Below are positions 1 through 63,393 of a DNA stretch of 63,393 bases, piece by piece. Source of the DNA: a bacterium (GTDB taxonomy: Bacteria; Planctomycetota; Planctomycetia; Planctomycetales; Planctomycetaceae); NCBI GenBank assembly GCA_016124895.1, contig WGMU01000109.1:1-63393 (forward strand), in the 5' to 3' direction. The position numbers and the translations under genes are program-made. Position 1 is the stretch's first letter, and every line of letters begins with the position of its first letter. The notes beneath the pieces are model-generated. The model was not told where the DNA came from. It was given only the letters and a program-made list of their open reading frames with translations, and did not search any database.

Positions 1-434
1 CTGCATCGTTCCGCCGCGATGCTGCAGCGGCACGCCCGTCGCATCGGAGAGTACGACCAGCAGTTCCCCTTCCTCGTCATCCGCTGGAGCGGCCTGCTGT
101 TCGCGGAACGCCTCGACATCGGCAGCGACGCGGCGGTTCATGCCTTCGAGGCTGCGGACCGACACCTGCAGACCGAGCAGTTCGTGCAGACTGTCCGCCG
201 CTTCCGCGAACGCATCCTTGACGACCATCCGCTGACCTGCAGCTCACCGAACACTGTCACGAGGCGTCGCGGCTGACGTTCGATCTGCTGCAAGGCGACG
301 CCGTCGGTACTCGTCAGTGATGCCGCGGCGTCCTGCTCCTCCTCAGCCTGTGAATGCAGCGTCGAGTATTCGTGGAACCCCAGATTGACTTCAGCGTTTG
401 CTGCTGCGCATTCGAAGGTTTTGGAAAAACCTGC
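1..434 (-). pseudogene. ISKra4-family transposase remnant (deleted, frameshifted, runs off window start)
   Basis: Read on the minus strand this holds two pieces of one transposase. The first piece (434 to about 235) ends in RRLVTVFGEL. The second, in another frame, starts near 228 with MVVKDAFAEAADSLHELLG and continues through VRSLEGMNRRVAADVE and GELLVVLSDATGVPL to the window edge. Order and wording match ISKra4-family transposases, but roughly 50 residues usually found between FGEL and the VKDAF block are missing and the frame changes there. A TAG at 435-437 closes the frame upstream and no start is visible, so the element is dead. It lies directly downstream of the secreted hydrolase gene. 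The family call is from memory of the family pattern. Confidence 0.75.
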
Positions 435-469
435 CTACTGCTGGCGACGCACCGTGTTGCTGTTGTTCC

Positions 470-1549
470 TCACGCGACGTCTCTCAGATGCCGCTGGAAG
501 AATGCTTTCGTCCGGTGCCACATTTCATCAGAGAGGACGTGCCCGGTGTCGGGCTCGATGAAACTGCTGAACTGGTCGGCGGCTCCGGCTTTTGCGTAGG
601 CCGACGAAATTCGCTCAAGGCCGGCACGCGCGTGTTCGATCGGGCTGCCGCCGTCGTTCTCGCCGAGGTTGAGATGCAGCGCACGGGGAGCAATCAGCGC
701 AGCCATCTCAGGCGTGTCTCCGTACTGCAGCCAGCCGGGGACAAAGTTCGGGAAGCAGTGCAGCAGATGCTTCTCCTGAATCGCTGAGTAGGTCGGGAGG
801 CAGCAGTTCCCGACCAGCGCTTTCAGCCGCGGTTCGTGTGGACCGACCAGCCAGGTATGGGTTGAGCCAATCGAGTGTCCGTAACAGCCGATGTTCTGCG
901 CGTCGACTTCCGGTCGTTCGCACAGGACGTCAATCGCCCTTCTCATATCAAGAATGTTCTTCCAGGCCATTGAGCGGCCGGCGACGACGTAACGCAGAAA
1001 CTCAAAGCGTTCAAAGTTGCCGCCCTTGAGTTTCCCAGTTGGATCCTGCCGCTCCTCAAAGCACAGCGCGTCCGGACACAGCACGACGTAACCCTCTTTT
1101 GCAAGTGCCGCGCCGGTATGGTGCATCGGATTGCCGGCCAGTCCAGCCGGTTCGTTTTTGCCGAGTTGGTACTCGCCGTTGTGCTGATGCCAGACCGCGA
1201 CAGCCGGCGCCGGACTGCTTGTCGACACGCCATCCGGAATCAGCAGCAACGCCGGCACTCGATCGCCGGGCTCGACTTCGTACGTCAGCGATTCGATCCG
1301 GTAGCCGCTTTTCTGCATCGTCTCGCGAAGCTGCGGCTTGAGCGGGCACGGCTCCGGCCACGGACCGCCGAGACACGTCACCAGTTGTTCGCGAAGCTGC
1401 TCGGGCGTCATGTCGCGCGGTCCTTTGCTGGCGTTTGCAGATTCGGCTGCGGCAATCGTTCCGGTGTTGCACAGACCAGAGGAAGCTGCCGCGCCGGCTC
1501 CCGCCAGAAGACTCAGCGACTGAATAAAACCGCGACGCGACTCGTTCAT
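470..1549 (-). CDS. Secreted alpha/beta hydrolase (dienelactone hydrolase / acetyl xylan esterase-like)
   Basis: A 359-residue protein predicted to be exported and to hydrolyse an ester; the substrate is unknown. The start at 1549 is chosen because it is preceded by a GGAG box and opens a Tat-like signal (SRRGF, then a hydrophobic Ala/Leu/Gly stretch). An in-frame start at 1717 would bury that signal. The nucleophile elbow GHSIG lies near residue 224, a candidate acid follows in the LGENDGG region, and the catalytic His is probably in PDTGHVL near the C-terminus. It is divergent from the sulfatase gene at 1722, sharing a 170-bp promoter region, which suggests joint use on a decorated polysaccharide. 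A peptidase of the same fold is the main alternative. Confidence 0.88.
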   Translation of the reverse strand: MNESRRGFIQSLSLLAGAGAAASSGLCNTGTIAAAESANASKGPRDMTPEQLREQLVTCLGGPWPEPCPLKPQLRETMQKSGYRIESLTYEVEPGDRVPALLLIPDGVSTSSPAPAVAVWHQHNGEYQLGKNEPAGLAGNPMHHTGAALAKEGYVVLCPDALCFEERQDPTGKLKGGNFERFEFLRYVVAGRSMAWKNILDMRRAIDVLCERPEVDAQNIGCYGHSIGSTHTWLVGPHEPRLKALVGNCCLPTYSAIQEKHLLHCFPNFVPGWLQYGDTPEMAALIAPRALHLNLGENDGGSPIEHARAGLERISSAYAKAGAADQFSSFIEPDTGHVLSDEMWHRTKAFFQRHLRDVA

Positions 1550-1721
1550 GTGGGATTCTCCGGAGACTCGGCTGCAGGACGACCAGACTGTGAGGGCATA
1601 CGGTATTTCCTCCCGAACCATTCGGCATCTGTCCGGCGGTTTGCGAATCGACAACACGTCCGTATTCTCAAGCTGATTGAGGCCGCATTCGGCCAAGACT
1701 TCCGCCGGGAGATGCAAAACG

Positions 1722-3182
1722 ATGACTCATTTTCTGCCTGACCAATCCGGTTTGCCGGTTCGCCACGCGACGATATTCAGCCTGCTCGCGATGCTGCTGG
1801 CGGGAGTTCTCGGAAACGAGCCCGCCGTCGCGGATGACAATCGCCCCAACATCGTCGTCATTCTCGTCGACGATCTGCGCTGGGACGAACTCGGCTGCCA
1901 GGGGCATCCCTTTGTCAGGACGCCGAATATCGATCGGCTTGCGTATGAAGGGGCGAGGTTCCGCAACGCGTTCTGTACGACACCGCTGTGCTCGCCCGTG
2001 CGAGCCTGTCTGCTGACCGGGCTGCACACGCACCATCACGGCATTTTCGACAATACCAACCGCAGCGAACGCAGCCACCAGTTAAAGACGTTTCCGCAGG
2101 AGTTACAGCGGGCTGGTTACGAAACCGCGTACGTCGGAAAGTGGCACATGGGCAACGACGACTCCGTGCGTCCCGGCTTCGACCACTGGGTCAGCATGAA
2201 GGGCCAGGGCACGTCTTTTGACCCGACATTGAACGTCGACGGCAGGCAGGTTGCCTTCAAAGGGCACACGACCGACGCCCTTAACCAGAAGGCTCTTGAG
2301 TTTGTCGAACGCAGGCGTCAGCAGCCTTTCTGCCTGTACGTGGCTCACAAAGCACTGCACCCCGAACTGACGCAGCGCGACGATGGCAGTATCACGGACC
2401 CGTCCGCCGCCCGGTTCCAGCCAGCGACGCGGCACGAAGGTCTGTACGTGAACGATGGTGTCCCGAGACGCCTCAACGTAACCGACGCACTCAATGGTAA
2501 GCCAGCTCTACAGCGCAGGATTGACGGCCTGCCACCGCTCGGCCCGGAGACCGGAACGCCGGACGAAACGATCCGCGACCGTCTGCGGATGCTCGCCGGA
2601 ATCGAAGAGGGCGTCGGCCAGTTACTTGCCGCGCTGGAATCCGCCGGGAAGCTCGACAAGACCGTTTTCGTTTTCACCAGCGATCACGGTTACTGGTACG
2701 GCGAGCATGGACTGAGCGTCGAGCGGCGACTCGCTTACGAAGAAGGCATCCGCATCCCGCTGCTGATACGTTATCCGCAACTGATCAAAGCCGGCAGCAC
2801 GCTCGATGAATTCGCACTGAGCATCGACCTCGCGCCGACACTGCTCGATCTGGCCGGCGTCAAATCCGACTGGAAGTTCGATGGCTGTAGCCTGAAACCG
2901 CTGCTGGCAGGCGAGCATCCGGCCGACTGTCGCTCGTCGTTTCTGGTTCAGTACAACACTGACACAGTGTTTCCGCGCGTGAGAAACATGGGCTATCGCG
3001 CGATCCGGACGCACCGCTGGAAGCTCATTCGCTACAAGGAACTCGACGGCATGGACGAGCTGTATGACCTGGTTGCTGACCCGTACGAAATGCGGAACGT
3101 GATCGGCGCACCGGAATCCGCGGCGGTTCTGAGTCAACTGAACCGCGAACTTGACGAAATGCTGACTGACGACGAGCCGTAG
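1722..3182 (+). CDS. Type I sulfatase (arylsulfatase family), exported
   Basis: A 486-residue sulfatase that should remove sulfate esters from a carbohydrate or aryl substrate outside the cytoplasm. The start at 1722 has a GGGAG box about 9 bases upstream and gives a signal peptide of about 37 residues. The metal site begins with VDD (residues 49-51). The formylglycine motif CSPVR has its Cys at residue 90 and is followed by ACLLTG, as in Cys-type sulfatases that need a formylglycine-generating enzyme. KWHMG and TSDHGYWYGEHG are further family motifs. It is divergently paired with the secreted hydrolase and followed by a hairpin terminator. The exact substrate cannot be read from the sequence. 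Confidence 0.93.
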   Translation: MTHFLPDQSGLPVRHATIFSLLAMLLAGVLGNEPAVADDNRPNIVVILVDDLRWDELGCQGHPFVRTPNIDRLAYEGARFRNAFCTTPLCSPVRACLLTGLHTHHHGIFDNTNRSERSHQLKTFPQELQRAGYETAYVGKWHMGNDDSVRPGFDHWVSMKGQGTSFDPTLNVDGRQVAFKGHTTDALNQKALEFVERRRQQPFCLYVAHKALHPELTQRDDGSITDPSAARFQPATRHEGLYVNDGVPRRLNVTDALNGKPALQRRIDGLPPLGPETGTPDETIRDRLRMLAGIEEGVGQLLAALESAGKLDKTVFVFTSDHGYWYGEHGLSVERRLAYEEGIRIPLLIRYPQLIKAGSTLDEFALSIDLAPTLLDLAGVKSDWKFDGCSLKPLLAGEHPADCRSSFLVQYNTDTVFPRVRNMGYRAIRTHRWKLIRYKELDGMDELYDLVADPYEMRNVIGAPESAAVLSQLNRELDEMLTDDEP

Positions 3183-3217
3183 CGTGCGACTGGATTAAGT
3201 TCTGACAGCGCAGGAAG

Positions 3218-3249
3218 AAAGCCCGCTGTGGAGAACCACAACGGGCTTT
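3218..3249. terminator. Hairpin terminator, probably bidirectional
   Basis: AAAGCCCGCTGTGG, an AGAA loop, then CCACAACGGGCTTT form a stem with a single asymmetry, 36 bases after the sulfatase stop. A-rich flanks on both sides allow it to serve the sulfatase (+) and the HTH/receiver gene ending at 3368 (-). Confidence 0.7.
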
Positions 3250-3367
3250 CGACTGTATTCACTGATGCTGAACTCTGGTCAGGATCTGGTCCGTCACGAC
3301 ATCCCTGCCGCTCCGGTGGAAACGTCCCCTGGCAATTGTTCCCGACCCATCGCGTTCACGCCTGCGG

Positions 3368-3940
3368 TTAGGCAAGCTGCTTTTTGCGACCGACCAGCGT
3401 CCGGATTCGCTCAGCAAGCAGAGCGGAGTCGAACGGCTTGCGGAATGTTTCGTTGAAGATGGTGCGGTCGAATCCGGCCGCATTGTCTTCGTCACTCAGC
3501 AGACCAATCAGAACGGTTTCGGCGTATTCGGGATTACGGCGAAGGTTCTGAGCGATCAGCAGGGCATCGTTGCGACCCATCGCAAAGTCAACAACGACGC
3601 AATCAGGATGCAGCGACTCGGCCTGAATACCGGCCTCGAAGCCGCTCTGGGCGTACTCGATCTTAAAGTCGTCCACACCCATCATTTCATTGAGGCTGGC
3701 CTGAATCGGCACTTCAGCCCCAACGAGCAGGATCTTACCCATCGCTTCGTCTTCGAGTTCGCCGAGCGGCATCCCGTGTTCCTTGAGGAACCGGATGAGA
3801 TGCTCACGCGGGATTCGACGATCCTGCGAGCCGGGAATCCGATAGCCACGCAGGCGACCGGAATCGAACCATTTGCTGACAGTACGGGGTGCAACTTTGC
3901 AGATCTTTGCTACCTGTCCAGTAGTGAAGATCGTCTTCAT
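3368..3940 (-). CDS. MerR/excisionase-type HTH plus response-regulator receiver protein
   Basis: A 190-residue two-domain protein. Residues 3-55 form a helix-turn-helix of the excisionase/MerR type (TTGQVAKICKVAPRTVSKWF). Residues 68-187 resemble a CheY receiver with the likely phospho-acceptor Asp118 in VVVDFAMG and a conserved Lys in ETFRKPFD. The DNA-binding domain comes first, the reverse of usual response regulators. The start at 3940 has a GGAG box. No histidine kinase lies nearby, so a partner must be elsewhere. It probably binds DNA or a nucleoid target in response to phosphorylation. The acidic pocket near the receiver N-terminus is weak (VGAEVP instead of a DD pair), so phosphorylation is uncertain. 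Confidence 0.85.
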   Translation of the reverse strand: MKTIFTTGQVAKICKVAPRTVSKWFDSGRLRGYRIPGSQDRRIPREHLIRFLKEHGMPLGELEDEAMGKILLVGAEVPIQASLNEMMGVDDFKIEYAQSGFEAGIQAESLHPDCVVVDFAMGRNDALLIAQNLRRNPEYAETVLIGLLSDEDNAAGFDRTIFNETFRKPFDSALLAERIRTLVGRKKQLA

Positions 3941-4924
3941 CGCGGGCTCCAGTTTCAGTTCTATGCAGGCAGAGTGAATTCTCTGTCCGCACCCCCCTAC
4001 GATGGCTGGCTCTCCTGGCCGTCGGGTCCTTCGTCCTTTCCGAGAGCCACCGTGGTGTTGGGTCGGGGTTTGTCTCCAGTCACCGGGTGAACCAGCAGCT
4101 CCCGCTGAATTCACCTGCCTAACGTCGGCAACACACAACTGAGGACTTGCGTTACTCCGTTTCTCTTCCTCGAGGAAACTCATTTTCCAGGGGTGTTCCG
4201 GGAGCCTCTTGCCCAGCCTGCCTCGGCCAGCCAATAGACGATCCTGACAGTCGCTGGTTGAAGTTCAGAACTTCGACGCACTCCCGTCAGCAGCAGAAAC
4301 CACACGCCAATCGCCATTGCGTCTGATTCCCCGGACAGCTCTCCCTGCCGTCCTGCTCCCGAGTCCAATCAGCAGATTCGTCGCGACGTCCTGCCTCCCT
4401 CCAGATCGCAGGACGCATCCACGCAGCCGCTGACGGACTGACCTCTATTTTCGACGCGACTGGGCCGGCGACTTGAGGACGATTAAGCCCGTGTCAAGGT
4501 CAGAATCGGCTTTCGTCCTGCAGCCGCGCCGCCCCGCACGACCAGATGCCCTGTCTGCCACGGCGAATCACTCGAATCTTCGGTACATTTCTCAAATTCG
4601 TTGGCGTGGAGGCGTCTGCCACGCCGGATGTTCGCTACAACCGGGATAACCGGCTGCCTCAGCCAGTGGGCCGCGCTTTGCCTGATTGACCGGCTATGAA
4701 ACCTGTGCCGGACTGAATTCCACGAACATCAGGACGGGCTGTAGCGATGATTTCGTTTGCTTCAGTCTGGCAGATGAGTCACGTGCTGCCAGGTTGTCGA
4801 CCTCGCCATTCTGACTGGCCCGTCGCGAATTCCAGTCACCCCCGCGGGCTGACGAGTCTCCGCCAATTAAAATGACGCCGTTCAGCGAATGACCGACTCC
4901 AGCCGTCTCGAAGGTAAACACACT
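3941..4924. other. Intergenic, no gene recognised
   Basis: About 980 bases between the divergently read HTH/receiver gene and larB. Open frames on both strands have compositions unlike proteins and no ribosome-binding sites. The region presumably holds the two promoters; I cannot place them with confidence. Confidence 0.5.
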
Positions 4925-5701
4925 GTGCCGAACTCTGAAGAACTGAAAACACTGCTGCTTGCCATCCAGTCCGGAAAGGTGGGTGTCGATGCGGGACTCG
5001 AACAGCTTCGCTCGACCGGCGATTACTCGCTGAGTGAATCCGACGACTTGTGTCTCGATACCGGCCGCGCGAGTCGCTGTGGTCTGCCGGAAGTCGTGTA
5101 CGCTCCCGGAAAGAGTGCGAACGCGTTGAGCCGAGCGTTCGAGACATTGCAGGACATCGGGCAGCCGTGCCTGGCGACTCGGGTTTCGCGCGAGCAATCG
5201 ATTGCACTTCAAAAACGCTTTCCCGAAGTCATCACGAACGAACTGGCCCGGACTGTCCGTCTGCCGGCGCCCGACGGCAATGAAACGTCTCCGGCCTCAT
5301 CATCAGGCCGAGTGTTCGTACTCTCTGCCGGAACGAGCGATCGGCCGGTTGCGGAAGAGGCGCTGGAAACGCTCTGCTGGGCGAACTGCGACGTTGAACT
5401 GATTCTCGATATCGGCGTCGCCGGCCCGCAACGGCTGCTGCGGCACGTCAACCGCCTCAGAACAGCGGCAGCGATTGTCGTCGTCGCCGGAATGGAGGGC
5501 GCGCTGCCGTCCGTCGTCGCCGGTCACGTCGGCTGCCCGGTGTTCGCAGTCCCGACAAGTGTCGGCTACGGAGCGGCATTTGGCGGTGTGGCCGCCCTGC
5601 TCTCAATGTTGAACAGTTGCGCCGCCAACGTCGCCGTCGTCAACATCGACGCCGGATTCAAGGCCGGCTATCTCGCGGCTCTGGTCGCGCGACAGTCCTG
5701 A
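4925..5701 (+). CDS. larB: LarB, nickel-pincer cofactor biosynthesis (pyridinium-3,5-biscarboxylate synthase)
   Basis: LarB carboxylates and hydrolyses nicotinate adenine dinucleotide to begin synthesis of the nickel-pincer cofactor of lactate racemase and related enzymes. The protein (258 residues from this start) has the LarB N-terminal helical part (SGKVGVDAGLEQL) and the PurE-like C-terminal core with SAGTSDRPVAEEA, VAGMEGALPSVVAGHVGCPV, VPTSVGYGAAFGG and VVNIDAGFKAGY. The GTG at 4925 is preferred: GAAGG lies 10 bases upstream and the protein then begins as LarB proteins usually do. An ATG at 4889 is in frame but has no visible box. larC and larE are not adjacent. Confidence 0.92.
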   Translation: MPNSEELKTLLLAIQSGKVGVDAGLEQLRSTGDYSLSESDDLCLDTGRASRCGLPEVVYAPGKSANALSRAFETLQDIGQPCLATRVSREQSIALQKRFPEVITNELARTVRLPAPDGNETSPASSSGRVFVLSAGTSDRPVAEEALETLCWANCDVELILDIGVAGPQRLLRHVNRLRTAAAIVVVAGMEGALPSVVAGHVGCPVFAVPTSVGYGAAFGGVAALLSMLNSCAANVAVVNIDAGFKAGYLAALVARQS

Positions 5702-5737
5702 CTTGCTGGTGCAGAGCTTTTCTCAAAAGAGCGTTCG

Positions 5738-6760
5738 TCAATCATCCGGCGGCAGCTCGCTCTGCTTCTTTTTCGCCCAGGCCGCGGCGCCTTTGATTGC
5801 GGCGAAGTCGCCAAGTTCCGAAACGCAGACTCGGAAGCTTTTCTTGAACGACGGCATAATCTGATCGTCAGCGGCGCGCTGCACCTCTTTGACGTACAAC
5901 TCGGGCAGTGCTTCGACAAGTCCGCCGCCCAGCAGGATGATGTCCGGGTGCAGCAGGTTGACGATCGAGCCGGCCGCCGTGCCGAGTTGTCTCGCCGCGT
6001 CGCGGACAATCTGCTCGACAACCGTGTCGCCTTCCTTAATCGCCTGCTTCAGGGCGCCGCTGCGAATGTCGGAGAGATCGGTGCCGGCGATCTCCTTGAG
6101 TTTCGGCGCCTGACCACGATAAACGGCTTTCGCGCAGGCTGACGCGATGGCAAGCCGACTGGCGACAGCTTCCAGGCAGCCGCGACGACCGCAGCCGCAC
6201 AACGGCCCATCCGGATGGACCCGGATATGTCCGACCTCGAAGCACGAATACCTCGATCCCGAGAGAATGTCGCCGTTGCGCACAAATCCGCCACCGATTC
6301 CTGTGCCGGGAAACAGACCGACGACCGAGGTGGCGTCTTTGGCGATTCCGAACTGGCACTCGCCGTACACGCCGGCGTCGACATCATTCAGCAGAGTGAC
6401 CGGGCAGCCGAATTCCTTCTTCAGGATCTTGCAGATCGGAACGTCGCGCCAGCCAAGATTCGGCGTTTCAAGAATCACGCCGTCAATCAGGTCAAGCGGT
6501 CCCGGCGCCGCAAAACCGATTCCCGCGATCCGATCGACCGTGACTCCAGCCTCCTCGATCGCCTGCTGAATCGTCTGTTGAACGCGATCAATGCCGGCAT
6601 CGGCCCCCTGATGCCCCTTGGTGCTTTTGCGTTTGCGTCCGAGGATCTCGAAATTCGAATCGCACACAGCGGCGTACATTTTCGTACCGCCGAGATCGAT
6701 GCCGATCCACAAATCCCGTTCGCTGGTTCCGCCGGCATCCTCTGCCGCGATGTCGCTCAT
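5738..6760 (-). CDS. ROK-family sugar kinase (glucokinase-like)
   Basis: A 340-residue ROK protein that probably phosphorylates glucose or another hexose with ATP in the cytoplasm. The ATP-binding DLGGTK motif is near residue 23, the catalytic Asp lies in LLNDVDAG, and the ROK zinc-binding signature GH...CGCGRRGCLE is complete. GLFPGTGIGGG and ILLGGGLVE are further conserved segments. There is no N-terminal winged helix, so it is the kinase type and not a ROK repressor. Two ATGs are adjacent; the one at 6760 has AGGGAG 6 bases upstream, the one at 6763 only 3. The larB stop and this stop are convergent, 36 bases apart. Confidence 0.93.
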   Translation of the reverse strand: MSDIAAEDAGGTSERDLWIGIDLGGTKMYAAVCDSNFEILGRKRKSTKGHQGADAGIDRVQQTIQQAIEEAGVTVDRIAGIGFAAPGPLDLIDGVILETPNLGWRDVPICKILKKEFGCPVTLLNDVDAGVYGECQFGIAKDATSVVGLFPGTGIGGGFVRNGDILSGSRYSCFEVGHIRVHPDGPLCGCGRRGCLEAVASRLAIASACAKAVYRGQAPKLKEIAGTDLSDIRSGALKQAIKEGDTVVEQIVRDAARQLGTAAGSIVNLLHPDIILLGGGLVEALPELYVKEVQRAADDQIMPSFKKSFRVCVSELGDFAAIKGAAAWAKKKQSELPPDD

Positions 6761-6835
6761 CATGAACTCCCTGAGTCGCTGGCCGATCGTGCGCCCGCAG
6801 GGAGTCTCTTATCGTCGCCGTCGGTTTGGCAAGCG

Positions 6836-8884
6836 TCAGCGTTGTCGATCCTGACGAATTCGTTCAATTGTCTCGCGCGCCTCTTCACGCGTCAGAACGC
6901 CGTCTTGATCGCCGTCCAGCGCGTTGAACAGGAAATGGTGCTGCGTCGGGACTTCTGACTTTTCGAGCTTGCCGTTGCCGTTCTGATCGAGCCGCGCGAT
7001 CGCCCCGACAAGTTGAGAAATCCGCACCTGGCGAGTGCCGATCGAAAACGTGTCACTGCCAATCGGATCGGGTTCGTTCGATGTTTCTGCCGCTGCGTTT
7101 CTGCCAACACGAACTCGCTCGATCCCCAGCGCCGACAGCGGAACCGCGACATCGAAATAGCCGATCATCATCTCGTTCCATGTCTGGTCGCCCCAGCGAA
7201 CGGTCTGGGTCGGATCAGGATTGTTGAGGTTCGTCTCTGAATTGTCGTAGGCCGCCGTGCAGTGCAGATAGCTGCCTGGCGGCAGTGTCAGCGGCTTCTC
7301 AAGCTGGTACGCCGTCTGCCAGTTGAAGTCGTACTGCGGAACGTCGAGCACGATCTGACTGCGACCGTCCGGGAACTTCGCTTCATAACGGAACGACTTG
7401 CCGCGCAGGTGCATGTGCGGCATGAACGCGAGGAGCTGGACATCACTCGGCGCCTGCCGCGAATTCGCCTCGACCTGGTAGTTGTCCGCGTGCGGAGGAA
7501 TCTCGAAACGATGCTGCGCTGCCTGCTGAGTCACGACGACGTGGTCGACGTCCTTCGCATCGGCGAAGACGATCCCGACCCGGCTGAGGTCTTCCTGCGG
7601 TGAACCAATCGGTGTGTAGTGGAGCTGAAACACGAGTTCCGAACCGGCCGGGATAAACTTCGCCATGCCGCGAGGATAAGTCGGTGTTCGATAACCAGGC
7701 ACATACGCCGCAAAGAACTCGCCGACGGTATTACCGAGCCCGGCGCGCTGATCCTTTGGCGGGCGAACGAAGACCAGAATGTGATGGACGACGGCCCGGT
7801 TGCCCGGTTGAGCTTCCGCGGCGAGCACCCACTTGTCTTCGGTCAGCTTCGGATCGACACGGAAATACTGATACTTGACTGCTCCTTCGGCAGGGACTTC
7901 GTACGGACGATCCTGCATCTCGACGACGAGGTCCGGCTTGCGCGGCAACTGCCAGCCGGAAACGAACTTTTCCGGCTCGGGCAGTTGCGACGCGTCACCT
8001 TCCGGACAGCCGGCGGCGACCCACTTCCTGAGCGTCAGCTTTTCGTCGTCAGTCAGCGATCGCTCGTTGCGAAAATGGCCGAATTCTGGATTCGCATGCC
8101 ACGGCGGCATTCGTCGATCGGCAATGACTTCCAGCATCGTGTCGCCCCAGCCGACGACTTCGTCGTATTTCGTCAGAGCAAACGGAGCGATCTCACCCGC
8201 ACGATGACATTCAACACAGTGTTTCTGCAGAATCCGGGCGATCTGTTTCGAGTACGTCACGGGACTGTCGAGCTGCGGTTCTTTGACGCGTCCGATGAAA
8301 CACCCGACGACTTCGGTTGACGGCGTCTTGACGTCGCGCCCGGCCAGCAGATCGTCGATCGCATCTTTGAGGAAGTTCCGTTCGACGGCGTCGCGGATGT
8401 AGCCGACGCCGTACTGATCATCGACGCGCCCGTGATAGCGCACCGTTCGTGAGTCATCGAGCACGAAAACTTCCGGCGTTCGCTGTGCTGTGACTTGATC
8501 GGCGACGTGATTCCCCAGGTCCTTGAGCACCGGGAAGTCGACCTTGTGAAGACGCGCGTACGCGGCGATCTCCGTGATCGAATCCTGCCGATTGGAATCG
8601 ATGCCGAGGACGGTGACACCGCGGTCACGATAAGCCCGGTCCAGCTCGCCGAGCCGCGTTCCATACAGCTTCGCGAGCGGACACTCGGTCCCCAGAAACG
8701 CGAGGACGACAACCTTGCTATTTTTGAAGTCGCTCAACGAATGCTCGGCTCCGCGGTAGTCTTTGAGCGAAAAATCAGCGACTGCCGTTCCGATGCGGCT
8801 GACGTCATCCGCGAGCAGCGGCGCAGCAATGTTCGCCATCAAGAAGACCAGACGGACAGTCAGCAGGGCAGAGCGAAAGCGCAT
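6836..8884 (-). CDS. Secreted redoxin / cytochrome c-like / copper monooxygenase-like fusion with C-terminal EF hands
   Basis: A 682-residue exported protein with four modules. Residues 1-25 are a signal peptide. Residues about 30-180 are an AhpC/TSA-type redoxin fold with one Cys (GTECPLA, Cys68), so no CxxC pair. CVECH at 223-227 is a haem c-binding motif, followed by a cytochrome-like stretch ending in MPPWHA. The middle and C-terminal parts carry the copper-ligand pattern of peptidylglycine/dopamine monooxygenases: VVHHI, HMHLRG and the Met of EMMIGYF. Two EF hands (LDQNGNGKLEKSE and LDGDQDGVLTREE) close the protein. A start at 8920 is possible, but 8884 has a GGAG box and begins the signal peptide. 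The reaction is unknown. Confidence 0.87.
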   Translation of the reverse strand: MRFRSALLTVRLVFLMANIAAPLLADDVSRIGTAVADFSLKDYRGAEHSLSDFKNSKVVVLAFLGTECPLAKLYGTRLGELDRAYRDRGVTVLGIDSNRQDSITEIAAYARLHKVDFPVLKDLGNHVADQVTAQRTPEVFVLDDSRTVRYHGRVDDQYGVGYIRDAVERNFLKDAIDDLLAGRDVKTPSTEVVGCFIGRVKEPQLDSPVTYSKQIARILQKHCVECHRAGEIAPFALTKYDEVVGWGDTMLEVIADRRMPPWHANPEFGHFRNERSLTDDEKLTLRKWVAAGCPEGDASQLPEPEKFVSGWQLPRKPDLVVEMQDRPYEVPAEGAVKYQYFRVDPKLTEDKWVLAAEAQPGNRAVVHHILVFVRPPKDQRAGLGNTVGEFFAAYVPGYRTPTYPRGMAKFIPAGSELVFQLHYTPIGSPQEDLSRVGIVFADAKDVDHVVVTQQAAQHRFEIPPHADNYQVEANSRQAPSDVQLLAFMPHMHLRGKSFRYEAKFPDGRSQIVLDVPQYDFNWQTAYQLEKPLTLPPGSYLHCTAAYDNSETNLNNPDPTQTVRWGDQTWNEMMIGYFDVAVPLSALGIERVRVGRNAAAETSNEPDPIGSDTFSIGTRQVRISQLVGAIARLDQNGNGKLEKSEVPTQHHFLFNALDGDQDGVLTREEARETIERIRQDRQR

Positions 8885-9094
8885 CGAGGCGGCTCCGAAG
8901 TGAAACGACAGCAAAGGCACAGACTCGCAGAGTACCGTAATCCGGCGGCCTCGGTTTCAGCCAACGAATTTCCGACGAAGAGAACTGATGGCAGTCGGCC
9001 GCGCAGGAATGGGACCGTGCAGGGTGTGACCCGAGACGGCTCGAAACCTTCACGTCCCTCGAAGAAACGCCGCGGAGCGAGAAAGTTTCGCGTG

Positions 9095-9784
9095 TCACGG
9101 CGAGACGGTCATCTGGCGACCGTTGTCCGACGGGCGAATGGCCAGAATGTACGGTACGGCGAAGCGCGCCCAATCGTCGGCCGTCGGGTAATGATCTGCC
9201 GCTGCCCCGAAGCAACTCTGCAGCATGTCCGTATTGATGATGCCAGGGTTGAGCGGAACGGCGGCCATGCCGTGCGGAAGTTCATCCGCCAGAGCCATCG
9301 TCAGTCCTTCGATCGCGTATTTCGTCGCACAGTACGGAGCCACTTCCGGAGACGTCGACCGGCCCCAGCCCGAACTGAAGTTGACAATGATCCCTTCGGC
9401 CCGTTCGACCATCGCCGGTAGCAGATGCCGCAGCACGTTGGCCGTGCCCTTAATGTTGACGTCGATGACTGAGTCGAACTCAGTCGCATCGATCTCCCAC
9501 AGCGAAGCGTTGCGATTGACGATCGCCGCATTGTTGAGCAGCAGATCTGGCGGCCCGTACTCCTCGATCAGGCTCGCGCACCAGGCGGCCACCTGCCCGT
9601 CATCCGCAACGTCGACGCAGTCAAACCGGTGCGGCCTGCTGTGCGTCGCTGCAAGGCTTTTCACCGCGTCCAGAGACCGGCCACAGCCGACAACCGTGTG
9701 CCCTTCGGCGATAAAGCCATCGGTCATCGCGCGTCCGAGCCCGCGCGTCGCCCCGGTGATCACAATTGTTCGACTGTCAGACAT
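9095..9784 (-). CDS. Short-chain dehydrogenase/reductase
   Basis: A 229-residue classical SDR, an NAD(P)-dependent oxidoreductase of unknown substrate. The cofactor motif TGATRGLG is at residues 10-17, LLNNAA follows, and the catalytic Ser and YCATK pair are present (VNFSSGW then PYCATKYAIEG). The start at 9784 has GGAG at 8 bases; the open frame extends upstream but without a box. LNPGIINTDM replaces the usual PGxxxT segment. It is shorter at the C-terminus than FabG. It may be co-transcribed with the redoxin fusion gene 210 bases downstream, but the gap makes this uncertain. Confidence 0.9.
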   Translation of the reverse strand: MSDSRTIVITGATRGLGRAMTDGFIAEGHTVVGCGRSLDAVKSLAATHSRPHRFDCVDVADDGQVAAWCASLIEEYGPPDLLLNNAAIVNRNASLWEIDATEFDSVIDVNIKGTANVLRHLLPAMVERAEGIIVNFSSGWGRSTSPEVAPYCATKYAIEGLTMALADELPHGMAAVPLNPGIINTDMLQSCFGAAADHYPTADDWARFAVPYILAIRPSDNGRQMTVSP

Positions 9785-10140
9785 CCGGCGATCTCCAGCA
9801 GAGAATTCAGACCATGCCGCGGGAGGATAGGCAACCGAATGCAAGCCGTCACGCTTCGGCCAACGCAGCAGTTCCAACGGTCAACAGGCAAATGACAGCA
9901 GGTCGAAGAATCCCCTGGCGGTTTCCTGTCGGAAATCTCCCACTGTCGCTCGTCTGCAATGATTTCTGAGTTTGCACCGCAATCGGCAGCGACTCTCGAA
10001 GAGCCTGTCGCCTCGTTACGAAACACTTTGCCCAGCTCCCGTAACAAGCCTGTGCCGGCACGACCGGTCCGAATCAGCTACGCTCACAATCTGTTACGGA
10101 TGTCTTGCGGACGGATTTCAGATTCTGAGGAGTGACGCAG
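9785..10140. other. Divergent promoter region, no gene seen
   Basis: About 355 bases between two divergently read SDR genes. I see no convincing coding frame or hairpin. It presumably carries both promoters. Confidence 0.4.
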
Positions 10141-10899
10141 ATGGCTGAGCTGGAATTTTCAGGACGCACGGCGCTGGTGACGGGAGGTTCGCGCGGAATT
10201 GGACGCGCCTGTGTCGAGATGCTTGCACGCAACGGGGCCAGCGTAGCGGTCAATTTCCGGTCGAATTCGCAGGCGGCACAGCTTGCCGTCGAAGCAGTAA
10301 AATCACTGGGCCAGCGCGCGATTGCCGTGCAGGCAGACGTCAGCAATGAGGCTCAGGTTCGATCGATGGTCGAAACGGTCGAGCAGGAACTCGGACCGAT
10401 CGACCTGCTGATCAACAACGCGGGCGTCTTTCATTTCGCAACGCACGATCAGACAGATCTTGCCATCTGGAACGACACGATCGCCTGCAACCTGACCGGC
10501 GTCTTTCTGGTGACGTGGTCAGTGAAGCAGTCCATGATCGAACGCGGCTTTGGTCGCATCGTCAATCTGTCGTCGATCTCGGCGCTGCGTGCCCGCCCGA
10601 ATTCAATCGCGTACGCGGCCAGCAAGGCTGGCGTGACCGGCTTCACAAAGAGCGTCGCGGAAGCGTTTGCTGCTGACAACATCCGCGTCAACGCGATTGC
10701 TCCCGGACTGATTGATACGGAGATTCTGAACGGCGTCGACCAGGGCATGCTTGATCGCATCGTGGAAACAACGCCGCTGGGTCGGATCGGAACCCCGGAC
10801 GACATCGCTGACGTCGCGAGATTTCTCCTGTCGGACGAGTCGCGATTCATGACGGGTCAGACCGTTGTCGTCAGTGGCGGTCGGGTCATGCTGCCGTAG
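10141..10899 (+). CDS. Short-chain dehydrogenase/reductase, FabG-like
   Basis: A 252-residue SDR resembling 3-oxoacyl-ACP reductases, which reduce beta-ketoacyl groups with NADPH; SDRs of this type also act on sugars and alcohols. It has TGGSRGIG at the N-terminus, LINNAG, the catalytic Ser in VNLSSISAL, YAASKAG, and the C-terminal MTGQTVVVSGG typical of FabG. The ATG at 10141 has GAGGAG 8 bases upstream and is preferred to the in-frame GTG at 10132. There is no acyl carrier protein or other fatty-acid gene nearby, so a role in core lipid synthesis is not supported by context. Confidence 0.92.
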   Translation: MAELEFSGRTALVTGGSRGIGRACVEMLARNGASVAVNFRSNSQAAQLAVEAVKSLGQRAIAVQADVSNEAQVRSMVETVEQELGPIDLLINNAGVFHFATHDQTDLAIWNDTIACNLTGVFLVTWSVKQSMIERGFGRIVNLSSISALRARPNSIAYAASKAGVTGFTKSVAEAFAADNIRVNAIAPGLIDTEILNGVDQGMLDRIVETTPLGRIGTPDDIADVARFLLSDESRFMTGQTVVVSGGRVMLP

Positions 10900-10990
10900 C
10901 GGCTCATTGAGACGGGCGATCGATCGCCGACTGAGCCGGTGACGGTCGTGTCGGTCGCTTTCACGAAGTCAGGTGCTTTGGGCACTGCGC

Positions 10991-11032
10991 AAAAAAGAAA
11001 CGCCCCGGAGTCTCAGCGAGTCTCCAAGGGCG
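10991..11032 (-). terminator. Rho-independent terminator for the metalloprotease gene
   Basis: On the minus strand a stem formed by GCGCCC..GGAGACTC and GAG.CTCC..GGGGCG is followed by TTTCTTTTTT, 55 bases past the stop at 11087. The stem has small internal mismatches. Confidence 0.7.
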
Positions 11033-11086
11033 CTGGTTCACGAAGTGCCCAGTCCTCAGCAGGTTCTGCCGGGAACGCGGCTGCGA

Positions 11087-14000
11087 TTATGGCGTTGTCG
11101 AAAAGGTGCTGACGTCAGGCGTCGCCGGCACGAGTTGTGACTTCTCCTTCTCATCGCCGAACAGCAGGATGATCCCGCCGCTGCCACCGCCCCCAACGTC
11201 TTTGGCGTTGTAGATGAATTCGGCGTTCTGCCGCTTATCGATCTGCTCGATCAGCTTCTCAAGATGCGACAGCGTGTAGGCGTCAATCCTGTCACGGCCC
11301 TTGAGTACCTGCTCGATGCGCTTACGAATCCGGTTCAGCTCGAACGACGCCAGATTCGTGATCGGCTTATCGGCTTCCGTCCGGACGCTGCCCGGCACGC
11401 TGAGATCGATCAGGCGCTGCAGATGCTCTTCCTGCAGGTTACGTCGCAGGCTGGAGACCAGCGGAACACGATCGGTGTACTGCTTGTCGGGCGTCTTTTC
11501 GACTTCCTGCCAGATCGCGTCCGTCAGTGACCGCAGCACTTCCGGCAGCGTCAGAGCATCCTGGTCAGCAGGCACCCGCAGTTCATTGTCGTAGATGCGG
11601 CGCAGCGTCGTCGGGTTCATGATCATCGTCAGCGTTGATGCCTGGATGCCGATGATCTTGTCATGGACCGGCCAGGTCGCTTCGTCGTTGAAGGCCGCGA
11701 ATCCATCTCCGTCGAGCCATTTATCGACCGTCAGGTGAGCCAGCAGTTCGGGGTTCAGGCCGAAGGCGTCATCGAAGAATGTGTTTTCGATGACAAACTT
11801 CAACGCGTCCTTCTGCTGCTGTGCCGGAACGACGATCACGGGTTCTGGAGCGTCTTTGTCCCCCTTCAGCGACCGACTGGTAAACGCTCCACCCAGCCAG
11901 TTGGCCATCATACTGACCGCTCGCGACTGCAGGCTAAGCGTCAGCGTGTAGCCCCAGCGGGCTCGAGCCCAGCTCTCACCATCTTTGACGAAATCGCCAA
12001 CCAGTCGCTGACGCTCATGCTGAATCAGTTCCATCTGATTATTGGCGTAGTCGAGCGGCTCTTTCGTGAAGTCATAACGGCGCGACCTCGGATCCGGTCC
12101 GCCGGTCTCCTCATCAGTGCCGTAAATCAGCTCCGGCTCGTTCACTCGGGCGAGGATCGACTTCAGGTCACTCGACAGCGTGTAACCGTATTCGATCGCC
12201 CATTCGTCATACGGACCGATGCCGATCATCGACCAGTCGCCCTGCTTCTTCGTTTTATCAGCTCGCAGATTGATCGGCAGGTAATCCATGACAGAACCAG
12301 CCAACGGTTTCCTGCCGATGACCTCGTCGCTGTTCATCTCTTCGAACGAATAGATACTCGACGCCTTGAAATTGTGACGCAGGCCGAGCGTGTGGCCGAC
12401 TTCGTGAGCGACCAGTTCGGCGATGAGCGGTCCGATAAACGACTCGGGCATCTCGTCGAGCTTCTGCTCGTCGCTTTTCGGTTTGGCCTTTTCGTCGTCC
12501 TTCTTCTCCTCCTCTTTCTTTTCGTCGTCCTTTTTCTCGTCAGCGTCTTTCTTCTCCTCGTCGTTCTTCTTTTCAACGTCCTTTTTGTCGTCGTCTTCGT
12601 CGTCCTTCTTCTTTTTCTTCTTGTCCTTGTCAGCGTCCAGCAGTGCGAAGTGAATTGCAGCCAGTGCGATGTCGAGTGTCTTGCCCTGAGTCGCCAGGCA
12701 CAGACCGTTGACCTGGCTGGTGCGACCGATCAGGCCGTCATACTCATCGTCGCCCAGAAGCTGCGAATCGACTTTGGCAATCGGATGGCCGGACAGCGGC
12801 AGCATCGACTGGCGCTGAATCTCGCGGGCGATTTCCGGACGACGGGCCGCACTCGCGAGTCGAAGACGAGGATCCCAGCGAGGATTCTCGGCCAGCCAGG
12901 CGAGCGTCTCGGGGCCGAAGCCTTCCATGGCGACGGCTGGAAGAATCTCGTCAAACTGCTGGAAGTAATGTCGAATCCAGCCGTCCGTCAGAATGATGTC
13001 CGCGTCGAGGATCTCACCGGTCATCGGGTTCACGCGGCTGGGACCGATGGCTGTGCCGATGTCGTTATTCAGCCAGCGGATGAAGTTGTACCGGACGTCT
13101 TCCGGATCGAGGCCCATGTTGCGGCCGGTCTGGGCGTCCTGATAATCGACTTCGATCGCGTTCAGAAAACCAACTTTCTCGTACGCTTTGTTCCAGTATT
13201 CGATCCCCTGCGTCACCCAGCGGCGATAACGCACCGGCACGGTGTGTTCGAGAATGAAGGTGATCGGCTTGACCGGCGGGCTGAGCTTCAGCGACGGATC
13301 GCGTTTCTCCAGGTGCCAGCGGTTGATGTAGCGTACGCGGGTTTCCGTGTCTTTGTACTTGCCAAGATCGACGTAACTCGTCGTGAAGTAACCAACGCGG
13401 GCATCGGCTTCACGCGGGCGGAACTTCGGATTCGGATTCAGAACGCTGAACGAGTAATGCAGGGTCTGCACAATACCGCCGCGTGACGTCGGGCCTTCGA
13501 TGGCAACTTCGATGTTTTCAGGGAACGCCTTCGCGGTCGAAATCGAAATCAGGTACGGGCTTGAGAATCGCGTTCCGAAAAACGTCGACGAGTTGTTGAC
13601 GAGAATCGAGGTCAGATCGATGACCGGGCCGCCTGTCGGACCTTTGGTCAGAATCTGCGTGTCAAGAACCAGGCGGTCGGTAAACAGCCGTTTGACGGAC
13701 GCCCTGGATTCCGGGTCGCCATTCGAGCGGACTTCGACGTTCGGCTGCATCATCGCCAGCCGTTTGCCGAACTGCCGCCAGTAGAAGTAGAGGTCGCCTT
13801 CCTGCAGTCCGGCAAACCGGTCGCCGCCAGCCGTCGTCAGGGCGAGAAAGTACTTCTGCGACGCGAAGCTGGCCGGCAGTTCCGCCAGCAGCTTCGGCTC
13901 AGTTTTGTGCTGATAAAGCGTGTACATCGAACGCGCTCCGTCCGATGTCGACACGACTTTGTTGTAGTCAGCCAGAACCTGAGTGTGCGGTGGAAACTCC

Positions 14001-14116
14001 GCACGCGGAGCCGAAGTCGGCGGCGTCGACTGAGCCTGCACGGTGGACACGGGCAGACCGGCCATCATGAGCAGCACTGCGAGGCCGTTGAAGCTGAGGA
14101 ACCACGTTCGCTTCAT
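11087..14116 (-). CDS. Exported zinc metalloprotease of the DUF5117/DUF5118 type with a charged Lys/Glu/Asp insert
   Basis: A 1009-residue protein with a signal peptide (residues 1-28, ending AQA) and an AGGGA box 8 bases before the ATG. The zinc site HEVGHTLGLRH (near residue 567) is the metzincin HExxHxxGxxH form. Flanking segments (YRRWVTQGIEYWNKAYEKVG, GPYDEWAIEYGY) match large bacterial zinc-dependent metalloproteases carrying DUF5117 and DUF4953 regions. Residues about 492-550, just before the zinc site, are an insert made almost only of K, E and D, coded by a nearly pure purine stretch. It probably degrades protein outside the cytoplasm; the substrate is unknown. Confidence 0.88.
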   Translation of the reverse strand: MKRTWFLSFNGLAVLLMMAGLPVSTVQAQSTPPTSAPRAEFPPHTQVLADYNKVVSTSDGARSMYTLYQHKTEPKLLAELPASFASQKYFLALTTAGGDRFAGLQEGDLYFYWRQFGKRLAMMQPNVEVRSNGDPESRASVKRLFTDRLVLDTQILTKGPTGGPVIDLTSILVNNSSTFFGTRFSSPYLISISTAKAFPENIEVAIEGPTSRGGIVQTLHYSFSVLNPNPKFRPREADARVGYFTTSYVDLGKYKDTETRVRYINRWHLEKRDPSLKLSPPVKPITFILEHTVPVRYRRWVTQGIEYWNKAYEKVGFLNAIEVDYQDAQTGRNMGLDPEDVRYNFIRWLNNDIGTAIGPSRVNPMTGEILDADIILTDGWIRHYFQQFDEILPAVAMEGFGPETLAWLAENPRWDPRLRLASAARRPEIAREIQRQSMLPLSGHPIAKVDSQLLGDDEYDGLIGRTSQVNGLCLATQGKTLDIALAAIHFALLDADKDKKKKKKDDEDDDKKDVEKKNDEEKKDADEKKDDEKKEEEKKDDEKAKPKSDEQKLDEMPESFIGPLIAELVAHEVGHTLGLRHNFKASSIYSFEEMNSDEVIGRKPLAGSVMDYLPINLRADKTKKQGDWSMIGIGPYDEWAIEYGYTLSSDLKSILARVNEPELIYGTDEETGGPDPRSRRYDFTKEPLDYANNQMELIQHERQRLVGDFVKDGESWARARWGYTLTLSLQSRAVSMMANWLGGAFTSRSLKGDKDAPEPVIVVPAQQQKDALKFVIENTFFDDAFGLNPELLAHLTVDKWLDGDGFAAFNDEATWPVHDKIIGIQASTLTMIMNPTTLRRIYDNELRVPADQDALTLPEVLRSLTDAIWQEVEKTPDKQYTDRVPLVSSLRRNLQEEHLQRLIDLSVPGSVRTEADKPITNLASFELNRIRKRIEQVLKGRDRIDAYTLSHLEKLIEQIDKRQNAEFIYNAKDVGGGGSGGIILLFGDEKEKSQLVPATPDVSTFSTTP

Positions 14117-14571
14117 GTGTCATTCCCTGATTCAAAAGAAAAGTTCGGATGCCAGACTTCCGCGGAGCGCCCCATCGACTCGACAGTAAGGTGTCGACGG
14201 GAACAGTCAGTACCGGGTTCCGGCAGAATCCGGCCGCAAAGCTTTCGCATTTCGGGCAAATTACCCGAACGCCCGATTCTACTCGCGCAAAGAAAGCAAT
14301 GACGAGTCTGCGGGCGTCAGAATCCCGAACCGCTCAAGAGCTGAACCGGACTCAGGCTGATGGGGATTCGGCACGGGAAGCAGCGGTCTGTTGCCGTGCG
14401 GCAACGTGAGGCGGTTCGAGACACTTCGAGGTGCATTCCGGAACAGAGACGTGACAGAATCTGCCGGATGAGCAAGCCGTTCGTGAATGTGCCTTCGCTA
14501 CGAAATGCCACAAAGGGGCAGTCTCTCACGAACTGATCAACAGCGTGATCAGCAGGATTCAGCGGAATGAT

Positions 14572-14682
14572 CAGGTCTGACAAGTAGCGAGGTCTGACAA
14601 GTAGCGAGGTCGGAGAGGAGCGAGGTCGGAGAGGAGCGAGGTCGGAGAGGAGCGAGGTCGGAGAGGAGCGAGGGCCGACGAG
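14572..14682. repeat. Tandem repeat, 17/16-bp units
   Basis: Two copies of a 17-base unit (aggtctgacaagtagc plus one base) at 14572-14605 are followed by four exact copies of gaggtcggagaggagc at 14606-14669 and a decayed part copy to 14682. The two unit types share the gaggtc start and an agc end. It is in the 630-base gap upstream of the metalloprotease gene, and no gene is convincing in this gap. Confidence 0.9.
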
Positions 14683-14745
14683 TCTGATTCACTGGAAACG
14701 TCGCACGGAATTCATTCCGTTCCAGACGCGTCACCTCTCAATGCG

Positions 14746-15228
14746 CTACGGGTTGCGGAAGTCGTCGAGCGGGTCGCTGTTTGTGTCGGGATTGTACTGG
14801 CCTTCGCCTGCCTGGAAGCGGCGATTGTGGAACCAGCCCAGTCGGACTTTCGCCCACCACGGTGAGTAGTCCCAGCCCCAGGTACCCTCGCGGTTATAGA
14901 TGCGAGTGTCGCCGCCTTTGGCCGCACCGCCGCCGACGTAATACCCACCGTACTTACTCTCGTCCTGGCAGACGGCCCACGGAGCGACGAGATGCGGGCA
15001 GCCGGTTCGTGCGAGATGCTCGTCCGTGGTCTTCTCCGTCTCTTCGTATTTCCATTCGTGAATGCCCAGAAAGCTGGTCTGAGGATCGAGGTCGACTCGC
15101 TGCTTGAGCTTTGTGAAGAACTGCTTCAGCTTCGATGGCTGCGGTTCCTCGTCCTGAGCTGATGCAGTCAAAGCAACGCTGAGCAGTAGCAAACTCAGCA
15201 GCAGAGCGAGGCATTTCCGGACGAGCAT
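14746..15228 (-). CDS. Small exported protein of unknown function
   Basis: A 160-residue protein with a clear signal peptide (Leu-rich core ending SALTASA-like, cut before QDEEPQPSK). The mature part is rich in Gly, Tyr and Trp (KYGGYYVGGGAAKGG, WGWDYSPWWAKVRLGWFHN) with two Cys residues. I do not recognise a named family; similar small exported proteins occur in planctomycetes. The ATG at 15228 is preferred to the in-frame GTG at 15237, with AGGGTGG just upstream. It reads in the same direction as the giant protein gene, but a strong terminator separates them, so it is probably transcribed alone. Confidence 0.75.
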   Translation of the reverse strand: MLVRKCLALLLSLLLLSVALTASAQDEEPQPSKLKQFFTKLKQRVDLDPQTSFLGIHEWKYEETEKTTDEHLARTGCPHLVAPWAVCQDESKYGGYYVGGGAAKGGDTRIYNREGTWGWDYSPWWAKVRLGWFHNRRFQAGEGQYNPDTNSDPLDDFRNP

Positions 15229-15283
15229 GGCGACCACCCTGTCTGGCTCGACGCGTAACGGCGACGGCAGACAGCCATCGCGG

Positions 15284-15315
15284 AACGAAAAACCCCAGGT
15301 CGTGACGGCCTGGGG
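15284..15315 (-). terminator. Rho-independent terminator of the giant GlcG/metalloprotease gene
   Basis: Perfect 7-bp arms CCCCAGG (15293-15299) and CCTGGGG (15309-15315) are followed on the minus strand by TTTTTCG. It lies between the stop at 15442 and the next minus-strand gene. Confidence 0.85.
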
Positions 15316-15441
15316 AATTTCTCGTTGATCAGATTGTCTGACGAGCGGCGAACCACTTGCCTGAGGTGCCTGCCGGATAACGAGTTCTGCTTTGTTCGTC
15401 CGTTTGTTTCGCTGCTGACAGCGGGCTGCTTGAGCCTCGGA

Positions 15442-18400
15442 TCAACCCAGTGGGTTTCGCAGAAACTTCTGATAGGGCAGGCGAATTCCGTCTACACGGA
15501 CTTCATCGGCTGTGAGCACGGAGCTAGGCGGCAGAAAACTGCCGGCGCCGACAAAGGTTACCACGTCATCCTGATCGACACCGTCGCCCGAGACGCCAAA
15601 GCCGCCGATCAGGTCCTCATTAGTCCCGTAAATCGGCGTACTTCCGGGAAAGAAAACGACGCCGCTTTGATTCTCGAAGTTATTCGGGTCGCGGAAGTTG
15701 CTGCCCGGATTGAACGAGTTGAAGCCGAGTACCGTATCGAAGTCGGTGTACGGAATTGGAGCCGTGGACTCGACGATCTTTGCTGCCGGATCGGCGAATG
15801 AGAGGCTTGGGTCGGCGTCAACGATGTCGTGCAGAATCGAGAAGTTGCCAGGCACCGTGCCGTCCTGCCCTGACGGAAAACGAGGTTCGGACATGAAGCG
15901 GAACGTGCGATTTGTCGCGGCGGTTTCGATGGGGACGACGTTTCCATCCTGCCCGACCAACTGGTCGATCGGTTGCAGGTCCGTGGACGCGTAATAGGCG
16001 GTGTTGCGTGCTTTCGAGACAGCAACCTCAATCGAGAAGACCGTCGCGTCACGCATTCGGTAGAGGCCGAGCACTTCGCCGCTGGCATCCGTTACTGCCA
16101 TGACCATCCGCGTGCGGCTGCCCAGTGGAAGTCGAATCGCGGCGCGAACCTGACCGGCTTCGGCGATCGCCTGCGTGATAATCTGTTCGACTTCGGCAGC
16201 GGTGATGTCCGGGCCAGGCACGCCGTCGAAATCACCGCCGTCATGCGGAGTCACCAGCCAGCCGTGCGGAACGGACTGCCCGTCAATCGTGATATCGCCG
16301 CCCCCGGTCACAATCTGATTGGCGCCGTTGAGGTTGCCGGGGTTCAGCAGGTCAGCGGGATTGAGCCCCTGATCGGCGACGATCTGCGGTGCGCTCAGCA
16401 GCAGTTGCTGAACGCCGAGGATCCCAGCCGTTGGACCAATCACCTGAAGTTGAATACCAACGAGGTCAAGCCGACCGAACGGAATATCAATGTCCGGTAC
16501 GGGATGATTGCCCGGCTTGGCCCCCGCGATCTGAGCGTTCGCCCCATTGCTGCCGCCCGCCGCGACGACGGCGATGAATTCGGATTCAAGAGTTTTCGGA
16601 GCATTCGTCCGCTGCAGTTCCGTCTGTCCCGGCTGGTAGCCCTGCTCGAACAGAGCTGTGCCGTCATCGCCGGGGAAGAAGACGCCAATGCCACCGATGA
16701 TCGTGTCGCCGTTGCCATCCCCGTTCGTGTCTCGATACAGCGGAACTCCGCCGGGCAGCGTTGCGATGCCGCGCGCCTGAGCCGTCGGATCAATGCCCGA
16801 CACATAGCCGTACGACTCCGGAGCGCTGATCCGCAGACTGTCGGCGACGCCGTTCATGTCGGCGTCCGGATTGTCGTTGATGCCGTCGCCATCGGTGTCG
16901 AGAGGCACGTAAGTCGGATCGATATTGAACCGGTTCGCCAGAGTAATGTCGTCAGCGGTCCCTTTAATATGGTCCGGTCCCGGATTCAGCAGGCTGTCGC
17001 GATTGGTCGTTTCGATATCGAACAGGTCGACCGGCGGCGTGTACATGATCTCGGGCGGAAAGTGCCCGCCGACACCGATTGGAGCCACCAGTCCCGGACC
17101 GCGGACCAGCGGATCGGTCGAATTCGGATTGGAGTTCACTTCGCGATAGGTGATCGTGCTCTGACTGATAAACCGGACGAGTCGCGACGTGATCGGAGCG
17201 AAGGTTCCATTGACCGGATCTCCGTTGGCAAAGAATGCCGCAGTCCGCGCCTTCGCGACGGCTCCATCAATTGCAAATACGAGCGTGTTCTCTTCCGCAG
17301 AGCCGGCATCAATCATTCCGTTTCCGTTGCCGGCTGTCGTCGCGTTGGCCGGATTGTCGAAGTTCGAGATAACTCCGTCTTCGACGCGGACGCCGAGAAT
17401 GTTTCCGCCTCGGTCAACGATCGCGATGATGGCGTCATTGCTCGGCGAAACTGTCGTTGCGTAATCGAGGATCTGCGCAACTTCAGCAGCACTCAGTTGC
17501 GGATAACCGGTAATCATGGTGTGCAGCCCGTGAACTGCCGCTACATCGGGCGACTCGCTGGACAGAACCGGGATGTCGTAATTCGCCGCCGCGATTGCAT
17601 AAGAGTCGGGACCGCGCTCGGCGTCGTAAACGCCGTTCATAATGTCGCCGCGAACCGGAACCCCCGCGTCGGTGATCCCCAGTACGTGGCCCATTTCGTG
17701 GCCGACGATCGTTCCGAAGTCAAACGTACCGTCCGGATTTCCATTCCCGGTTGCCGTGTCGAATGTCTCGGTATGGTCAACGAGGATGACCCGCTGAAGC
17801 TGGCTGCTGCCGTCGGGCGAGTTCAGTTCGACGCTACCACCGAGACCGAGCACCTCGCCGGGTGAGCTTTCAAATCCCGCGGCTTCGAGTGCGCCTTTGT
17901 AGATAATCACGACGTCGGAATCGGCGGCCTGAGTGTCGCGTTCAAACTGCAGTTGATCGCCGGTCGCGGCCTGCCAGTTGAGGAAGGCTTCCTCTGCTGC
18001 CGCGCGCTCGGCGGGTGTGATCTCGTTCTGGTAACCAGCGAAGTTACGGAAGTCGTACCGCACAACAACGGGCTCGGCGGTCGACTGCGCGTTCGGGCCA
18101 GCGACCGACTGCGTGGGAAGGGCCTGACTACTCGCCGTCGATTGACTCAGCAGCGTGGCGACGCTTCCGCTGCTCGAAACCGAAGAGACGACAGCGGCGC
18201 TCGCTGCCGATGCACTCGCCGACGTCCCGCTGCCGTTGAGCGAGCCGACCGCGGCTCCCGGCCCTGAACCGGCAGCACCCCCTGACGAACCCGCGACTGA
18301 TGACGCAATCGCTGCAGCGAGATTTGCGATGGCCTGCGCCGTCGGACCGGCTCCTGGTGCGAATGTCAGATCGGCGGCCTGGCTGAGCCCGCGGCCGGAA

Positions 18401-19086
18401 TCCTGCGACTCCAGTGCTTCGCGGAGTTTCCGCAGTGCTTCTTCAGAGTCATTCGTCGGAACGTCTGCGGAATCTGATCGAGTTTCCTCGTCATTATCGC
18501 CGGCGTCTTTTGTGGATGCTGACGTCGTGCTGGTATCCTTTTCGGCTGGGTCAGCATCAGGATTGCCCTGGGCATCGAACTCAGTCGCGTCAACCTCGCT
18601 GGCGAATCCGAGCAGAGCGAATTGCTCAGCCTGTTCAATTGCCCGAGCGACGTCCGATGGTTCGACACTTTCCGCACCCGCGGGCTTCGCATCTGCACCT
18701 GCCGCTGATTCCGAGGCAGTCTCGGCCGCTTCCTGCTGCATCTGCAGCGCGATCGCCAGTCGCTCGGCCTCAGGCAGTGACGGCCCCTCGGGAGAGGTTT
18801 CGCTGAACTGCTGCAGTCGCGTGCGGAGTGCCTCAACACCCGTCTGATATTCCAGGAGAGCCAGTTCGCCCGGTGTGAGTGCCTCAAGCTGCTGAGGCGT
18901 CAGCAGATCGATCGATTCAATCGGCAGCAGGCTTCCGGCCAGCGTGCCTGACTGCGTTGGGACGAGGCTGCCCAGCAGCAGTTTCTGTTCGAGCGGCTCC
19001 GACGGGCCGCCGCGCCTGCGCGTGACACGCCTCAGGACGGTACGTGAACGCACACCGCTGGACTTCGATTCGTTTCGCCAGGTCAC
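15442..19086 (-). CDS. Giant exported protein: metzincin-like domain plus two GlcG/HbpS-like haem-binding domains
   Basis: About 1214 residues. The GTG at 19086 is chosen because GGGAGAG lies just upstream; an open frame continues to 19251 with no box. The N-terminus has basic residues then EPLEQKLLLGS, the LE.KLLL motif common at the start of planctomycete surface proteins. A long Ala/Ser/Glu-rich linker follows. GHEMGHVLGITD (17671-17703) with a later DIMNG Met-turn marks a metzincin-like zinc site whose third ligand would be Asp, as in snapalysins. Two GlcG/HbpS (DUF336) domains follow; the second ends in PIYGTNEDLIGGFGVSGDG, close to the family signature, the first contains PLYRDTNGDGNGDTIIGG with a calcium-type Asp repeat. 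Function unknown; extracellular. Confidence 0.85.
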   Translation of the reverse strand: MTWRNESKSSGVRSRTVLRRVTRRRGGPSEPLEQKLLLGSLVPTQSGTLAGSLLPIESIDLLTPQQLEALTPGELALLEYQTGVEALRTRLQQFSETSPEGPSLPEAERLAIALQMQQEAAETASESAAGADAKPAGAESVEPSDVARAIEQAEQFALLGFASEVDATEFDAQGNPDADPAEKDTSTTSASTKDAGDNDEETRSDSADVPTNDSEEALRKLREALESQDSGRGLSQAADLTFAPGAGPTAQAIANLAAAIASSVAGSSGGAAGSGPGAAVGSLNGSGTSASASAASAAVVSSVSSSGSVATLLSQSTASSQALPTQSVAGPNAQSTAEPVVVRYDFRNFAGYQNEITPAERAAAEEAFLNWQAATGDQLQFERDTQAADSDVVIIYKGALEAAGFESSPGEVLGLGGSVELNSPDGSSQLQRVILVDHTETFDTATGNGNPDGTFDFGTIVGHEMGHVLGITDAGVPVRGDIMNGVYDAERGPDSYAIAAANYDIPVLSSESPDVAAVHGLHTMITGYPQLSAAEVAQILDYATTVSPSNDAIIAIVDRGGNILGVRVEDGVISNFDNPANATTAGNGNGMIDAGSAEENTLVFAIDGAVAKARTAAFFANGDPVNGTFAPITSRLVRFISQSTITYREVNSNPNSTDPLVRGPGLVAPIGVGGHFPPEIMYTPPVDLFDIETTNRDSLLNPGPDHIKGTADDITLANRFNIDPTYVPLDTDGDGINDNPDADMNGVADSLRISAPESYGYVSGIDPTAQARGIATLPGGVPLYRDTNGDGNGDTIIGGIGVFFPGDDGTALFEQGYQPGQTELQRTNAPKTLESEFIAVVAAGGSNGANAQIAGAKPGNHPVPDIDIPFGRLDLVGIQLQVIGPTAGILGVQQLLLSAPQIVADQGLNPADLLNPGNLNGANQIVTGGGDITIDGQSVPHGWLVTPHDGGDFDGVPGPDITAAEVEQIITQAIAEAGQVRAAIRLPLGSRTRMVMAVTDASGEVLGLYRMRDATVFSIEVAVSKARNTAYYASTDLQPIDQLVGQDGNVVPIETAATNRTFRFMSEPRFPSGQDGTVPGNFSILHDIVDADPSLSFADPAAKIVESTAPIPYTDFDTVLGFNSFNPGSNFRDPNNFENQSGVVFFPGSTPIYGTNEDLIGGFGVSGDGVDQDDVVTFVGAGSFLPPSSVLTADEVRVDGIRLPYQKFLRNPLG

Positions 19087-19620
19087 GGCAGACTCTCCCT
19101 GCAACCACCGTCCGACTCCCCAGCCTGGCGGTGACGCTCCCTCGTCATCTGTCGCGGCGATGCCTTCAGTCGCCGCCGTCCCTCCCAGAGCGGCGTAGCG
19201 CGGCACAGTCCGCAGAATTCTCACTCTCATCGAAATCGGAATAACCGGCACAGCCAGTCAACTCGAAATCGGTTCCGACAACCGAATCCGGCAAGTTCGA
19301 ACCGGTGTCGGAGTGTACGAGTGGTGCCGCAGCCCGAGTCGCGACGTTCAAAACTTCAATTCTCAAATCGAGCTGGAATGTCTGCGTCGCGAGTCCGTGG
19401 CAACAGCACCAGAACTCACAATCAGCCGCGGAATCCTGAGAATCCGGGAACTATCGCCGCCGAGCCTCGTCTCAATGCTCTTGAAACTACCGACGTTTTG
19501 GCGGAACGTGAGTGCTCGACAGTGGTTACGAGCCGCGACACTTTTCTGATCCGATCTGAAAGTTAGAGTGATCGGCTCACGCGCCGCCGCCGAATCGCAC
19601 TTGAAGGACAGGACGACGCC
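19087..19620. other. Divergent intergenic region
   Basis: About 530 bases between the giant protein gene (-) and the anti-sigma-like gene (+). The giant gene's open frame continues to 19251 but that part lacks a start signal. I see no other coding frame. Both promoters should be here. Confidence 0.4.
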
Positions 19621-20772
19621 ATGAACGGCCAGACGAACAACGAACGACTCTCTGCACTGATCGATGGCGAGCTGGCCGACGAAGAACGCGCCGCTCTGGA
19701 ACAGGAAGTGGCTCTGTCGCCGGAACTCCGGCACGAGCTGGCTGAGCTGCGTCGCGTCTCAGCCGTCGTCAGGGAGCTGCCGCAGATTCCGGCTCCGGCC
19801 AGCCTGCACGGAGCCGTGATGGCTGAAATTCAGCAGCCTGTTCACCTCGGTAATGACCGCCCGGCCGGCTCGGGACGCGCCGGCGGTCGACCGGGAATGT
19901 CGCGGTTGCTCGGTCTGTCCGCCGCAGTCGCCGTCGCAATCGGAGCTGCTGTCTGGTTCAGTCAGAAAAACGACAGTCAGATTGCCGGGAATGGCGGCGG
20001 CGCTCCGGAAATCATCTCCGTGCAACAGGGGCGCCGGGAAGCCGTGGCAAACCGGTCCGAGTTGCGCGGCTCGCCGGCTGAATCCACAGAGTCGGTCACA
20101 GGCAGCCGGGATATCACAGGTGGCCGGGGCACAGTCAATGTCGAGACGCGACATCGCGTTCTGCAGATTTCCCGTGACGACCTGACGTCCGCACGCGTGG
20201 GCGACATCGTCGAGGCCGTTGACGCAAACGGCGACGCTGTCGGCGTGATTCGCCTGACCGTCGTCGATCGTAAACTCGGGGTTGAAGCCTTGCAGGTCCT
20301 GCTGACCGCACAGCAGTTTGAAACTGTCAACGGTAGCGAAACCGAGCCCAACGCCGATCAGAGCAGTCTGGTCGCTGTGTATGTGGAGTCAGATCGTGAG
20401 AAACTCTCGCAGGCGATCAGCGAATTCCGACGTCAGCTCGATTTCGGTTCGCTGGAAGTTGCCTCGCCAGTCAGCGTCGCCGCACTTGAACCGGAAACCC
20501 GCAACGAACTGGGAATTGATAGACTGCCCGACTCAGCCACCGCGACCCCGTCGCAACGGACCGTCGCTCTGAAACCTGGCAGCCAGCTCGACCGACTGGT
20601 TCAGTCCGACGTAGCCACTGCAGATGGCGACAAATCGGCAACCGGCGCTGCCGATGTTCCGAAAGTCGTCCGCAGCTCGGACAAGCCCGTGCGAGTCATC
20701 TTTGTTGTCGTTGACGGCCCGGCCACCGGCGCGAAGATCAAAGCCGCTCCGAAAGAGAACGACGCTGCCTGA
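19621..20772 (+). CDS. Anti-sigma-factor-like transmembrane protein
   Basis: A 383-residue single-pass membrane protein. Residues 1-55 (LSALIDGELADEERAALE, then a helical segment ending RELPQIPAP) match the cytoplasmic sigma-binding domain of RseA/zinc-finger anti-sigma factors, but the HxxxCxxC zinc motif is absent. A membrane segment lies at about 95-113 and the rest should be outside. It contains an Arg/Val-rich region (VLQISRDDLTSARVGDIV) of unknown fold. No ECF sigma factor is adjacent, unlike most anti-sigma genes. An AGGACAGGACG sequence precedes the ATG. A strong terminator follows, so the gene is monocistronic. Confidence 0.75.
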   Translation: MNGQTNNERLSALIDGELADEERAALEQEVALSPELRHELAELRRVSAVVRELPQIPAPASLHGAVMAEIQQPVHLGNDRPAGSGRAGGRPGMSRLLGLSAAVAVAIGAAVWFSQKNDSQIAGNGGGAPEIISVQQGRREAVANRSELRGSPAESTESVTGSRDITGGRGTVNVETRHRVLQISRDDLTSARVGDIVEAVDANGDAVGVIRLTVVDRKLGVEALQVLLTAQQFETVNGSETEPNADQSSLVAVYVESDREKLSQAISEFRRQLDFGSLEVASPVSVAALEPETRNELGIDRLPDSATATPSQRTVALKPGSQLDRLVQSDVATADGDKSATGAADVPKVVRSSDKPVRVIFVVVDGPATGAKIKAAPKENDAA

Positions 20773-20824
20773 CAGCAGTACCGACCCAATCGCTCGCCGA
20801 TCGGACATCCACTCAGCACAATGC

Positions 20825-20850
20825 AGCCGCTCTTCGGAGCGGCTTTTTTT
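20825..20850 (+). terminator. Strong rho-independent terminator
   Basis: Perfect stem AGCCGCTC, TTCG tetraloop, GAGCGGCT (20825-20844), then a run of T's and a second T run. It ends the anti-sigma-like gene. Confidence 0.95.
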
Positions 20851-21071
20851 GTTTTTGAGCGGCGATGTGAAGACGGTTTCGAATCTCGCGACGAAATTCG
20901 TCAGACGCCTCAACTCTCGACCACAGTCTCTCATTGAGATTCGCGATCAGACGACCCGGTCTCTGTGCGCTTCGGCGCCGAATGGACGGGTTCGCCAACT
21001 GGCGGAAGTCCGAATTTCAATAGATGCCTGAATTTCAAATCTAAAGCACAAAGGGCCAGGACGGACATCCC

Positions 21072-22991
21072 ATGAAGCACGCTCGAAGCTCCGCTCAGTC
21101 TGCCTTCGTTCGCCGCTGCCTCGCAGTGACCGTCGCCATTCTGGCACTGTTGTCGGCCGTTTCCCGATTGCCGGCAGCCGAGCGGCCGAACGTTGTCTGG
21201 ATTCTATCGGAAGACAACTCGATCCACTGGCTGCGGCTGTATGGCTACGAACTCGGAGTGACGCCAAACATCGAACAACTCGCCGAGCAGGGCGTTACGT
21301 TCGAGCACGCGTTCTCAAACGCGCCGGTCTGTTCGGTCGCCCGGACGACGCTGATGACCGGCATCCTCGCGCCGCGTGTCGGCTTTCAGTATCACCGCAA
21401 ATCGAAGCTGGCGCACCTGCCGCCGGGAGCCGAGCTGTTTCCAGCGCTGCTCAAGCAGGCTGGCTACTATACGTCGAACAATTCCAAGAAGGACTACAAC
21501 GTCGTCGAGGGGGACGTCTGGCACGAGTCGTCGAACAAGGCGAGCTGGCGTGACCGGCCGTCGAAAGGTACTCCGTTCTTCCACATGCAGACAACGACGC
21601 TCTCGCACGAAAGCTCGCTGCACTTCAGTCGCGAGGTGATGGAGAATGAGAAGACGATCACGGACCCGGCTGCTGTGAAAATCGCTCCGTACCATCCCGA
21701 CACGCCAACGTTCCGCTACACGTACGCCCGCTACTTCGACCGAATGCGGTTGATTGACGAACAGGTCGGCAAGCTCGTCGGACAGCTTCGCGAAGACGGC
21801 CTGCTCGACGACACCTTCATCTTCTACTTCGGCGATCACGGCGGCGTATTGCCGCGCGGCAAGGGCTACGCCTACGAATCCGGCCTGCACGTTCCGCTGG
21901 TCGTGCGAGTTCCCGAAAACTGGCGGCACCTCGTTGATCGAGAACCGGGCTCGCGTGCGAACGGCTTTGTCAGCTTTATCGACTTCGGGCCGACGGTGCT
22001 GAATCTGGCCGGCATCGAGACTCCAAAGACAAGCGATGGCCGACCGTTTCTCGGCAAGGGAGTCTCGGCTGCCGACGTCGAATCACGCGACGAATCGTTT
22101 GGCTACGCGGATCGCTTCGACGAGAAGTACGACCTGGTCCGCTCGCTGCGAAAAGGCCGGTACCACTACATCCGTAATTACCAGCCGTTCAACCCGGACG
22201 GCCTGCAGAACAACTATCGCTATCGGATGCTCGCCTACCAGGAATGGCGGGAGCTGTACCACGCGGACAAGCTGAACGCTGAGCAGCGGCAGTTCTTTGA
22301 GGCTCGACCGGCCGAGCAGTTGTTCGACGTCGAGGCCGACCCGCGCGAGGTTCGGAACCTCGCCGACGATCCACAGTACGCAGCCGTACGCGATCAGTTG
22401 CGGGCTCGACTGCGCGAGATCGTCCAGACACTGCCGGACCTCAGCTTCTACCCCGAACCGTTTATGGTTGACCACGCGCTCGATGACGGCGCGGCGTTCG
22501 GGCAGCAGCACCAGGCAGAGATCGCGGGGCTGGTCGACCTGATCGACCACCAGCTTTCACCGTATGGTGTCGCCCGGCGTCATATTCGGTCGGCGTTGCA
22601 GTCAGAGAATCCGTGGCGTCGCTACTGGGGACTGATCCTGTGCAGCAGCTTCGGTAATAATGCTGCCGAGTTTGGACCTCGGGCCAAAGAACTTTGTGAC
22701 GATCCCGAACTGCTCGTCCGCGTCCGCGCCGCTGAGTTCCTCGGCATCGCGAAGCTCGGTGATCCGCAGCCTGCACTCAAAAGCGTCCTCAAAGAATCAA
22801 CGTCCGACGTCGAAACGCTGCTGACGTTCAACACCGTCGTTCTGCTCCGCGACCACTACGGCTACGAGTTCGATATCAAGCCGGGCGAAGTGAACTCAAC
22901 AGGCGGTGAAGTCAGCCGCCGCCTCGAATACCTCGGCATCGCGCCGCCTGAGCAGCAGAAACGTGCAGTCAGGAACCAGAACAAAAAGTAG
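21072..22991 (+). CDS. Type I sulfatase with C-terminal helical-repeat extension, exported
   Basis: A 639-residue sulfatase with a signal peptide of about 36 residues. The metal site is SEDN (residues 46-49) where most sulfatases have a DD pair, a known variant. The formylglycine motif is CSVAR with Cys at residue 87, followed by TTLMTG. YFGDHGGVLPRGKG is the later active-site segment. After about residue 470 the protein has a helical extension (WGLILCSSFGN, VRVRAAEFLGIAKLG) resembling HEAT-type repeats. It should desulfate a carbohydrate outside the cytoplasm. AGGAC lies about 10 bases before the ATG. It differs strongly from the sulfatase at 1722, so the two probably act on different linkages. 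Confidence 0.93.
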   Translation: MKHARSSAQSAFVRRCLAVTVAILALLSAVSRLPAAERPNVVWILSEDNSIHWLRLYGYELGVTPNIEQLAEQGVTFEHAFSNAPVCSVARTTLMTGILAPRVGFQYHRKSKLAHLPPGAELFPALLKQAGYYTSNNSKKDYNVVEGDVWHESSNKASWRDRPSKGTPFFHMQTTTLSHESSLHFSREVMENEKTITDPAAVKIAPYHPDTPTFRYTYARYFDRMRLIDEQVGKLVGQLREDGLLDDTFIFYFGDHGGVLPRGKGYAYESGLHVPLVVRVPENWRHLVDREPGSRANGFVSFIDFGPTVLNLAGIETPKTSDGRPFLGKGVSAADVESRDESFGYADRFDEKYDLVRSLRKGRYHYIRNYQPFNPDGLQNNYRYRMLAYQEWRELYHADKLNAEQRQFFEARPAEQLFDVEADPREVRNLADDPQYAAVRDQLRARLREIVQTLPDLSFYPEPFMVDHALDDGAAFGQQHQAEIAGLVDLIDHQLSPYGVARRHIRSALQSENPWRRYWGLILCSSFGNNAAEFGPRAKELCDDPELLVRVRAAEFLGIAKLGDPQPALKSVLKESTSDVETLLTFNTVVLLRDHYGYEFDIKPGEVNSTGGEVSRRLEYLGIAPPEQQKRAVRNQNKK

Positions 22992-22992
22992 A

Positions 22993-23070
22993 AGGCCGGA
23001 CCGAGCGCAGCGAGTTCCGGCACGATTGCCGTGCGGCATCGCCGGAGCGGCGCAGAGCTTGATCCGGCCT
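22993..23070. repeat. REP-like nested palindrome
   Basis: Outer arms AGGCCGGA (22993-23000) and TCCGGCCT (23063-23070) are perfect. Inside are a second stem GGCAC-GATT-GCCGTGC and further GC-rich symmetry. It fills the convergent gap between the sulfatase and the creatininase-family gene and could stop transcription from both sides. Confidence 0.65.
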
Positions 23071-23077
23071 ACGTGTC

Positions 23078-23836
23078 TCAAGGTCGGCGTGGCTCCGGTA
23101 GCGGCATGGCGATCAGCTCGCCGCCGACTGCGGCAACGCGAGCGACAACGGCCTCGAACATCGCGGCACCTTTCTCAGGTGATGCCAGATCCGGGCGTCC
23201 GGTGTGACCGCGGCGGGTGCGTTGAGCCATGTCCTGGCAGATGAAGACTCCGTGCTGCATGTCGCGCAGGTAATCGGTCGCGTCTTCGAGATCGTCTATG
23301 TGTACCAGGTCCGGTCGCAGGTGCATGACAAGTGACGTCTCCGCTTCGCACGCGTGGCCGAGGATTTTGTCACTGCCGTCCAGCCGGTCGATGATCTCCT
23401 TCTCGGCGATGCTCCAGTATGAAGCAGCGGTCAGCAGCACGTGCGGGTAATCCGGCTGCAGCCGACGCAATGCGACGCGCATCGGATCGATGTTTCCTCC
23501 GTGACCGTTGAGCAGCAGCACGCGACGATAGCCGTCGTCGAGCAGCGGCTTGAGCAACTGGCACAGCAGCGTCGTGTAGGTTTCCAGTTCGAGCGTGACC
23601 GTCGCGCCCCACGGCAGGTGGTGATGGCTCGCTCCCGGCCACAGCGTTGGCAGCAGCAGGACTGAGTCGCGGCACCGCTGTTCGACAGCTTCGGCAATAC
23701 CGCCACAGATAATCGTGTCCGTCCCGGTCGGCATGTGCGGGCCGTGCTGCTCGCAAGCAGCGATCGGCAGCACTACCAGCGTCTGTTCGCGGTCCACCTG
23801 CCGAAGCTGGCCGGAAGTCATTTCCTGAAATTTCAT
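23078..23836 (-). CDS. Creatininase-family amidohydrolase
   Basis: A 252-residue member of the creatininase/mycofactocin MftE-like family of metal-dependent amidohydrolases, which open cyclic or linear amides. The metal ligands are visible: EQHGPHMPTGTD (Glu29, His31, Asp40), NGHGGN near residue 110 and a Glu in the ACEAET segment. Length is normal. The protein starts with the typical MKFQEMTSGQL. It is followed on the same strand after 73 bases upstream by the symporter gene (stop at 23910), so the two may form an operon of uptake and amide hydrolysis. True creatininase activity cannot be inferred. Confidence 0.9.
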   Translation of the reverse strand: MKFQEMTSGQLRQVDREQTLVVLPIAACEQHGPHMPTGTDTIICGGIAEAVEQRCRDSVLLLPTLWPGASHHHLPWGATVTLELETYTTLLCQLLKPLLDDGYRRVLLLNGHGGNIDPMRVALRRLQPDYPHVLLTAASYWSIAEKEIIDRLDGSDKILGHACEAETSLVMHLRPDLVHIDDLEDATDYLRDMQHGVFICQDMAQRTRRGHTGRPDLASPEKGAAMFEAVVARVAAVGGELIAMPLPEPRRP

Positions 23837-23909
23837 CTCTGTTCTCTCTCAGATTAAGAAGCCAAAAGCACGGTCGAACGACAGAATCATTCTGCCCGCC
23901 TGACGCCCC

Positions 23910-25631
23910 TCAGCCCGCCTCCGGGACAACGTCAGAAGACGGTTTACCTTCAGATGTTGATTTGCCCGCGGGACCTGACGTTGCCGCCATCACGGCTCGA
24001 AACGAAAACGCGGCGTGACCGGCGTCGGCGGCAGAAAACGGCGCGATCGCGCTGATCGCCAGCGAGAGGATCATCGCCAGACCGAATCCGACCGGCCAGA
24101 ACCACATCGGAAACCAGGTGGGACACCAGAACGTCAGCCCCAGCGTAATGCCCGCCGAAATCAGCACGCCGGCGAAGACTCCGACCGTCGAGCAGTGGCG
24201 GACGAACAGGCCGAGCAGAAACACCGCGAGCAACGGGCCTCCAAACGCGGCCGTCAGTTTCTTGCTGACGGCGAAAACGTCTCCGAGTGAATTGACGTTG
24301 CACGCGAGCGCGATCGTCAAACTGCCCAGCACAATGATCAGCGTCCGGATCGTCAGGACTTCGCCGCTGCTGGTCGACGGCGCCCAGCGCGGCGCCAGTC
24401 GGTCGCGGAAATCAACGATGAGCGCAGTCGTAATCGAGTGAACTCCGGAGTCGATGCTCGACATGATCGCCGCCATCAGAGCGGCCAGAAACAACCCCTT
24501 GAGTCCCGGCGGAAAGTGCAGCTTGACGAACTCGGGCATCGCGTTGTCGGCCAGCTTGAACTCGCGCATGTGCTGCTCGACCCGCTTCGGGTTCGCCTCG
24601 TAAAACGCCGCAAGCTGTTCCCTGTCAGGAGTGGTCAGCCAGTCGCCCGTCTGGTCGAAATCCCAGGCATGAATCGTCCTCTCGCCCGAGTTGAAGTCGT
24701 CCACAACTCGGTTTACGAGCAGCGGCACCAGTTCGTTCGGCCGGTTCTTGAAATAGCCGAACAGTCCGACGCCGATCATCAGCAGCGCCGGGACGATCAG
24801 CCAGAAGCCGGCGAGGTTGATCAGGCCTCCAATCTGCGACGTCCGTTCGGACCTTGACGCGATGAACCGCTGCACGGCGACCTGATCCGCGGCCGTGGCC
24901 GACAGCGCTTCCAGAAAGACGCCCAGCAGGATCGCCCAACTGCCATATTTCAGCGTCACCGACGGAGTCCAGTCGAACAGCAGATTGGGACGGCCATCGA
25001 AGTAGGTGCCGAAAACGCCGCTGACTCCGTCGTCTTCCATCGCGAGCAGCAGGCCGAGAGCCACGGCGATCGTTGTGCTGAAAACGAAGAACTGCACGAC
25101 GTCGGTCCACATCACGGCGCGAAGACCGCCGAGCATTGTGTAGAAGATTGCGGCGACTCCGAGACCGATAATCACGACGGTCTGGTCCAGTCCCGAAATC
25201 CCTGAGACAACGACCGACGCCGCGTACGTCGCCGAGGCCATCCAGCCGATTCTCAGCAGAACGAACAGTCCGCTGGCGAGACACCGCACGGATACATGAA
25301 ACCGCCGTTCGAGATACTCGTACGCCGTCTGCACCTTCAGTCGTGCGTAGACCGGGATGAAGACCCACAGAACCAGTGGCGTGATCAGCAGAAACGCCAC
25401 CAGCGACATCAGACCAAGCCGTAGACTGTCGCCGTAACTCGATGCCGGATAGAAGGCGAAACTGTTTGAGGAAAACAGCGTCGCCATGACACTCAAGCCG
25501 ACGGTCAGCCAGCCCATCGAGTTATTCGCCGCGAAGAATTCGCTTCGCGTCTGATGCCGGCCGAAGTAAACGCCGAGTCCCACAGTCAGCAGCAGGTAAG
25601 CGGTAATGACGGCGTAATCGAGTGCATGCAT
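23910..25631 (-). CDS. Sodium:solute symporter (SSS family)
   Basis: A 573-residue inner-membrane transporter of the SSS family, importing an organic solute with sodium. The start at 25631 begins MHALDYAVITAYLL, the usual first membrane helix; upstream frame to 25820 reads through the inverted repeat and is not coding. Family features include FAANNSMGWLTVGLS, the GGLRAVMWTDVVQ segment and SSIDSGVHSITTA. About 13-14 hydrophobic segments are visible. A charged loop between helices (GERTIHAWDFDQTGDW) is longer than usual. The creatininase-family gene follows 73 bases downstream and may metabolise the imported compound. The substrate is not readable. Confidence 0.92.
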   Translation of the reverse strand: MHALDYAVITAYLLLTVGLGVYFGRHQTRSEFFAANNSMGWLTVGLSVMATLFSSNSFAFYPASSYGDSLRLGLMSLVAFLLITPLVLWVFIPVYARLKVQTAYEYLERRFHVSVRCLASGLFVLLRIGWMASATYAASVVVSGISGLDQTVVIIGLGVAAIFYTMLGGLRAVMWTDVVQFFVFSTTIAVALGLLLAMEDDGVSGVFGTYFDGRPNLLFDWTPSVTLKYGSWAILLGVFLEALSATAADQVAVQRFIASRSERTSQIGGLINLAGFWLIVPALLMIGVGLFGYFKNRPNELVPLLVNRVVDDFNSGERTIHAWDFDQTGDWLTTPDREQLAAFYEANPKRVEQHMREFKLADNAMPEFVKLHFPPGLKGLFLAALMAAIMSSIDSGVHSITTALIVDFRDRLAPRWAPSTSSGEVLTIRTLIIVLGSLTIALACNVNSLGDVFAVSKKLTAAFGGPLLAVFLLGLFVRHCSTVGVFAGVLISAGITLGLTFWCPTWFPMWFWPVGFGLAMILSLAISAIAPFSAADAGHAAFSFRAVMAATSGPAGKSTSEGKPSSDVVPEAG

Positions 25632-25740
25632 GGTGGTTCTGTTGAGCTTCAACGAGGCGACGGACGGCAGACAATCTGAGGTCTCCGAGCGGAGAAGAAA
25701 ACTCAACTCGCTGCCTGACTTCCGACAGAGATGAATCTCA

Positions 25741-25817
25741 ACCACGGATTTTACGGATGAGCACGGATTTCGGATTCTGCCCGAGCAGTCTCCGTGCCCA
25801 TCCGCGAAACCCGTGGT
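25741..25817. repeat. Long imperfect inverted repeat (27-bp arms)
   Basis: Arms at 25741-25767 and 25791-25817 match at 23 of 27 positions when one is reversed and complemented (ACCACGG...GCACGGA on both). A 23-base centre separates them. It lies in the divergent gap between the symporter and nnrE. Three of the four mismatches would be G-U pairs in a minus-strand transcript, that is the symporter leader. The same ACCACGGATTT..ACGGATG wording is, from memory, frequent in planctomycete and verrucomicrobial genomes. Confidence 0.85.
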
Positions 25818-25854
25818 CAATGCACGTCAGCCTTGTCTGGACCAGGAGACAGCC

Positions 25855-26541
25855 ATGATCCCTCACACAATGTCGCGCGACGAAGTGCGAGACGTTGACC
25901 AGCGAGCGATTGAAGAATTCGGCCTGCCGGGCGTGGTGCTGATGGAAAATGCCGGACGCGGCTGCGTCGACTGGCTGGCCGAGCTGGGTGTTTCCGGCCG
26001 GGTCGTCATCTGCGCCGGGCGAGGCAACAACGGTGGCGACGGGTTCGTCATCGCACGGCATCTTGAGAACCGAGGGATCAACGTTCTCGTGCTGCTGTTC
26101 GCCGATCCGGAATCACTGCGCGGCGACGCGGCGATTAACTGCCGAGTGCTTGAACGGGCAGGCACGCCGGTCCGCGCCATCAAAGACGCCGATTCTGACG
26201 ACTCCTGGCAGATGCAGATCGCCTCGGCCGACTGGATCATCGACGCACTGCTCGGCACCGGCACGCGTGGCTCTCTGCGCGATCCGTTTCCAGCGATCAT
26301 CGTGGCAATCAACGCAGCGTCTGGTCGAGTCTTCGCGATCGACCTGCCGAGTGGACTCGACTGCGACACTGGCGAGCCGGTCGATACGAAGTCACCACTC
26401 GCCGTCAAAGCGGAATTCACCGCAACGTTCGTCGCCTGTAAGCTGGGCTTCGAGAATTCCAATGCCGCACAATTCACCGGAGACATCCGCGTGATCGATA
26501 TCGGGGTTCCGCACGCGATGTTCGAGTCGGACTCAAAGTAG
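25855..26541 (+). CDS. nnrE: NAD(P)H-hydrate epimerase (YjeF N-terminal domain only)
   Basis: A 228-residue enzyme that converts R-NAD(P)HX to the S form so it can be repaired. The motif CAGRGNNGGDGFV (53-65) is the signature, with MENAGRG before it and IDLPSGLDCDTG after, containing the catalytic Asp. The protein ends after the N-domain; the dehydratase half found fused in E. coli is absent and must be coded elsewhere. The ATG at 25855 has AGGAGA 6 bases upstream; an earlier in-frame start at 25813 would lie inside the inverted repeat and is rejected. Confidence 0.94.
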   Translation: MIPHTMSRDEVRDVDQRAIEEFGLPGVVLMENAGRGCVDWLAELGVSGRVVICAGRGNNGGDGFVIARHLENRGINVLVLLFADPESLRGDAAINCRVLERAGTPVRAIKDADSDDSWQMQIASADWIIDALLGTGTRGSLRDPFPAIIVAINAASGRVFAIDLPSGLDCDTGEPVDTKSPLAVKAEFTATFVACKLGFENSNAAQFTGDIRVIDIGVPHAMFESDSK

Positions 26542-26893
26542 CAGCCAACCTGCTGGTTTCGCTTCTTCGACGGCTGCCTGCGTCGCCAGATGCGCCCTGA
26601 GATGCTGAACGTGATCTCGCCGCTTGACGGATTTCGTGGCGGCGAGCCCATTGCAATTTGCGGATCTTCTCGACACAAAGGAGCCGCGAACTTGTCCGGT
26701 CGTTGTTTCGCATCTAAAACGAGTTACCCGTTAGCAGGAGGTGCCGTGCCAATTATGACCGGTCTGTAAGATGCCTCGCAGAACCGGCCGGCCTCGGCAA
26801 CCGAAACTCTCTGACGAAGTCGACAACGTCGCATGGTGCGGCCTGTCATTGCTTTCTTCCCCTGTCGACCCCTGAATTCAAAGGAACCCGTCG
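26542..26893. other. Intergenic region before the small secreted CxxC gene
   Basis: About 350 bases without a credible gene. A GGAGG box near 26738 precedes an eight-codon frame (GTG at 26746 to TAA at 26769) which I do not call. The promoter of the next gene should be here. Confidence 0.4.
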
Positions 26894-27445
26894 ATGAAGA
26901 AGCTTGTTGCCCTGAGTGTTGCTGCAGTTCTGGCCGTCACCAGCATGGTGTCGGCTGACGACGTCAAGTCCGGGCTCGAACCCGGAAGCAGCGTCGGAGC
27001 GTTCCAGGTCCGGGATATCACGGGACCGTCGAAAGGCAAATCGCTGTGTTACCGCTGCCAGTACGGCGGGCGCCCGGTCGTCAGTATTTTCGCCCGCGAC
27101 GTCAACGACGAACTCGTTGACCTGATTAAGAAAGTCGACAAGCAGGTCGGCGAAAACAAAGACAAAGACATGAAGGCCTTCGTCGTGCTGCTGACCGACG
27201 AGCCGGAAGCTGCGGCTGCGAAGCTCGAAAAGGTGGCTTCAACTGCAAAGGTCAAGAATGTCCCGCTGACCGTCTTCGACGGCGAAGCTGGTCCGCCGTC
27301 CTACAAGATCGCCAAAGACGCCGACGTCAGTGTCATGATGTGGGTTGGCAGCAAGGTCAAAGTCAATGAAGCCTTTGCCAAAGGCAAGTTGACGAAAGAC
27401 TCTGTTGCCACCGTCGTCAAGGAATCGAAGAAGATTCTGGAGTAA
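26894..27445 (+). CDS. Small exported thioredoxin-fold-like protein with a CYRC motif
   Basis: A 183-residue protein with a signal peptide (residues 1-21, cut before DDVKSG) and AAGGA about 8 bases before the ATG. The mature part looks like a thioredoxin-type alpha/beta fold: LCYRCQYGGRPVVSIFAR holds a CxxC pair (Cys52, Cys55), then FVVLLTDEPEAAAAKLEK and VPLTVFDGEAGPPSYK (a possible cis-Pro). Similar small proteins are frequent in planctomycetes, and I know no tested function. A periplasmic thiol-redox or copper-related role is only a guess. It is transcribed alone and has its own terminator. Lys is unusually common. Confidence 0.88.
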   Translation: MKKLVALSVAAVLAVTSMVSADDVKSGLEPGSSVGAFQVRDITGPSKGKSLCYRCQYGGRPVVSIFARDVNDELVDLIKKVDKQVGENKDKDMKAFVVLLTDEPEAAAAKLEKVASTAKVKNVPLTVFDGEAGPPSYKIAKDADVSVMMWVGSKVKVNEAFAKGKLTKDSVATVVKESKKILE

Positions 27446-27475
27446 GCGACACGCTGACTGATTGATCAACTCGAA

Positions 27476-27508
27476 CCCCGCTTTGCTGCGTGCGAGCGGG
27501 GTTTCTTT
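27476..27508 (+). terminator. Rho-independent terminator
   Basis: Arms CCCCGCT (27476-27482) and AGCGGGG (27495-27501) are perfect and followed by TTTCTTTT. It lies 30 bases after the small secreted protein gene. Confidence 0.92.
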
Positions 27509-27592
27509 TCGCGCCAGTGATTTTCGGTACCCGTCCTCAGCGACAGACGGACGGTGACGGCTTCGGTCCAGCGACAGAAGTGTTCTGGCAGC

Positions 27593-30500
27593 TCACACGT
27601 CGCTGCTGGCTGGCGTCTGTTCAACCTGCAGCGCGTTGATCAGCCTTTGCAGCAGGACCTGATCGAGCGGGTGCAGTAGTGACGCGTTGAACCCGGTCGC
27701 CTGGGCCTGCGTCAACGTCGCGCGGGCGGCCTCCGGATTGCGATCATCGAGCTGAGCAGCGGCCAGGTGCAGCAGCAGAGTTGACGTGGCCTGGCCATTC
27801 GCCATTGCCTGCTGCAGATCGGCAATGGCCTGTCGCGTCCGGTGCTGCCCCAGCAGGATACAGGCACGCGTATCGAGAAGTTGCGGCGTGAGACCTGCCG
27901 TTTGCATTGCCCGCTCGATCAGCGTCAGCGCGTCGTCTGCGTCGCGCCGCTGCATTCCGAGCAGCCAGGCGAGGTTGTTCAGCGCCGGCAGATTCTGCAT
28001 GTCGACGTGCAACACCTGGCGGTAGAGCGATTCCGCCTCCGCATAACGCTCCTGCAGCGATCGCAAATCCGCGAGGCAGACTTTGATCAGCAGCGCCTGC
28101 GGCCGCTGTTTGAGTGCGGTCGTCAGCTTCTCGTCGACGCGCGCCATCCGAGCGTGCGTCGGCCCGGTTGAGAGCATCGCCAGCGAGAGTCCCGCTGCCG
28201 CTTCCGGGTCGAGCTGCTGCCAGACTTCGTCAAGCTGTTCGAACGCTTCCACATCGCGGCCGTGATTCAACTGCCAGGCGACGAGTTGCCCCACCTGTCG
28301 CGGGTCAAGCTTCACCGCTTCGGTCAGAAATGCGAGCGCGGCAGCATCGAGGTCTGTATTCGAATCGCCGTTGGAACCAGCGGCACAGGCAACAGCCGCG
28401 GCTTCTGTCAGCCGCGCGACTTTCTGTTCCTGATCACTGGCCGCAGCGACAAACGACGTCAGCAGAGTAACGGCCTGCGTCGTCTCGCGATATTTGACCG
28501 CCAGTCGCGTTTCGAGCCGCAGCGCTGTGGCAGCTTCTGGAAACCGCGAGCGCAGCCGCTTCAGTCCACGTTCGGCTGTGTCGCGGTCAGCGTGTTCGAC
28601 GAGATGCTCGACATAGTCGGACAGCAGTCGTTCGCTGACCTCGCCGTTCTGCAACGAGCGTTCAAGCTGAGCCGTCGCTTCATCGAGTCGGCCAATGGAC
28701 TCATACAGCTTTCCCAGCAGCCAGCGGTCACGTGGCAGCAGTTGATTCTGATCGTCCAGCGTTTCGAACAACAGGATCGCCTGCGCCCGTTCGTCAGCCA
28801 GCAACGAGGACGCAAGCACTGCGGCGCGAATGCGCAGATCTTCAACAGCGGGCTGAGGTGTCGCTGTTGTATTTTCGTCGAGCAACTCCAGCGCCCGCTG
28901 CCGGGACGCGTAGTCATTGTGGCCGTTGAGCAGCAGAGCAAGACGCCGCCGTGCTGACTGGCCGATCGTCGTTGTCGCGTCCGCATCACCCACCAGCCGT
29001 TCGAGCAGTGTTTCCGCGTGAGACGACAATCCGTTCTGCAGATACACGCTCGCCAATCCGTCGAGTGCTTTCAGATCGGCAGCTTCGTTCGCCGCTTCCC
29101 GCTGAAACAGTTCCGCGGCTCGCGCATGATCGCCGAACAGCGCGTAGGCCTGAGCCAGCTCCGTCACGCTCATTTTCTGCGCGTGCCTGCGGAACAGTGC
29201 CAGCGCTTCGTCCTGTCGTCCAGCTCGCACATAAAGTTCCATCAGTGTGCGCGCGGTTGCCGCATCGCCAGGCGACAGATCGAGCGCCTGCTGCAATTGC
29301 GATTCCGCCTGCCGGGAATTGCCGGCCGCTGCAAGCGCCTGGCCCATCCACAATGCAGCGTGTTGCCGATCGCCTGCCTGCTGAGCCAGCCGCGCCAGCG
29401 CGACGAGAAACTCAAGTCGATCTGCCTGGCTGGTCCGCGCCTCGATCAGCAACTGCTCAGCAGCGGCAATGCGTCCCTGCGACGCCAGCAGCTCAGCCTG
29501 CAACAGCGCGACCTGAGTCGGATCGGCTCCGTGCTTCGTCGCCTCAGTCAGCAGTGTCTCCGCCTCACGCCACTCGCGAGCGACTTCCGGCAACTGCAGG
29601 TTCTGTAGAATCAGCAGCCGGGCCAGCAGCAATCGCACCTGAGGCAGCGACGCCAGCGGTCTGTACTCGGCAATTGCCGCCTGCAGTTTCTTCTGCCGCA
29701 ACAGCGACGATGCCAGCGCCAGCCGGCCAGGGACCGACTTCGGGTGATACTTCATGACCTGTCGCAGCGTCACGAGTTCCTGATCGGTCTCGCCCAGCTC
29801 GCGATGACAGGTGGCAATGGCGATGTCAGTCCGTTCGAGCATTTCCGGCGTGTCGGCCTGAAAACGTCGTGCCTCGTTGAACAGACTGAGCGCCTGCCGC
29901 CACTGTTTTTGAGCCATCGCGATGCGGCCGTCGAGAAACAGGCGCAGCGCATCTGATCCCGGTGTTCGAGGCAACCGGTTGATGGCTTCGTGCGCCTTGT
30001 CGAACTCACCTCGTTCGATGGTCAGATCAGCAAGCAGCACGTGCGCCCGATGGTCACCTGGATGATCACTCAACAATTCCGCGAGCCGCTGCAGCGCCTG
30101 CTGCTGATCACCAAAATGCGATTCGATCACAATTGCCTGCAGCCTGAGATCAAGCCTGTCCGGCGCGAGTTCCATCGCCCGCTTGAGCTGATTGCGGACG
30201 AGATGCAGCAGACGTTCCGCTTTCGGCGCCTGCCCTCGTGATCGAGCTGCCGCAATCCGTTCATACCCGAGTTCTGTGGCCGCGAGAAGCAGGTCGCCAT
30301 TCTCACCGTCACGATCAAGTGCCTGCTGCAGATCGTCTGCTGCGGCGTCAAGTTTTCCGATACGTTGCCGAAACTTTGCACGAGCCAGCCACGCGGCCGG
30401 ATCGTTCGCGTTCAGTTCGACCAGACGATCCAGCAGCGCAGCAGCCTGCTCGGCCTCGTCCAGCATGTCGAGACGCAGGTTGGCCAGCGCGGCCCAGGCA

Positions 30501-31636
30501 TCAATCAGTCGGGGCGAAAAGTCAATGGCCTGCTCGAACGACTCGCCCGCCTGCTCGTACTCTCCCATCTGTTGCTGACAGAGCCCGGCCTGTAACGCGA
30601 GCTTCCCATCCGTCGAATAAATCTGCTGCAGCGTCTGGACATGGCTGAGAGCATCCGAGTATCGACCGATCGCCGTTGCCGTTGCGATCTGTCGACGCCG
30701 AATGTCTTCGCGTGTCGGGTCGGCACGCAGCACGTCTTCGTAAATCGCAAAGATCTGCCGCTGCGCTCCCGGCCCCTCCGCTGATTCGTCGAGCAGAATG
30801 CCCAGCGTTGCCAGCGCGTTCGTATCGTTGGGAACCATCCCGACATAGCGATTGAAATAGTCACGGGCTTTAGTGAAGTCGCCGTCTTCGCGGGCTCGTT
30901 CCCCAAGCTCGATCAGCGTGCCGGCGTTTCTTCGCATCTGCCAGCCGTGAATCGCGACGACCGACGAGAAGAAGACTCCGCCCGCGGCAAGTAGAATGGC
31001 CACGAACCGGTAGTTGATCATCCGCGGACGGATTTCGGCCGCCTCTTCCGATGTAATCTGACTCCGCGTCAGGCCCGCCGGATGTTCCCTGCTGGTCAAT
31101 GATGAGTCTGCTGTCTTCATACTTCCTCCCAATCGTCTTTCCCGCAACTGCCGCTGAGGCATTGCGGTCGTCAGTCCGGCCGGATCCCTCGTCGATTGCT
31201 GCACATGTCGCAGCAGCAGACCGATGCTGAACCCGACTGACACACCGGCCAGATCTGCGACAAAGTCAGCGCCGTCGACCGTCCGCCCTGGAACGAAATG
31301 CTGCAGCAGTTCAGTCGAGACCGCGTGAACTGCGGCAACCGCCCCCGCCAGATAAGTCGCCTTTCGCGAGCGTGACACCGCCCACCACATCAGGCAGACA
31401 GTCAGCGTCAGGTAACCGCAGACGTGATACAGCTTGTCAGAAACGCCGTGCTCCAGAACCCGGGCCGCATCGCCGCGCAACCAGCGGACGAACCACCAGG
31501 GATCGGTCGACAGCAGCGCGTACGAGAGTCCCAGCGTAGCGCATATGGCAATCGCCAGACGGACTCGCGCCGGCGCGCAGCGTTCGCTGCACACCGCCGA
31601 GAGAACTCGTCGCAGAACGCCCGGCAGAAGACTCAC
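27593..31636 (-). CDS. VanZ-like membrane domain fused to a long TPR protein (PrsT-like), last gene of the exosortase operon
   Basis: One unbroken frame of 1347 residues. Residues 1-150 are a VanZ-like membrane domain (SDKLYHVCGYLTLTV, DGADFVADLAGVSVGF, about four membrane helices). A membrane helix at about 205-228 (FVAILLAAGGVFFSSVVAI) is followed by more than 1000 residues of TPR helices. Long TPR proteins (PrsT) and VanZ-like proteins are known as separate parts of PEP-CTERM/exosortase loci. The GTG start at 31636 overlaps the sulfotransferase stop (GTGA) with AAGGAG 8 bases upstream. An internal ATG at 31120 (residue 173) also has a perfect box, so a separate TPR protein may be made. It may scaffold polymer export. 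Confidence 0.88.
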   Translation of the reverse strand: MSLLPGVLRRVLSAVCSERCAPARVRLAIAICATLGLSYALLSTDPWWFVRWLRGDAARVLEHGVSDKLYHVCGYLTLTVCLMWWAVSRSRKATYLAGAVAAVHAVSTELLQHFVPGRTVDGADFVADLAGVSVGFSIGLLLRHVQQSTRDPAGLTTAMPQRQLRERRLGGSMKTADSSLTSREHPAGLTRSQITSEEAAEIRPRMINYRFVAILLAAGGVFFSSVVAIHGWQMRRNAGTLIELGERAREDGDFTKARDYFNRYVGMVPNDTNALATLGILLDESAEGPGAQRQIFAIYEDVLRADPTREDIRRRQIATATAIGRYSDALSHVQTLQQIYSTDGKLALQAGLCQQQMGEYEQAGESFEQAIDFSPRLIDAWAALANLRLDMLDEAEQAAALLDRLVELNANDPAAWLARAKFRQRIGKLDAAADDLQQALDRDGENGDLLLAATELGYERIAAARSRGQAPKAERLLHLVRNQLKRAMELAPDRLDLRLQAIVIESHFGDQQQALQRLAELLSDHPGDHRAHVLLADLTIERGEFDKAHEAINRLPRTPGSDALRLFLDGRIAMAQKQWRQALSLFNEARRFQADTPEMLERTDIAIATCHRELGETDQELVTLRQVMKYHPKSVPGRLALASSLLRQKKLQAAIAEYRPLASLPQVRLLLARLLILQNLQLPEVAREWREAETLLTEATKHGADPTQVALLQAELLASQGRIAAAEQLLIEARTSQADRLEFLVALARLAQQAGDRQHAALWMGQALAAAGNSRQAESQLQQALDLSPGDAATARTLMELYVRAGRQDEALALFRRHAQKMSVTELAQAYALFGDHARAAELFQREAANEAADLKALDGLASVYLQNGLSSHAETLLERLVGDADATTTIGQSARRRLALLLNGHNDYASRQRALELLDENTTATPQPAVEDLRIRAAVLASSLLADERAQAILLFETLDDQNQLLPRDRWLLGKLYESIGRLDEATAQLERSLQNGEVSERLLSDYVEHLVEHADRDTAERGLKRLRSRFPEAATALRLETRLAVKYRETTQAVTLLTSFVAAASDQEQKVARLTEAAAVACAAGSNGDSNTDLDAAALAFLTEAVKLDPRQVGQLVAWQLNHGRDVEAFEQLDEVWQQLDPEAAAGLSLAMLSTGPTHARMARVDEKLTTALKQRPQALLIKVCLADLRSLQERYAEAESLYRQVLHVDMQNLPALNNLAWLLGMQRRDADDALTLIERAMQTAGLTPQLLDTRACILLGQHRTRQAIADLQQAMANGQATSTLLLHLAAAQLDDRNPEAARATLTQAQATGFNASLLHPLDQVLLQRLINALQVEQTPASSDV
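31118..31131 (-). promoter_or_regulatory. Internal ribosome-binding site and ATG inside the VanZ-TPR frame
   Basis: On the minus strand GGGAGGA stands 4-5 bases before ATG at 31120. It is in frame at residue 173, between the VanZ part and the TPR part's own membrane helix. This is as good a start as any in the operon and could yield a free TPR protein of about 1175 residues. Confidence 0.6.
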
Positions 31637-32760
31637 GAAATGAACTCCTTCCGGTCAGACGCGGTGCGGACAACCTCGCGACTGTCGCTTGATCCAGCCC
31701 CGCCAGTGGCGCTGAAAAACTCCGCGAGCACCGTTTCGCAGTGCGTTTCGTGAGCCTGGAACCAGCTTTCGTCGGCGTAGGTTTTCCACTTGTCGAACGG
31801 CGGTGGCGTAATCAGCGGCAGCAGGGGCTCAATGTGCCGCAGGTCGATTTCGCAGAGCTGAAATAACTGGAACAGCGACTGTTCCGGACGCGTCGTCAGC
31901 TCTTCAAAACTCAATGACAGGTCGCACCAGGTCCGGCCGTAAACATACGACAGCTTCCACAGGAAGTAGTGCAACTGATACGGATGCTCGATTGATCGTT
32001 CGTCGAGAAACGGAAAGTGGTACTTGAGATCGCGTGCCCAGCGACAGAGGTAAAAACCATCGACGTCCGGGAAGTCCACCATGTGTCCGTCGATGGGAAA
32101 TCGATCCGGCCGACCGAGCATTGAGCACCATTGATCGCGCGGGTGCCGGTAAAGGTGAATCAGTTTCGCGTTCGGATAATTCTTTCGTGCCCACGGCAGG
32201 CGAAAGTCGAGCCGGTTGAACTGCAGCACCGGACGTCCGCTTGCGTGCTCGATCAGCCCGTCGATATACGCCCGCATTTCCGGCTGCCACTCGTCTTCGG
32301 ACAGATAGAAATTCTGTTCGTTCCACTCGTCACGAAAGACCTGCCCCAGTGCTTCGAGGCCGTCGAACTCGCGCCAGTAATCGTCGACCTGACGGTGCGT
32401 CGCATCGACCCGGTCTCCGCGCATGTGCGGGTCAAACCAGCGCCGTTCGTTGAACGGTTCGTAATACGACGTCATGCCGGGAACGTTGCGAAACAGATTC
32501 CACGTCAGCGTTGATCCGCTGCGAAAGCGGGCCGAAATCAGCACGATGTCCGATCGTTCGTTCGTCGCTGGACCGCGCGACGCAGTGCCAAGACTCGGGT
32601 ATGGCGTCTCGGTCAGCAGAGCCGAATGGAAATCCCGCGGCGCAGTACGCAGCAATCCGCGCAGCGCGTTCGCGGCGGCCTGCCGCCCGTCGTCCGTCGC
32701 CGCAGCACGCCGCAGCGTCGCGAAGAACAAGTTTCGAAGTCTGACTCTCAGTGCTTTCAT
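31633..32760 (-). CDS. Sulfotransferase-family protein
   Basis: A 375-residue enzyme that should transfer sulfate from PAPS to a sugar or other acceptor. The 5'-phosphosulfate loop is ARFRSGSTLTWN near residue 83 and the 3'-phosphate region is LIHLYRHPRDQW further on. The fold resembles bacterial members of the Sulfotransfer families. It sits within the exosortase operon: 75 bases after the O-antigen-ligase-like gene and overlapping the VanZ-TPR start by four bases, which implies tight coupling. The likely acceptor is therefore the exopolysaccharide made by this locus; this is inference. There is no membrane segment, so it should act in the cytoplasm on a precursor. Confidence 0.88.
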   Translation of the reverse strand: MKALRVRLRNLFFATLRRAAATDDGRQAAANALRGLLRTAPRDFHSALLTETPYPSLGTASRGPATNERSDIVLISARFRSGSTLTWNLFRNVPGMTSYYEPFNERRWFDPHMRGDRVDATHRQVDDYWREFDGLEALGQVFRDEWNEQNFYLSEDEWQPEMRAYIDGLIEHASGRPVLQFNRLDFRLPWARKNYPNAKLIHLYRHPRDQWCSMLGRPDRFPIDGHMVDFPDVDGFYLCRWARDLKYHFPFLDERSIEHPYQLHYFLWKLSYVYGRTWCDLSLSFEELTTRPEQSLFQLFQLCEIDLRHIEPLLPLITPPPFDKWKTYADESWFQAHETHCETVLAEFFSATGGAGSSDSREVVRTASDRKEFIS

Positions 32761-32835
32761 TCCACGTGGTTTCCTGTGGTCGTTCCGAATGGTTGAGTTT
32801 CAGCCGATCCAGCGTCCGTCGTCGTCAGACAGCAC

Positions 32836-34146
32836 TTACACAGCAGCAACAGCCGGAGGTATTCCTGCGAAGTCAAATCGCTCGCGTTCAAAATCCGGCG
32901 AGTGGTCACGTTCGACGTTCCGGATCGATGACAGTTTCAACGCACCACAGCCCAGCAGCGCGGTGTAGTACGGAATCTCCAGCGCTTCGAGGCTCACAAA
33001 CTGAGCCGACACGGCAAAGCCGCAGAGTCCGACCAGCGCCATGCGGGCCACATACCGACACCATTCGTCCTCAACAGAGACGCTGTTCCAGGTCAGCAGC
33101 CACAGCCGGAAAATGCACAGCAGATAAAACCCGAGGTAGAGAAACAGGCCGGGAAAGCCGAGTTCCGCCAGGGTCTGCACCCACAGCGAGTGCGCCTCTT
33201 TGCCGGCCTTCCATCCATAGCGAGGTGCCAGAACCGGCCAGTGATTCGGCCCGCAACCCATCACGGGATCCTGCATCGTGACGTCCCAGCAGTCCTTCCA
33301 CAGATCGATGCGACTTTGCGCCGAAGCTTCGCGCTCACCACCCTCCTTGACGAACGTCGTCATGAATCGTTCGCGCACTTCGGGACCGGCAAGCACGGCG
33401 GCCGACACCGCAGCCGCAAGCATGAAGGCATACATTTTCGGCGTGCGCGGAATGACAAAGACGGTCGCCATGCCGGCAACCAGTGCCCCGAGCATTCCGC
33501 CGCGACTGAACGAGAACAGAATGCAGTGCCCCATCAGCAGGCAGAAGAACATCGCCAGACCGCGCTGCCACAGCTTCTCGGAGTGCAGGCTCAGAAAGAA
33601 CGCGACGCCGATCCCGGTCACCATTCCGATCGCCGCGCTGTTGTTGTCCATATCCGCAAAGCCGTCGAACCGCAGCACGTTGTAGCCCGAGAAGTAATAC
33701 GAATTCAGTTCGTAGGCGACGTATCCCTGCGACGCGACGATCGTCCAGGCGAGCTGCTGCAGTTGCCTGCGATCATTGATGCAGCACAGCCCAATCATGA
33801 ACGGAATGACGATCTTGGCCAGCCGTTCGACATAGTCCCAGGCCAGAAACTGATTCGGCGGAAAATACGCCTCGAAGTACGACCAGCCGAGAAAGGCCAG
33901 CAGCAGGGCAGCGACGGAAAAGCTGCGTCCGAGATTGAACCGCGCGGACTTCGTAAACACGAATCCGGCCAGCATCGCCAGCGCGAGGATCAGGCTGTAA
34001 CGTCCTGGCGGCACAGACCAGGGCCACATCGCTTCTGGTCGCACAATGGCGAACGAGACGTAGCACAGCAGTCCGTAAAACGGATTGATCAGTGCGGCCA
34101 GTGAACCACCGACCGTCGTGCCAAACGTGAAGAGCAATCCCTTCAT
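32836..34146 (-). CDS. O-antigen ligase / exosortase-system polymerase-like membrane protein
   Basis: A 436-residue membrane protein with about ten to twelve hydrophobic helices. A large loop after the eighth contains QSRIDLWKDCWDVTMQDPVMGCGPNHW and HSLWVQTLAELGFPG, the Wzy_C (O-antigen ligase/polymerase) signature with its conserved His. It resembles the putative O-glycosylation ligases linked to exosortase A (TIGR03097-type). It should polymerise or ligate sugar repeat units at the outer face of the inner membrane. The ATG overlaps the upstream glycosyltransferase stop by four bases (ATGA). Transfer of a glycan to protein rather than polymerisation is an alternative. Confidence 0.9.
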   Translation of the reverse strand: MKGLLFTFGTTVGGSLAALINPFYGLLCYVSFAIVRPEAMWPWSVPPGRYSLILALAMLAGFVFTKSARFNLGRSFSVAALLLAFLGWSYFEAYFPPNQFLAWDYVERLAKIVIPFMIGLCCINDRRQLQQLAWTIVASQGYVAYELNSYYFSGYNVLRFDGFADMDNNSAAIGMVTGIGVAFFLSLHSEKLWQRGLAMFFCLLMGHCILFSFSRGGMLGALVAGMATVFVIPRTPKMYAFMLAAAVSAAVLAGPEVRERFMTTFVKEGGEREASAQSRIDLWKDCWDVTMQDPVMGCGPNHWPVLAPRYGWKAGKEAHSLWVQTLAELGFPGLFLYLGFYLLCIFRLWLLTWNSVSVEDEWCRYVARMALVGLCGFAVSAQFVSLEALEIPYYTALLGCGALKLSSIRNVERDHSPDFERERFDFAGIPPAVAAV

Positions 34147-35414
34147 GCGCTGGTTTCCGGTGAGGTGACAGGTTCAATGGTGACTGGACAGGGCGGGTCG
34201 ACTGCTGTGGTGGGTCCGGCGAAATCGTTCAGCCCCAGAAAACTCATCAGCGGAGTCAGGCACTGATCCCAGCGATGATGTGCGGTGACGTATGCCTGAC
34301 CGGCCAGTCCGATGTCGTCACGCAGCGACGCGTCGTCGAGCAGTCGCAGCATCTTCGCGATCCACTCGTCGCGCTGCGTTGCCTGGAACAGGTGCGTTCC
34401 GTCCTGAACGTTGAGTCCAGCCAGCGGTGCCGGCGAGGCAACGACTGCGCGCGCCATCGCCAGCGCTTCGAGCACTTTATTCTGCACGCCGCGAGCAATC
34501 TGCAGCGGTACGACGGCAACCGCTGCGGCGTTCAACCACGGACGAACGTCCGGCACAGTTCCCGGCACGCTGACGCCAGGCAGTTCAGCGAGTTCGCGCA
34601 CTGTTGCTATGGGTTCGCGGCCCACGATGTTCAGTGTTGCATCTGGCCTCTGCGAGTGAATCGCCGGCCAGAGTTCGCGCGCGAACCAGACGATGCCGTC
34701 GATGTTCGGCTTGTAATCCAGCGCTCCGACAAAGACGCAACCACGCTCCGCGGCGCGGTCGATCTGAGGAGTGAAGTAGTCGACGTCGACGCCGTTCGGA
34801 ATCGCTTCGATCGGACTGTCGGGGCGGAACGCTCGATACAGTCTGGCTTCCGGTTCGCTGACGAAGGTCAGGCCGGCGCACCAGTCGGACAATGACGCTT
34901 CGAGCTCCCGGAGTCGGCGACCTTCGATGCCGAACAGTGTCCGTTTCAGAAACCGCGACGCTGCTGAGTACTCAAGCCATTTCTCGCTGTCGACGTCGAT
35001 CAGATCCACGTAACGTCGTGCCTGCGCGAGGCTCGACGCCTGGAGATACGGAGCCAGCGCCGACGACGAGCACAGCGCCGCGTCGAACGACGCTTCAGAG
35101 GCCCATTCGTCAACGACTGTCTTCAACGCCGGAGACTCAAACGCGCCCGCGGAGATCGTTCGCCCTCTCAGCAGACTGACTCCGGCCCGCAGCCAGCGGC
35201 CGCAGCGTTCCACCGGAACGATTGCCACGCGGGCGCACAGTCGATTGAGAACGTCGCGCGTCTCGTCGGTGACGGGCTCGTCTGCCAGGCAGCCCAGCCA
35301 GACGTTCGTTCGCGCCGCCAGATGCTCCAGGAAATGGAACGTCCGGATCCGGTCTCCACGATTAGGCGGGTGCGGAACGCGATGCGTCAGAAACAGCAGC
35401 GTCGGTTTGGTCAC
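34143..35414 (-). CDS. Glycosyltransferase, PEP-CTERM/XrtA-associated type (TIGR03087-like)
   Basis: A 423-residue GT-B glycosyltransferase, probably adding a sugar to a lipid-linked repeat unit in the cytoplasm. LLFLTHRVPHPPNRGDRIRT at the N-terminus is typical of the family TIGR03087 that occurs only with exosortase A loci. IPNGVDVDYF and a C-terminal donor-binding region (PLQIARGVQNKVLEALAMA with the usual E) are group 1 motifs. The start is GTG with GAGG 7 bases upstream. The gene overlaps the ligase-like gene by four bases and follows the deacetylase by 74 bases. Confidence 0.93.
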   Translation of the reverse strand: MTKPTLLFLTHRVPHPPNRGDRIRTFHFLEHLAARTNVWLGCLADEPVTDETRDVLNRLCARVAIVPVERCGRWLRAGVSLLRGRTISAGAFESPALKTVVDEWASEASFDAALCSSSALAPYLQASSLAQARRYVDLIDVDSEKWLEYSAASRFLKRTLFGIEGRRLRELEASLSDWCAGLTFVSEPEARLYRAFRPDSPIEAIPNGVDVDYFTPQIDRAAERGCVFVGALDYKPNIDGIVWFARELWPAIHSQRPDATLNIVGREPIATVRELAELPGVSVPGTVPDVRPWLNAAAVAVVPLQIARGVQNKVLEALAMARAVVASPAPLAGLNVQDGTHLFQATQRDEWIAKMLRLLDDASLRDDIGLAGQAYVTAHHRWDQCLTPLMSFLGLNDFAGPTTAVDPPCPVTIEPVTSPETSA

Positions 35415-35488
35415 CGGAGACCTCGGTCGATGGTCCGTGAAATGTCCCGTCGTCCGGGAGTTTCACCGACTGGCGTTCCCGGTCTGCA

Positions 35489-36436
35489 TCAGGCGTGCTG
35501 CGGCTGCAGTTCGGAGGCCGTCGCAGCGGGCAGACGACTGGCGAACGAGCCGTACAGTCCGGCGGTAAGCGGGTACTCGCGCGGACTGTCCGCGATCGAC
35601 GCCAGCGAGTCCGTCATCGTCGCGAAGCGGAACCGCGGCAGCAGTGCGTTCAGTTTGTGTTCGGTCGTGGCGAGGTTCTGATAATGCCGGAACCGCGAAA
35701 GAAGCCGGCCGGGCAGCCTGGGCTGGTCCGGATCGACTTCCCACGGGTGAATGTAGAACACGAATGGACGGTTCGACTGACGGGAATAACGGTCGAGACA
35801 GAAGCAGGAAAAGCGGAAAGGATACAGCCGGAAATATCCGCCTCCCGAGACCGGCAGTCGCAGCGCAGCGAACCGCAGTGCCGTTCCGGGAAACTCGTCG
35901 AGCGTGCCGGCAGGCGTCACGATGCAGTGCGGCGCAGGATCAGCCTCCGGAATACCGTAACGATCGTGATAAACGGGATAGACGCTCGAATCGCCGGTAA
36001 AGCCTTCCTCGACGAGAATCTGCAGAGCCCACAGCGACCGGCGCGTAATCGAAAAACTCGGTGCCCGGTACAGCCGAATCGGTTCGCCGGTGATGTCCTG
36101 CAGGACGTCGCGGCTGGCGATCAGGTCAGCTCGAAACTCTTCCGGCGACAGTTCGTAGACCAGCCGGTGCCAGTAGCTGTGACAGCCGATCTCGTGACCG
36201 GACTGCCGAATTTCACGCACCAGTTCGGGAAAGCGATTCGCGACCCAGCCCAGCACAAAAAACGTTGCCGCTGTCTGCTGCGCATCGAGCACCCGCAGGA
36301 TCCGCTGCGTGCTGGCAACGACCCGCGAGGGATAGTCATCCCACTCTCGCGGCGAGATGCGGTCGGCAAATCCCGAGACATGGAAGTAGTCTTCCACATC
36401 GACCGTCATCGCGTGCGTGAGAGATTGCTGAATCAT
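35489..36436 (-). CDS. Polysaccharide deacetylase, exosortase-associated (DUF3473 type)
   Basis: A 315-residue NodB-fold deacetylase. TVDVEDYFHVSGF (residues 11-23) carries the catalytic/metal Asp pair, HEIGCHSYWHRL holds the metal His residues, YRAPSFSIT gives the third motif, and the C-terminal FYIHPWEVDPDQPR is the DUF3473 extension specific to exosortase-linked deacetylases. It should remove N-acetyl groups from the growing exopolysaccharide. There is no signal peptide, which is normal for this subfamily. It is 59 bases downstream of the EpsI-like gene in the same operon. The first ATG is used; another at residue 10 is possible. Confidence 0.95.
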   Translation of the reverse strand: MIQQSLTHAMTVDVEDYFHVSGFADRISPREWDDYPSRVVASTQRILRVLDAQQTAATFFVLGWVANRFPELVREIRQSGHEIGCHSYWHRLVYELSPEEFRADLIASRDVLQDITGEPIRLYRAPSFSITRRSLWALQILVEEGFTGDSSVYPVYHDRYGIPEADPAPHCIVTPAGTLDEFPGTALRFAALRLPVSGGGYFRLYPFRFSCFCLDRYSRQSNRPFVFYIHPWEVDPDQPRLPGRLLSRFRHYQNLATTEHKLNALLPRFRFATMTDSLASIADSPREYPLTAGLYGSFASRLPAATASELQPQHA

Positions 36437-36495
36437 TCGTTACGACCGGGAGTGAGTTCGCCGCGCCGCCATCCACGACAGGAACAGCGGACTTA

Positions 36496-37209
36496 TCAGG
36501 ACACCGCATCCGGCGCCGACGACTCAACCTGAAACACCGACTGGCGAATCACTGGCAGCAGTTCACGCAGAAATTCTTCCGGCGGAGTCGTTCCGTCGAG
36601 CGGAAGCAAGTCGTGTGCCTCCTGTGTGACGTACAGCTTGAAGAGCGCGGGGCAACCGGCGAATTCGATCCGCGGACTCGCCGGCGTCGACCAGTGCCCG
36701 TCTGCCGTCCAGCTCCAGAAAATCCGGGCCTTTTGCGAGTTGCCTCGGCCGGGTTTGCGGAACTGAGCCGTCATCAGCGAATCCGTCGGCGCTGCGTCGG
36801 AGCCGGACCTCGACGGGTTGCCGCGTTCTTCAAAGGCAACACGGTGAAGCTGCAGGTCACCAACCTGCTCGTAACCCTGGCCGACGTAGCAGGCGGTCGG
36901 CGGGTGGACGGCGATCGGCCCGGTCGAGCCACACATCAGGAGCAGTGTGACAATCGCGCCCGTCCGCTGATGGCGATAGTGCCTCATGCAGTAGCTGCTC
37001 AGTTCGGCCAGCTTCAACTCGTCATCACTGACGGTGCCTTCTTCGATACAGATCCAGTCATTGATCTGCCGCGGTACGTTGTGAACGCGTGCCGCGATCC
37101 CGTTCAGATCCGTCGTCGTCCACCGCCCGCTCCACCTGCCGTGAACGATACCGCCAGCGATCAGCAGCAGAAGACCGGTGAGGAGGGGAATGGAATTGCG
37201 GAAAGACAT
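36496..37209 (-). CDS. EpsI-like exosortase-associated protein
   Basis: A 237-residue protein with an N-terminal membrane anchor (LLTGLLLLIAGGIVHG) and an outside domain of the EpsI family. YCMRHYRHQRTGAIVTLLLM and GPIAVHPPTACYVGQGY are the family's strongest segments, including conserved Arg, His and Cys. EpsI domains accompany exosortases as a fused or separate part; the precise role is not known. The start at 37209 has GGTGAG about 8 bases upstream; an open frame continues to 37308 without a box. It contains a less conserved Ser/Arg-rich insert (about residues 115-150). It is 116 bases downstream of the autokinase gene. Confidence 0.92.
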   Translation of the reverse strand: MSFRNSIPLLTGLLLLIAGGIVHGRWSGRWTTTDLNGIAARVHNVPRQINDWICIEEGTVSDDELKLAELSSYCMRHYRHQRTGAIVTLLLMCGSTGPIAVHPPTACYVGQGYEQVGDLQLHRVAFEERGNPSRSGSDAAPTDSLMTAQFRKPGRGNSQKARIFWSWTADGHWSTPASPRIEFAGCPALFKLYVTQEAHDLLPLDGTTPPEEFLRELLPVIRQSVFQVESSAPDAVS

Positions 37210-37325
37210 CAGAAAGCTCACCCAGGGATAACGTTGGAATTCGGAACGCGGAAATCGGAGACGGGGTGTCAAAGCAACAGACTGCTGTTTCTGACCTCCG
37301 CGTTGCAACTTCCGACTTCGTCAAT

Positions 37326-39605
37326 TCATGCAGTCGGCTCTGCCGGTCCGTAGTGATAGTCGTACGAGTATCCGTAGCCGCTCAGGTTCGAGCGGACTCC
37401 GACCATTACGGCGTCGATCAGATCGATGCCGAAACGTTCGACGCGTTCGCAGGCGACGGCCACGGCGGGCAGGCGGCTCAGATGCGACCGGACGGCAATG
37501 ATCGCTCCGTCGACGTTGCTGCCGACCGTTCCGCCGTCGGCGACGTACAGGACCGGCGACGAGTCAACGATGACAAACTCGTACTCCTTACGCAGTTCTT
37601 TGAAGAGCCAGCTTGCTCCGTTACGGGCCAGTGCCGCCAGCGCGTCCTCGTTGACCCGCCCGGCCGGGATCACATCCAGGCAGTCCTGACTCGTTTTGTG
37701 AATCACGGTTTGCGTATCGAGCTTCTCGGAAAGCAACTCGCAGAGACCCAGTTCGAGTGGTACGTTCAGCAGTGTGTGCGCTCGCGGCTTTCGCAGATCG
37801 AAATCGACCAGCACGGTCTTACGGCCTGCTCGTGCCAGACTGCCCGCGAGCTGACACGCAAACGTCGTTTTCCCTTCACCGGGCGCCGCGCTGACGATCA
37901 TCAGCACCTGCTTCTGATCGGCATCCGGAGCGTGCAGCAGGATCGAGCGGACGGTATCGACCGATTCGATCAGCGCGTTGTTCCACAGGTTGATGCGGGC
38001 ATCTTTCGGACTCTTCCAGAACTGCAGCAGCGGTCGCGGCATTGCCGGTAATGCCCCCAGCAGTTCCAGTCCCAGGGTCTGCGCGACGTCTTTGGGATCA
38101 GTGATGCGCCGCGCTCGAAACTCCATCACCGCAACGATCAGGAAGACCATCCCCAGTGAACCGATCCCGGCCGCGGCCGTCAGCTTTGTCTTCTTGCCTG
38201 TGTCGCGCGTCTGCGGCACGTCGGCTTCCTGCAGCAGCGTGACGCGCGTCGGCGACTTCAGTTCGATGCGCAGTGCCTCCATTTCGCCACCGACTTTGTC
38301 GGAGACCTTCGCGATCTGCTCGATCTCGGTCTTCATCAGTTCCAGTTCGAACGACGACGTTCCGATGCTGTTCACCAGCTCGCTGTATTTGTCGAGCTCT
38401 TCGCGGAGTGCGCGTTCCTGCTTCGCCAGCATTTCCAGTCGCGAGACGGGTTCGGCGGACGCCTCCGGAGACAGACCGGCGGCTACGCGTTCCATCTCGG
38501 CGAGTTCTTCTCGGTAACGAGTCAGCGTCGGATGATTCTGATCGACGACCTGCTGCTCGTACCGCGCGATCAGATCCTTGAGCTGCGCAACGCGGCTCGT
38601 GGCAAACGCAACGCGAGGATCAACTGTCTGTCCCGGTGCGGCAGACGCGGGCAGCGCCATTGCCGGCAATGAAGAAGCATCCTTTCGCGAGGCGCCGGGA
38701 TCGCCTTTTCGCGACTCCGAAATCTCCGCGACGCTCTGCTGATGAATCTGCGCCTGCATCAGTTCGAAACGCACGCGGGCGTGCTCGCGCCGCAGCAGCG
38801 AAATCTGTTCGAGTGCCATCTGATGCTTGATCGAGAGGGCGGCTGAGTCACCGGTCCCAAGCTGCCGCGCGAGATGCTCGACACGTTCCTCTTTCTTGCG
38901 GACTTTCTCTTCAGTTTCGTTATAGATCTGTTCGAGTTCCGAAACGCGGGCGATGCGTTTCTTCCGGTCGGCGAGTACGACTTCATCGAGATACGCGTCT
39001 TTCACCGCGTTAACAAGTGCCGACAGCTCTTCAGGATGCTCACCGCTCAGCGCCATCTGCAGGATTTCCGGGCTGTTGTACGTGCCAACTTTGACGACGT
39101 TCTGCAGCCACTCCACCGGATGTTCGATCCCGCGCAACGTTCTGAGGTCACTGATCCCCGGTCGACGCAGGGCGGCGTTGAGTACGAAGCGGCTCTTGAC
39201 GAGCGCCATCTGCGTCTGTCGAAACGTGAAGAAATCGTCTTCCCCTTCGGCGGTCGAGAAGACAAGCCGTGGTGCATTCTCGTCGATTTTCAACAGAGCG
39301 TACGCGGTATACGGAGCGGGCATCGCGAACCACGCCGCGACGACTGCAACGATGGTCAGCGGAACACCGAACGCAACCGCCGTCCGCCACTGCCGCCGCC
39401 AGGCAAGTACCAGTCCCTGCGGAGTGATCGGCTCGGCAAACTGCAGCGCTCGTCGTACTGAGTTACCGCGCAAGCCATTTCCACCCGGAACGGACTGCGG
39501 CTGATGCGGCGCAACCACCGGTGCAGACGGAGCCGCGATCGAGCCGGTGACGGGCCGAACTTCAGGCGAATGAGTTGTTGCCGTGTGCAGGTCTGACGTC
39601 GACAT
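37326..39605 (-). CDS. Polysaccharide co-polymerase / tyrosine autokinase (Wzc-like)
   Basis: A 759-residue inner-membrane protein. It has a first membrane helix near residues 75-95, a Wzz-type periplasmic region with long coiled coils (about 215-450), a second helix near 480, and a cytoplasmic BY-kinase domain. The Walker A is APGEGKTTFACQ, followed by VLVDFDLRKP (Walker A') and VIVDSSPVL (Walker B). The C-terminus YGYSYDYHYG is the tyrosine cluster that is autophosphorylated. Such proteins control length and export of exopolysaccharide; fused kinase and Wzz parts are typical of Gram-negative Wzc. Its place directly after the exosortase gene (39 bases) fits XrtA-type loci. Confidence 0.95.
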   Translation of the reverse strand: MSTSDLHTATTHSPEVRPVTGSIAAPSAPVVAPHQPQSVPGGNGLRGNSVRRALQFAEPITPQGLVLAWRRQWRTAVAFGVPLTIVAVVAAWFAMPAPYTAYALLKIDENAPRLVFSTAEGEDDFFTFRQTQMALVKSRFVLNAALRRPGISDLRTLRGIEHPVEWLQNVVKVGTYNSPEILQMALSGEHPEELSALVNAVKDAYLDEVVLADRKKRIARVSELEQIYNETEEKVRKKEERVEHLARQLGTGDSAALSIKHQMALEQISLLRREHARVRFELMQAQIHQQSVAEISESRKGDPGASRKDASSLPAMALPASAAPGQTVDPRVAFATSRVAQLKDLIARYEQQVVDQNHPTLTRYREELAEMERVAAGLSPEASAEPVSRLEMLAKQERALREELDKYSELVNSIGTSSFELELMKTEIEQIAKVSDKVGGEMEALRIELKSPTRVTLLQEADVPQTRDTGKKTKLTAAAGIGSLGMVFLIVAVMEFRARRITDPKDVAQTLGLELLGALPAMPRPLLQFWKSPKDARINLWNNALIESVDTVRSILLHAPDADQKQVLMIVSAAPGEGKTTFACQLAGSLARAGRKTVLVDFDLRKPRAHTLLNVPLELGLCELLSEKLDTQTVIHKTSQDCLDVIPAGRVNEDALAALARNGASWLFKELRKEYEFVIVDSSPVLYVADGGTVGSNVDGAIIAVRSHLSRLPAVAVACERVERFGIDLIDAVMVGVRSNLSGYGYSYDYHYGPAEPTA

Positions 39606-39644
39606 GACAAGAATTCCTGTCGGTGATGCGTGAGGCAGGCTGCT

Positions 39645-40667
39645 TTAAACAGCCGTGACTGTCTCCGCGGTTTCCTCTACTTCGATTTCGGAGTCGGCGG
39701 TCGTTTGCGCTGCAATCGTTCGGGATTCGACCGCTGGAAAAGAACTCGCACGACCCGGCGGCGCAGCCTCCAGCGTTCGCTGATTGAAGACCGGAATGAC
39801 GTCGCGTGGCGGCGGCGCTACGAGAATGTGAGCGAGCAACCAGAGTTCGATGCGCAGCGTCACGAGCGCCAGAATCATCATCAGCCAGCCAGCGAAGTCG
39901 TGAAAAACGAGCTTCGCCCAGGTACTGCCCACCGTTTCAAACAGGATTCCCGTCGCTGTAATCCGAACTACGTTGCAGAGCATCGCGATCGGAACCGCGC
40001 TGACGACAATCAGCCCGCGTTCCCAGACCGTCTGATCAATCAGGATGGCGACCGCGGTTGAGACGGCAAAAAAGACAACCAGCATCCGCAGCCCGCTGCA
40101 GGTTTCGGCAACGCCGATCGTCGTCTCGTCAATCCGGATCAGGTTGCCTTCGGCGATCGCCGGGAATCCGAGTGTCTGCAGAGTGAAAGTGCTGGCCAGC
40201 GTCGCGATCGACTGCAGCGGCCCGCCGAGCAGCGTTTCAATGCGGTATGGCAACGGCACCATGAAACTCAGGAACAGAATCCCCGGCCAGGCACACCGCC
40301 ACGCCGTCCGGCCACCGAGCAGCAGACAGACACCGGCAACACTCGGCAGCAGCGACAGCCAGTCCAGCGCCTCGAAATAGAAGCGCGACGCGGCGAGCCT
40401 CATTCCAACGGCTGCGGCAATCAGTGGCAGCCCGAGCCACGACGGCAAAAGTTCGCCTCGACTCAGCTTGTCACGGCGAAGCCAGATCAGTGCAGCGGCA
40501 ACCAGTGGAACAATAAATCCATGCGAGTACTGCGGATCGATGCTCCAGCGATGCGCGAGTGTCGCCAGCGTCGGCCAGTAGCTCCAGACGAGCACAACAA
40601 GAGCGCCTCCCAGCAGAACACGCTGCGGTGCGTTCGACGACTCGCGAATGTTCAACGTTTGCGGCAT
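39645..40667 (-). CDS. Exosortase (EpsH/Xrt family), first gene of the operon
   Basis: A 340-residue inner-membrane cysteine transpeptidase-like protein that should cut PEP-CTERM tails. About eight to nine membrane helices are visible. The three catalytic elements are present: Cys in ETCSGLR (about 189), Arg in NVVRI (about 233), and His in HDFAGWL (about 255). SHGFIVPLVAAALIW near the N-terminus is also typical. The C-terminus is a soluble, low-complexity tail (EIEVEETAETVTAV). The start at 40667 gives the usual length; an open frame reaches 40898 without a box. Seven more genes follow in the same direction. A PEP-CTERM protein gene is divergent just upstream. Confidence 0.95.
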   Translation of the reverse strand: MPQTLNIRESSNAPQRVLLGGALVVLVWSYWPTLATLAHRWSIDPQYSHGFIVPLVAAALIWLRRDKLSRGELLPSWLGLPLIAAAVGMRLAASRFYFEALDWLSLLPSVAGVCLLLGGRTAWRCAWPGILFLSFMVPLPYRIETLLGGPLQSIATLASTFTLQTLGFPAIAEGNLIRIDETTIGVAETCSGLRMLVVFFAVSTAVAILIDQTVWERGLIVVSAVPIAMLCNVVRITATGILFETVGSTWAKLVFHDFAGWLMMILALVTLRIELWLLAHILVAPPPRDVIPVFNQRTLEAAPPGRASSFPAVESRTIAAQTTADSEIEVEETAETVTAV

Positions 40668-41303
40668 TCGGATTTCTTTAACGGCGAATCGCCGACAGTC
40701 AGCGTCCCGGAAAATCAAGCTTCGTTCAGCAGGACGAGCCTGCGCAGACAGACTCTGCTCCGAGACGGTCCCGGTTGAGGAAACATAGATCGCCAGGTGC
40801 GCACCGCCGGGATTTGCCGCAGTGCGGTCGAGCGACAGTTGATCGCCACTGCAGATTGCCAGCGTTCTGTCGATTGTGGCGACACGACAGGTCATCACGA
40901 TTGTCGGAGTCTGTTGCTGATCGGCAGCGAGGTCGTTGCCATGCGGAATCGTCAGACTCGCAGACGTCGACGCGACGGGCGAATGTCAGAACAATGCTCA
41001 AGCTGCTACGCCAGACTTCGATCGGCTGGACAGTCCGTTTTCGGGATGCCGGTGCTGTCGCGGCGTGCCGGGCGCGGAGTTTGCGTCGCTGACATCGTCG
41101 CTCGACAACGCAGGCCACACGGCGTGACAGACCGTTGCCAGCCGTTCCAGTCCGATCACTGGTCGGCGATTCGCAGCAATTCTGAATTACTCAGGGCGGA
41201 TGCCTGCTTAAAGTCGCCGCCGAACGTGATTCGTACGGCGTGCCGCGTTCCTGTGGGCTAATCACTTTGACAAGTGACGTCTCGAACTGTCTGAGGTCTT
41301 CCC
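40668..41303. other. Divergent region between exosortase operon and PEP-CTERM gene
   Basis: About 635 bases with no credible gene. Open frames on both strands (for example 40797-41261 +) are Arg/Ser-rich and lack boxes. It should hold the promoter of the 13-kb operon and that of the PEP-CTERM gene. I could not identify a clear sigma-54 or sigma-70 site. Confidence 0.45.
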
Positions 41304-41996
41304 ATGAGTCGACTGATCACTTTCGCTGCTCTGGCCGCGCTCGTCTTTTCCGCGACGTCCGCCGAAGCTGGCTGGACTTACGGTTTCGCCGGTGTCACGA
41401 ACAACTCACCGGTGAATACCGCCATCGGCGAAAACCAGTTGGCTGTCGAAGTCGTCAGGCTGCGACGCAGCAGTCAGGTCCAGCTTCTGTTTACAAACTC
41501 CGGGCCGGACGCGTCATCGATTACCGACGTTTACCTCGACGATGAAAGCTCGCTCTTTTCGAGCATCCGATCAATTCAGAATTACTCAGGCGTCAGCTTC
41601 TCGCAGGGGGCGACCCCCGGAAATCTGCCGGGTGGAAACAACCTGGAGGACCCGTTCGTCACGACGCTCGGTCTGAACGCGGACTCGGATCCGCCGGTCG
41701 AAAAGAACGGCGTCAACCCCGGCGAGAAGCTGGGCATCACGCTGAATCTGGCAAGCGGCGTTTCGTTTTCAGATGTCATTGCTGCAATTAACAGTGCGGC
41801 CCTGCGAGTCGGCATCCATGTGCAGGGCTTCGCCAACGGCGGCAGCGAGAGCTTTGTCAATGTGAACCCGACCAATCCCGACGGCCCGCCGATCGTGCCG
41901 GAACCAACGGGTCTGGCCCTGGCCGGAATCGCGCTCGGCGGCCTGCTGGTCAAACGCCGCCGCAGGTCGCACAGTGATGGCACCATCGACGGCTGA
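41304..41996 (+). CDS. PEP-CTERM sorting-signal protein (likely exosortase substrate)
   Basis: A 230-residue exported protein. Residues 1-22 are a signal peptide ending SAEA. The mature part (about 23-200) is rich in Asn, Gly and Ser with the look of a beta-sheet surface domain and has no Cys. The C-terminus VPEPTGLALAGIALGG then LLVKRRRR is a full PEP-CTERM signal: the PEP motif, one membrane helix and a basic tail. It lies next to and divergent from the exosortase gene, so it is the obvious local substrate. GAGG stands 7 bases before the ATG and a strong terminator follows. Confidence 0.93.
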   Translation: MSRLITFAALAALVFSATSAEAGWTYGFAGVTNNSPVNTAIGENQLAVEVVRLRRSSQVQLLFTNSGPDASSITDVYLDDESSLFSSIRSIQNYSGVSFSQGATPGNLPGGNNLEDPFVTTLGLNADSDPPVEKNGVNPGEKLGITLNLASGVSFSDVIAAINSAALRVGIHVQGFANGGSESFVNVNPTNPDGPPIVPEPTGLALAGIALGGLLVKRRRRSHSDGTIDG

Positions 41997-42023
41997 CGAC
42001 CTTTGGTTCGGCTCGGATCATGA

Positions 42024-42062
42024 AAGCCCGCTCGACGGATTGGCGTCGACGGGCTTTTTTTT
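42024..42062 (+). terminator. Strong rho-independent terminator
   Basis: Arms AAGCCCG-C-TCGACG and CGTCGACGGGCTT pair with one bulged base, then a run of nine T's. It ends the PEP-CTERM gene. Confidence 0.93.
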
Positions 42063-42120
42063 GGCGCACCCGGCTAATGTCGAAGACGGACTCGCAGGAG
42101 TTGGGACGGATGATTCATCG

Positions 42121-42148
42121 GTCGCTGAATTCTGGCGAATCCAGCGAC
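42121..42148. repeat. Short inverted repeat
   Basis: GTCGCTG (42121-42127) and CAGCGAC (42142-42148) flank a second short pairing (ATTC/GAAT). It lies 70 bases beyond the stop of the tandem aldolase gene and may act as its transcription end, but no T run is visible. Confidence 0.5.
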
Positions 42149-42217
42149 CTGCAAAGGCTCAGTTTGTCCGCGTTTGACGCTTGTCGGACGCGTCTTTTTG
42201 ATCTTGCCGTCAGCAGC

Positions 42218-43504
42218 TCAATCCAGATGAAAGGCTTCCCGCAATTCGCTGATCACAACATCGGGCATCACGGACACGCTACCGATCGCTCGCGCATTGA
42301 TGACGGCTTCCGCAGTCGATTCCAGCACTTCCAGGCGGTCAAACGTGTCGAGCACGCTGGAGCCGGTCACCAGCACGCCGTCGTTTTCAAGAATTGCTGC
42401 GGGTGACGCGGCCGACACGTACCCGGCGATGCTGCCGTCATTCTGGTACTGCATTCCGTACGGCACACGGTGGACATCGCGCAGAAAAACGTAGCTCTCC
42501 GGAATCGTGCGCGCGTCGAACGCCGACCTGGTGACGCTGAATGCCGTCGCGTTCACTGGATGGGCAAACGCGATGGCCTGCACGTGAGGATGAGCCCGGT
42601 AGATCGCCTGATGAGCGAAGACCGCTCGGCTCGCTTTCTTTCCCGTTTCCCGCCGCTCGCCGTCGATCAGCACGAGATCCGCGACGTCGAGCGTTTCACG
42701 ATCCTGTTGAGTCGGTGTCACGATAAACGAGTCATCGTCAAGCCGCGCGGAAAAGCTGCCTTCTGTGCTGATCAGCAGCCGCTGCCGACAGCCGCGGCGA
42801 ATGAACTGACAGAGCTGCCGTCGCAGTTCCATTTCCTCACTTGAGGCCGATTCCGGTTCGAACGATTCCAGAGCAACGCTGCGGCTGTGAGCCAGTTCGA
42901 GTTCGGCGGGTGACAGAGACCGGATGTCGCCAAGCTGGCGGCCTTTGATGATCGTCTTCGCCGCAAACTCAAACGCCTCGAATCGCTGAAACGCGTGAGA
43001 CAGCGACTCGCCACCGACAACGACTCCGTGGTTTTCGAGAATCACGCTGTCACAGCCGTCGGCGAATGTCGCAGCGATGCGTTGACCGAGCTGCTCGCTG
43101 CCCGGCAGCGCGTAGGGGGCAAACCCCGTCTTCCCGCAGACCGAACTGGCCTGATGAAAAAGCCGCGTGTCCGGCGTCTGTCCGCAGATGCTGAACGCGA
43201 CCAGCGCTACCGGATGCGCATGCACGATTGCCCTGACATCTGGACGAACGTCGTAAATCGCCTTGTGAAACGGAAACTCGGACGATGGCCGATGCGTGCC
43301 CTGCACTGACCCGTCCGAACGGACGCACACAATGTCATCCCGCGTCAGACTGCCCTTGTCGACTCGCGCTGGTGAAATCCAGATATCTCCGCATTCCTCG
43401 CGAATCGAAAGGTTGCCGCCTGAAGTCGTCGTCATGCGATAACGATAGATGCGGTCCATCGTCTGCATAATCTCGTCACGAGGATGCGTGAGCTGCCTGG
43501 TCAT
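42218..43504 (-). CDS. Two class II aldolase/adducin domains in tandem; second one degenerate
   Basis: A 428-residue protein made of two class II aldolase/adducin domains (about 1-215 and 220-428). The family includes fuculose- and ribulose-phosphate aldolases/epimerases, which cleave or isomerise sugar phosphates with zinc. Domain 1 keeps the zinc ligands IVHAHPVAL and the ENHGVVV segment. In domain 2 the equivalent reads IAFAHPVNA, so the first His is lost, and ENHG is ENDG. Domain 2 is therefore probably structural or regulatory. GGAGAAG lies just before the ATG. No sugar kinase or isomerase is adjacent, so the substrate is open. Confidence 0.9.
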
Positions 43505-43678
43505 CGGGTCTTCTCCGCGAGTCGGAAACCGGTTGCCGGCGAAGAATACTCGAACGCCGGATTGTCATCGCGTCTGCGCCGTCGACTGAGGCAGCGTTGT
43601 GCCAAACCATTCCAGCAGCAGTTGCGGGCACCCGGCTGACCGGAAGCCGTGCTTTACGAGACTCACGCCTCATGTCTG

Positions 43679-43931
43679 TCAATGCTGATTGACCCAGCCG
43701 TCATGTACCCACCGTGCCGCCGCATCTCGATTGAAGAGGTAGTCAGCGACGACTTCCTGCTCGACCCAGTCGGGCCTGAGCGGCTGGAACTTGCTCAGAC
43801 GGTATGCCGGCAGGGAGGCAGCGATCGACTGCAATCGCCCTGAGCAGGGGGTGAGTCACCTTGCCCCGCCGCGGGTCCGTGAACTCCGCAAAGTGGTCCT
43901 GCAATCGCACACGTCCCTGTGATTTCGCCAT
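43679..43931 (-). pseudogene. ISAs1-family transposase N-terminal fragment joined to another frame
   Basis: On the minus strand an ATG at 43931 opens LQDHFAEFTDPRRGKVTHPLL, the start of the DDE_Tnp_1-associated N-domain of ISAs1 transposases. The match stops after about 40 residues and the frame ends at 43743. A second minus frame overlapping its end (about 43830 to the TGA at 43679) reads LPAYRLSKFQPLRPDWVEQE and ADYLFNRDAAARWVHDGW, which also looks like protein but which I do not recognise. The fragment is a truncated insertion between the aldolase gene and the pst operon. Confidence 0.65.
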
Positions 43932-44093
43932 CCTTTCATCCTGCTCCCGAGACCACATCAGTTCGCCCGTCACTCCAGCAGTACACGCTCCCCACACCCG
44001 TACTCTGATAACAACTGGACCAGAATCCTGGGGCAGGCCAAGACGTATTCGGCTGAGTGACAAAGACATCGACATCCAGCTTATGCCCGCCGG

Positions 44094-44954
44094 TTATCCT
44101 CTCGCCCCAGCAACATAAGCTGCAGTGATTTCGCTGGTTGGGCTCTCAAAGACATCCGCTGCCGAGCCGCATTCGATCACCGTCCCGGTTCCGTCTCCAT
44201 GCCAGAACACCGCGACGTCGTCCGCGATCCGTCGGGCCTGCGCCAGGTTGTGTGTCACGATCAGCACTGTGATCCGCTCCTGTAACTCGCGAATCAGATC
44301 TTCAACGACCGAACCCGCCAGTGGGTCCAGCGCGCTGCAGGGCTCATCGAACAGGATTACTTCAGGCTGGAGCGCCAGAGCCCGCGCGATACACAATCGC
44401 TGCTGCTGACCTCCCGACAGTTCCAGAGCTGACTGATCGAGCCGATCTTTGACCTCATCCCAGAGCCCAACGTCTCGCAGGCTGAGTTCGATGATTCCGT
44501 CGATCTCGTTTGCCGCGACACGATGCTCCTTCAGCGGGAGCGCGAGATTCCGGCGAATCGACAACGCAAACGGATTCGGCTTCTGAAACACCATCCCTAC
44601 GCGACGTCGCAGCACGAACACATCATACTCCCGCGAGAGGATGTCCTCGCCCTCGAGTCGCACGCGGCCCGAAACCTGGCAGCCGGGAATCAGATCCGTC
44701 AGCCGGTTCAGCACACACAGAAACGTACTTTTACCGCAGCCCGACGGCCCGACGATGGCCGTGATCCGCTGACAACGCACGCTCAGATTGACGTCGCGCA
44801 GCGCCGGCCGGTTTCCGTAAGCAACGTTCAGCCCGTCGATACGGAACACGTCGGACGAGTGGGCGGCGGGGTGTTCCGTCAAAGCGGCATCGCATTGAGT
44901 CATCTTCGCGATGTCGTCGTCCGGCGCAGATGTTTGCAGTTTCGGATCGCCCAT
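44094..44954 (-). CDS. pstB: Phosphate ABC transporter ATP-binding protein PstB
   Basis: A 286-residue ATPase that powers phosphate import through PstC and PstA. Walker A GPSGCGKST, the PstB-type Q-loop GMVFQKPNPFALSI, the signature LELSGGQQQR, Walker B VILFDEPCSALDP and the H-loop VTHNLAQA are all present. The N-terminus has about 45 residues before the fold begins, longer than usual. The ATG overlaps the pstA stop (TGATG), indicating coupling. It is the last gene of the ArsR-pstSCAB operon; no phoU follows, which is unusual. Confidence 0.95.
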   Translation of the reverse strand: MGDPKLQTSAPDDDIAKMTQCDAALTEHPAAHSSDVFRIDGLNVAYGNRPALRDVNLSVRCQRITAIVGPSGCGKSTFLCVLNRLTDLIPGCQVSGRVRLEGEDILSREYDVFVLRRRVGMVFQKPNPFALSIRRNLALPLKEHRVAANEIDGIIELSLRDVGLWDEVKDRLDQSALELSGGQQQRLCIARALALQPEVILFDEPCSALDPLAGSVVEDLIRELQERITVLIVTHNLAQARRIADDVAVFWHGDGTGTVIECGSAADVFESPTSEITAAYVAGARG

Positions 44955-45814
44955 CAGGACACCCTCGCGGTTTGATGCCGCAGCCAGCGATCTGCCAGCA
45001 CCGCGGCAGCCACGTTGACAATCAGCAGTAAGCACAGCAGCACCGCCGCCGACGCATAGGCCCGTGCCTCACCGCCCGGCACGTTCATCGCCAGATCGTA
45101 AATATGCACGGACACCGTCCGGCCGGAATCGAGCAGCGACTCGGGCATTCGCGTCACATAGCCGCTTGTAAAGATAAGTGCCGCGGTTTCCGCCGCCGCG
45201 CGTCCCAGCCCGAGCATCACGCCGACGACGACTCCGTGCAGCGCCGCCGGAAGCAGCAGATGCCGCAGTGCTGTACTGCGGCTGATCGCCAGCGCTGCGG
45301 CACCGAGTCGCAGCTCGTCCGGCACGCTGCGAAGTCCAGCAAACGTCGTCTGCACAACCAGCGGCAGAATCATGCACGCCAGCGTCAGCCCTCCGGCCGC
45401 AATCGAGAACCCCAGTCTCAGTTCCTGACAGAACACGACCATGCCGAACAACCCGAACACGATCGACGGAACACTCGCCAGCAGGTCGAGCGACCGTCGA
45501 ATCAATGCAACAGGGCGACTCGACGGTCGAGCAAACTCAGACAGCCAGACCGCGGCTCCAACTCCCAACGGAACCGCGATACCCAAACAGACGCTGAGCA
45601 CAAGAGCAGTCGAGACCAGCACCGTGCCGATCCCGCCATTCCGCCCGGCATCAAGCGGCTCGCTGGTCAGAAACGACCACGACACTTCTTGCAAACCGTG
45701 ACCGAGCACGCTGCCGACCAGCCAGCCAGACACGGCAAGAACAACGAACACCGCCGCCCAGCCAGCAGTCCGGGTCAAGGCGTCAGCCGCGGCGGATCGA
45801 GGTTGACTTCTCAT
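44954..45814 (-). CDS. pstA: Phosphate ABC transporter permease PstA
   Basis: A 286-residue permease with six hydrophobic helices. The coupling segment for the ATPase (LGAAALAISRSTALRHLLLP) is the EAA-type loop, and RRSLDLLASVPSIVFGLFG is the phosphate-permease signature. It pairs with PstC to form the channel in the inner membrane. Its ATG overlaps the pstC stop by four bases (ATGA), and its stop overlaps the pstB start. Confidence 0.95.
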   Translation of the reverse strand: MRSQPRSAAADALTRTAGWAAVFVVLAVSGWLVGSVLGHGLQEVSWSFLTSEPLDAGRNGGIGTVLVSTALVLSVCLGIAVPLGVGAAVWLSEFARPSSRPVALIRRSLDLLASVPSIVFGLFGMVVFCQELRLGFSIAAGGLTLACMILPLVVQTTFAGLRSVPDELRLGAAALAISRSTALRHLLLPAALHGVVVGVMLGLGRAAAETAALIFTSGYVTRMPESLLDSGRTVSVHIYDLAMNVPGGEARAYASAAVLLCLLLIVNVAAAVLADRWLRHQTARVS

Positions 45815-46692
45815 CGTCGCCCTCTCCTGCGCCTCAGCAAACCCGCTCCGGCGACAAAGAGGCTCGATGTGAGCATCAGCAGCAATCCCGTCGCGAACAA
45901 CGCCGCACGATGCCCAGAAGTCGCGTATCCCATCTCCAGGGCGATGTTCGCCGTAATCGTCCTCACCGGATCGAACAGACTGTCAGGCATCTGCACGATA
46001 TTTCCGCAGACAATGACAATGGCCATCGTTTCGCCAACCGCCCGCGCTGCCCCGAGCAGAACGCCAGCGACCATTCCGCGACGCGCCAGTGGAACAGCAA
46101 GCTTCCAGACAACTGCGCCTCGCCCAATCCCCAGCGCCGCTGCCGAGCGATACAGCTCGTTGGGAACAGCGCGCAAGGACGCGTCTGTCGCAAGCGCCAC
46201 CGTGGGGATCAGCATCAGTGTCAACACAAGAATTCCCGCCAGCAGACTCTGTCCCGGGGGGTGCCAGGCATTAATCAGCGGCACGAGAACGACCAGCCCC
46301 CAGAACCCGAACACGACCGACGGGACTCCATTGAGCAGTTCCAGCACGCGACGCAACAGCCACGCCAGCGTTCGAGAAGAGTAGAACTCGGCCACGATTA
46401 CCGAGAACAGAGCCAGCGGCGTCGCCAGCAGAACTGCACCGAGCGTCACCAGCCCGGAACCGACCAGCATCGGAGTCATGCCGAACTGCGGTGCTGTCTC
46501 GTCCGTCGGTCGCCACACGGAATCACTCACAAACCGAGCGACGCCAGGATCCCGCAGTGCCGGCAGAGCCTGCCAGAAGACAAACGCGACAATCAACAAC
46601 GTCAGGCAGCCCGACATCGCCGCCGCCAGCCGCAGCAGCCGCTCGAGCCAACGGTCGCCATTCAACCACGAATTACTGCGTGACTGCTTCAA
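45811..46692 (-). CDS. pstC: Phosphate ABC transporter permease PstC
   Basis: A 293-residue permease with six hydrophobic helices. RRVLELLNGVPSVVFGFWG is the PstC/PstA signature, and YRSAAALGIGRGAVVWKLAVP is the loop that meets PstB. A periplasmic loop (DSVWRPTDETAPQFGM) is typical of PstC. The only in-frame start before the first helix is a TTG at 46692, which overlaps pstS by 20 bases and has AGGG very close, so the exact start is uncertain. It partners with PstA. Confidence 0.93.
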   Translation of the reverse strand: MKQSRSNSWLNGDRWLERLLRLAAAMSGCLTLLIVAFVFWQALPALRDPGVARFVSDSVWRPTDETAPQFGMTPMLVGSGLVTLGAVLLATPLALFSVIVAEFYSSRTLAWLLRRVLELLNGVPSVVFGFWGLVVLVPLINAWHPPGQSLLAGILVLTLMLIPTVALATDASLRAVPNELYRSAAALGIGRGAVVWKLAVPLARRGMVAGVLLGAARAVGETMAIVIVCGNIVQMPDSLFDPVRTITANIALEMGYATSGHRAALFATGLLLMLTSSLFVAGAGLLRRRRGRR

Positions 46693-47620
46693 AACCCTGT
46701 GCCCTGATCAGATCGTGCATCTGTGGAGATTTCGCGTAGTCAAGGAATGCAGCCGCAAGTCCCGTTGGCTCACCCTTTGAAACGATCAGCAGGGGCCGAG
46801 TGATTTTGAACGCGCCGGATGCAACGTTCTCGGTCGTCAGTTCGATGCCGTCGACCGGAAGCACGCGGATTGGGGTCCCCAGGTCAGCTTCCGACTGCGC
46901 CGCCCCGATTGACACATACCCAATCGCCAACCTGTTGCCGGCGACCGTCTTGATGCCGTGCTGGTTATCGCCAACGACAACGTCTGCTGTGATCTGCTCG
47001 TTCTTCAGGCCAAAGTGATTCAGAAACACTTCCAGCGTCGCGCGTCCTTCTGCCTTGTTGACAATCACAACGTCAGCGTCTTCTCCACCCAGCTCCGACC
47101 AGTTCGTGATCGCTCCGGTAAAGAGCTGCACGACCTGTCCCGACGTCAGCGAACTCAGCGGGTTGTCAGCGTTGACAATCACACTGACTCCATCAATCGC
47201 CAGTTGATGTCCCACAAGTCCCTGTTCAACTTCATCCTTTTTCAGAGCGCGCGACGCCAGACCCAGGTCCGCCACGCCAGAAAGGGCGTCGGCAATTCCT
47301 CGAGACGAGCCGCCAGTCTGAACATCAACGCGAACGTCCGGATGCTCGGTTTCAAAGCGTTTCGCAATCTCCACCGCCAGCGGAGCCACCGTGCTCGACC
47401 CGGTGAGCACCAGCTTTCCGCTCAGCTTCAAATTGCCCGAGCCTCTAGCCGGCTCGATGTCTCCATTGTCCCGCACCACAGCCTGACTATCTGGCTCCGC
47501 ACCGCAGCCACTCAAAAAAGTTACCGCCAACACAGCGCACATCACGGCGCATCCGCCACGACACAATGACCATCCCTGAGCGTTCGCGGACAGAAGTGGG
47601 TTCGACAGAGATTCGATCAC
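46673..47620 (-). CDS. pstS: Phosphate-binding lipoprotein PstS
   Basis: A 315-residue periplasmic binding protein. The GTG at 47620 is chosen because GGGAG lies 7 bases upstream; an in-frame GTG at 47668 overlaps the ArsR stop (GTGA) but has no box. A lipobox FLSGC gives a lipid-anchored Cys near residue 39. Phosphate-contact motifs are visible: TGSSTVAPL, QTGGSSRGIADALSG and LASRALKKDE. It delivers phosphate to PstCA. It is the first transport gene after the ArsR regulator, with 44 bases between. Confidence 0.93.
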   Translation of the reverse strand: MIESLSNPLLSANAQGWSLCRGGCAVMCAVLAVTFLSGCGAEPDSQAVVRDNGDIEPARGSGNLKLSGKLVLTGSSTVAPLAVEIAKRFETEHPDVRVDVQTGGSSRGIADALSGVADLGLASRALKKDEVEQGLVGHQLAIDGVSVIVNADNPLSSLTSGQVVQLFTGAITNWSELGGEDADVVIVNKAEGRATLEVFLNHFGLKNEQITADVVVGDNQHGIKTVAGNRLAIGYVSIGAAQSEADLGTPIRVLPVDGIELTTENVASGAFKITRPLLIVSKGEPTGLAAAFLDYAKSPQMHDLIRAQGFEAVTQ

Positions 47621-47664
47621 AGCAATTCTCCCGGTGAATTGAACCGACAACATCGCAGCGAGGC

Positions 47665-47961
47665 TCACTCAAACACCAGCCGACAGCAGCCCAGTTCCAG
47701 CGTCGCGCCTCGCCGTTTCGATTCGACATGCGGAGCCAGCCGGTACAGCACGGCCTTGCCGTCGCGTTCTCCAGTCACAATCCCGGCTTCACGCAGCACG
47801 CGCAGGTGATGCGACAGCAGCGTCGATTCCACCTGCAGTTCGTCGTTGATCTCACCAACCCGTCGCGGCCCGGACATCAACTGTCGGACTACTGCCAGTC
47901 GCGTTTCATCCGCCAGAACTTTCAGAATCTCAGCACAGGAAACTTCCGTTGCAGTTTCCAT
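47665..47961 (-). CDS. ArsR-family transcriptional regulator leading the pst operon
   Basis: A 98-residue winged-helix repressor. LKVLADETRLAVVRQLMSG and LSHHLRVLREAGIVTGERDGKAVLYRL are the ArsR HTH and wing. The classic metal motif ELCVCDL is replaced by RRVGEINDELQ, so it is not a standard ArsR/SmtB sensor. Cys residues occur near the N-terminus (VSCAEIL) and as a pair at the C-terminus (LGCCRLVFE), a possible metalloid or redox site. GAGG lies 7 bases before the ATG; an upstream frame extends to 47997. It is co-transcribed with pstSCAB and the palindrome at 48044 is its likely operator. Confidence 0.9.
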   Translation of the reverse strand: METATEVSCAEILKVLADETRLAVVRQLMSGPRRVGEINDELQVESTLLSHHLRVLREAGIVTGERDGKAVLYRLAPHVESKRRGATLELGCCRLVFE

Positions 47962-48043
47962 CAACGACCTCGCTGCAGAATCAGACGGGGACAGCAACCA
48001 ATTCTCAGTTCAGTGCCAGTCACGTCACCTGGATCACCATTGA

Positions 48044-48061
48044 CTTGAATGGTCATTCAAG
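48044..48061. promoter_or_regulatory. Perfect palindrome, candidate ArsR operator
   Basis: CTTGAATG, GT, CATTCAAG: 8-bp perfect arms with a 2-base centre, 83 bases upstream of the ArsR ATG. The TTGAA...TTCAA core and two-base centre are of the type bound by ArsR/SmtB dimers. On the minus strand TTGAAT could also act as a -35 box, so binding would block transcription of the whole operon. Binding is inferred. Confidence 0.75.
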
Positions 48062-48276
48062 CGAGTTCGGCCAGAGATGCAAGTGAAGCAGTCCACAAGT
48101 CAGACAACGGAAACGCCATGGAGTGACGTTCAAGCAAAGAACAGCGTGCAGGCGGAACCAACTGCGTCTGCAAGGAGATGGCGGGAGACGCTCGCTTCCC
48201 ACCTCAGAATCGGCCACGCAGGCCAGGCTCTCAATCGGCAGCCCCGGCACCTGACGCCGGGCCAATGGTTGGGCAG

Positions 48277-49113
48277 TCAGATCGGAGGAAGATCTGAACC
48301 GACATCTTCAGAACGAAGGCCCCAGTATTCCGGCAGTGGAGCTTCGATTGTCAGTTCGTCGTAGCGAATCGGATGTTTCAGCGTCAGCGATCTCGCGTGC
48401 AAAGCAATTCTCGCGGGTTCCGCGATCGAACCCAGTCGCTCGAACGCCGCTGCCTCACCGTCGCCTGCTCCGCCACCGCTCTCACTCCGCCACGGACAAC
48501 CGCCGTACTTAACGTCGCCGGCAACCGGACAGCCACGTGACGCAAACTGCACGCGAATCTGATGCATGCGGCCTGTCAGCAAGTGGACTTCAACCAGACA
48601 CTTTCCGTCGAACGAACCCAGCACGCGATAGTCCAGCCGCGCTTCCTTCGCTCGCTCAGCATTGGGATCACAGACTTCACTGCGGGCTTCCTCGGGTACC
48701 TTTCTCAACCAGTCAACGAGCAGACCGGAGCCCGCGTCGGGAGTCCGTTCCAGCAGCGCCCAGTAAACTTTCGAGACCTGCCGCTTCTCAAACTGCTCAG
48801 CCACACGAGCAGCCGTCTTCGAATTGCGGGTAAAAACAATGACGCCCGACGTCGGCCCATCAAGTCGATGCGGAATGCCAAGATAGACGTTGCCGGCTTT
48901 CTGATAACGCTCCCGCAGCCAGTCCTTCACCGCACCGACCAGCGTCCCGCCTCCGCCAGGAACGCCTTCCGTCAGCAACCCGGCGGGCTTGTTCACAGCC
49001 AGCAGCGGCCCATCCTCAAGCAGCAGCCAGCCTGAAGCCAACTCTGGCTGATCAATGTCAGGAGCGACCTGCGCCAGGGAAACTTCGTCCACAGCATTAT
49101 CAGTCCGCGTCAT
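48277..49113 (-). CDS. RluA-family pseudouridine synthase
   Basis: A 278-residue RNA-modifying enzyme that isomerises uridine in rRNA or tRNA. The catalytic motif is PHRLDGPTSGVIVF, with Asp in HRLD; LAVNKPAGLLTEG is the first conserved block and HLLTGRMHQIRVQFASRG the last. There is no S4 domain, so it resembles RluA/TruC-like short forms. The target position cannot be assigned. The stop lies 215 bases from the pst palindrome and the gene is transcribed on the same strand as pst, but probably independently. Confidence 0.94.
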   Translation of the reverse strand: MTRTDNAVDEVSLAQVAPDIDQPELASGWLLLEDGPLLAVNKPAGLLTEGVPGGGGTLVGAVKDWLRERYQKAGNVYLGIPHRLDGPTSGVIVFTRNSKTAARVAEQFEKRQVSKVYWALLERTPDAGSGLLVDWLRKVPEEARSEVCDPNAERAKEARLDYRVLGSFDGKCLVEVHLLTGRMHQIRVQFASRGCPVAGDVKYGGCPWRSESGGGAGDGEAAAFERLGSIAEPARIALHARSLTLKHPIRYDELTIEAPLPEYWGLRSEDVGSDLPPI

Positions 49114-49450
49114 TCAGTCTCTCGTTCTCGTCAGACGCCACAGCGTTCCGAATCATCAGGTCTGCCTGGCCAATCATCTCTCCCCTCATAGTGCCGCAAA
49201 GTTCGCCCTTCCATCGCTTGCAGGTTTGGCCACAACTGCTCTTCTTGGCCGTTTGCCAGTCTGATCAAATCTGCACAATGAGGCAACTGCGGACAGTCAG
49301 GCAGCGATTGGTTTCGAAGACCGGTGGGACTGCAGCTTGAGCATTGTCGGGGGTGCGCTCAATTGTGATTACGCGATTGGGTAAGGCTGGTTATTCTGGC
49401 ACTTTCTCATGTTTCTGACAGGCTCATGTTTCAGACAGGGAGGTGCGCGG

Positions 49451-49678
49451 ATGGACTGGGACGGGCTGACTGCGGAAGAACGCCTGGTGGCCGAGCAGGC
49501 GGTGTTGAATCTGCGGTCGTTAAATCAGGCGTGTGATGCTGCCGCCGACGGAACCGCGCTGGCGATCGCTGAGCGGGTCGCGGTGGAACAGGGATGCGAC
49601 CTGACGCGACGCATTCTGCAGACCGCTGTCGACCGCCAGACACAGGCGGTCGAAAAAAAGGGGCGCCGATTATGCTGA
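49451..49678 (+). pseudogene. ISKra4-family transposase N-terminal fragment
   Basis: A start with GGGAGG box (ATG at 49451) opens MDWDGLTAEERLVAEQ, then LNQACDAAADGTALAIAERV and CDLTRRILQTAVDRQTQAVE, ending EKKGRRLC and a stop. This is the N-terminal region of ISKra4-family transposases, which normally continue for more than 300 further residues. The truncation coincides exactly with a strong inverted repeat. The fragment is intact at its 5' end, so it may still be translated as a 75-residue peptide. Confidence 0.7.
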
Positions 49679-49710
49679 GCTACGCATAATCGGCGCCCTT
49701 CTTTTTTACG
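49651..49710. repeat. Perfect 15-bp inverted repeat at the ISKra4 truncation point
   Basis: GGGCGCCGATTATGC (49661-49675), an 8-base loop TGAGCTAC, and GCATAATCGGCGCCC (49684-49698). The similarity extends outward through A-rich and T-rich flanks (CGAAAAAAAG versus CTTTTTTACG reversed) with a two-base gap. A smaller stem GACCGCC/GGCGGTC stands at 49631-49651. It would stop transcription in both directions; it may also be a fold-back of an IS end. Confidence 0.85.
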
Positions 49711-50002
49711 GAGCAGCAGAGTGACGATTGTGTCTTCATGCGTAGCTGCATTCGCCAGAACGCGGACAAAACAGGAATTCCCGTGTTCTCGAACGCGGCT
49801 ACGCGCAATCGTTTATCCGACAATCGGTAGCCTGGTTCTTCCCAAACCCGGTCAGACGCAGAGAACGCGTCGACGTCAACGACCGAGCCCCACGCGGCTG
49901 AGATGATCTGACGGCAACGCTCTCGCGTCCGGAATCCCGCGTTGGCGACCGAATCTGGTTCGTGGCTTCACTCTGCCGGCTTTCACCCAGCCATAGCCGG
50001 GT

Positions 50003-51118
50003 TCACGTCGAAGCCGGGAAGGTTTCGCACGGCAGGCAAAACGTTTCGGCGACGGCGGTGTTTGTGACACGACCCGCGTGCGTGTTGACTGCGGCGGCAA
50101 TGCCCGTGTCTCGCTGAGCCGCGGCTGAGATTCCGAGATCGGCAATCTGCAGCACGTAGGGCAGCGTGACGTTGCACAGCGCGTATGTGCTTGTGCGCCC
50201 GACGGCGCCTGGCATGTTTGTGACGCAGTAATGGACGATGTCGTCGACAATGTACGTCGGCTCGGAATGCGTGGTCGGGCGACTTGTCTCGGCACAGCCT
50301 CCCTGATCGATGCAGACATCGATCAGCACCGCACCGGGCTTCATCAGTTTCAGGTCGCTGCTGGAAATCAGATGCGGCGCGCGGGCTCCAGGAATCAGTA
50401 CCGAGCCGATGACCAGATCCGCCAGTTGCAACTGTTCGCGGATCGTGTGGCGGTCGCTGAACAGCGTGTTGACGTTCGCCGGCATGATATCTTCGAGGTA
50501 GCGCAGTCGTTCGACGTTGACGTCGAGAATCGCGATGTCGGCCTGAAAACCTGCTGCGATCTGAGCCGCGTTTTTACCGACGACGCCACCACCGAGTACG
50601 ACGATATGTGCCGGCATGACACCGGGTACTCCGCCGAGCAGGATGCCGCGGCCTTCCTGCGGACGTTCCAGAAACTTCGCGCCCTCCTGAATGCTCATCC
50701 GGCCGGCGACCTCGCTCATCGGTGTCAGCAGCGGCAGGTCGCCTTTCGGGCCGCGGAGCGTTTCGTACGCAACGGCGGTCGCGCCGGTTTCGAGTATGCC
50801 GCGAGTCAGCTCTTCACTCGCCGCGAAATGGAAATAGGTGAAAACGACCTGACCGTCACGCAGCAACGGCCATTCGACGGCTTGTGGTTCTTTCACTTTG
50901 ACAATCAGGTCGGCCTGACTGAAAACCGCTGCCGCGTCGGGCACGATTTCAGCGCCATGCTGCGCGTACTGATCGTCCGGGATGCCGCTGCCGACTCCCG
51001 CTCGGGTCTGGATGAGCACGCGATGCCCGCGCCTTGTCAGTTCCTCGACGCCAACCGGCAGCATGGCCACTCGATACTCGTCCTGTTTGATTTCTCGTGG
51101 AACGCCAACAACCGTCAT
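50003..51118 (-). CDS. ald: Alanine dehydrogenase
   Basis: A 371-residue NAD-dependent enzyme that interconverts L-alanine with pyruvate and ammonia. VPREIKQDEYRVAMLPVGV and VKVKEPQAVEW hold the N-terminal signature with the substrate-contact Arg and Lys, FHFAASEELT the catalytic His, and VLGGGVVGKNAAQIA the Rossmann NAD motif. IGSVLIPGARAPHLI and NMPGAVGRTST complete the active site. The ATG at 51118 has GAGG 6 bases upstream; a TTG two codons earlier is possible. It has the normal family length. It is transcribed alone. Saccharopine-type dehydrogenases share the fold but not these motifs. Confidence 0.96.
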   Translation of the reverse strand: MTVVGVPREIKQDEYRVAMLPVGVEELTRRGHRVLIQTRAGVGSGIPDDQYAQHGAEIVPDAAAVFSQADLIVKVKEPQAVEWPLLRDGQVVFTYFHFAASEELTRGILETGATAVAYETLRGPKGDLPLLTPMSEVAGRMSIQEGAKFLERPQEGRGILLGGVPGVMPAHIVVLGGGVVGKNAAQIAAGFQADIAILDVNVERLRYLEDIMPANVNTLFSDRHTIREQLQLADLVIGSVLIPGARAPHLISSSDLKLMKPGAVLIDVCIDQGGCAETSRPTTHSEPTYIVDDIVHYCVTNMPGAVGRTSTYALCNVTLPYVLQIADLGISAAAQRDTGIAAAVNTHAGRVTNTAVAETFCLPCETFPAST

Positions 51119-51316
51119 GAACAACCTCGTGATTTCAATGCGTTTCGAGAATGAGCCCGGAACAGCCGACGCCGGGCAGGCCGCGTGTTAATCTGCAAAG
51201 CCGATCATCGGAAGTCGAGCGTTGATGGTCGATAGTTAATCACCGGGCTGACCGGCCCGAAGTGGGTTCAGCGTCGCACGTCTTCGCGGTCCGGGCAATG
51301 GACTGCGGCCGTTCCG

Positions 51317-53575
51317 TTGGTCCAGATCATTATCGCTGCTCTCTGCGAGTTGACATCGCGGCCTGCTGTGGAGTCGTCTGAGTTGTCTCATCGTCAGTCC
51401 TGCCGATCCGTTTTCCTGGCCACCGCCTTCGGCCGTCGTGGCGCCATGTCGATCGGGCTCGTTCTGGCGGGCTGTGTTTTGCTCGCTCTGGCCGTTCAGA
51501 GTCTGCTGACGGGGTCACTGGGACTGATTCCACTGAACGATGTCGACCGAGCCGGTCTGGTGGCGACGCTCGGCGGCATGGCGGTTTTCAGTCCCGGCGA
51601 TCGGATGCTCAACGAGATCCAACTCGGACTGACCCCGCTGCTGCTGATCGCTGGTGGCGTTTGCGTTCTAACGATCGGAGGCTCGTTTGTTCTGCTGCGG
51701 CTGCGCCGGCGTTCGTTGCCCAACGAGTCGAACTTTGGCCTCGCTGCTCCGTGGTTCTGGTGGCTGCTGCCGGGTGGTGTCGAGCTGCTGCAGCTTCTGG
51801 CATTCGCGGCCGGATTGAGTGGAACCTCGGCGCTGCTGTACTCGCTGAGCAGTCTGGTGCTGCTCGTCGCGCTGGCTGGCTGGCTGAGCAGTCTGCTGAT
51901 ACTGCTTCACGGCGACAATGAGGGTTCGCCAGCAACTGAGGCCAGAGTGGCTGAGTCAGGCCGGCAGCCGCGGAGTCCCGCAAGCTGGCCGGTCCTCATT
52001 GGAATCGGCGTCTTCATTGCCGTCTTCATCACACTGAACGTACAGCTCTATCGCGGACTGCTGGTGCCACACGGCGATTCGGCCATGTACGAAGAGCACC
52101 TCTGGAACCTGCTTCACGGGAAGGGCTTCCGCAGTTATCTCGATCAGGGGCTGTTTCTGGGCGAGCACATTCAGGTGGTGCATGTTCTGCTGATTCCGAT
52201 TTACGCCATCTTCCCGTCGCTGATCACGCTGGAAGTCTGTGAGACCGTCACGCTGGCATCGGGCGCGTTGCCGGTTTTCTGGATGACGAGACGGGCGAGC
52301 GGTTCAACGTGGTGCGCGTCGCTGCTCGCACTGAGCTGGCTGCTGTATCCACCGCTGCAGTTCCTGGACATCGCCGTCGATCTGAAGACCTTCCGGCCGA
52401 TCTCGTTCGGCGTGCCGGCTCTGCTGTTTGCCTTCGATCAGTACGAACGGCGGCGTTACCGCACGATGCTGCTGCTGTTTGCTGTCGCACTGCTGTCGAA
52501 AGAGGACTACGCGCTGATCCTCGGCCCGCTCGGGTTATGGCTTGCCTGGGACGCGCTGTGTCGATCGCGTCGCGCATCAGCAGCGAACGCTGAAGCGAGC
52601 GGCGACACGGACGGCCGACCGACGTCGAAGCTGCATGCCGTCCTGCCTGGACTGGGGCTGGCGGTGTTTGCCGTCGCGTGGCTGCTGCTCTGCACTCGAG
52701 TTCTGATTCCGTGGTTCCGCGACGGCGCCGAGCTGCACTACGTGCGCTATTTCTCGCGCTTCGGCGATTCGCCCGGCGAGATCGTCGCCAACATGATTAC
52801 GCAGCCCGGCCTGCTGTGGTCGGCTCTGGCGACGGTGGGAACGGTTCGCTATGTCCTGACGCTGCTGTTGCCGCTGGCGTTTGTGCCGCTGTTCGGCTTC
52901 TCCCGGTTTCTGGTCGGCGTGCCGATCCTTGGACTGCTGTGCCTCAACGAAATCATTCAGAGCGACCCGATGCCGTGGCATCACTTCCATGCGCCGCTGC
53001 TGCCCGTTCTGTACTGGGCCGCGGTGGGAGGACTCGGCGCGCTGTCGCGATTGAAACTCGAACAGCTTCCGATCCGCCTGCGTCCGCTGCTGCGTGCGAC
53101 CGATGCGAAATTCGCAGCCGCAGCGTTCTGCGCGAGTCTTGTCGCCGGCGCCGTGATCGGCATCAGTCCGCTGTCGATTCAGTTCTGGTCGCCGCACTCG
53201 TTCTATGCGTGGCAGAAACTGTATGTGCCCGGCCCGCGTGCGGAACTGTTTCCGAAAGTACTCGCTGTGATCCCGCAGAACGCGCGCGTCGCGTCGACGG
53301 ACTTCGTGCATCCGCGATTCACTCACTTCGAGCGGTCGTATGACTACAGTCACTACCCGCGCCGCGTCGCAAATTACGAAGACCGCGTGCCCGACGACAC
53401 CGACTTCATCGTGATCGACACGCGGCATTACTACAGCGAAATTCATACGCTCGACCAGGTCCGCGAACTCCGCAGGGAACCGGAGAAGTGGCAAGTCCTC
53501 GACACCGGCACGCACGGCTACTTCATCGTGCTGAAACGGCGTGAGAGTGTTCGGCTGTCGCCGGACGGTCGGTAG
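51317..53575 (+). CDS. DUF2079 polytopic membrane protein
   Basis: A 752-residue membrane protein. About residues 40-220 contain four to five hydrophobic helices with short loops. The DUF2079 region begins near residue 244 (YRGLLVPHGDSAMYEEHLW) and includes LGEHIQVVHVLLIPIYAIFP and LLSKEDYALILGPLGLWLA. The family resembles GT-C glycosyltransferases with an early Asp facing outside. The C-terminal 100 residues are soluble (VASTDFVHPRFTHFERSYDY). The start is unclear: 51317 is TTG, GTG at 51368 and ATG at 51446 are alternatives, none with a strong box. A role in polymer glycosylation is possible. Confidence 0.87.
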   Translation: MVQIIIAALCELTSRPAVESSELSHRQSCRSVFLATAFGRRGAMSIGLVLAGCVLLALAVQSLLTGSLGLIPLNDVDRAGLVATLGGMAVFSPGDRMLNEIQLGLTPLLLIAGGVCVLTIGGSFVLLRLRRRSLPNESNFGLAAPWFWWLLPGGVELLQLLAFAAGLSGTSALLYSLSSLVLLVALAGWLSSLLILLHGDNEGSPATEARVAESGRQPRSPASWPVLIGIGVFIAVFITLNVQLYRGLLVPHGDSAMYEEHLWNLLHGKGFRSYLDQGLFLGEHIQVVHVLLIPIYAIFPSLITLEVCETVTLASGALPVFWMTRRASGSTWCASLLALSWLLYPPLQFLDIAVDLKTFRPISFGVPALLFAFDQYERRRYRTMLLLFAVALLSKEDYALILGPLGLWLAWDALCRSRRASAANAEASGDTDGRPTSKLHAVLPGLGLAVFAVAWLLLCTRVLIPWFRDGAELHYVRYFSRFGDSPGEIVANMITQPGLLWSALATVGTVRYVLTLLLPLAFVPLFGFSRFLVGVPILGLLCLNEIIQSDPMPWHHFHAPLLPVLYWAAVGGLGALSRLKLEQLPIRLRPLLRATDAKFAAAAFCASLVAGAVIGISPLSIQFWSPHSFYAWQKLYVPGPRAELFPKVLAVIPQNARVASTDFVHPRFTHFERSYDYSHYPRRVANYEDRVPDDTDFIVIDTRHYYSEIHTLDQVRELRREPEKWQVLDTGTHGYFIVLKRRESVRLSPDGR

Positions 53576-53663
53576 CGAATGGCCCGCGCAGAGACGCAGA
53601 GGAATCACGATTGGAAATTCTCTGCGACTTCGAGTCTCTGTGCGGGATTGACCGACTGTGAAC

Positions 53664-54713
53664 TCACACGCTTTCCAGCCAGGCCGTCAGCAGACGATGG
53701 TAGGCATTGAGATCGTCGCGGTGAGCCATCTCGGTGACGGTGTGGATGTATTTGATCGGGCAGGCGAAGGCGACTGTGCGGACTCCGCGGCGCGTGCGCT
53801 GGATCGCCGCTCCATCCTGGCCGCCACGGGGGAGAATCCCGCGCTGGCATTTGATGTTTGCTGCCGAGGCGATTGCTTCGATCTCCTCGATCAACCGGAT
53901 GTCGCCGATCATCGAGCTGTCCATGATGTGCAGACAGACGCCGTCGCCCGCGACTGTCACGCGTTCCTCGTCGGGCACGCCGGGTGTCTTGCAGCACAGC
54001 GTCGTGTCGCAGGCGACGGCGAGATCGGGATCGACTTCGTACGCCGCCGGGAAGGCGCCGCGCAAACCGACTTCCTCCTGCACCGTCCAGGCGGCGTAAA
54101 CGTCGCAGTTGTGATGCGTCAGGTTCTCGATCGCTCGAATCTGAGCCCAGCAGCCGACGCGATTATCCAGACACTGCGACACGACGCTACTGCCGATCTC
54201 CTCGAACGGACCGTCGAGCACGACCATATCCCCAATGCGAACTCTGGCTTTGACGTCTTCAGCCGGCAGACTCAGGTCGATGAAAAACTCGGAAATCTCG
54301 GGGACCTTCTTTTTCTCTTCCTCGGTCGCGATATGAATCGGCCGGCCGCCGGGATTCATCACGCCGGGGAGGTCGCCACTGCCCGTGCAGATGCGGACAC
54401 GGCGAGCGAACAGGTTACGGGTGTCGAAGCCGCCGACCGGATTCACGCGAACAAAACCGTCGTCCGAGATGTGCTTGACCAGAAAGCCGATCTGATCCAT
54501 ATGGGCCGCGAGGAGTATCTTGACCGGTGGGCCGCTGCTCGCCGCGCCGTCTTTGGGTCTTGCCTTGCGAAGACCGATCAGTGAGCCCATCGCGTCGATA
54601 TGCACTTCGTCAAACAGGTTGAGGTCACGAACGGACTGCTCGATGACGTCGCGAATGCGGTCTTCGCGGCCGGGAACGGATGGTGTCTGCGTCAGGGTTT
54701 TCAAGAGTTCCAT
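53664..54713 (-). CDS. M42-family metallopeptidase (glutamyl aminopeptidase / cellulase M-like)
   Basis: A 349-residue cytoplasmic aminopeptidase that forms large tetrahedral assemblies in known members. AHMDQIGFLVK gives the first zinc His and Asp, SQCLDNRVGCWA the bridging Asp, VQEEVGLRG the catalytic Glu pair, AVACDTT another ligand and CPIKYIHTVTEM the last His. GGAG lies 8 bases before the ATG. Transcribed alone, opposite to the DUF2079 gene. It removes N-terminal residues from peptides; endoglucanase annotations for this family are historical. Confidence 0.95.
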   Translation of the reverse strand: MELLKTLTQTPSVPGREDRIRDVIEQSVRDLNLFDEVHIDAMGSLIGLRKARPKDGAASSGPPVKILLAAHMDQIGFLVKHISDDGFVRVNPVGGFDTRNLFARRVRICTGSGDLPGVMNPGGRPIHIATEEEKKKVPEISEFFIDLSLPAEDVKARVRIGDMVVLDGPFEEIGSSVVSQCLDNRVGCWAQIRAIENLTHHNCDVYAAWTVQEEVGLRGAFPAAYEVDPDLAVACDTTLCCKTPGVPDEERVTVAGDGVCLHIMDSSMIGDIRLIEEIEAIASAANIKCQRGILPRGGQDGAAIQRTRRGVRTVAFACPIKYIHTVTEMAHRDDLNAYHRLLTAWLESV

Positions 54714-54865
54714 TGCGTGACTCCGAAGGCAGATTGTCGTTGTTCGCTCCGCGGACAGAACGCTGGCGAAGATTTGCTGAAACGGTCGTTTCCGTTGACG
54801 TCGGGAGCCGACAGCATCAATTGTCAGCCGACGCTTCGATCGCGGAGCGATCAGCGACTTTAAGC

Positions 54866-54898
54866 GAAAAGAACCCGACGCCGAAGACGCCGGGTTCT
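54866..54898 (-). terminator. Rho-independent terminator of the TPR gene
   Basis: AGAACCCG (54870-54877 complement) and CGGGTTCT form the stem with inner CG pairs; on the minus strand TTTTCGCTT follows. It lies 30 bases beyond the stop at 54928. Confidence 0.8.
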
Positions 54899-54927
54899 CT
54901 GTCAGACGATCGCTGTTTCAGATGCTG

Positions 54928-56337
54928 CTACTGGAACTTCCGCAGTGCGTAGCTGGCGCCGCGCCAGGCGGAGAGCTGCCGCTTGTTGGTGGCCAGCGCT
55001 TGCTGATAGCTGTTTGCCGCTTCCTGTCGCTGGCCGTCGTTGAGCTGATGTTCGGCGATGAAGAAGCGAGCCTCGCAGAGCTGCGCTGTCTGAATGGCTG
55101 GCTCTGTTCGGTCAACGTGGTTGATCAGGTCGGCTTCCGTGATGTCGCCGATGTGGTACAGAATCACCCAGTCGATCCAGTTGCGTTCTTTCTCCCCCCG
55201 GCCACGGCTGGACTGAGCGATGCCAGTTGCTTCGGCTTTGCGCCCCAGCTTGAGCAACGTCCAGGTTCGCCACGGATCGATGAAGCGGGCTTCCGGCGAG
55301 ATCTGAATCACAGCGTTGAACTCGGTAAGCGCTCCGGCGTAGTCGCGGCCGAAGAACTTTGCAAAGCCGAGGTCGGCGTGTGCGATCGGATCGTTGGGAG
55401 TTGCTTTGACGACGGCATCGTAATCCTGCACAGCTTCCTGCCAGCGCCCCTGAACCAGCTTCGCCGTGCCGAGCATACTGCGGACCGCCGGCTGGTTCGG
55501 ATTGAGCTGCAGTGAGGCGAGCAGGTCTTTTTCAGCTTCCGCCGGACGTCCGCCTTCGAGCCAGACGTAACCGCGATTGGTCAGCGCGATGTCGTACTTG
55601 GGATTCTTCTGCAGCGCGGCCGAGAAGGCGCGGATCGCGTCATTGAGCTGCTTGCGGTTCATGTGGAACATGCCGCGGTTGTTGTCGACGAGCGGCTCTT
55701 TCGGAAGCGCCGCCGCCGCCTGCTCATAAGTCTGCAGCACTTCGGCATCCTGACCGGCTTCCGCGTAAGCATCGGCCATCGCCATGTACGCGGCCAGGTG
55801 CTGCGGGAAGGCACCAATTGCCGACTTGAAGTCCTGAGTCGCGTTGACAGGCTGCTTCATCGCGGCGAACGCGAGACCTCGCTGATAGAAGACGTTGGCC
55901 TTCTGCTCGGCGGTGATTGTGGCCGTTTCCAGAAGCTGGCCCGCAACGTTGACCGTCACTTGAGCGTGCTGCGGCTGATCCTCAAGCCGCGTCAGGCTGG
56001 TCATGCCGTAAAGGTACGGCAGGTAGTAGTTGAACTCGGGCTCCGACGCGGCACTGATCGCCTGCCGGGCGTCGGTGATCCCATCGCGAATCATCGCGGC
56101 ATTGCCCATGACGATGCCCAGTTCGATGCGGGCACTGCCGCGCAGATGCAGGGCAATGTTGTCCTTGTCGTTCTTTTCGAGAATTCCTGACGCGGTGTCA
56201 ATGACCTGCTGCCAGTCGCCAGCCGCGTAGGCCTGCGTCGCCTGTTCGCGCTGGGCTTCGTGTTCGGGAGCGGGGTCAGCGAGCACGGGGCTCGCAGCAA
56301 ACAGTAGCAGCAATGTCAGCGCAGAGAACTTCCTCAT
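54928..56337 (-). CDS. Exported tetratricopeptide-repeat protein
   Basis: A 469-residue protein with a signal peptide (residues 1-20, ending LADPAPEH) and about nine TPR units, with typical segments ALTNRGYVWLEGGRPAEAEKD and PIAHADLGFAKFFGRDYAGAL. AAAGGCG lies 8 bases before the ATG at 56337. TPR proteins mediate protein contacts; in the periplasm they often hold parts of envelope complexes. The gene stands alone with its own terminator. I cannot assign a partner. It is not part of the exosortase locus. Confidence 0.9.
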   Translation of the reverse strand: MRKFSALTLLLLFAASPVLADPAPEHEAQREQATQAYAAGDWQQVIDTASGILEKNDKDNIALHLRGSARIELGIVMGNAAMIRDGITDARQAISAASEPEFNYYLPYLYGMTSLTRLEDQPQHAQVTVNVAGQLLETATITAEQKANVFYQRGLAFAAMKQPVNATQDFKSAIGAFPQHLAAYMAMADAYAEAGQDAEVLQTYEQAAAALPKEPLVDNNRGMFHMNRKQLNDAIRAFSAALQKNPKYDIALTNRGYVWLEGGRPAEAEKDLLASLQLNPNQPAVRSMLGTAKLVQGRWQEAVQDYDAVVKATPNDPIAHADLGFAKFFGRDYAGALTEFNAVIQISPEARFIDPWRTWTLLKLGRKAEATGIAQSSRGRGEKERNWIDWVILYHIGDITEADLINHVDRTEPAIQTAQLCEARFFIAEHQLNDGQRQEAANSYQQALATNKRQLSAWRGASYALRKFQ

Positions 56338-56588
56338 GTCGGGACGCCTTTCCACCTGTGAGGACTCAGTCGTTCGGGGTCGGAGGGCATTGAAGACCCA
56401 TTCCACAGAGTTCCAGCCGACCCACCCTGCGGCACGCATCCAACCGTGCCCGCCAGCAATGCCCCGGAACCCGCGCGGACTATAGGAGGAAATCGAATTC
56501 CGCTCCTAGACGGGTCTGAGAGCCCGGTGGGAATCGAGACCCGGGCAGAGAAACGACGTTCAAATGTAGCCCTGTGTGAAAGACTCGC

Positions 56589-57458
56589 TCAAAGGCGGAC
56601 CCCAAGCTCGTCCGAGATTGACTGAAGCAACGATTTAAGGGGTACGGTATCCCAGCCGAGATAAGCAAATCTGCGACGAAGAGCCACTACGAACGCTTTG
56701 AATGCCGCGACACTGAGATACTGCCAAGTCAGGGTTGAAATGCCTTTTTCTAAAGCGCGAAACCCTGGTGTGGCGGTTGAGTCTGACGACCTGCTGAAAC
56801 TCAGCTCTGCGATCGCCCACATATGCGAGTGAGCCGCCGCCGAAAGAAGTCGATAAGCGCTGGCTTGCCCAAGCTCACTGTCGATGAGATTTGTAATGTG
56901 CGGAAAACGAACTCCGATGCCAACCCGCTTCATTTGTGTTTTCGGATCAAGAACTGGGGGGAATCCCAATTGTTTGGCTTGGTTTTCCAGTCGATCAATC
57001 TCAAGGTCGATGGTACCAACCTCCGGAGATACGATTATCTGCGAGTGCTGCTTCTCTCGGTACAACTTCCGCTTTTGAATGAGCCCTTCATAGAGGTACG
57101 CGAGGAGACGTTTCACACGGTCACTTGCGTCGATTTCCGGATCGAGCAGCCACGCAGAAAGAGCCGACGATTCCAACGATGCTCTGACACATGTAAGCGG
57201 TGCCTTGGATTGTGTGGGAGGCTCAGTCAGCCGCAGAAATGACTGGATTTCATCCGCAGCGGCTTCGACGAGAAGGAGAGCCGGACCGAGAATGTTCTTG
57301 ACAGATTGAGGCCGCACGAATGATCTGACTTCACTTGCGAATGGTGAGCCCGGATGTACGGAGTCGGCCTGTGCGTCAATGAGTTTGCCGGACGCGGACA
57401 GCAAAGAATTCAACGTCGCTCTTCGTGATTCAACTTCGTCTGGCGTCAGATCTGGCAT
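56589..57458 (-). CDS. Protein of unknown function, composition unlike neighbours
   Basis: A 289-residue soluble protein I do not recognise. The ATG at 57458 has GAGG 8 bases upstream and begins MPDLTPDEVESRRATL; the open frame to 57608 would overlap the FMN reductase stop and is not favoured. It is mainly helical, with RVKRLLAYLYEGLIQKRKLY and SAYRLLSAAAHSHMWAIAEL as marked helices. The latter, with His residues, recalls helical bundle proteins of the DUF5677 sort, but weakly. Its DNA is visibly lower in GC than the genes around it, and it may have been acquired. It lies between the TPR gene and the MarR cassette. Confidence 0.75.
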   Translation of the reverse strand: MPDLTPDEVESRRATLNSLLSASGKLIDAQADSVHPGSPFASEVRSFVRPQSVKNILGPALLLVEAAADEIQSFLRLTEPPTQSKAPLTCVRASLESSALSAWLLDPEIDASDRVKRLLAYLYEGLIQKRKLYREKQHSQIIVSPEVGTIDLEIDRLENQAKQLGFPPVLDPKTQMKRVGIGVRFPHITNLIDSELGQASAYRLLSAAAHSHMWAIAELSFSRSSDSTATPGFRALEKGISTLTWQYLSVAAFKAFVVALRRRFAYLGWDTVPLKSLLQSISDELGVRL

Positions 57459-57586
57459 TTCAATGCCTCTGCTTGAGGAACATACCGTCCATCTTGTCTG
57501 TTTGGCGATCTTCTCAAGTGGTTCACTCTTCGGGTGGCTACTCTTGCTCCAACCCCGCCACTCGAAAACGGAAACCTGATGTACGC

Positions 57587-58168
57587 CTATTTTGACTTGA
57601 GCTTCCACAGTGTGTCTGCGAGCGATTTGCCGAGACCTTCGGCGCTCGCCTGCCAGCGTTCTTCTTTCAGTCGTCCGTCGTCGTCAAAAGCGTCGCTGGC
57701 GTTGCGAATCGTCACCTGATCGGGCAGAACCAGCACGCCGATGTTGCTGAGAATCGAGCGGACGTGGACCAGGCCCCGCAGTCCGCCGAGCGGCCCGGGT
57801 GATGCAGCCATAATCGCGGCCGTCTTTCGGTGAAAGGCCGCAAGCGTCGGGAGATCAGCGTTTGGCCGAGACACCCAGTCGATCGTGTTTTTGAGCAGCG
57901 GGGTGATCGAACTGTTGTACTCAGGCGAGGCGATCAGCAGTCCGTCATGTTCGATAAACAACTGCCGAAGCCGGGCCAGCGTTTCCGAGTTGAGAATCTC
58001 AGGTTCGAGGTCCTGGTCGAACAGCGGCAGAGCAAACTCCCGCAGGTCGAGTACCGTCACGTCGGCGCCGGCCCGTCCGGCTCCTTCGGCCGCGATGCGG
58101 ACCAGCCGGGCGTTGAAGGAGTCTTTCCGCGTACTGCCAGCGAGGGCCAGAATTCGTGGCGTGGTCAT
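57587..58168 (-). CDS. NAD(P)H-dependent FMN reductase (flavodoxin-fold)
   Basis: A 193-residue flavoprotein that reduces FMN, quinones or azo compounds with NAD(P)H. ALAGSTRKDSFNARL holds the phosphate loop for FMN, and LIASPEYNSSITPLLKN the isoalloxazine contact, both typical of the family PF03358. GGAGA lies 8 bases before the ATG. It is the last gene of a minus-strand set: MarR regulator, pirin, this enzyme. This suggests a quinone or electrophile stress role. The genes are separated by 81 and 115 bases. Confidence 0.94.
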   Translation of the reverse strand: MTTPRILALAGSTRKDSFNARLVRIAAEGAGRAGADVTVLDLREFALPLFDQDLEPEILNSETLARLRQLFIEHDGLLIASPEYNSSITPLLKNTIDWVSRPNADLPTLAAFHRKTAAIMAASPGPLGGLRGLVHVRSILSNIGVLVLPDQVTIRNASDAFDDDGRLKEERWQASAEGLGKSLADTLWKLKSK

Positions 58169-58283
58169 TGTTCATTCTCCAGAGCTGGTGGATGCCAGAC
58201 GCGGTGAGCGAGTGCGTCTGACCGGATTCTTTGAAAAGCAGGTTTGTTGAATCGGCAAAATGCTCCCGACTCCAGGGCTCAAT

Positions 58284-58982
58284 TCAGGCAAGTTCAAACA
58301 GCATGATCTCGGCGTCGCTGAGAGCTGTTATCGAAAGAACGCTCTCGTCGCTGATGGCAGCGCCGTCGCCGGCTCGCAGATGGAAATCGCGAACGGTTGC
58401 CTCGCCACGAAGCACCTGCAGCCAGGCGTGGCGGTCGGAGTTCAGTTCGTGCGTGATCTCGCGGCCCGCGTCGATCGACGACAGGAAAATCCGCACGTCC
58501 TGATGGATCAGCAGCGAGCCAGCCGCCGTATCAGGCGACGCCACCAGCCGCAATTGATTGTGGCGCTCAGGTTCGGGAAACCGCTTCTGTTCGTAGCTCG
58601 GCTCGATCCCCTTGCGGTCGGGAAACAGCCAGACCTGATAGAGATGCGTTGACTCGGTGGCGGACGGGTTGAACTCGCTGTGAGTAATCCCCGTGCCGGC
58701 CGACATCCGCTGAAGCTCGCCCGCGTGCAGCACTTCGCCGTTGCCGATTGAATCCCGATGTTCGAGGGCGCCTGCGAGCACGTAAGTCACGATCTCCATA
58801 TCGTGGTGCGGATGTGTGCCGAAACCGCCTGCAGGCGCGATGACGTCTTCGTTCATCACACGCAGCGACCGGAACCGCATGTGATCGCGGTCCTGGTAGG
58901 TCGCGAAGGAAAACGTATGGTGCGTGTCGAGCCACCCGTGATCGGCGTGACCTCGATCTTCTGCTTTGCGAATCCGGATCAT
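58284..58982 (-). CDS. Pirin-family protein (YhaK-like bicupin)
   Basis: A 232-residue bicupin. The N-terminal cupin has the metal ligands: GGFGTHPHHDMEIVTYVL (two His then Glu) and TGITHSEFN (His and Glu nearby). The family includes quercetin 2,3-dioxygenases and the redox marker YhaK. The second cupin lacks ligands as usual. AAGGAG precedes the ATG. Its place between a MarR regulator and an FMN reductase fits a redox or aromatic-compound response. Oxygenase activity has not been shown for most members. Confidence 0.95.
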   Translation of the reverse strand: MIRIRKAEDRGHADHGWLDTHHTFSFATYQDRDHMRFRSLRVMNEDVIAPAGGFGTHPHHDMEIVTYVLAGALEHRDSIGNGEVLHAGELQRMSAGTGITHSEFNPSATESTHLYQVWLFPDRKGIEPSYEQKRFPEPERHNQLRLVASPDTAAGSLLIHQDVRIFLSSIDAGREITHELNSDRHAWLQVLRGEATVRDFHLRAGDGAAISDESVLSITALSDAEIMLFELA

Positions 58983-59063
58983 TGGAAACTCCTTACTCGC
59001 TGCGATGGTAAATTCGCTACGACAATTAGTTACACATCATGTACTGGGCCAAAAGGGAGTGCG

Positions 59064-59543
59064 TTAATCCTCAGACTCCAGACTCAGACGAGTCTTCTCG
59101 AGCAACTGACTGAGCTGCGTCAGCTCCTTACGGGTCAGATGTCCGATCAGTTGTTTTTCCAGGTCCGTGATTGGCTGGTCCAGTTGCTTCAACAGAGTTT
59201 TGGCTGAGTCGGTCAGTTCGATGTAGATGACGCGGCGATCCTCGGAGCACCGATCCCGTCGGACGAGTTGCTGCGCTTCCAGTCGGTCAATCAGACCGGT
59301 CATGGCCGGCACGACCTGTATCAGCCGCGCGCCAATTTCGCGGCACGGCAGCGGTTTGCCTTCGCCACGAAGAATTCGCAGAACGTTGTACTGCGACAGC
59401 GTCAGCCCATGTTCCCGCAGCAGACGACCGAAGCGGTTCTGAAACTGATCGCTGGTCCGCAGGATATTCAACACGGCCTCCTGCTCGGGCGAAGCGAAGG
59501 TGTTTTTCTTCTTCAGATCACGCTGTAACTGGCTGGCTGCCAT
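59064..59543 (-). CDS. MarR-family transcriptional regulator
   Basis: A 159-residue winged-helix regulator, probably a repressor. LTLSQYNVLRILRGEGKPLPC, IGARLIQVVPAMTGLIDRLE and LVRRDRCSEDRRVIYIELT are the MarR helices and wing, with the conserved Asp-Arg in the wing. There is one Cys in the recognition region (LPCREIG), which could sense oxidants, and another in RCSED. It stands upstream of the pirin and FMN reductase genes in the same direction. A 40-bp palindrome lies 26 bases before its ATG, a likely autoregulatory site. Confidence 0.95.
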   Translation of the reverse strand: MAASQLQRDLKKKNTFASPEQEAVLNILRTSDQFQNRFGRLLREHGLTLSQYNVLRILRGEGKPLPCREIGARLIQVVPAMTGLIDRLEAQQLVRRDRCSEDRRVIYIELTDSAKTLLKQLDQPITDLEKQLIGHLTRKELTQLSQLLEKTRLSLESED

Positions 59544-59568
59544 GACTGAACCTCAAAACTCTCTTTAG

Positions 59569-59608
59569 TGACGCGACGATAGATTATATGTAATCTATCG
59601 TCGCGTCA
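59569..59608. promoter_or_regulatory. 40-bp perfect palindrome, candidate MarR operator
   Basis: TGACGCGACGATAGATTA, TATG centre, and its exact reverse complement: 18-bp arms without mismatch. The inner TAGATTA-TATG-TAATCTA is the size and AT-content of MarR sites. It is 26 bases upstream of the MarR ATG. The arms are long enough for two dimers. Confidence 0.85.
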
Positions 59609-59727
59609 ATGACTTTCTTGTCAAAACATCGGACCTGCGTTTCTCGCTGGTACGCGAGAATAGAAACGGGAAGGGCAGGCCTGCAGGAAACCACCTGCTG
59701 CAACAGAAGCAGGATGTCTGACAGGGC

Positions 59728-61182
59728 TCAGTGCCGGTCGAGACCAGTGAGCAGGTGCTCGACGTTGTCGGCGTGGTGGGCGATTTCCAGGACGGTGCGG
59801 CGGATTTCTTCAGGGTCGACAGTCGCTCGCGGGTAGGTGTCGACGACGACGAAGTGCGGCTGGCCGTCGATTTCCCGCAGCGCCAGGCTGCCGTGCAGCA
59901 TCGCGGAGTTCAGTCGCAGAGCCTGCTCGTAATATTCAGGCTCGGCCGGACAGCAGATACTGTAAAACAGCAGCAGCCGGTCACTGACGTCGTGACTGCT
60001 CGGCTCCAGAAAGACGCGCTGGCTGCGGTTGCCGGGCAGCGTGCGTGTCAGGATATAGCCGTCGCCGTTGCGTTCCCAGACAACGCTGGTCTCGTGTCGG
60101 AACGCTTCGATGAGCAGGCTTTCGAGATCGCGTTCGTGACCGAGCACGGCGTGCAGCAGTTGAGCGACTTCGACGGCGTCGCGCGGGCGGTTACCAGGAA
60201 CTGGATCAGTCATTGCGGCGACGGCGCTGGCAACTTCGAGTCCGAGTTCTGGCCGTTTGTCACGGATGTTCGGGATTGAAGTTTCATTGCGACCACGGAA
60301 ACGGAGCTGGGCGAGTGACTCGGCACGGTAGGGCAACTCGCCGCTGAGCATCAGGTACAGGCAGATGCCGAGCGCATAAACGTCGCTGGCCGGGCCGGCC
60401 GGTTCGCCGTTAAACAGTTCCGGCGCCATGAAGTTCGGCGTGCCGCACAGTCCCTCGGCGACCGGTCTGCCCTGGCTGTTCAGAACGCGTTTGGCGAGTC
60501 CGAAGTCGCTGAGTTTCGGAATGCCGCGACGTGTGAGCATGAGATTGTCGGGTTTGATGTCGCGATGAATAATGCCTTCGCGATGCGCGGCGGCGAGTCC
60601 GTCCGCCGCTCCCGACGCCAGAGCCAGTGAGCGGGTGACCGGCAATGCTCCCTGGTCGTTGATCAGTTCCTGCAGCGAGCGGCCCGAGATGAATTCCATT
60701 TCCAGAAAATGCGTGCCTTCGACCTGTCCGACCGCGTGAACTGTGACAATGTTAGGATGAACGAGCGCGGCGGCAGCGCGACCTTCCTGGACAAAGCGTT
60801 CGATGTACTCGTCGTCAGCCGGGCCGTGTTTCGGCGAGAGGATTTTCAAGGCACAGCGACGTTGCAGATCGGAGTGCAGGGCGAGGTAAACGCGTCCCAT
60901 TCCGCCGCTGCCAATCAGCGAGATGCACTGATAAACGTGAAGTGTCCGACCGATCAGCGGGTCTTCGGCATCGGTGACCCGGGCAATCCCGCGACTCGCC
61001 TCGGCGGGCGGTTCACTGACCTGAGTCAGAATCGTTTCCTGAGTGGACGTGTCATTCCAGATACACCGCTCACCGCAGTTCGGACAGACACCGCCTTTCA
61101 CGGGCTGCAGGAAACGCTGGTTGCAGCCAACACAGAAAAGCGTCAGCGTGGTGGACAGAGAGTCGATCGGCGGATTGCTCAA
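59728..61182 (-). CDS. Ser/Thr protein kinase with N-terminal zinc ribbon
   Basis: A 484-residue cytoplasmic Hanks-type kinase. Residues 17-36 hold a CxxC..CPNC zinc ribbon. The kinase domain (about 87-350) has GSGGMGRVY, Lys in CALKIL, HRDIKPDN, DFGLAKR and CGTPNFMAPE, so it should be active. The C-terminal 120 residues (VWERNGDGYILTRT, HFVVVDTYPRATVD) are an alpha/beta domain resembling a type III secretion chaperone or YbjN fold. There is no membrane helix. The TTG at 61182 is preferred since GAGGG lies 6 bases upstream; the frame reaches another TTG at 61194. Confidence 0.92.
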   Translation of the reverse strand: MSNPPIDSLSTTLTLFCVGCNQRFLQPVKGGVCPNCGERCIWNDTSTQETILTQVSEPPAEASRGIARVTDAEDPLIGRTLHVYQCISLIGSGGMGRVYLALHSDLQRRCALKILSPKHGPADDEYIERFVQEGRAAAALVHPNIVTVHAVGQVEGTHFLEMEFISGRSLQELINDQGALPVTRSLALASGAADGLAAAHREGIIHRDIKPDNLMLTRRGIPKLSDFGLAKRVLNSQGRPVAEGLCGTPNFMAPELFNGEPAGPASDVYALGICLYLMLSGELPYRAESLAQLRFRGRNETSIPNIRDKRPELGLEVASAVAAMTDPVPGNRPRDAVEVAQLLHAVLGHERDLESLLIEAFRHETSVVWERNGDGYILTRTLPGNRSQRVFLEPSSHDVSDRLLLFYSICCPAEPEYYEQALRLNSAMLHGSLALREIDGQPHFVVVDTYPRATVDPEEIRRTVLEIAHHADNVEHLLTGLDRH

Positions 61183-61468
61183 ACGTGCCCTCAAGCTGGC
61201 AGCGGAAATTCAGTCGGAATACAGGTCATCTGGTTGGGAACCTGGCCAGGCTGGCGATACCGTCAGTTCAGTTTGCCGGAATCTGAGGCGAATTTCGAGT
61301 TGTCAGGCAAAGACAGTCGCAAGGGCCGTGAGCCAAATGGCAACATATCGCTTTGAACGTCGTGCGAAATCCGGCTGGCACGCGGCTGGCCGGCTGCAAG
61401 ACTCAGGATCGTAGAACGTCGCATGAGCACAGTCTCAGACGATTTCCGTCCGGCAACGGGAGTGACGA

Positions 61469-62800
61469 GTGAATTCTGATCGCGATCTATCCGACGGCCT
61501 CGCTCATCCGGAACCGTTCGAACTGGAAACGGCCCGGCCCGGCGCTGAATCCGGCGCGCCCGCACTGCCTGCAATAGACGATCCCGGGATGGCGGAAGCG
61601 GCGGCGTTTCACGAGGTCTGGGAGTCAGACTCTCTGCCTGATGAACCGACGGCGCCGCTTCGTGTTGCGCGCGAACCGGCCCGTCGACACAAGGCCGGAA
61701 TCGGTCTGCCGGAAGCCGTGCTGTGGACAGTGGGAGTGCTGGCGGTTCACGTGATGGGAGGCATTGCCGCAGTCGCCTGGATCCTGATTTCGCACGTGAT
61801 GCAGGGTGCGGCGGGAAGAAATCCAGGAGCCGCACAGGCGGCAGTTCAAGAACTCTTTACGGACCGTCTTGCGCTCCAGACGCTGATGGGTGAAAACGTT
61901 CTGACGCTGCTGATTGGTGAGATGGGCATCTTCGTCGCTGCGGCCGTCTTCTTCTCACTGCTGCGAGTCGGCTGGAGTCCGCGGCAGAAGCTCGGACTGA
62001 CAGCGATTTCGACCAGGCAGTTTCTGCTGATACTGGCTGCGATCGTGCCGTTGTCGCTTGTCTGCGGAACGCTGCACCAGTGGACCACCGCCGGGTGGGA
62101 AGCAATCGCTGAGCATTTCCCGGTGCTGCAGTCAGCGTTTGAAGGAGCGGACGTCAATCAGCAGCTCAAACCGCTGAGCGATAAGGCCCCGCTGGGACTG
62201 CTGATTCTGGTGATCGCTCTCGCCCCGGCAATTGGTGAAGAGATCGTCTTTCGTGGCGTGATTGGCCGCGGGCTTGTCGCCAGGTACGGAGTTCTGCCGG
62301 GCGTCATTGTGACGTCGCTGCTGTTTGCGAGCGTGCATCTGCATCCCGCTCACGTCGTCGCACTGTTGCCGCTGGCCTTCTTTATCCACTTCGTCTATTT
62401 GACAACGCGGAGTTTCTGGGCTCCAGTACTGCTGCACTTTGCGAATAATTCACTGGCGGCGATTCTCCTGAAAGTCGGCAGCCAGCTTGAGGGGACGGCC
62501 CTGGCCGACGACCAGGGCTTGCCGATCTGGGGATTTGCTGTCGCCGCGGTACTGGTTGGACTGGCAGCCTGGGCGTTGTGGGCAAATCGCGTCGAGTACC
62601 GGCTGCCGAGCGGGCGGCTTTGGTCACTTGGCTACGAGTCGGTTGAAATGCCGCCGGTTGGTTCAGGAGCGGTCGCGGTCCAGCTCCGCGGAAACCCCGG
62701 TTTCTGCTCGTTCGCTTTGCTGTCGGCATTCCTGTTCACGGGGCTGTTCGCGGTGAGTATTGCGGTGGCCCTGCAGGACGCAGCGGTCCTCGCGAAGTAG
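61469..62800 (+). CDS. CPBP-family intramembrane glutamic endopeptidase (Abi/Rce1-like)
   Basis: A 443-residue membrane protein. The first 80 residues are soluble and acidic. About eight hydrophobic helices follow. The catalytic motifs are EEIVFRGVIGR near residue 256, LLFASVHLH for the first His, and LLHFANNS for the second His with Asn. The family (CPBP, ABC2-like Rce1) processes membrane or lipid-linked peptides; many bacterial members are untested. A C-terminal region past the domain (about 390-443) adds one more helix. The start is GTG with GGGAG 7 bases upstream. The kinase gene is divergent. Confidence 0.92.
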   Translation: MNSDRDLSDGLAHPEPFELETARPGAESGAPALPAIDDPGMAEAAAFHEVWESDSLPDEPTAPLRVAREPARRHKAGIGLPEAVLWTVGVLAVHVMGGIAAVAWILISHVMQGAAGRNPGAAQAAVQELFTDRLALQTLMGENVLTLLIGEMGIFVAAAVFFSLLRVGWSPRQKLGLTAISTRQFLLILAAIVPLSLVCGTLHQWTTAGWEAIAEHFPVLQSAFEGADVNQQLKPLSDKAPLGLLILVIALAPAIGEEIVFRGVIGRGLVARYGVLPGVIVTSLLFASVHLHPAHVVALLPLAFFIHFVYLTTRSFWAPVLLHFANNSLAAILLKVGSQLEGTALADDQGLPIWGFAVAAVLVGLAAWALWANRVEYRLPSGRLWSLGYESVEMPPVGSGAVAVQLRGNPGFCSFALLSAFLFTGLFAVSIAVALQDAAVLAK

Positions 62801-63170
62801 GTTCTGGAACGTGCTGGAACGATGCGCTGGCTGGCGATCTGCACGGCGAGATACTCCCTGAACGTGACGCCTCGCCGGTCCAGACGCAGTTCAGCCTCGT
62901 AACTGAGGCTGGGCGGTCCCGACCAGACTCAAACAGGAAGCTGGTCTCGCCTCTTGCGTACAGGCAGGTTGAAGCTGCGGTGGGCGCCGGGTAGGATTCC
63001 CCGTCGCAACTGGAAGTGTGCTCGGGAGTTTCGACACACGCTGCCTATCCATTCAAGCTGGCGATGAGCGACTCACTGCTGTCGGTCGCGAACGCCGCAG
63101 TTTCGGGCGAAATTGATCTGCCCGCTGGCGATGCCCGGCTCACGGCTCAGTTCGAGTTTGTCACTTGTTG
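62801..63170. other. Intergenic with a hairpin; no gene seen
   Basis: About 370 bases between the CPBP gene and the transposase fragment. CAGCCTC (62892-62898) and GAGGCTG (62905-62911) pair perfectly around a six-base loop, with no T run. No coding frame is credible. Confidence 0.5.
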
Positions 63171-63393
63171 TCACCCGGCGAGGCTGAGAAACGAGGTTAA
63201 TTGGGTGATCGTTCTTTTCTGTGACGGTGGGCAGTTGGCAGCGAGGGCGAGTCTTTCTTCGAAGCTCTGACGACGCAGCGTGGTCAGCATGTCGGCGAAC
63301 GACGGCCATTGCTTCTGCGGATACCACGGGCGATCCGGGAATTCCACGTGACGATGACCATGCTCATGGAACCACACGACGATCAGACTGTAA
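63171..63393 (-). pseudogene. Transposase C-terminal part, cut by the window end
   Basis: The minus strand reads from the window edge YSLIVVWFHEHGH, then VEFPDRPWYPQKQWPSFADM and LTTLRRQSFEERL to a stop at 63171. FPDRPWYP..PSFADMLTTLRR and the QLTSFLSLAG end are the C-terminal pattern of DDE transposases of an IS4/IS701-like type, as I remember them. I cannot tell from this window whether the element is complete beyond its end. Confidence 0.6.

Follow-up and report, generated by a model that had tools for sequence, protein, structure and literature searches.

The porin-cytochrome cluster PCC4 is a putative system described by He et al. 2017 (PMC5566968), who report it for Planctomycetes and Alphaproteobacteria and propose that the full set serves extracellular electron transfer. 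As defined there (section 16), it comprises a porin, cytochromes with 4, 5 and 10 haems, an inner-membrane protein with two WX3HX13H motifs and a PF13247-type Fe-S protein. The same source gives 28 transmembrane regions for the MtrB-type barrel. GlcG, LVIVD and beta-propeller go unmentioned in its main text, and a GlcG protein that binds haem is absent from section 16.

GlcG/HbpS (PF03928) proteins are described from other settings. EfgA is the formaldehyde sensor of Methylorubrum extorquens (PDB 6bws/6c0z) and is described as binding formaldehyde derivatives via residues K57, S114, D121 and R42 (PMC8153426). HbpS and PduOC are described as haem/cobalamin binders, the haem ligand of PduOC being His18 in the first helix and the haem site of HbpS lying at Thr113 (PMC3754957, PMC4923194). 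Snapalysin (M7), a zinc protease, is reported to have Asp as its third ligand in HExxHxxGxxD, with a Met about ten residues behind (PMC3890501).

The gene studied here lies in a window of 63,393 nucleotides (the whole stretch of DNA that was analysed), which has the following features:

15442..19086, minus strand: whole ORF, 1214 aa, with an N-terminal export/low-complexity region, metzincin, GlcG1 and GlcG2
18070..19086, minus strand: residues 1-339, basic start, LEQKLLLGS and a Ser/Ala/Glu-rich low-complexity linker
18967-18993, minus strand: LEQKLLLGS, in the Ser/Ala-rich N-terminus
17566..18069, minus strand: matrixin-like metzincin domain, residues 340-507 (PF00413; MMP-11 fold match)
17668..17700, minus strand: zinc motif HEMGHVLGITD, residues 463-473, third ligand Asp473
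17638..17640, minus strand: Met-turn Met483 (GDIMNG; the DIMN methionine), Met in 26 of 27 rows
16555..17502, minus strand: GlcG1, residues 529-844, ligand loop changed to GVFFPG, long conserved insert
15505..16215, minus strand: GlcG2, residues 958-1194 (PF03928; EfgA 6bws and PduOC 5cx7 fold matches)
16057-16059, minus strand: GlcG2 Arg1010, equivalent to EfgA R42
16012-16014, minus strand: GlcG2 Lys1025, equivalent to EfgA K57
15565..15597, minus strand: GlcG2 ligand loop GVSGDGVDQDD, with Ser1166 and Asp1173, equivalent to EfgA S114 and D121
14746..15237, minus strand: small exported protein, 163 aa, just downstream of the GlcG gene

The frame is uninterrupted across 15442-19086 (minus strand), and an alternative, longer start is possible at 19251. 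Antisense ORFs at 15973-17865 (+) and 11663-13486 (+) were read as shadows of the coding strand. We take LEQKLLLGS to resemble the planctomycete LEPR-type export tag. In a Pfam search the window protein matched PF03928 in two stretches (1.6e-14, 54.5 bits vs. a cut-off of 25) and Matrixin PF00413 (1.3e-5, 25.5 bits vs. a cut-off of 24). In its AlphaFold model (pLDDT 89.6, pTM 0.87), model residues 1-168 have a metzincin fold and align over 143 residues with the catalytic domain of MMP-11 (Z 14.3, rmsd 2.4 Å), while model residues 619-855, corresponding to GlcG2, matched EfgA (Z 14.8) and PduOC (Z 14.3) in a structure search; GlcG1 was identified from the Pfam stretches, its own motifs and strands of the same model. 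The profile matches and model confirm, as predicted architecture and not a chance match, the layout proposed in the initial annotation, i.e., a metzincin followed in one chain by two GlcG/HbpS domains. The metzincin-GlcG order recurs in 26 further loci.

On sequence evidence, the tandem-GlcG (GL) core is tied to a predicted AlgE-like 18-strand porin and to a decahaem cytochrome with an LVIVD propeller, an association that is new here. Among 170 genomes of the same family, the core was found in 53, the porin in 56 and the cytochrome in 58, with core and porin together in 50 and core and cytochrome together in 50; these counts leave out G068, G122, G129, G164 and G169 (metzincin-only or weak GlcG matches) and 20 of 78 cytochrome-positive genomes (weak, mostly LVIVD-only matches). 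Across 347 genomes of the class, the core occurred in 122, the cytochrome in 123 and both in 116. The p-values for co-occurrence are naive in that they ignore the relatedness of the genomes. A core with no detected cytochrome was seen in 3 of 53 core-bearing genomes in the family (in two of the three, G079 and G117, the porin also went undetected) and in 6 of 122 in the class; the cytochrome occurred with no core in 8 of 58 and 7 of 123 genomes, respectively. Physical linkage was also frequent, with the cytochrome linked in 31 of the 45 loci having at least 6.5 kb upstream and the porin in 33 of the 57 having at least 3 kb upstream. The 51-protein homologue set excludes L042 (a split gene) and several unfetched matches, and three of its members (L009, L029, L030) are truncated by the edge of a contig.

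Outside the class, loci were selected by the porin (34 genomes found and 32 fetched, G580 and G616 being left out). All 32 had a cytochrome match (in L224 the match is ~7 kb away from the porin and truncated where the locus stops) and 22 had the GL core (the GlcG match of L235 is partial, 3e-9); the 10 loci showing no core include some cut by contig ends, as are several of loci L208-L239. A search of the plasmid collection with the window protein returned six records, all from sphingomonads, and each of the 13 sphingomonad plasmid records carrying tandem GlcG also has the cytochrome. Three sphingomonad regions were examined, and in each the tetrahaem cytochrome is followed by GlcG, the porin and the decahaem cytochrome; in Sphingobium herbicidovorans MH the four genes lie in a row, the GlcG gene being WP_037469310.1. 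The gene order in L101 runs, within 16 kb, from the two-motif membrane protein through cytochromes with 10, 4 and 5 CxxCH, the porin, the tandem GlcG and the decahaem-propeller cytochrome to the small gene. L102 has the porin, GlcG, the membrane protein and three cytochromes, and its fetched stretch shows no decahaem-propeller cytochrome. Organisms with the set include cultured genera of aerobic heterotrophs. The available parts of the Thioclava and Idiomarina papers concern genes other than these.

This close association with a single cytochrome and a single barrel over two phyla would fit an assembly factor equally well; the GlcG pair would then assist assembly of the decahaem cytochrome or barrel (by handling haem, aiding folding or protecting against carbonyl stress), and the metzincin would trim one of these two partners. 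However, a GlcG2 pocket conserved in 80 of 80 rows is better explained by a small ligand than by a protein client, and we give a maturation role little probability.

In the window’s lineage, the GlcG gene is separated from the porin-cytochrome locus and the set is spread over three contigs. On contig C28 the barrel adjoins the multihaem cytochrome; contig C54 encodes a cNMP/4Fe-4S protein, a membrane protein with two WX3HX13H motifs and cytochromes with 10, 4 and 5 CxxCH. The likeness to PCC4 is one of described gene content, while the dispersal, the decahaem-propeller cytochrome and the tandem GlcG set this genome apart from it. PF13247 reached 23.7 bits in this genome, below its cut-off of 26.2 (other Fer4 models were above theirs), and 43.9 bits, above the cut-off, in Sphingobium. 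Immediately upstream of the window’s GlcG gene is an anti-sigma-like gene. The small downstream protein (motifs YYVGGGA, EGTWGWDY and HGRRxQGGxGQY) occurs in 44 of the 72 loci having at least 700 bases downstream and has no Pfam or NCBIfam match at E up to 1. Neighbour counts excluded cluster members overlapping the GlcG gene, and the annotated clusters are the porin, cytochromes, small protein, membrane cytochrome b and anti-sigma gene. Apart from any haem binding by GlcG itself, the genomic context does involve haem proteins, in the form of a porin and multihaem cytochromes.

The porin model, made for the L101 homologue, has 18 long strands at a modest pLDDT of 64, with a low-confidence stretch (496-540) that could hide further strands. 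Its best structural match is AlgE (3rbh, E 7.5e-17), and it also resembles chitoporin and OprD-type channels; an MtrB-type barrel was ruled out on the strand number and best match. In MtrAB/PioAB conduits a 28-region sheath surrounds the decahaem cytochrome, whereas the AlgE-like barrel predicted here is narrower, and the model therefore does not support a cytochrome inside the barrel. A profile search for cytochrome relatives of known structure found only nitrite reductases (E 0.55-0.6).

The resemblance to AlgE, chitoporin and OprD-type channels would suit substrate uptake with no electron conduit. An organic compound would then pass through the barrel and undergo periplasmic oxidation or reduction by the cytochromes, with GlcG2 binding this compound or its aldehyde product; that the conserved residues are those by which EfgA is described as binding formaldehyde derivatives would suit it as well. 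However, the full set, which includes a cytochrome b-like protein of the inner membrane and three additional multihaem cytochromes, is the one proposed for extracellular electron transfer (PMC5566968), and we regard uptake as rather improbable.

EfgA is the best match of GlcG2 in both sequence and fold, and the counterparts of K57, S114, D121 and R42 are each kept in 80 of 80 rows (mapped by sequence alignment, the four residues agreeing in kind and spacing). GlcG2 retains, as a prediction from these residues, a formaldehyde-type pocket like that of EfgA. The two proteins differ in setting, EfgA being described as a small cytoplasmic tetramer that acts on translation, whereas the window’s GlcG is doubled, fused to a protease and predicted to be exported. 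GlcG1 has no ligand serine, with Phe464 (segment numbering) in 80 of 80 rows where EfgA has Ser114; Lys273 (segment numbering), at the K57 position, is present in 70 of 80, and a conserved insert reads GPGFVAPIGxGGHFPP...VDLFxIExTNRD.

The initial annotation suggested that the protein could free and bind haem or act as a haem sensor, for which no residue support was found. PF03928 is named after HbpS, and in a haem protein the metzincin would free haem from other proteins for the GlcG pair to bind, degrade or sense, as HbpS does. Further points in its favour are that PduOC (whose fold GlcG2 matches) and HbpS (which is extracellular) are both described as haem binders and that neighbouring genes encode multihaem cytochromes. 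Neighbour clusters beyond the annotated ones may include haem-uptake genes. HbpS uses a residue other than that of PduOC, and therefore other modes of haem binding are possible. However, the PduOC-type haem His is missing from GlcG2, whose first helix has no conserved His (≤3 of 80 rows at every position from 610 to 655, segment numbering), the haem of the neighbours would be covalent c-type (CxxCH), the gene context differs from that of HbpS and PduOC, and the protease is missing from most homologues. We consider this explanation very unlikely, and haem handling as the main role was dropped, no supporting residues having been found.

Across 30 aligned sequences, the window’s included, the metzincin motif HExGHxxG is invariant, 29 sequences have Asp and one has Glu as third zinc ligand, and the Met-turn Met is present in 28 and replaced by Leu in two. 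These counts bear out the Asp-ligand site HEMGHVLGITD and DIMN turn first noticed in the window. In the 27-row alignment A6 (the window and 26 loci), His, Glu and His are present in 27 of 27 rows and the third ligand is Asp in 26 and Glu in one, with identity to the window’s metzincin as low as 27%. The description of this site as the snapalysin arrangement holds for the third ligand and fails for the family. All 27 rows matched PF00413 with E at or below 1 (1.6e-12 at best and 3e-7 for the window row), while Peptidase_M7 matched 15 of them more weakly (best 2.7e-5). PF02031 matched neither the window protein (E up to 1) nor anything in its genome, where the control was also silent. A PDB profile search with the metzincin placed MMPs on top and snapalysin 1c7k lower, over just 37 positions. 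The window’s domain shares with snapalysin, as described, the Asp ligand and the Met about ten residues behind; membership of that family was ruled out, PF02031 being silent and the fold and profiles those of matrixins. The likeness to matrixins (M10; MMP-11, karilysin) extends to fold, PF00413, HExxHxxG and Met-turn, and the differences are Asp instead of His as third ligand and the fusion to GlcG.

Elsewhere in the same bacterial family, other proteins contain related metzincin domains, and among these the third ligand is His in 9 of 14 fetched loci (of the other five, one, L194, has Asp in a motif identical to that of the GlcG-fused L060, and four have no complete motif); the third ligand therefore probably changed from His to Asp inside the matrixin fold. 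The tree suggests that the metzincin was gained once, in one planctomycete clade. It is absent from 54 of 80 named loci (a few cut at a contig edge), and the protease therefore cannot be central to the system. A single probable gain and absence from most relatives would also be consistent with an inactive structural leftover, as would the one row with Glu and the two with Leu. However, an invariant HExGHxxG in 27 rows down to this level of identity is unlike a decaying enzyme, and we doubt that the domain is inactive.

The explanation we favour, and consider fairly probable from the sequences and models, is that the window gene encodes an exported ligand-binding accessory of a PCC4-type porin/multihaem-cytochrome system, carrying its own metalloprotease. 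Weighing against it are the separation of the GlcG gene from the porin-cytochrome locus in this lineage, with an anti-sigma-like upstream neighbour, the genomes and loci with only part of the set, the narrow barrel with its modest model and the aerobic heterotrophs among the carriers. The system would carry electrons, linking the quinone pool with the cell surface. Close to the barrel or cytochrome, GlcG2 would bind a small compound, oxygenated or with a carbonyl group, that is a donor, a shuttle or a toxic product, with GlcG1 as the structural half of a GlcG pseudodimer, and the Asp-ligand metzincin may process its own protein or a nearby surface component. A more specific version, in which the GlcG pair is a dedicated conduit subunit, GlcG2 tunes or feeds the conduit via a carbonyl/redox ligand outside the cytoplasm and the fused Asp-matrixin couples binding and proteolysis at the cell surface, appears unlikely.

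Most of the many PF03928 proteins lack an explanation, and one large branch now has a firm genomic context in two phyla. A conserved component is added to PCC4, a candidate electron conduit, and the protease fusion resembles a natural His-to-Asp zinc-ligand change within the matrixin fold. With its row of four genes, S. herbicidovorans MH makes the PCC4/GlcG question testable.

The protein under study occupies one reading frame:

15442-19086, minus strand: ORF of 1214 residues with a metzincin domain and two GlcG/HbpS domains

The initial annotation placed a metzincin and two GlcG domains in one chain, and a Pfam search agrees, matching PF03928 (HbpS-like) over two stretches (1.6e-14) and Matrixin PF00413 barely over the cut-off (1.3e-5). 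The predicted structure of residues 340-1214, modelled from the window segment with 79 relatives, has a pLDDT of 89.6 and a pTM of 0.87. Model residues 1-168 resemble MMP catalytic domains (MMP-11, Z 14.3, rmsd 2.4 Å, 143 aligned; VIA-align), and residues 619-855 resemble two other GlcG-fold proteins, the formaldehyde sensor EfgA (Z 14.8, rmsd 1.9, 140 aligned) and haem-bound PduOC (Z 14.3). The metzincin fold is thus present in the prediction, and the GlcG segments match that family and not another, by profile over both stretches and by fold for the second domain. Domain layout and fold are established for this protein, as are a conserved zinc site and an asymmetry between the GlcG pockets.

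The zinc motif occurs in 30 of 51 extracted same-family proteins, the window's included, with Asp as the third ligand in 29, Glu in one and His in none. HExGHxxG is invariant across the 30 aligned proteins, and the Met-turn Met is present in 28. The proposed "snapalysin arrangement" holds for the ligand, but not for the family. PF00413 matches all 27 metzincin-only alignment rows at E up to 1 (best 1.6e-12) and Peptidase_M7 only 15 of 27 (best 2.7e-5), and matrixins head a PDB profile search with the metzincin (MMP-20, 2.1e-8), with snapalysin 1c7k below them (6e-6, 37 positions). In matching domains of other same-family proteins, the third ligand is His at 9 of 14 fetched loci, and seven of these nine matrixin-like domains sit in frames of about 1900-4700 aa. 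Matrixins lead in profiles and PDB matches and most of the related domains fetched carry His, so the domain has a matrixin fold in which Asp has probably replaced His as third ligand. Zincins with an Asp ligand form a recognised class (PMC3890501).

Seven loci, L184, L185, L186, L188, L190, L195 and L196, encode very long proteins (frames of about 1900-4700 aa), each with at least one matrixin-like domain; in some copies the full zinc motif is unmatched by pattern. Two genes downstream of the GlcG gene, a DUF4953+DUF5117 gene (11087-14116, minus strand) encodes a second metzincin, of another family, with a long Lys/Asp/Glu run mid-protein.

A survey of the same domain order found the metzincin before the GlcG core in 27 of the 80 rows of a quick, unrooted core tree. 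All 27 fall within one 30-row set (SH-aLRT 96), and the presence label requires four changes on the tree. In L115, one of the three metzincin-free rows of the set, a Ser-rich linker takes that position; the other two, L078 and L097, begin at a contig edge. Judged by eye, the slot holds RTX-like repeats (L033), NGQHYL-type repeats (L031) or Ser-rich linkers (L041, L043) in other proteins. On these sequences, and with the tree unrooted, the simplest reading would be a single gain with few losses. The same core also occurs with a second protease type: L054:1192-6039 ends, by eye, in a subtilase-like stretch that follows the tandem GlcG, and neither porin nor cytochrome was detected in its genome (G117). 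In one genome, G078 (L042 and L109), the gene is divided by an in-frame stop that separates the two GlcG domains.

EfgA binds formaldehyde derivatives via K57, S114 and D121, with R42 close by (PMC8153426). Mapped by phmmer alignment and an inferred 20-residue tag offset, with agreement in kind and spacing, these four residues correspond to K686, S827, D834 and R671 of the modelled segment (Lys1025, Ser1166, Asp1173 and Arg1010 in full-length numbering). All four lie in GlcG2, and each is present in 80/80 rows. GlcG1, in contrast, has Phe in place of the serine in 80/80 (loop GVFFPG), and retains the lysine in 70/80. Among 23 homologues in sphingomonads and in genomes beyond the class, the GlcG2 loop is readable by pattern in 21 and reads G-x-SGDG in all of these, with Asn for its Asp in L225 of the same set; the GlcG1 loop is readable in 16, of which one (L221) has Ser. 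GlcG2 is like PduOC in fold but lacks a conserved counterpart of its first-helix haem ligand, His18 (PMC4923194): no column at 610-655 has His in more than 3/80 rows.

Three neighbours recur among 80 clustered loci, the best 80 of 291 relatives, whose group-naming titles are all of planctomycetes. In 44 of 72 loci with sufficient sequence, a small exported protein is encoded directly downstream of the GlcG gene (window copy, 14746-15237). A barrel protein or porin, in most cases of 630-1060 aa, is present in 33 of 57 such loci, usually upstream and in opposite orientation, and a cytochrome of 1300-1500 aa, with 9-10 CxxCH and LVIVD repeats, lies mostly past the barrel gene in 31 of 45; aligned cytochrome copies share 57-62% identity with the one in the window's genome. 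The barrel protein best matches the alginate exporter AlgE in the PDB (E 7.5e-17), and its model (pLDDT 64) has 18 long strands and a disordered N-terminus. This predicted strand number argues against an MtrAB-like arrangement, with the wire inside the barrel.

In the window, a divergent anti-sigma-factor-like gene (19621-20772, plus strand; RseA_N, weak zf-HC2) has relatives that lie upstream of GlcG in L073, L074, L077 and L093, loci in which neither porin nor cytochrome was detected. Polysaccharide-type genes at 27593-39605 (minus strand) encode a TPR protein, sulfotransferase, O-antigen ligase, glycosyltransferase and ParA-like ATPase.

GlcG, porin and cytochrome are linked and co-occur. 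Among 170 same-family genomes, 53 have the core, 56 the porin and 58 the cytochrome; core and porin coincide in 50 (naive Fisher p 1.8e-32) and core and cytochrome in 50 (p 1.0e-30), while 116 of 347 class genomes have both core (122) and cytochrome (123; p 5e-75), all p-values treating related genomes as independent. The porin occurs in 38 of 392 phylum genomes. Of 34 porin genomes outside the class, 32 loci were fetched; all 32 match the cytochrome profile and 22 the GlcG core, with no metzincin profile match at E 1e-5.

The tandem GlcG protein is also encoded in another phylum, on Sphingobium and Sphingopyxis plasmids, with the cytochrome nearby in 13/13 such records. In three examined regions the genes all point the same way, in the order tetrahaem cytochrome, GlcG, porin, decahaem cytochrome; in two compared regions, identity to the planctomycete copies at L092 is 38-40% for the porin and 41-44% for the cytochrome. 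The GlcG N-termini look like lipoprotein signals. On the other strand, S. herbicidovorans encodes a decahaem cytochrome, a cytochrome b561-like protein and a cNMP/4Fe-4S protein.

The b561-like protein carries both WX3HX13H motifs and the SGxxG given for the PCC3/PCC4 inner-membrane protein (PMC5566968). PCC4, a putative porin-cytochrome cluster with Planctomycetes among its hosts, comprises a porin, 4-, 5- and 10-haem cytochromes and that protein, and Subgroup II adds a PF13247 Fe-S gene (PMC5566968). The compared loci hold 17 two-motif ORFs, one from Sphingobium. L101 (1638-17247) is the most complete locus examined, with a two-motif protein, 10-, 4- and 5-CxxCH cytochromes, porin, tandem GlcG, decahaem-propeller cytochrome and the small gene within 16 kb; L102 has this set without the decahaem-propeller cytochrome in the fetched stretch. 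The window's genome has a PCC4-like complement as well: one contig (C54) encodes a cNMP/Fe-S protein of 744 aa, a membrane protein of 692 aa with the two motifs, and 10-, 4- and 5-CxxCH cytochromes, and another (C28) the porin and decahaem-propeller cytochrome, so that in this lineage GlcG, porin-cytochrome and PCC4-like set are spread over three contigs. GlcG and LVIVD are not mentioned in the main text of PMC5566968, and among the titles and abstract openings listed from a library with few subscription journals, none was found to describe GlcG as part of such a cluster.

Taken together, we consider it reasonably probable that the protein is an exported, ligand-binding accessory of a PCC4-type conduit that carries its own metalloprotease; any particular GlcG2 ligand or protease target is much less so. 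The protein would be exported to the periplasm or surface, where GlcG2 may bind a small ligand, the GlcG pair would be functionally tied to electron transfer, and the metzincin would act as a protease.
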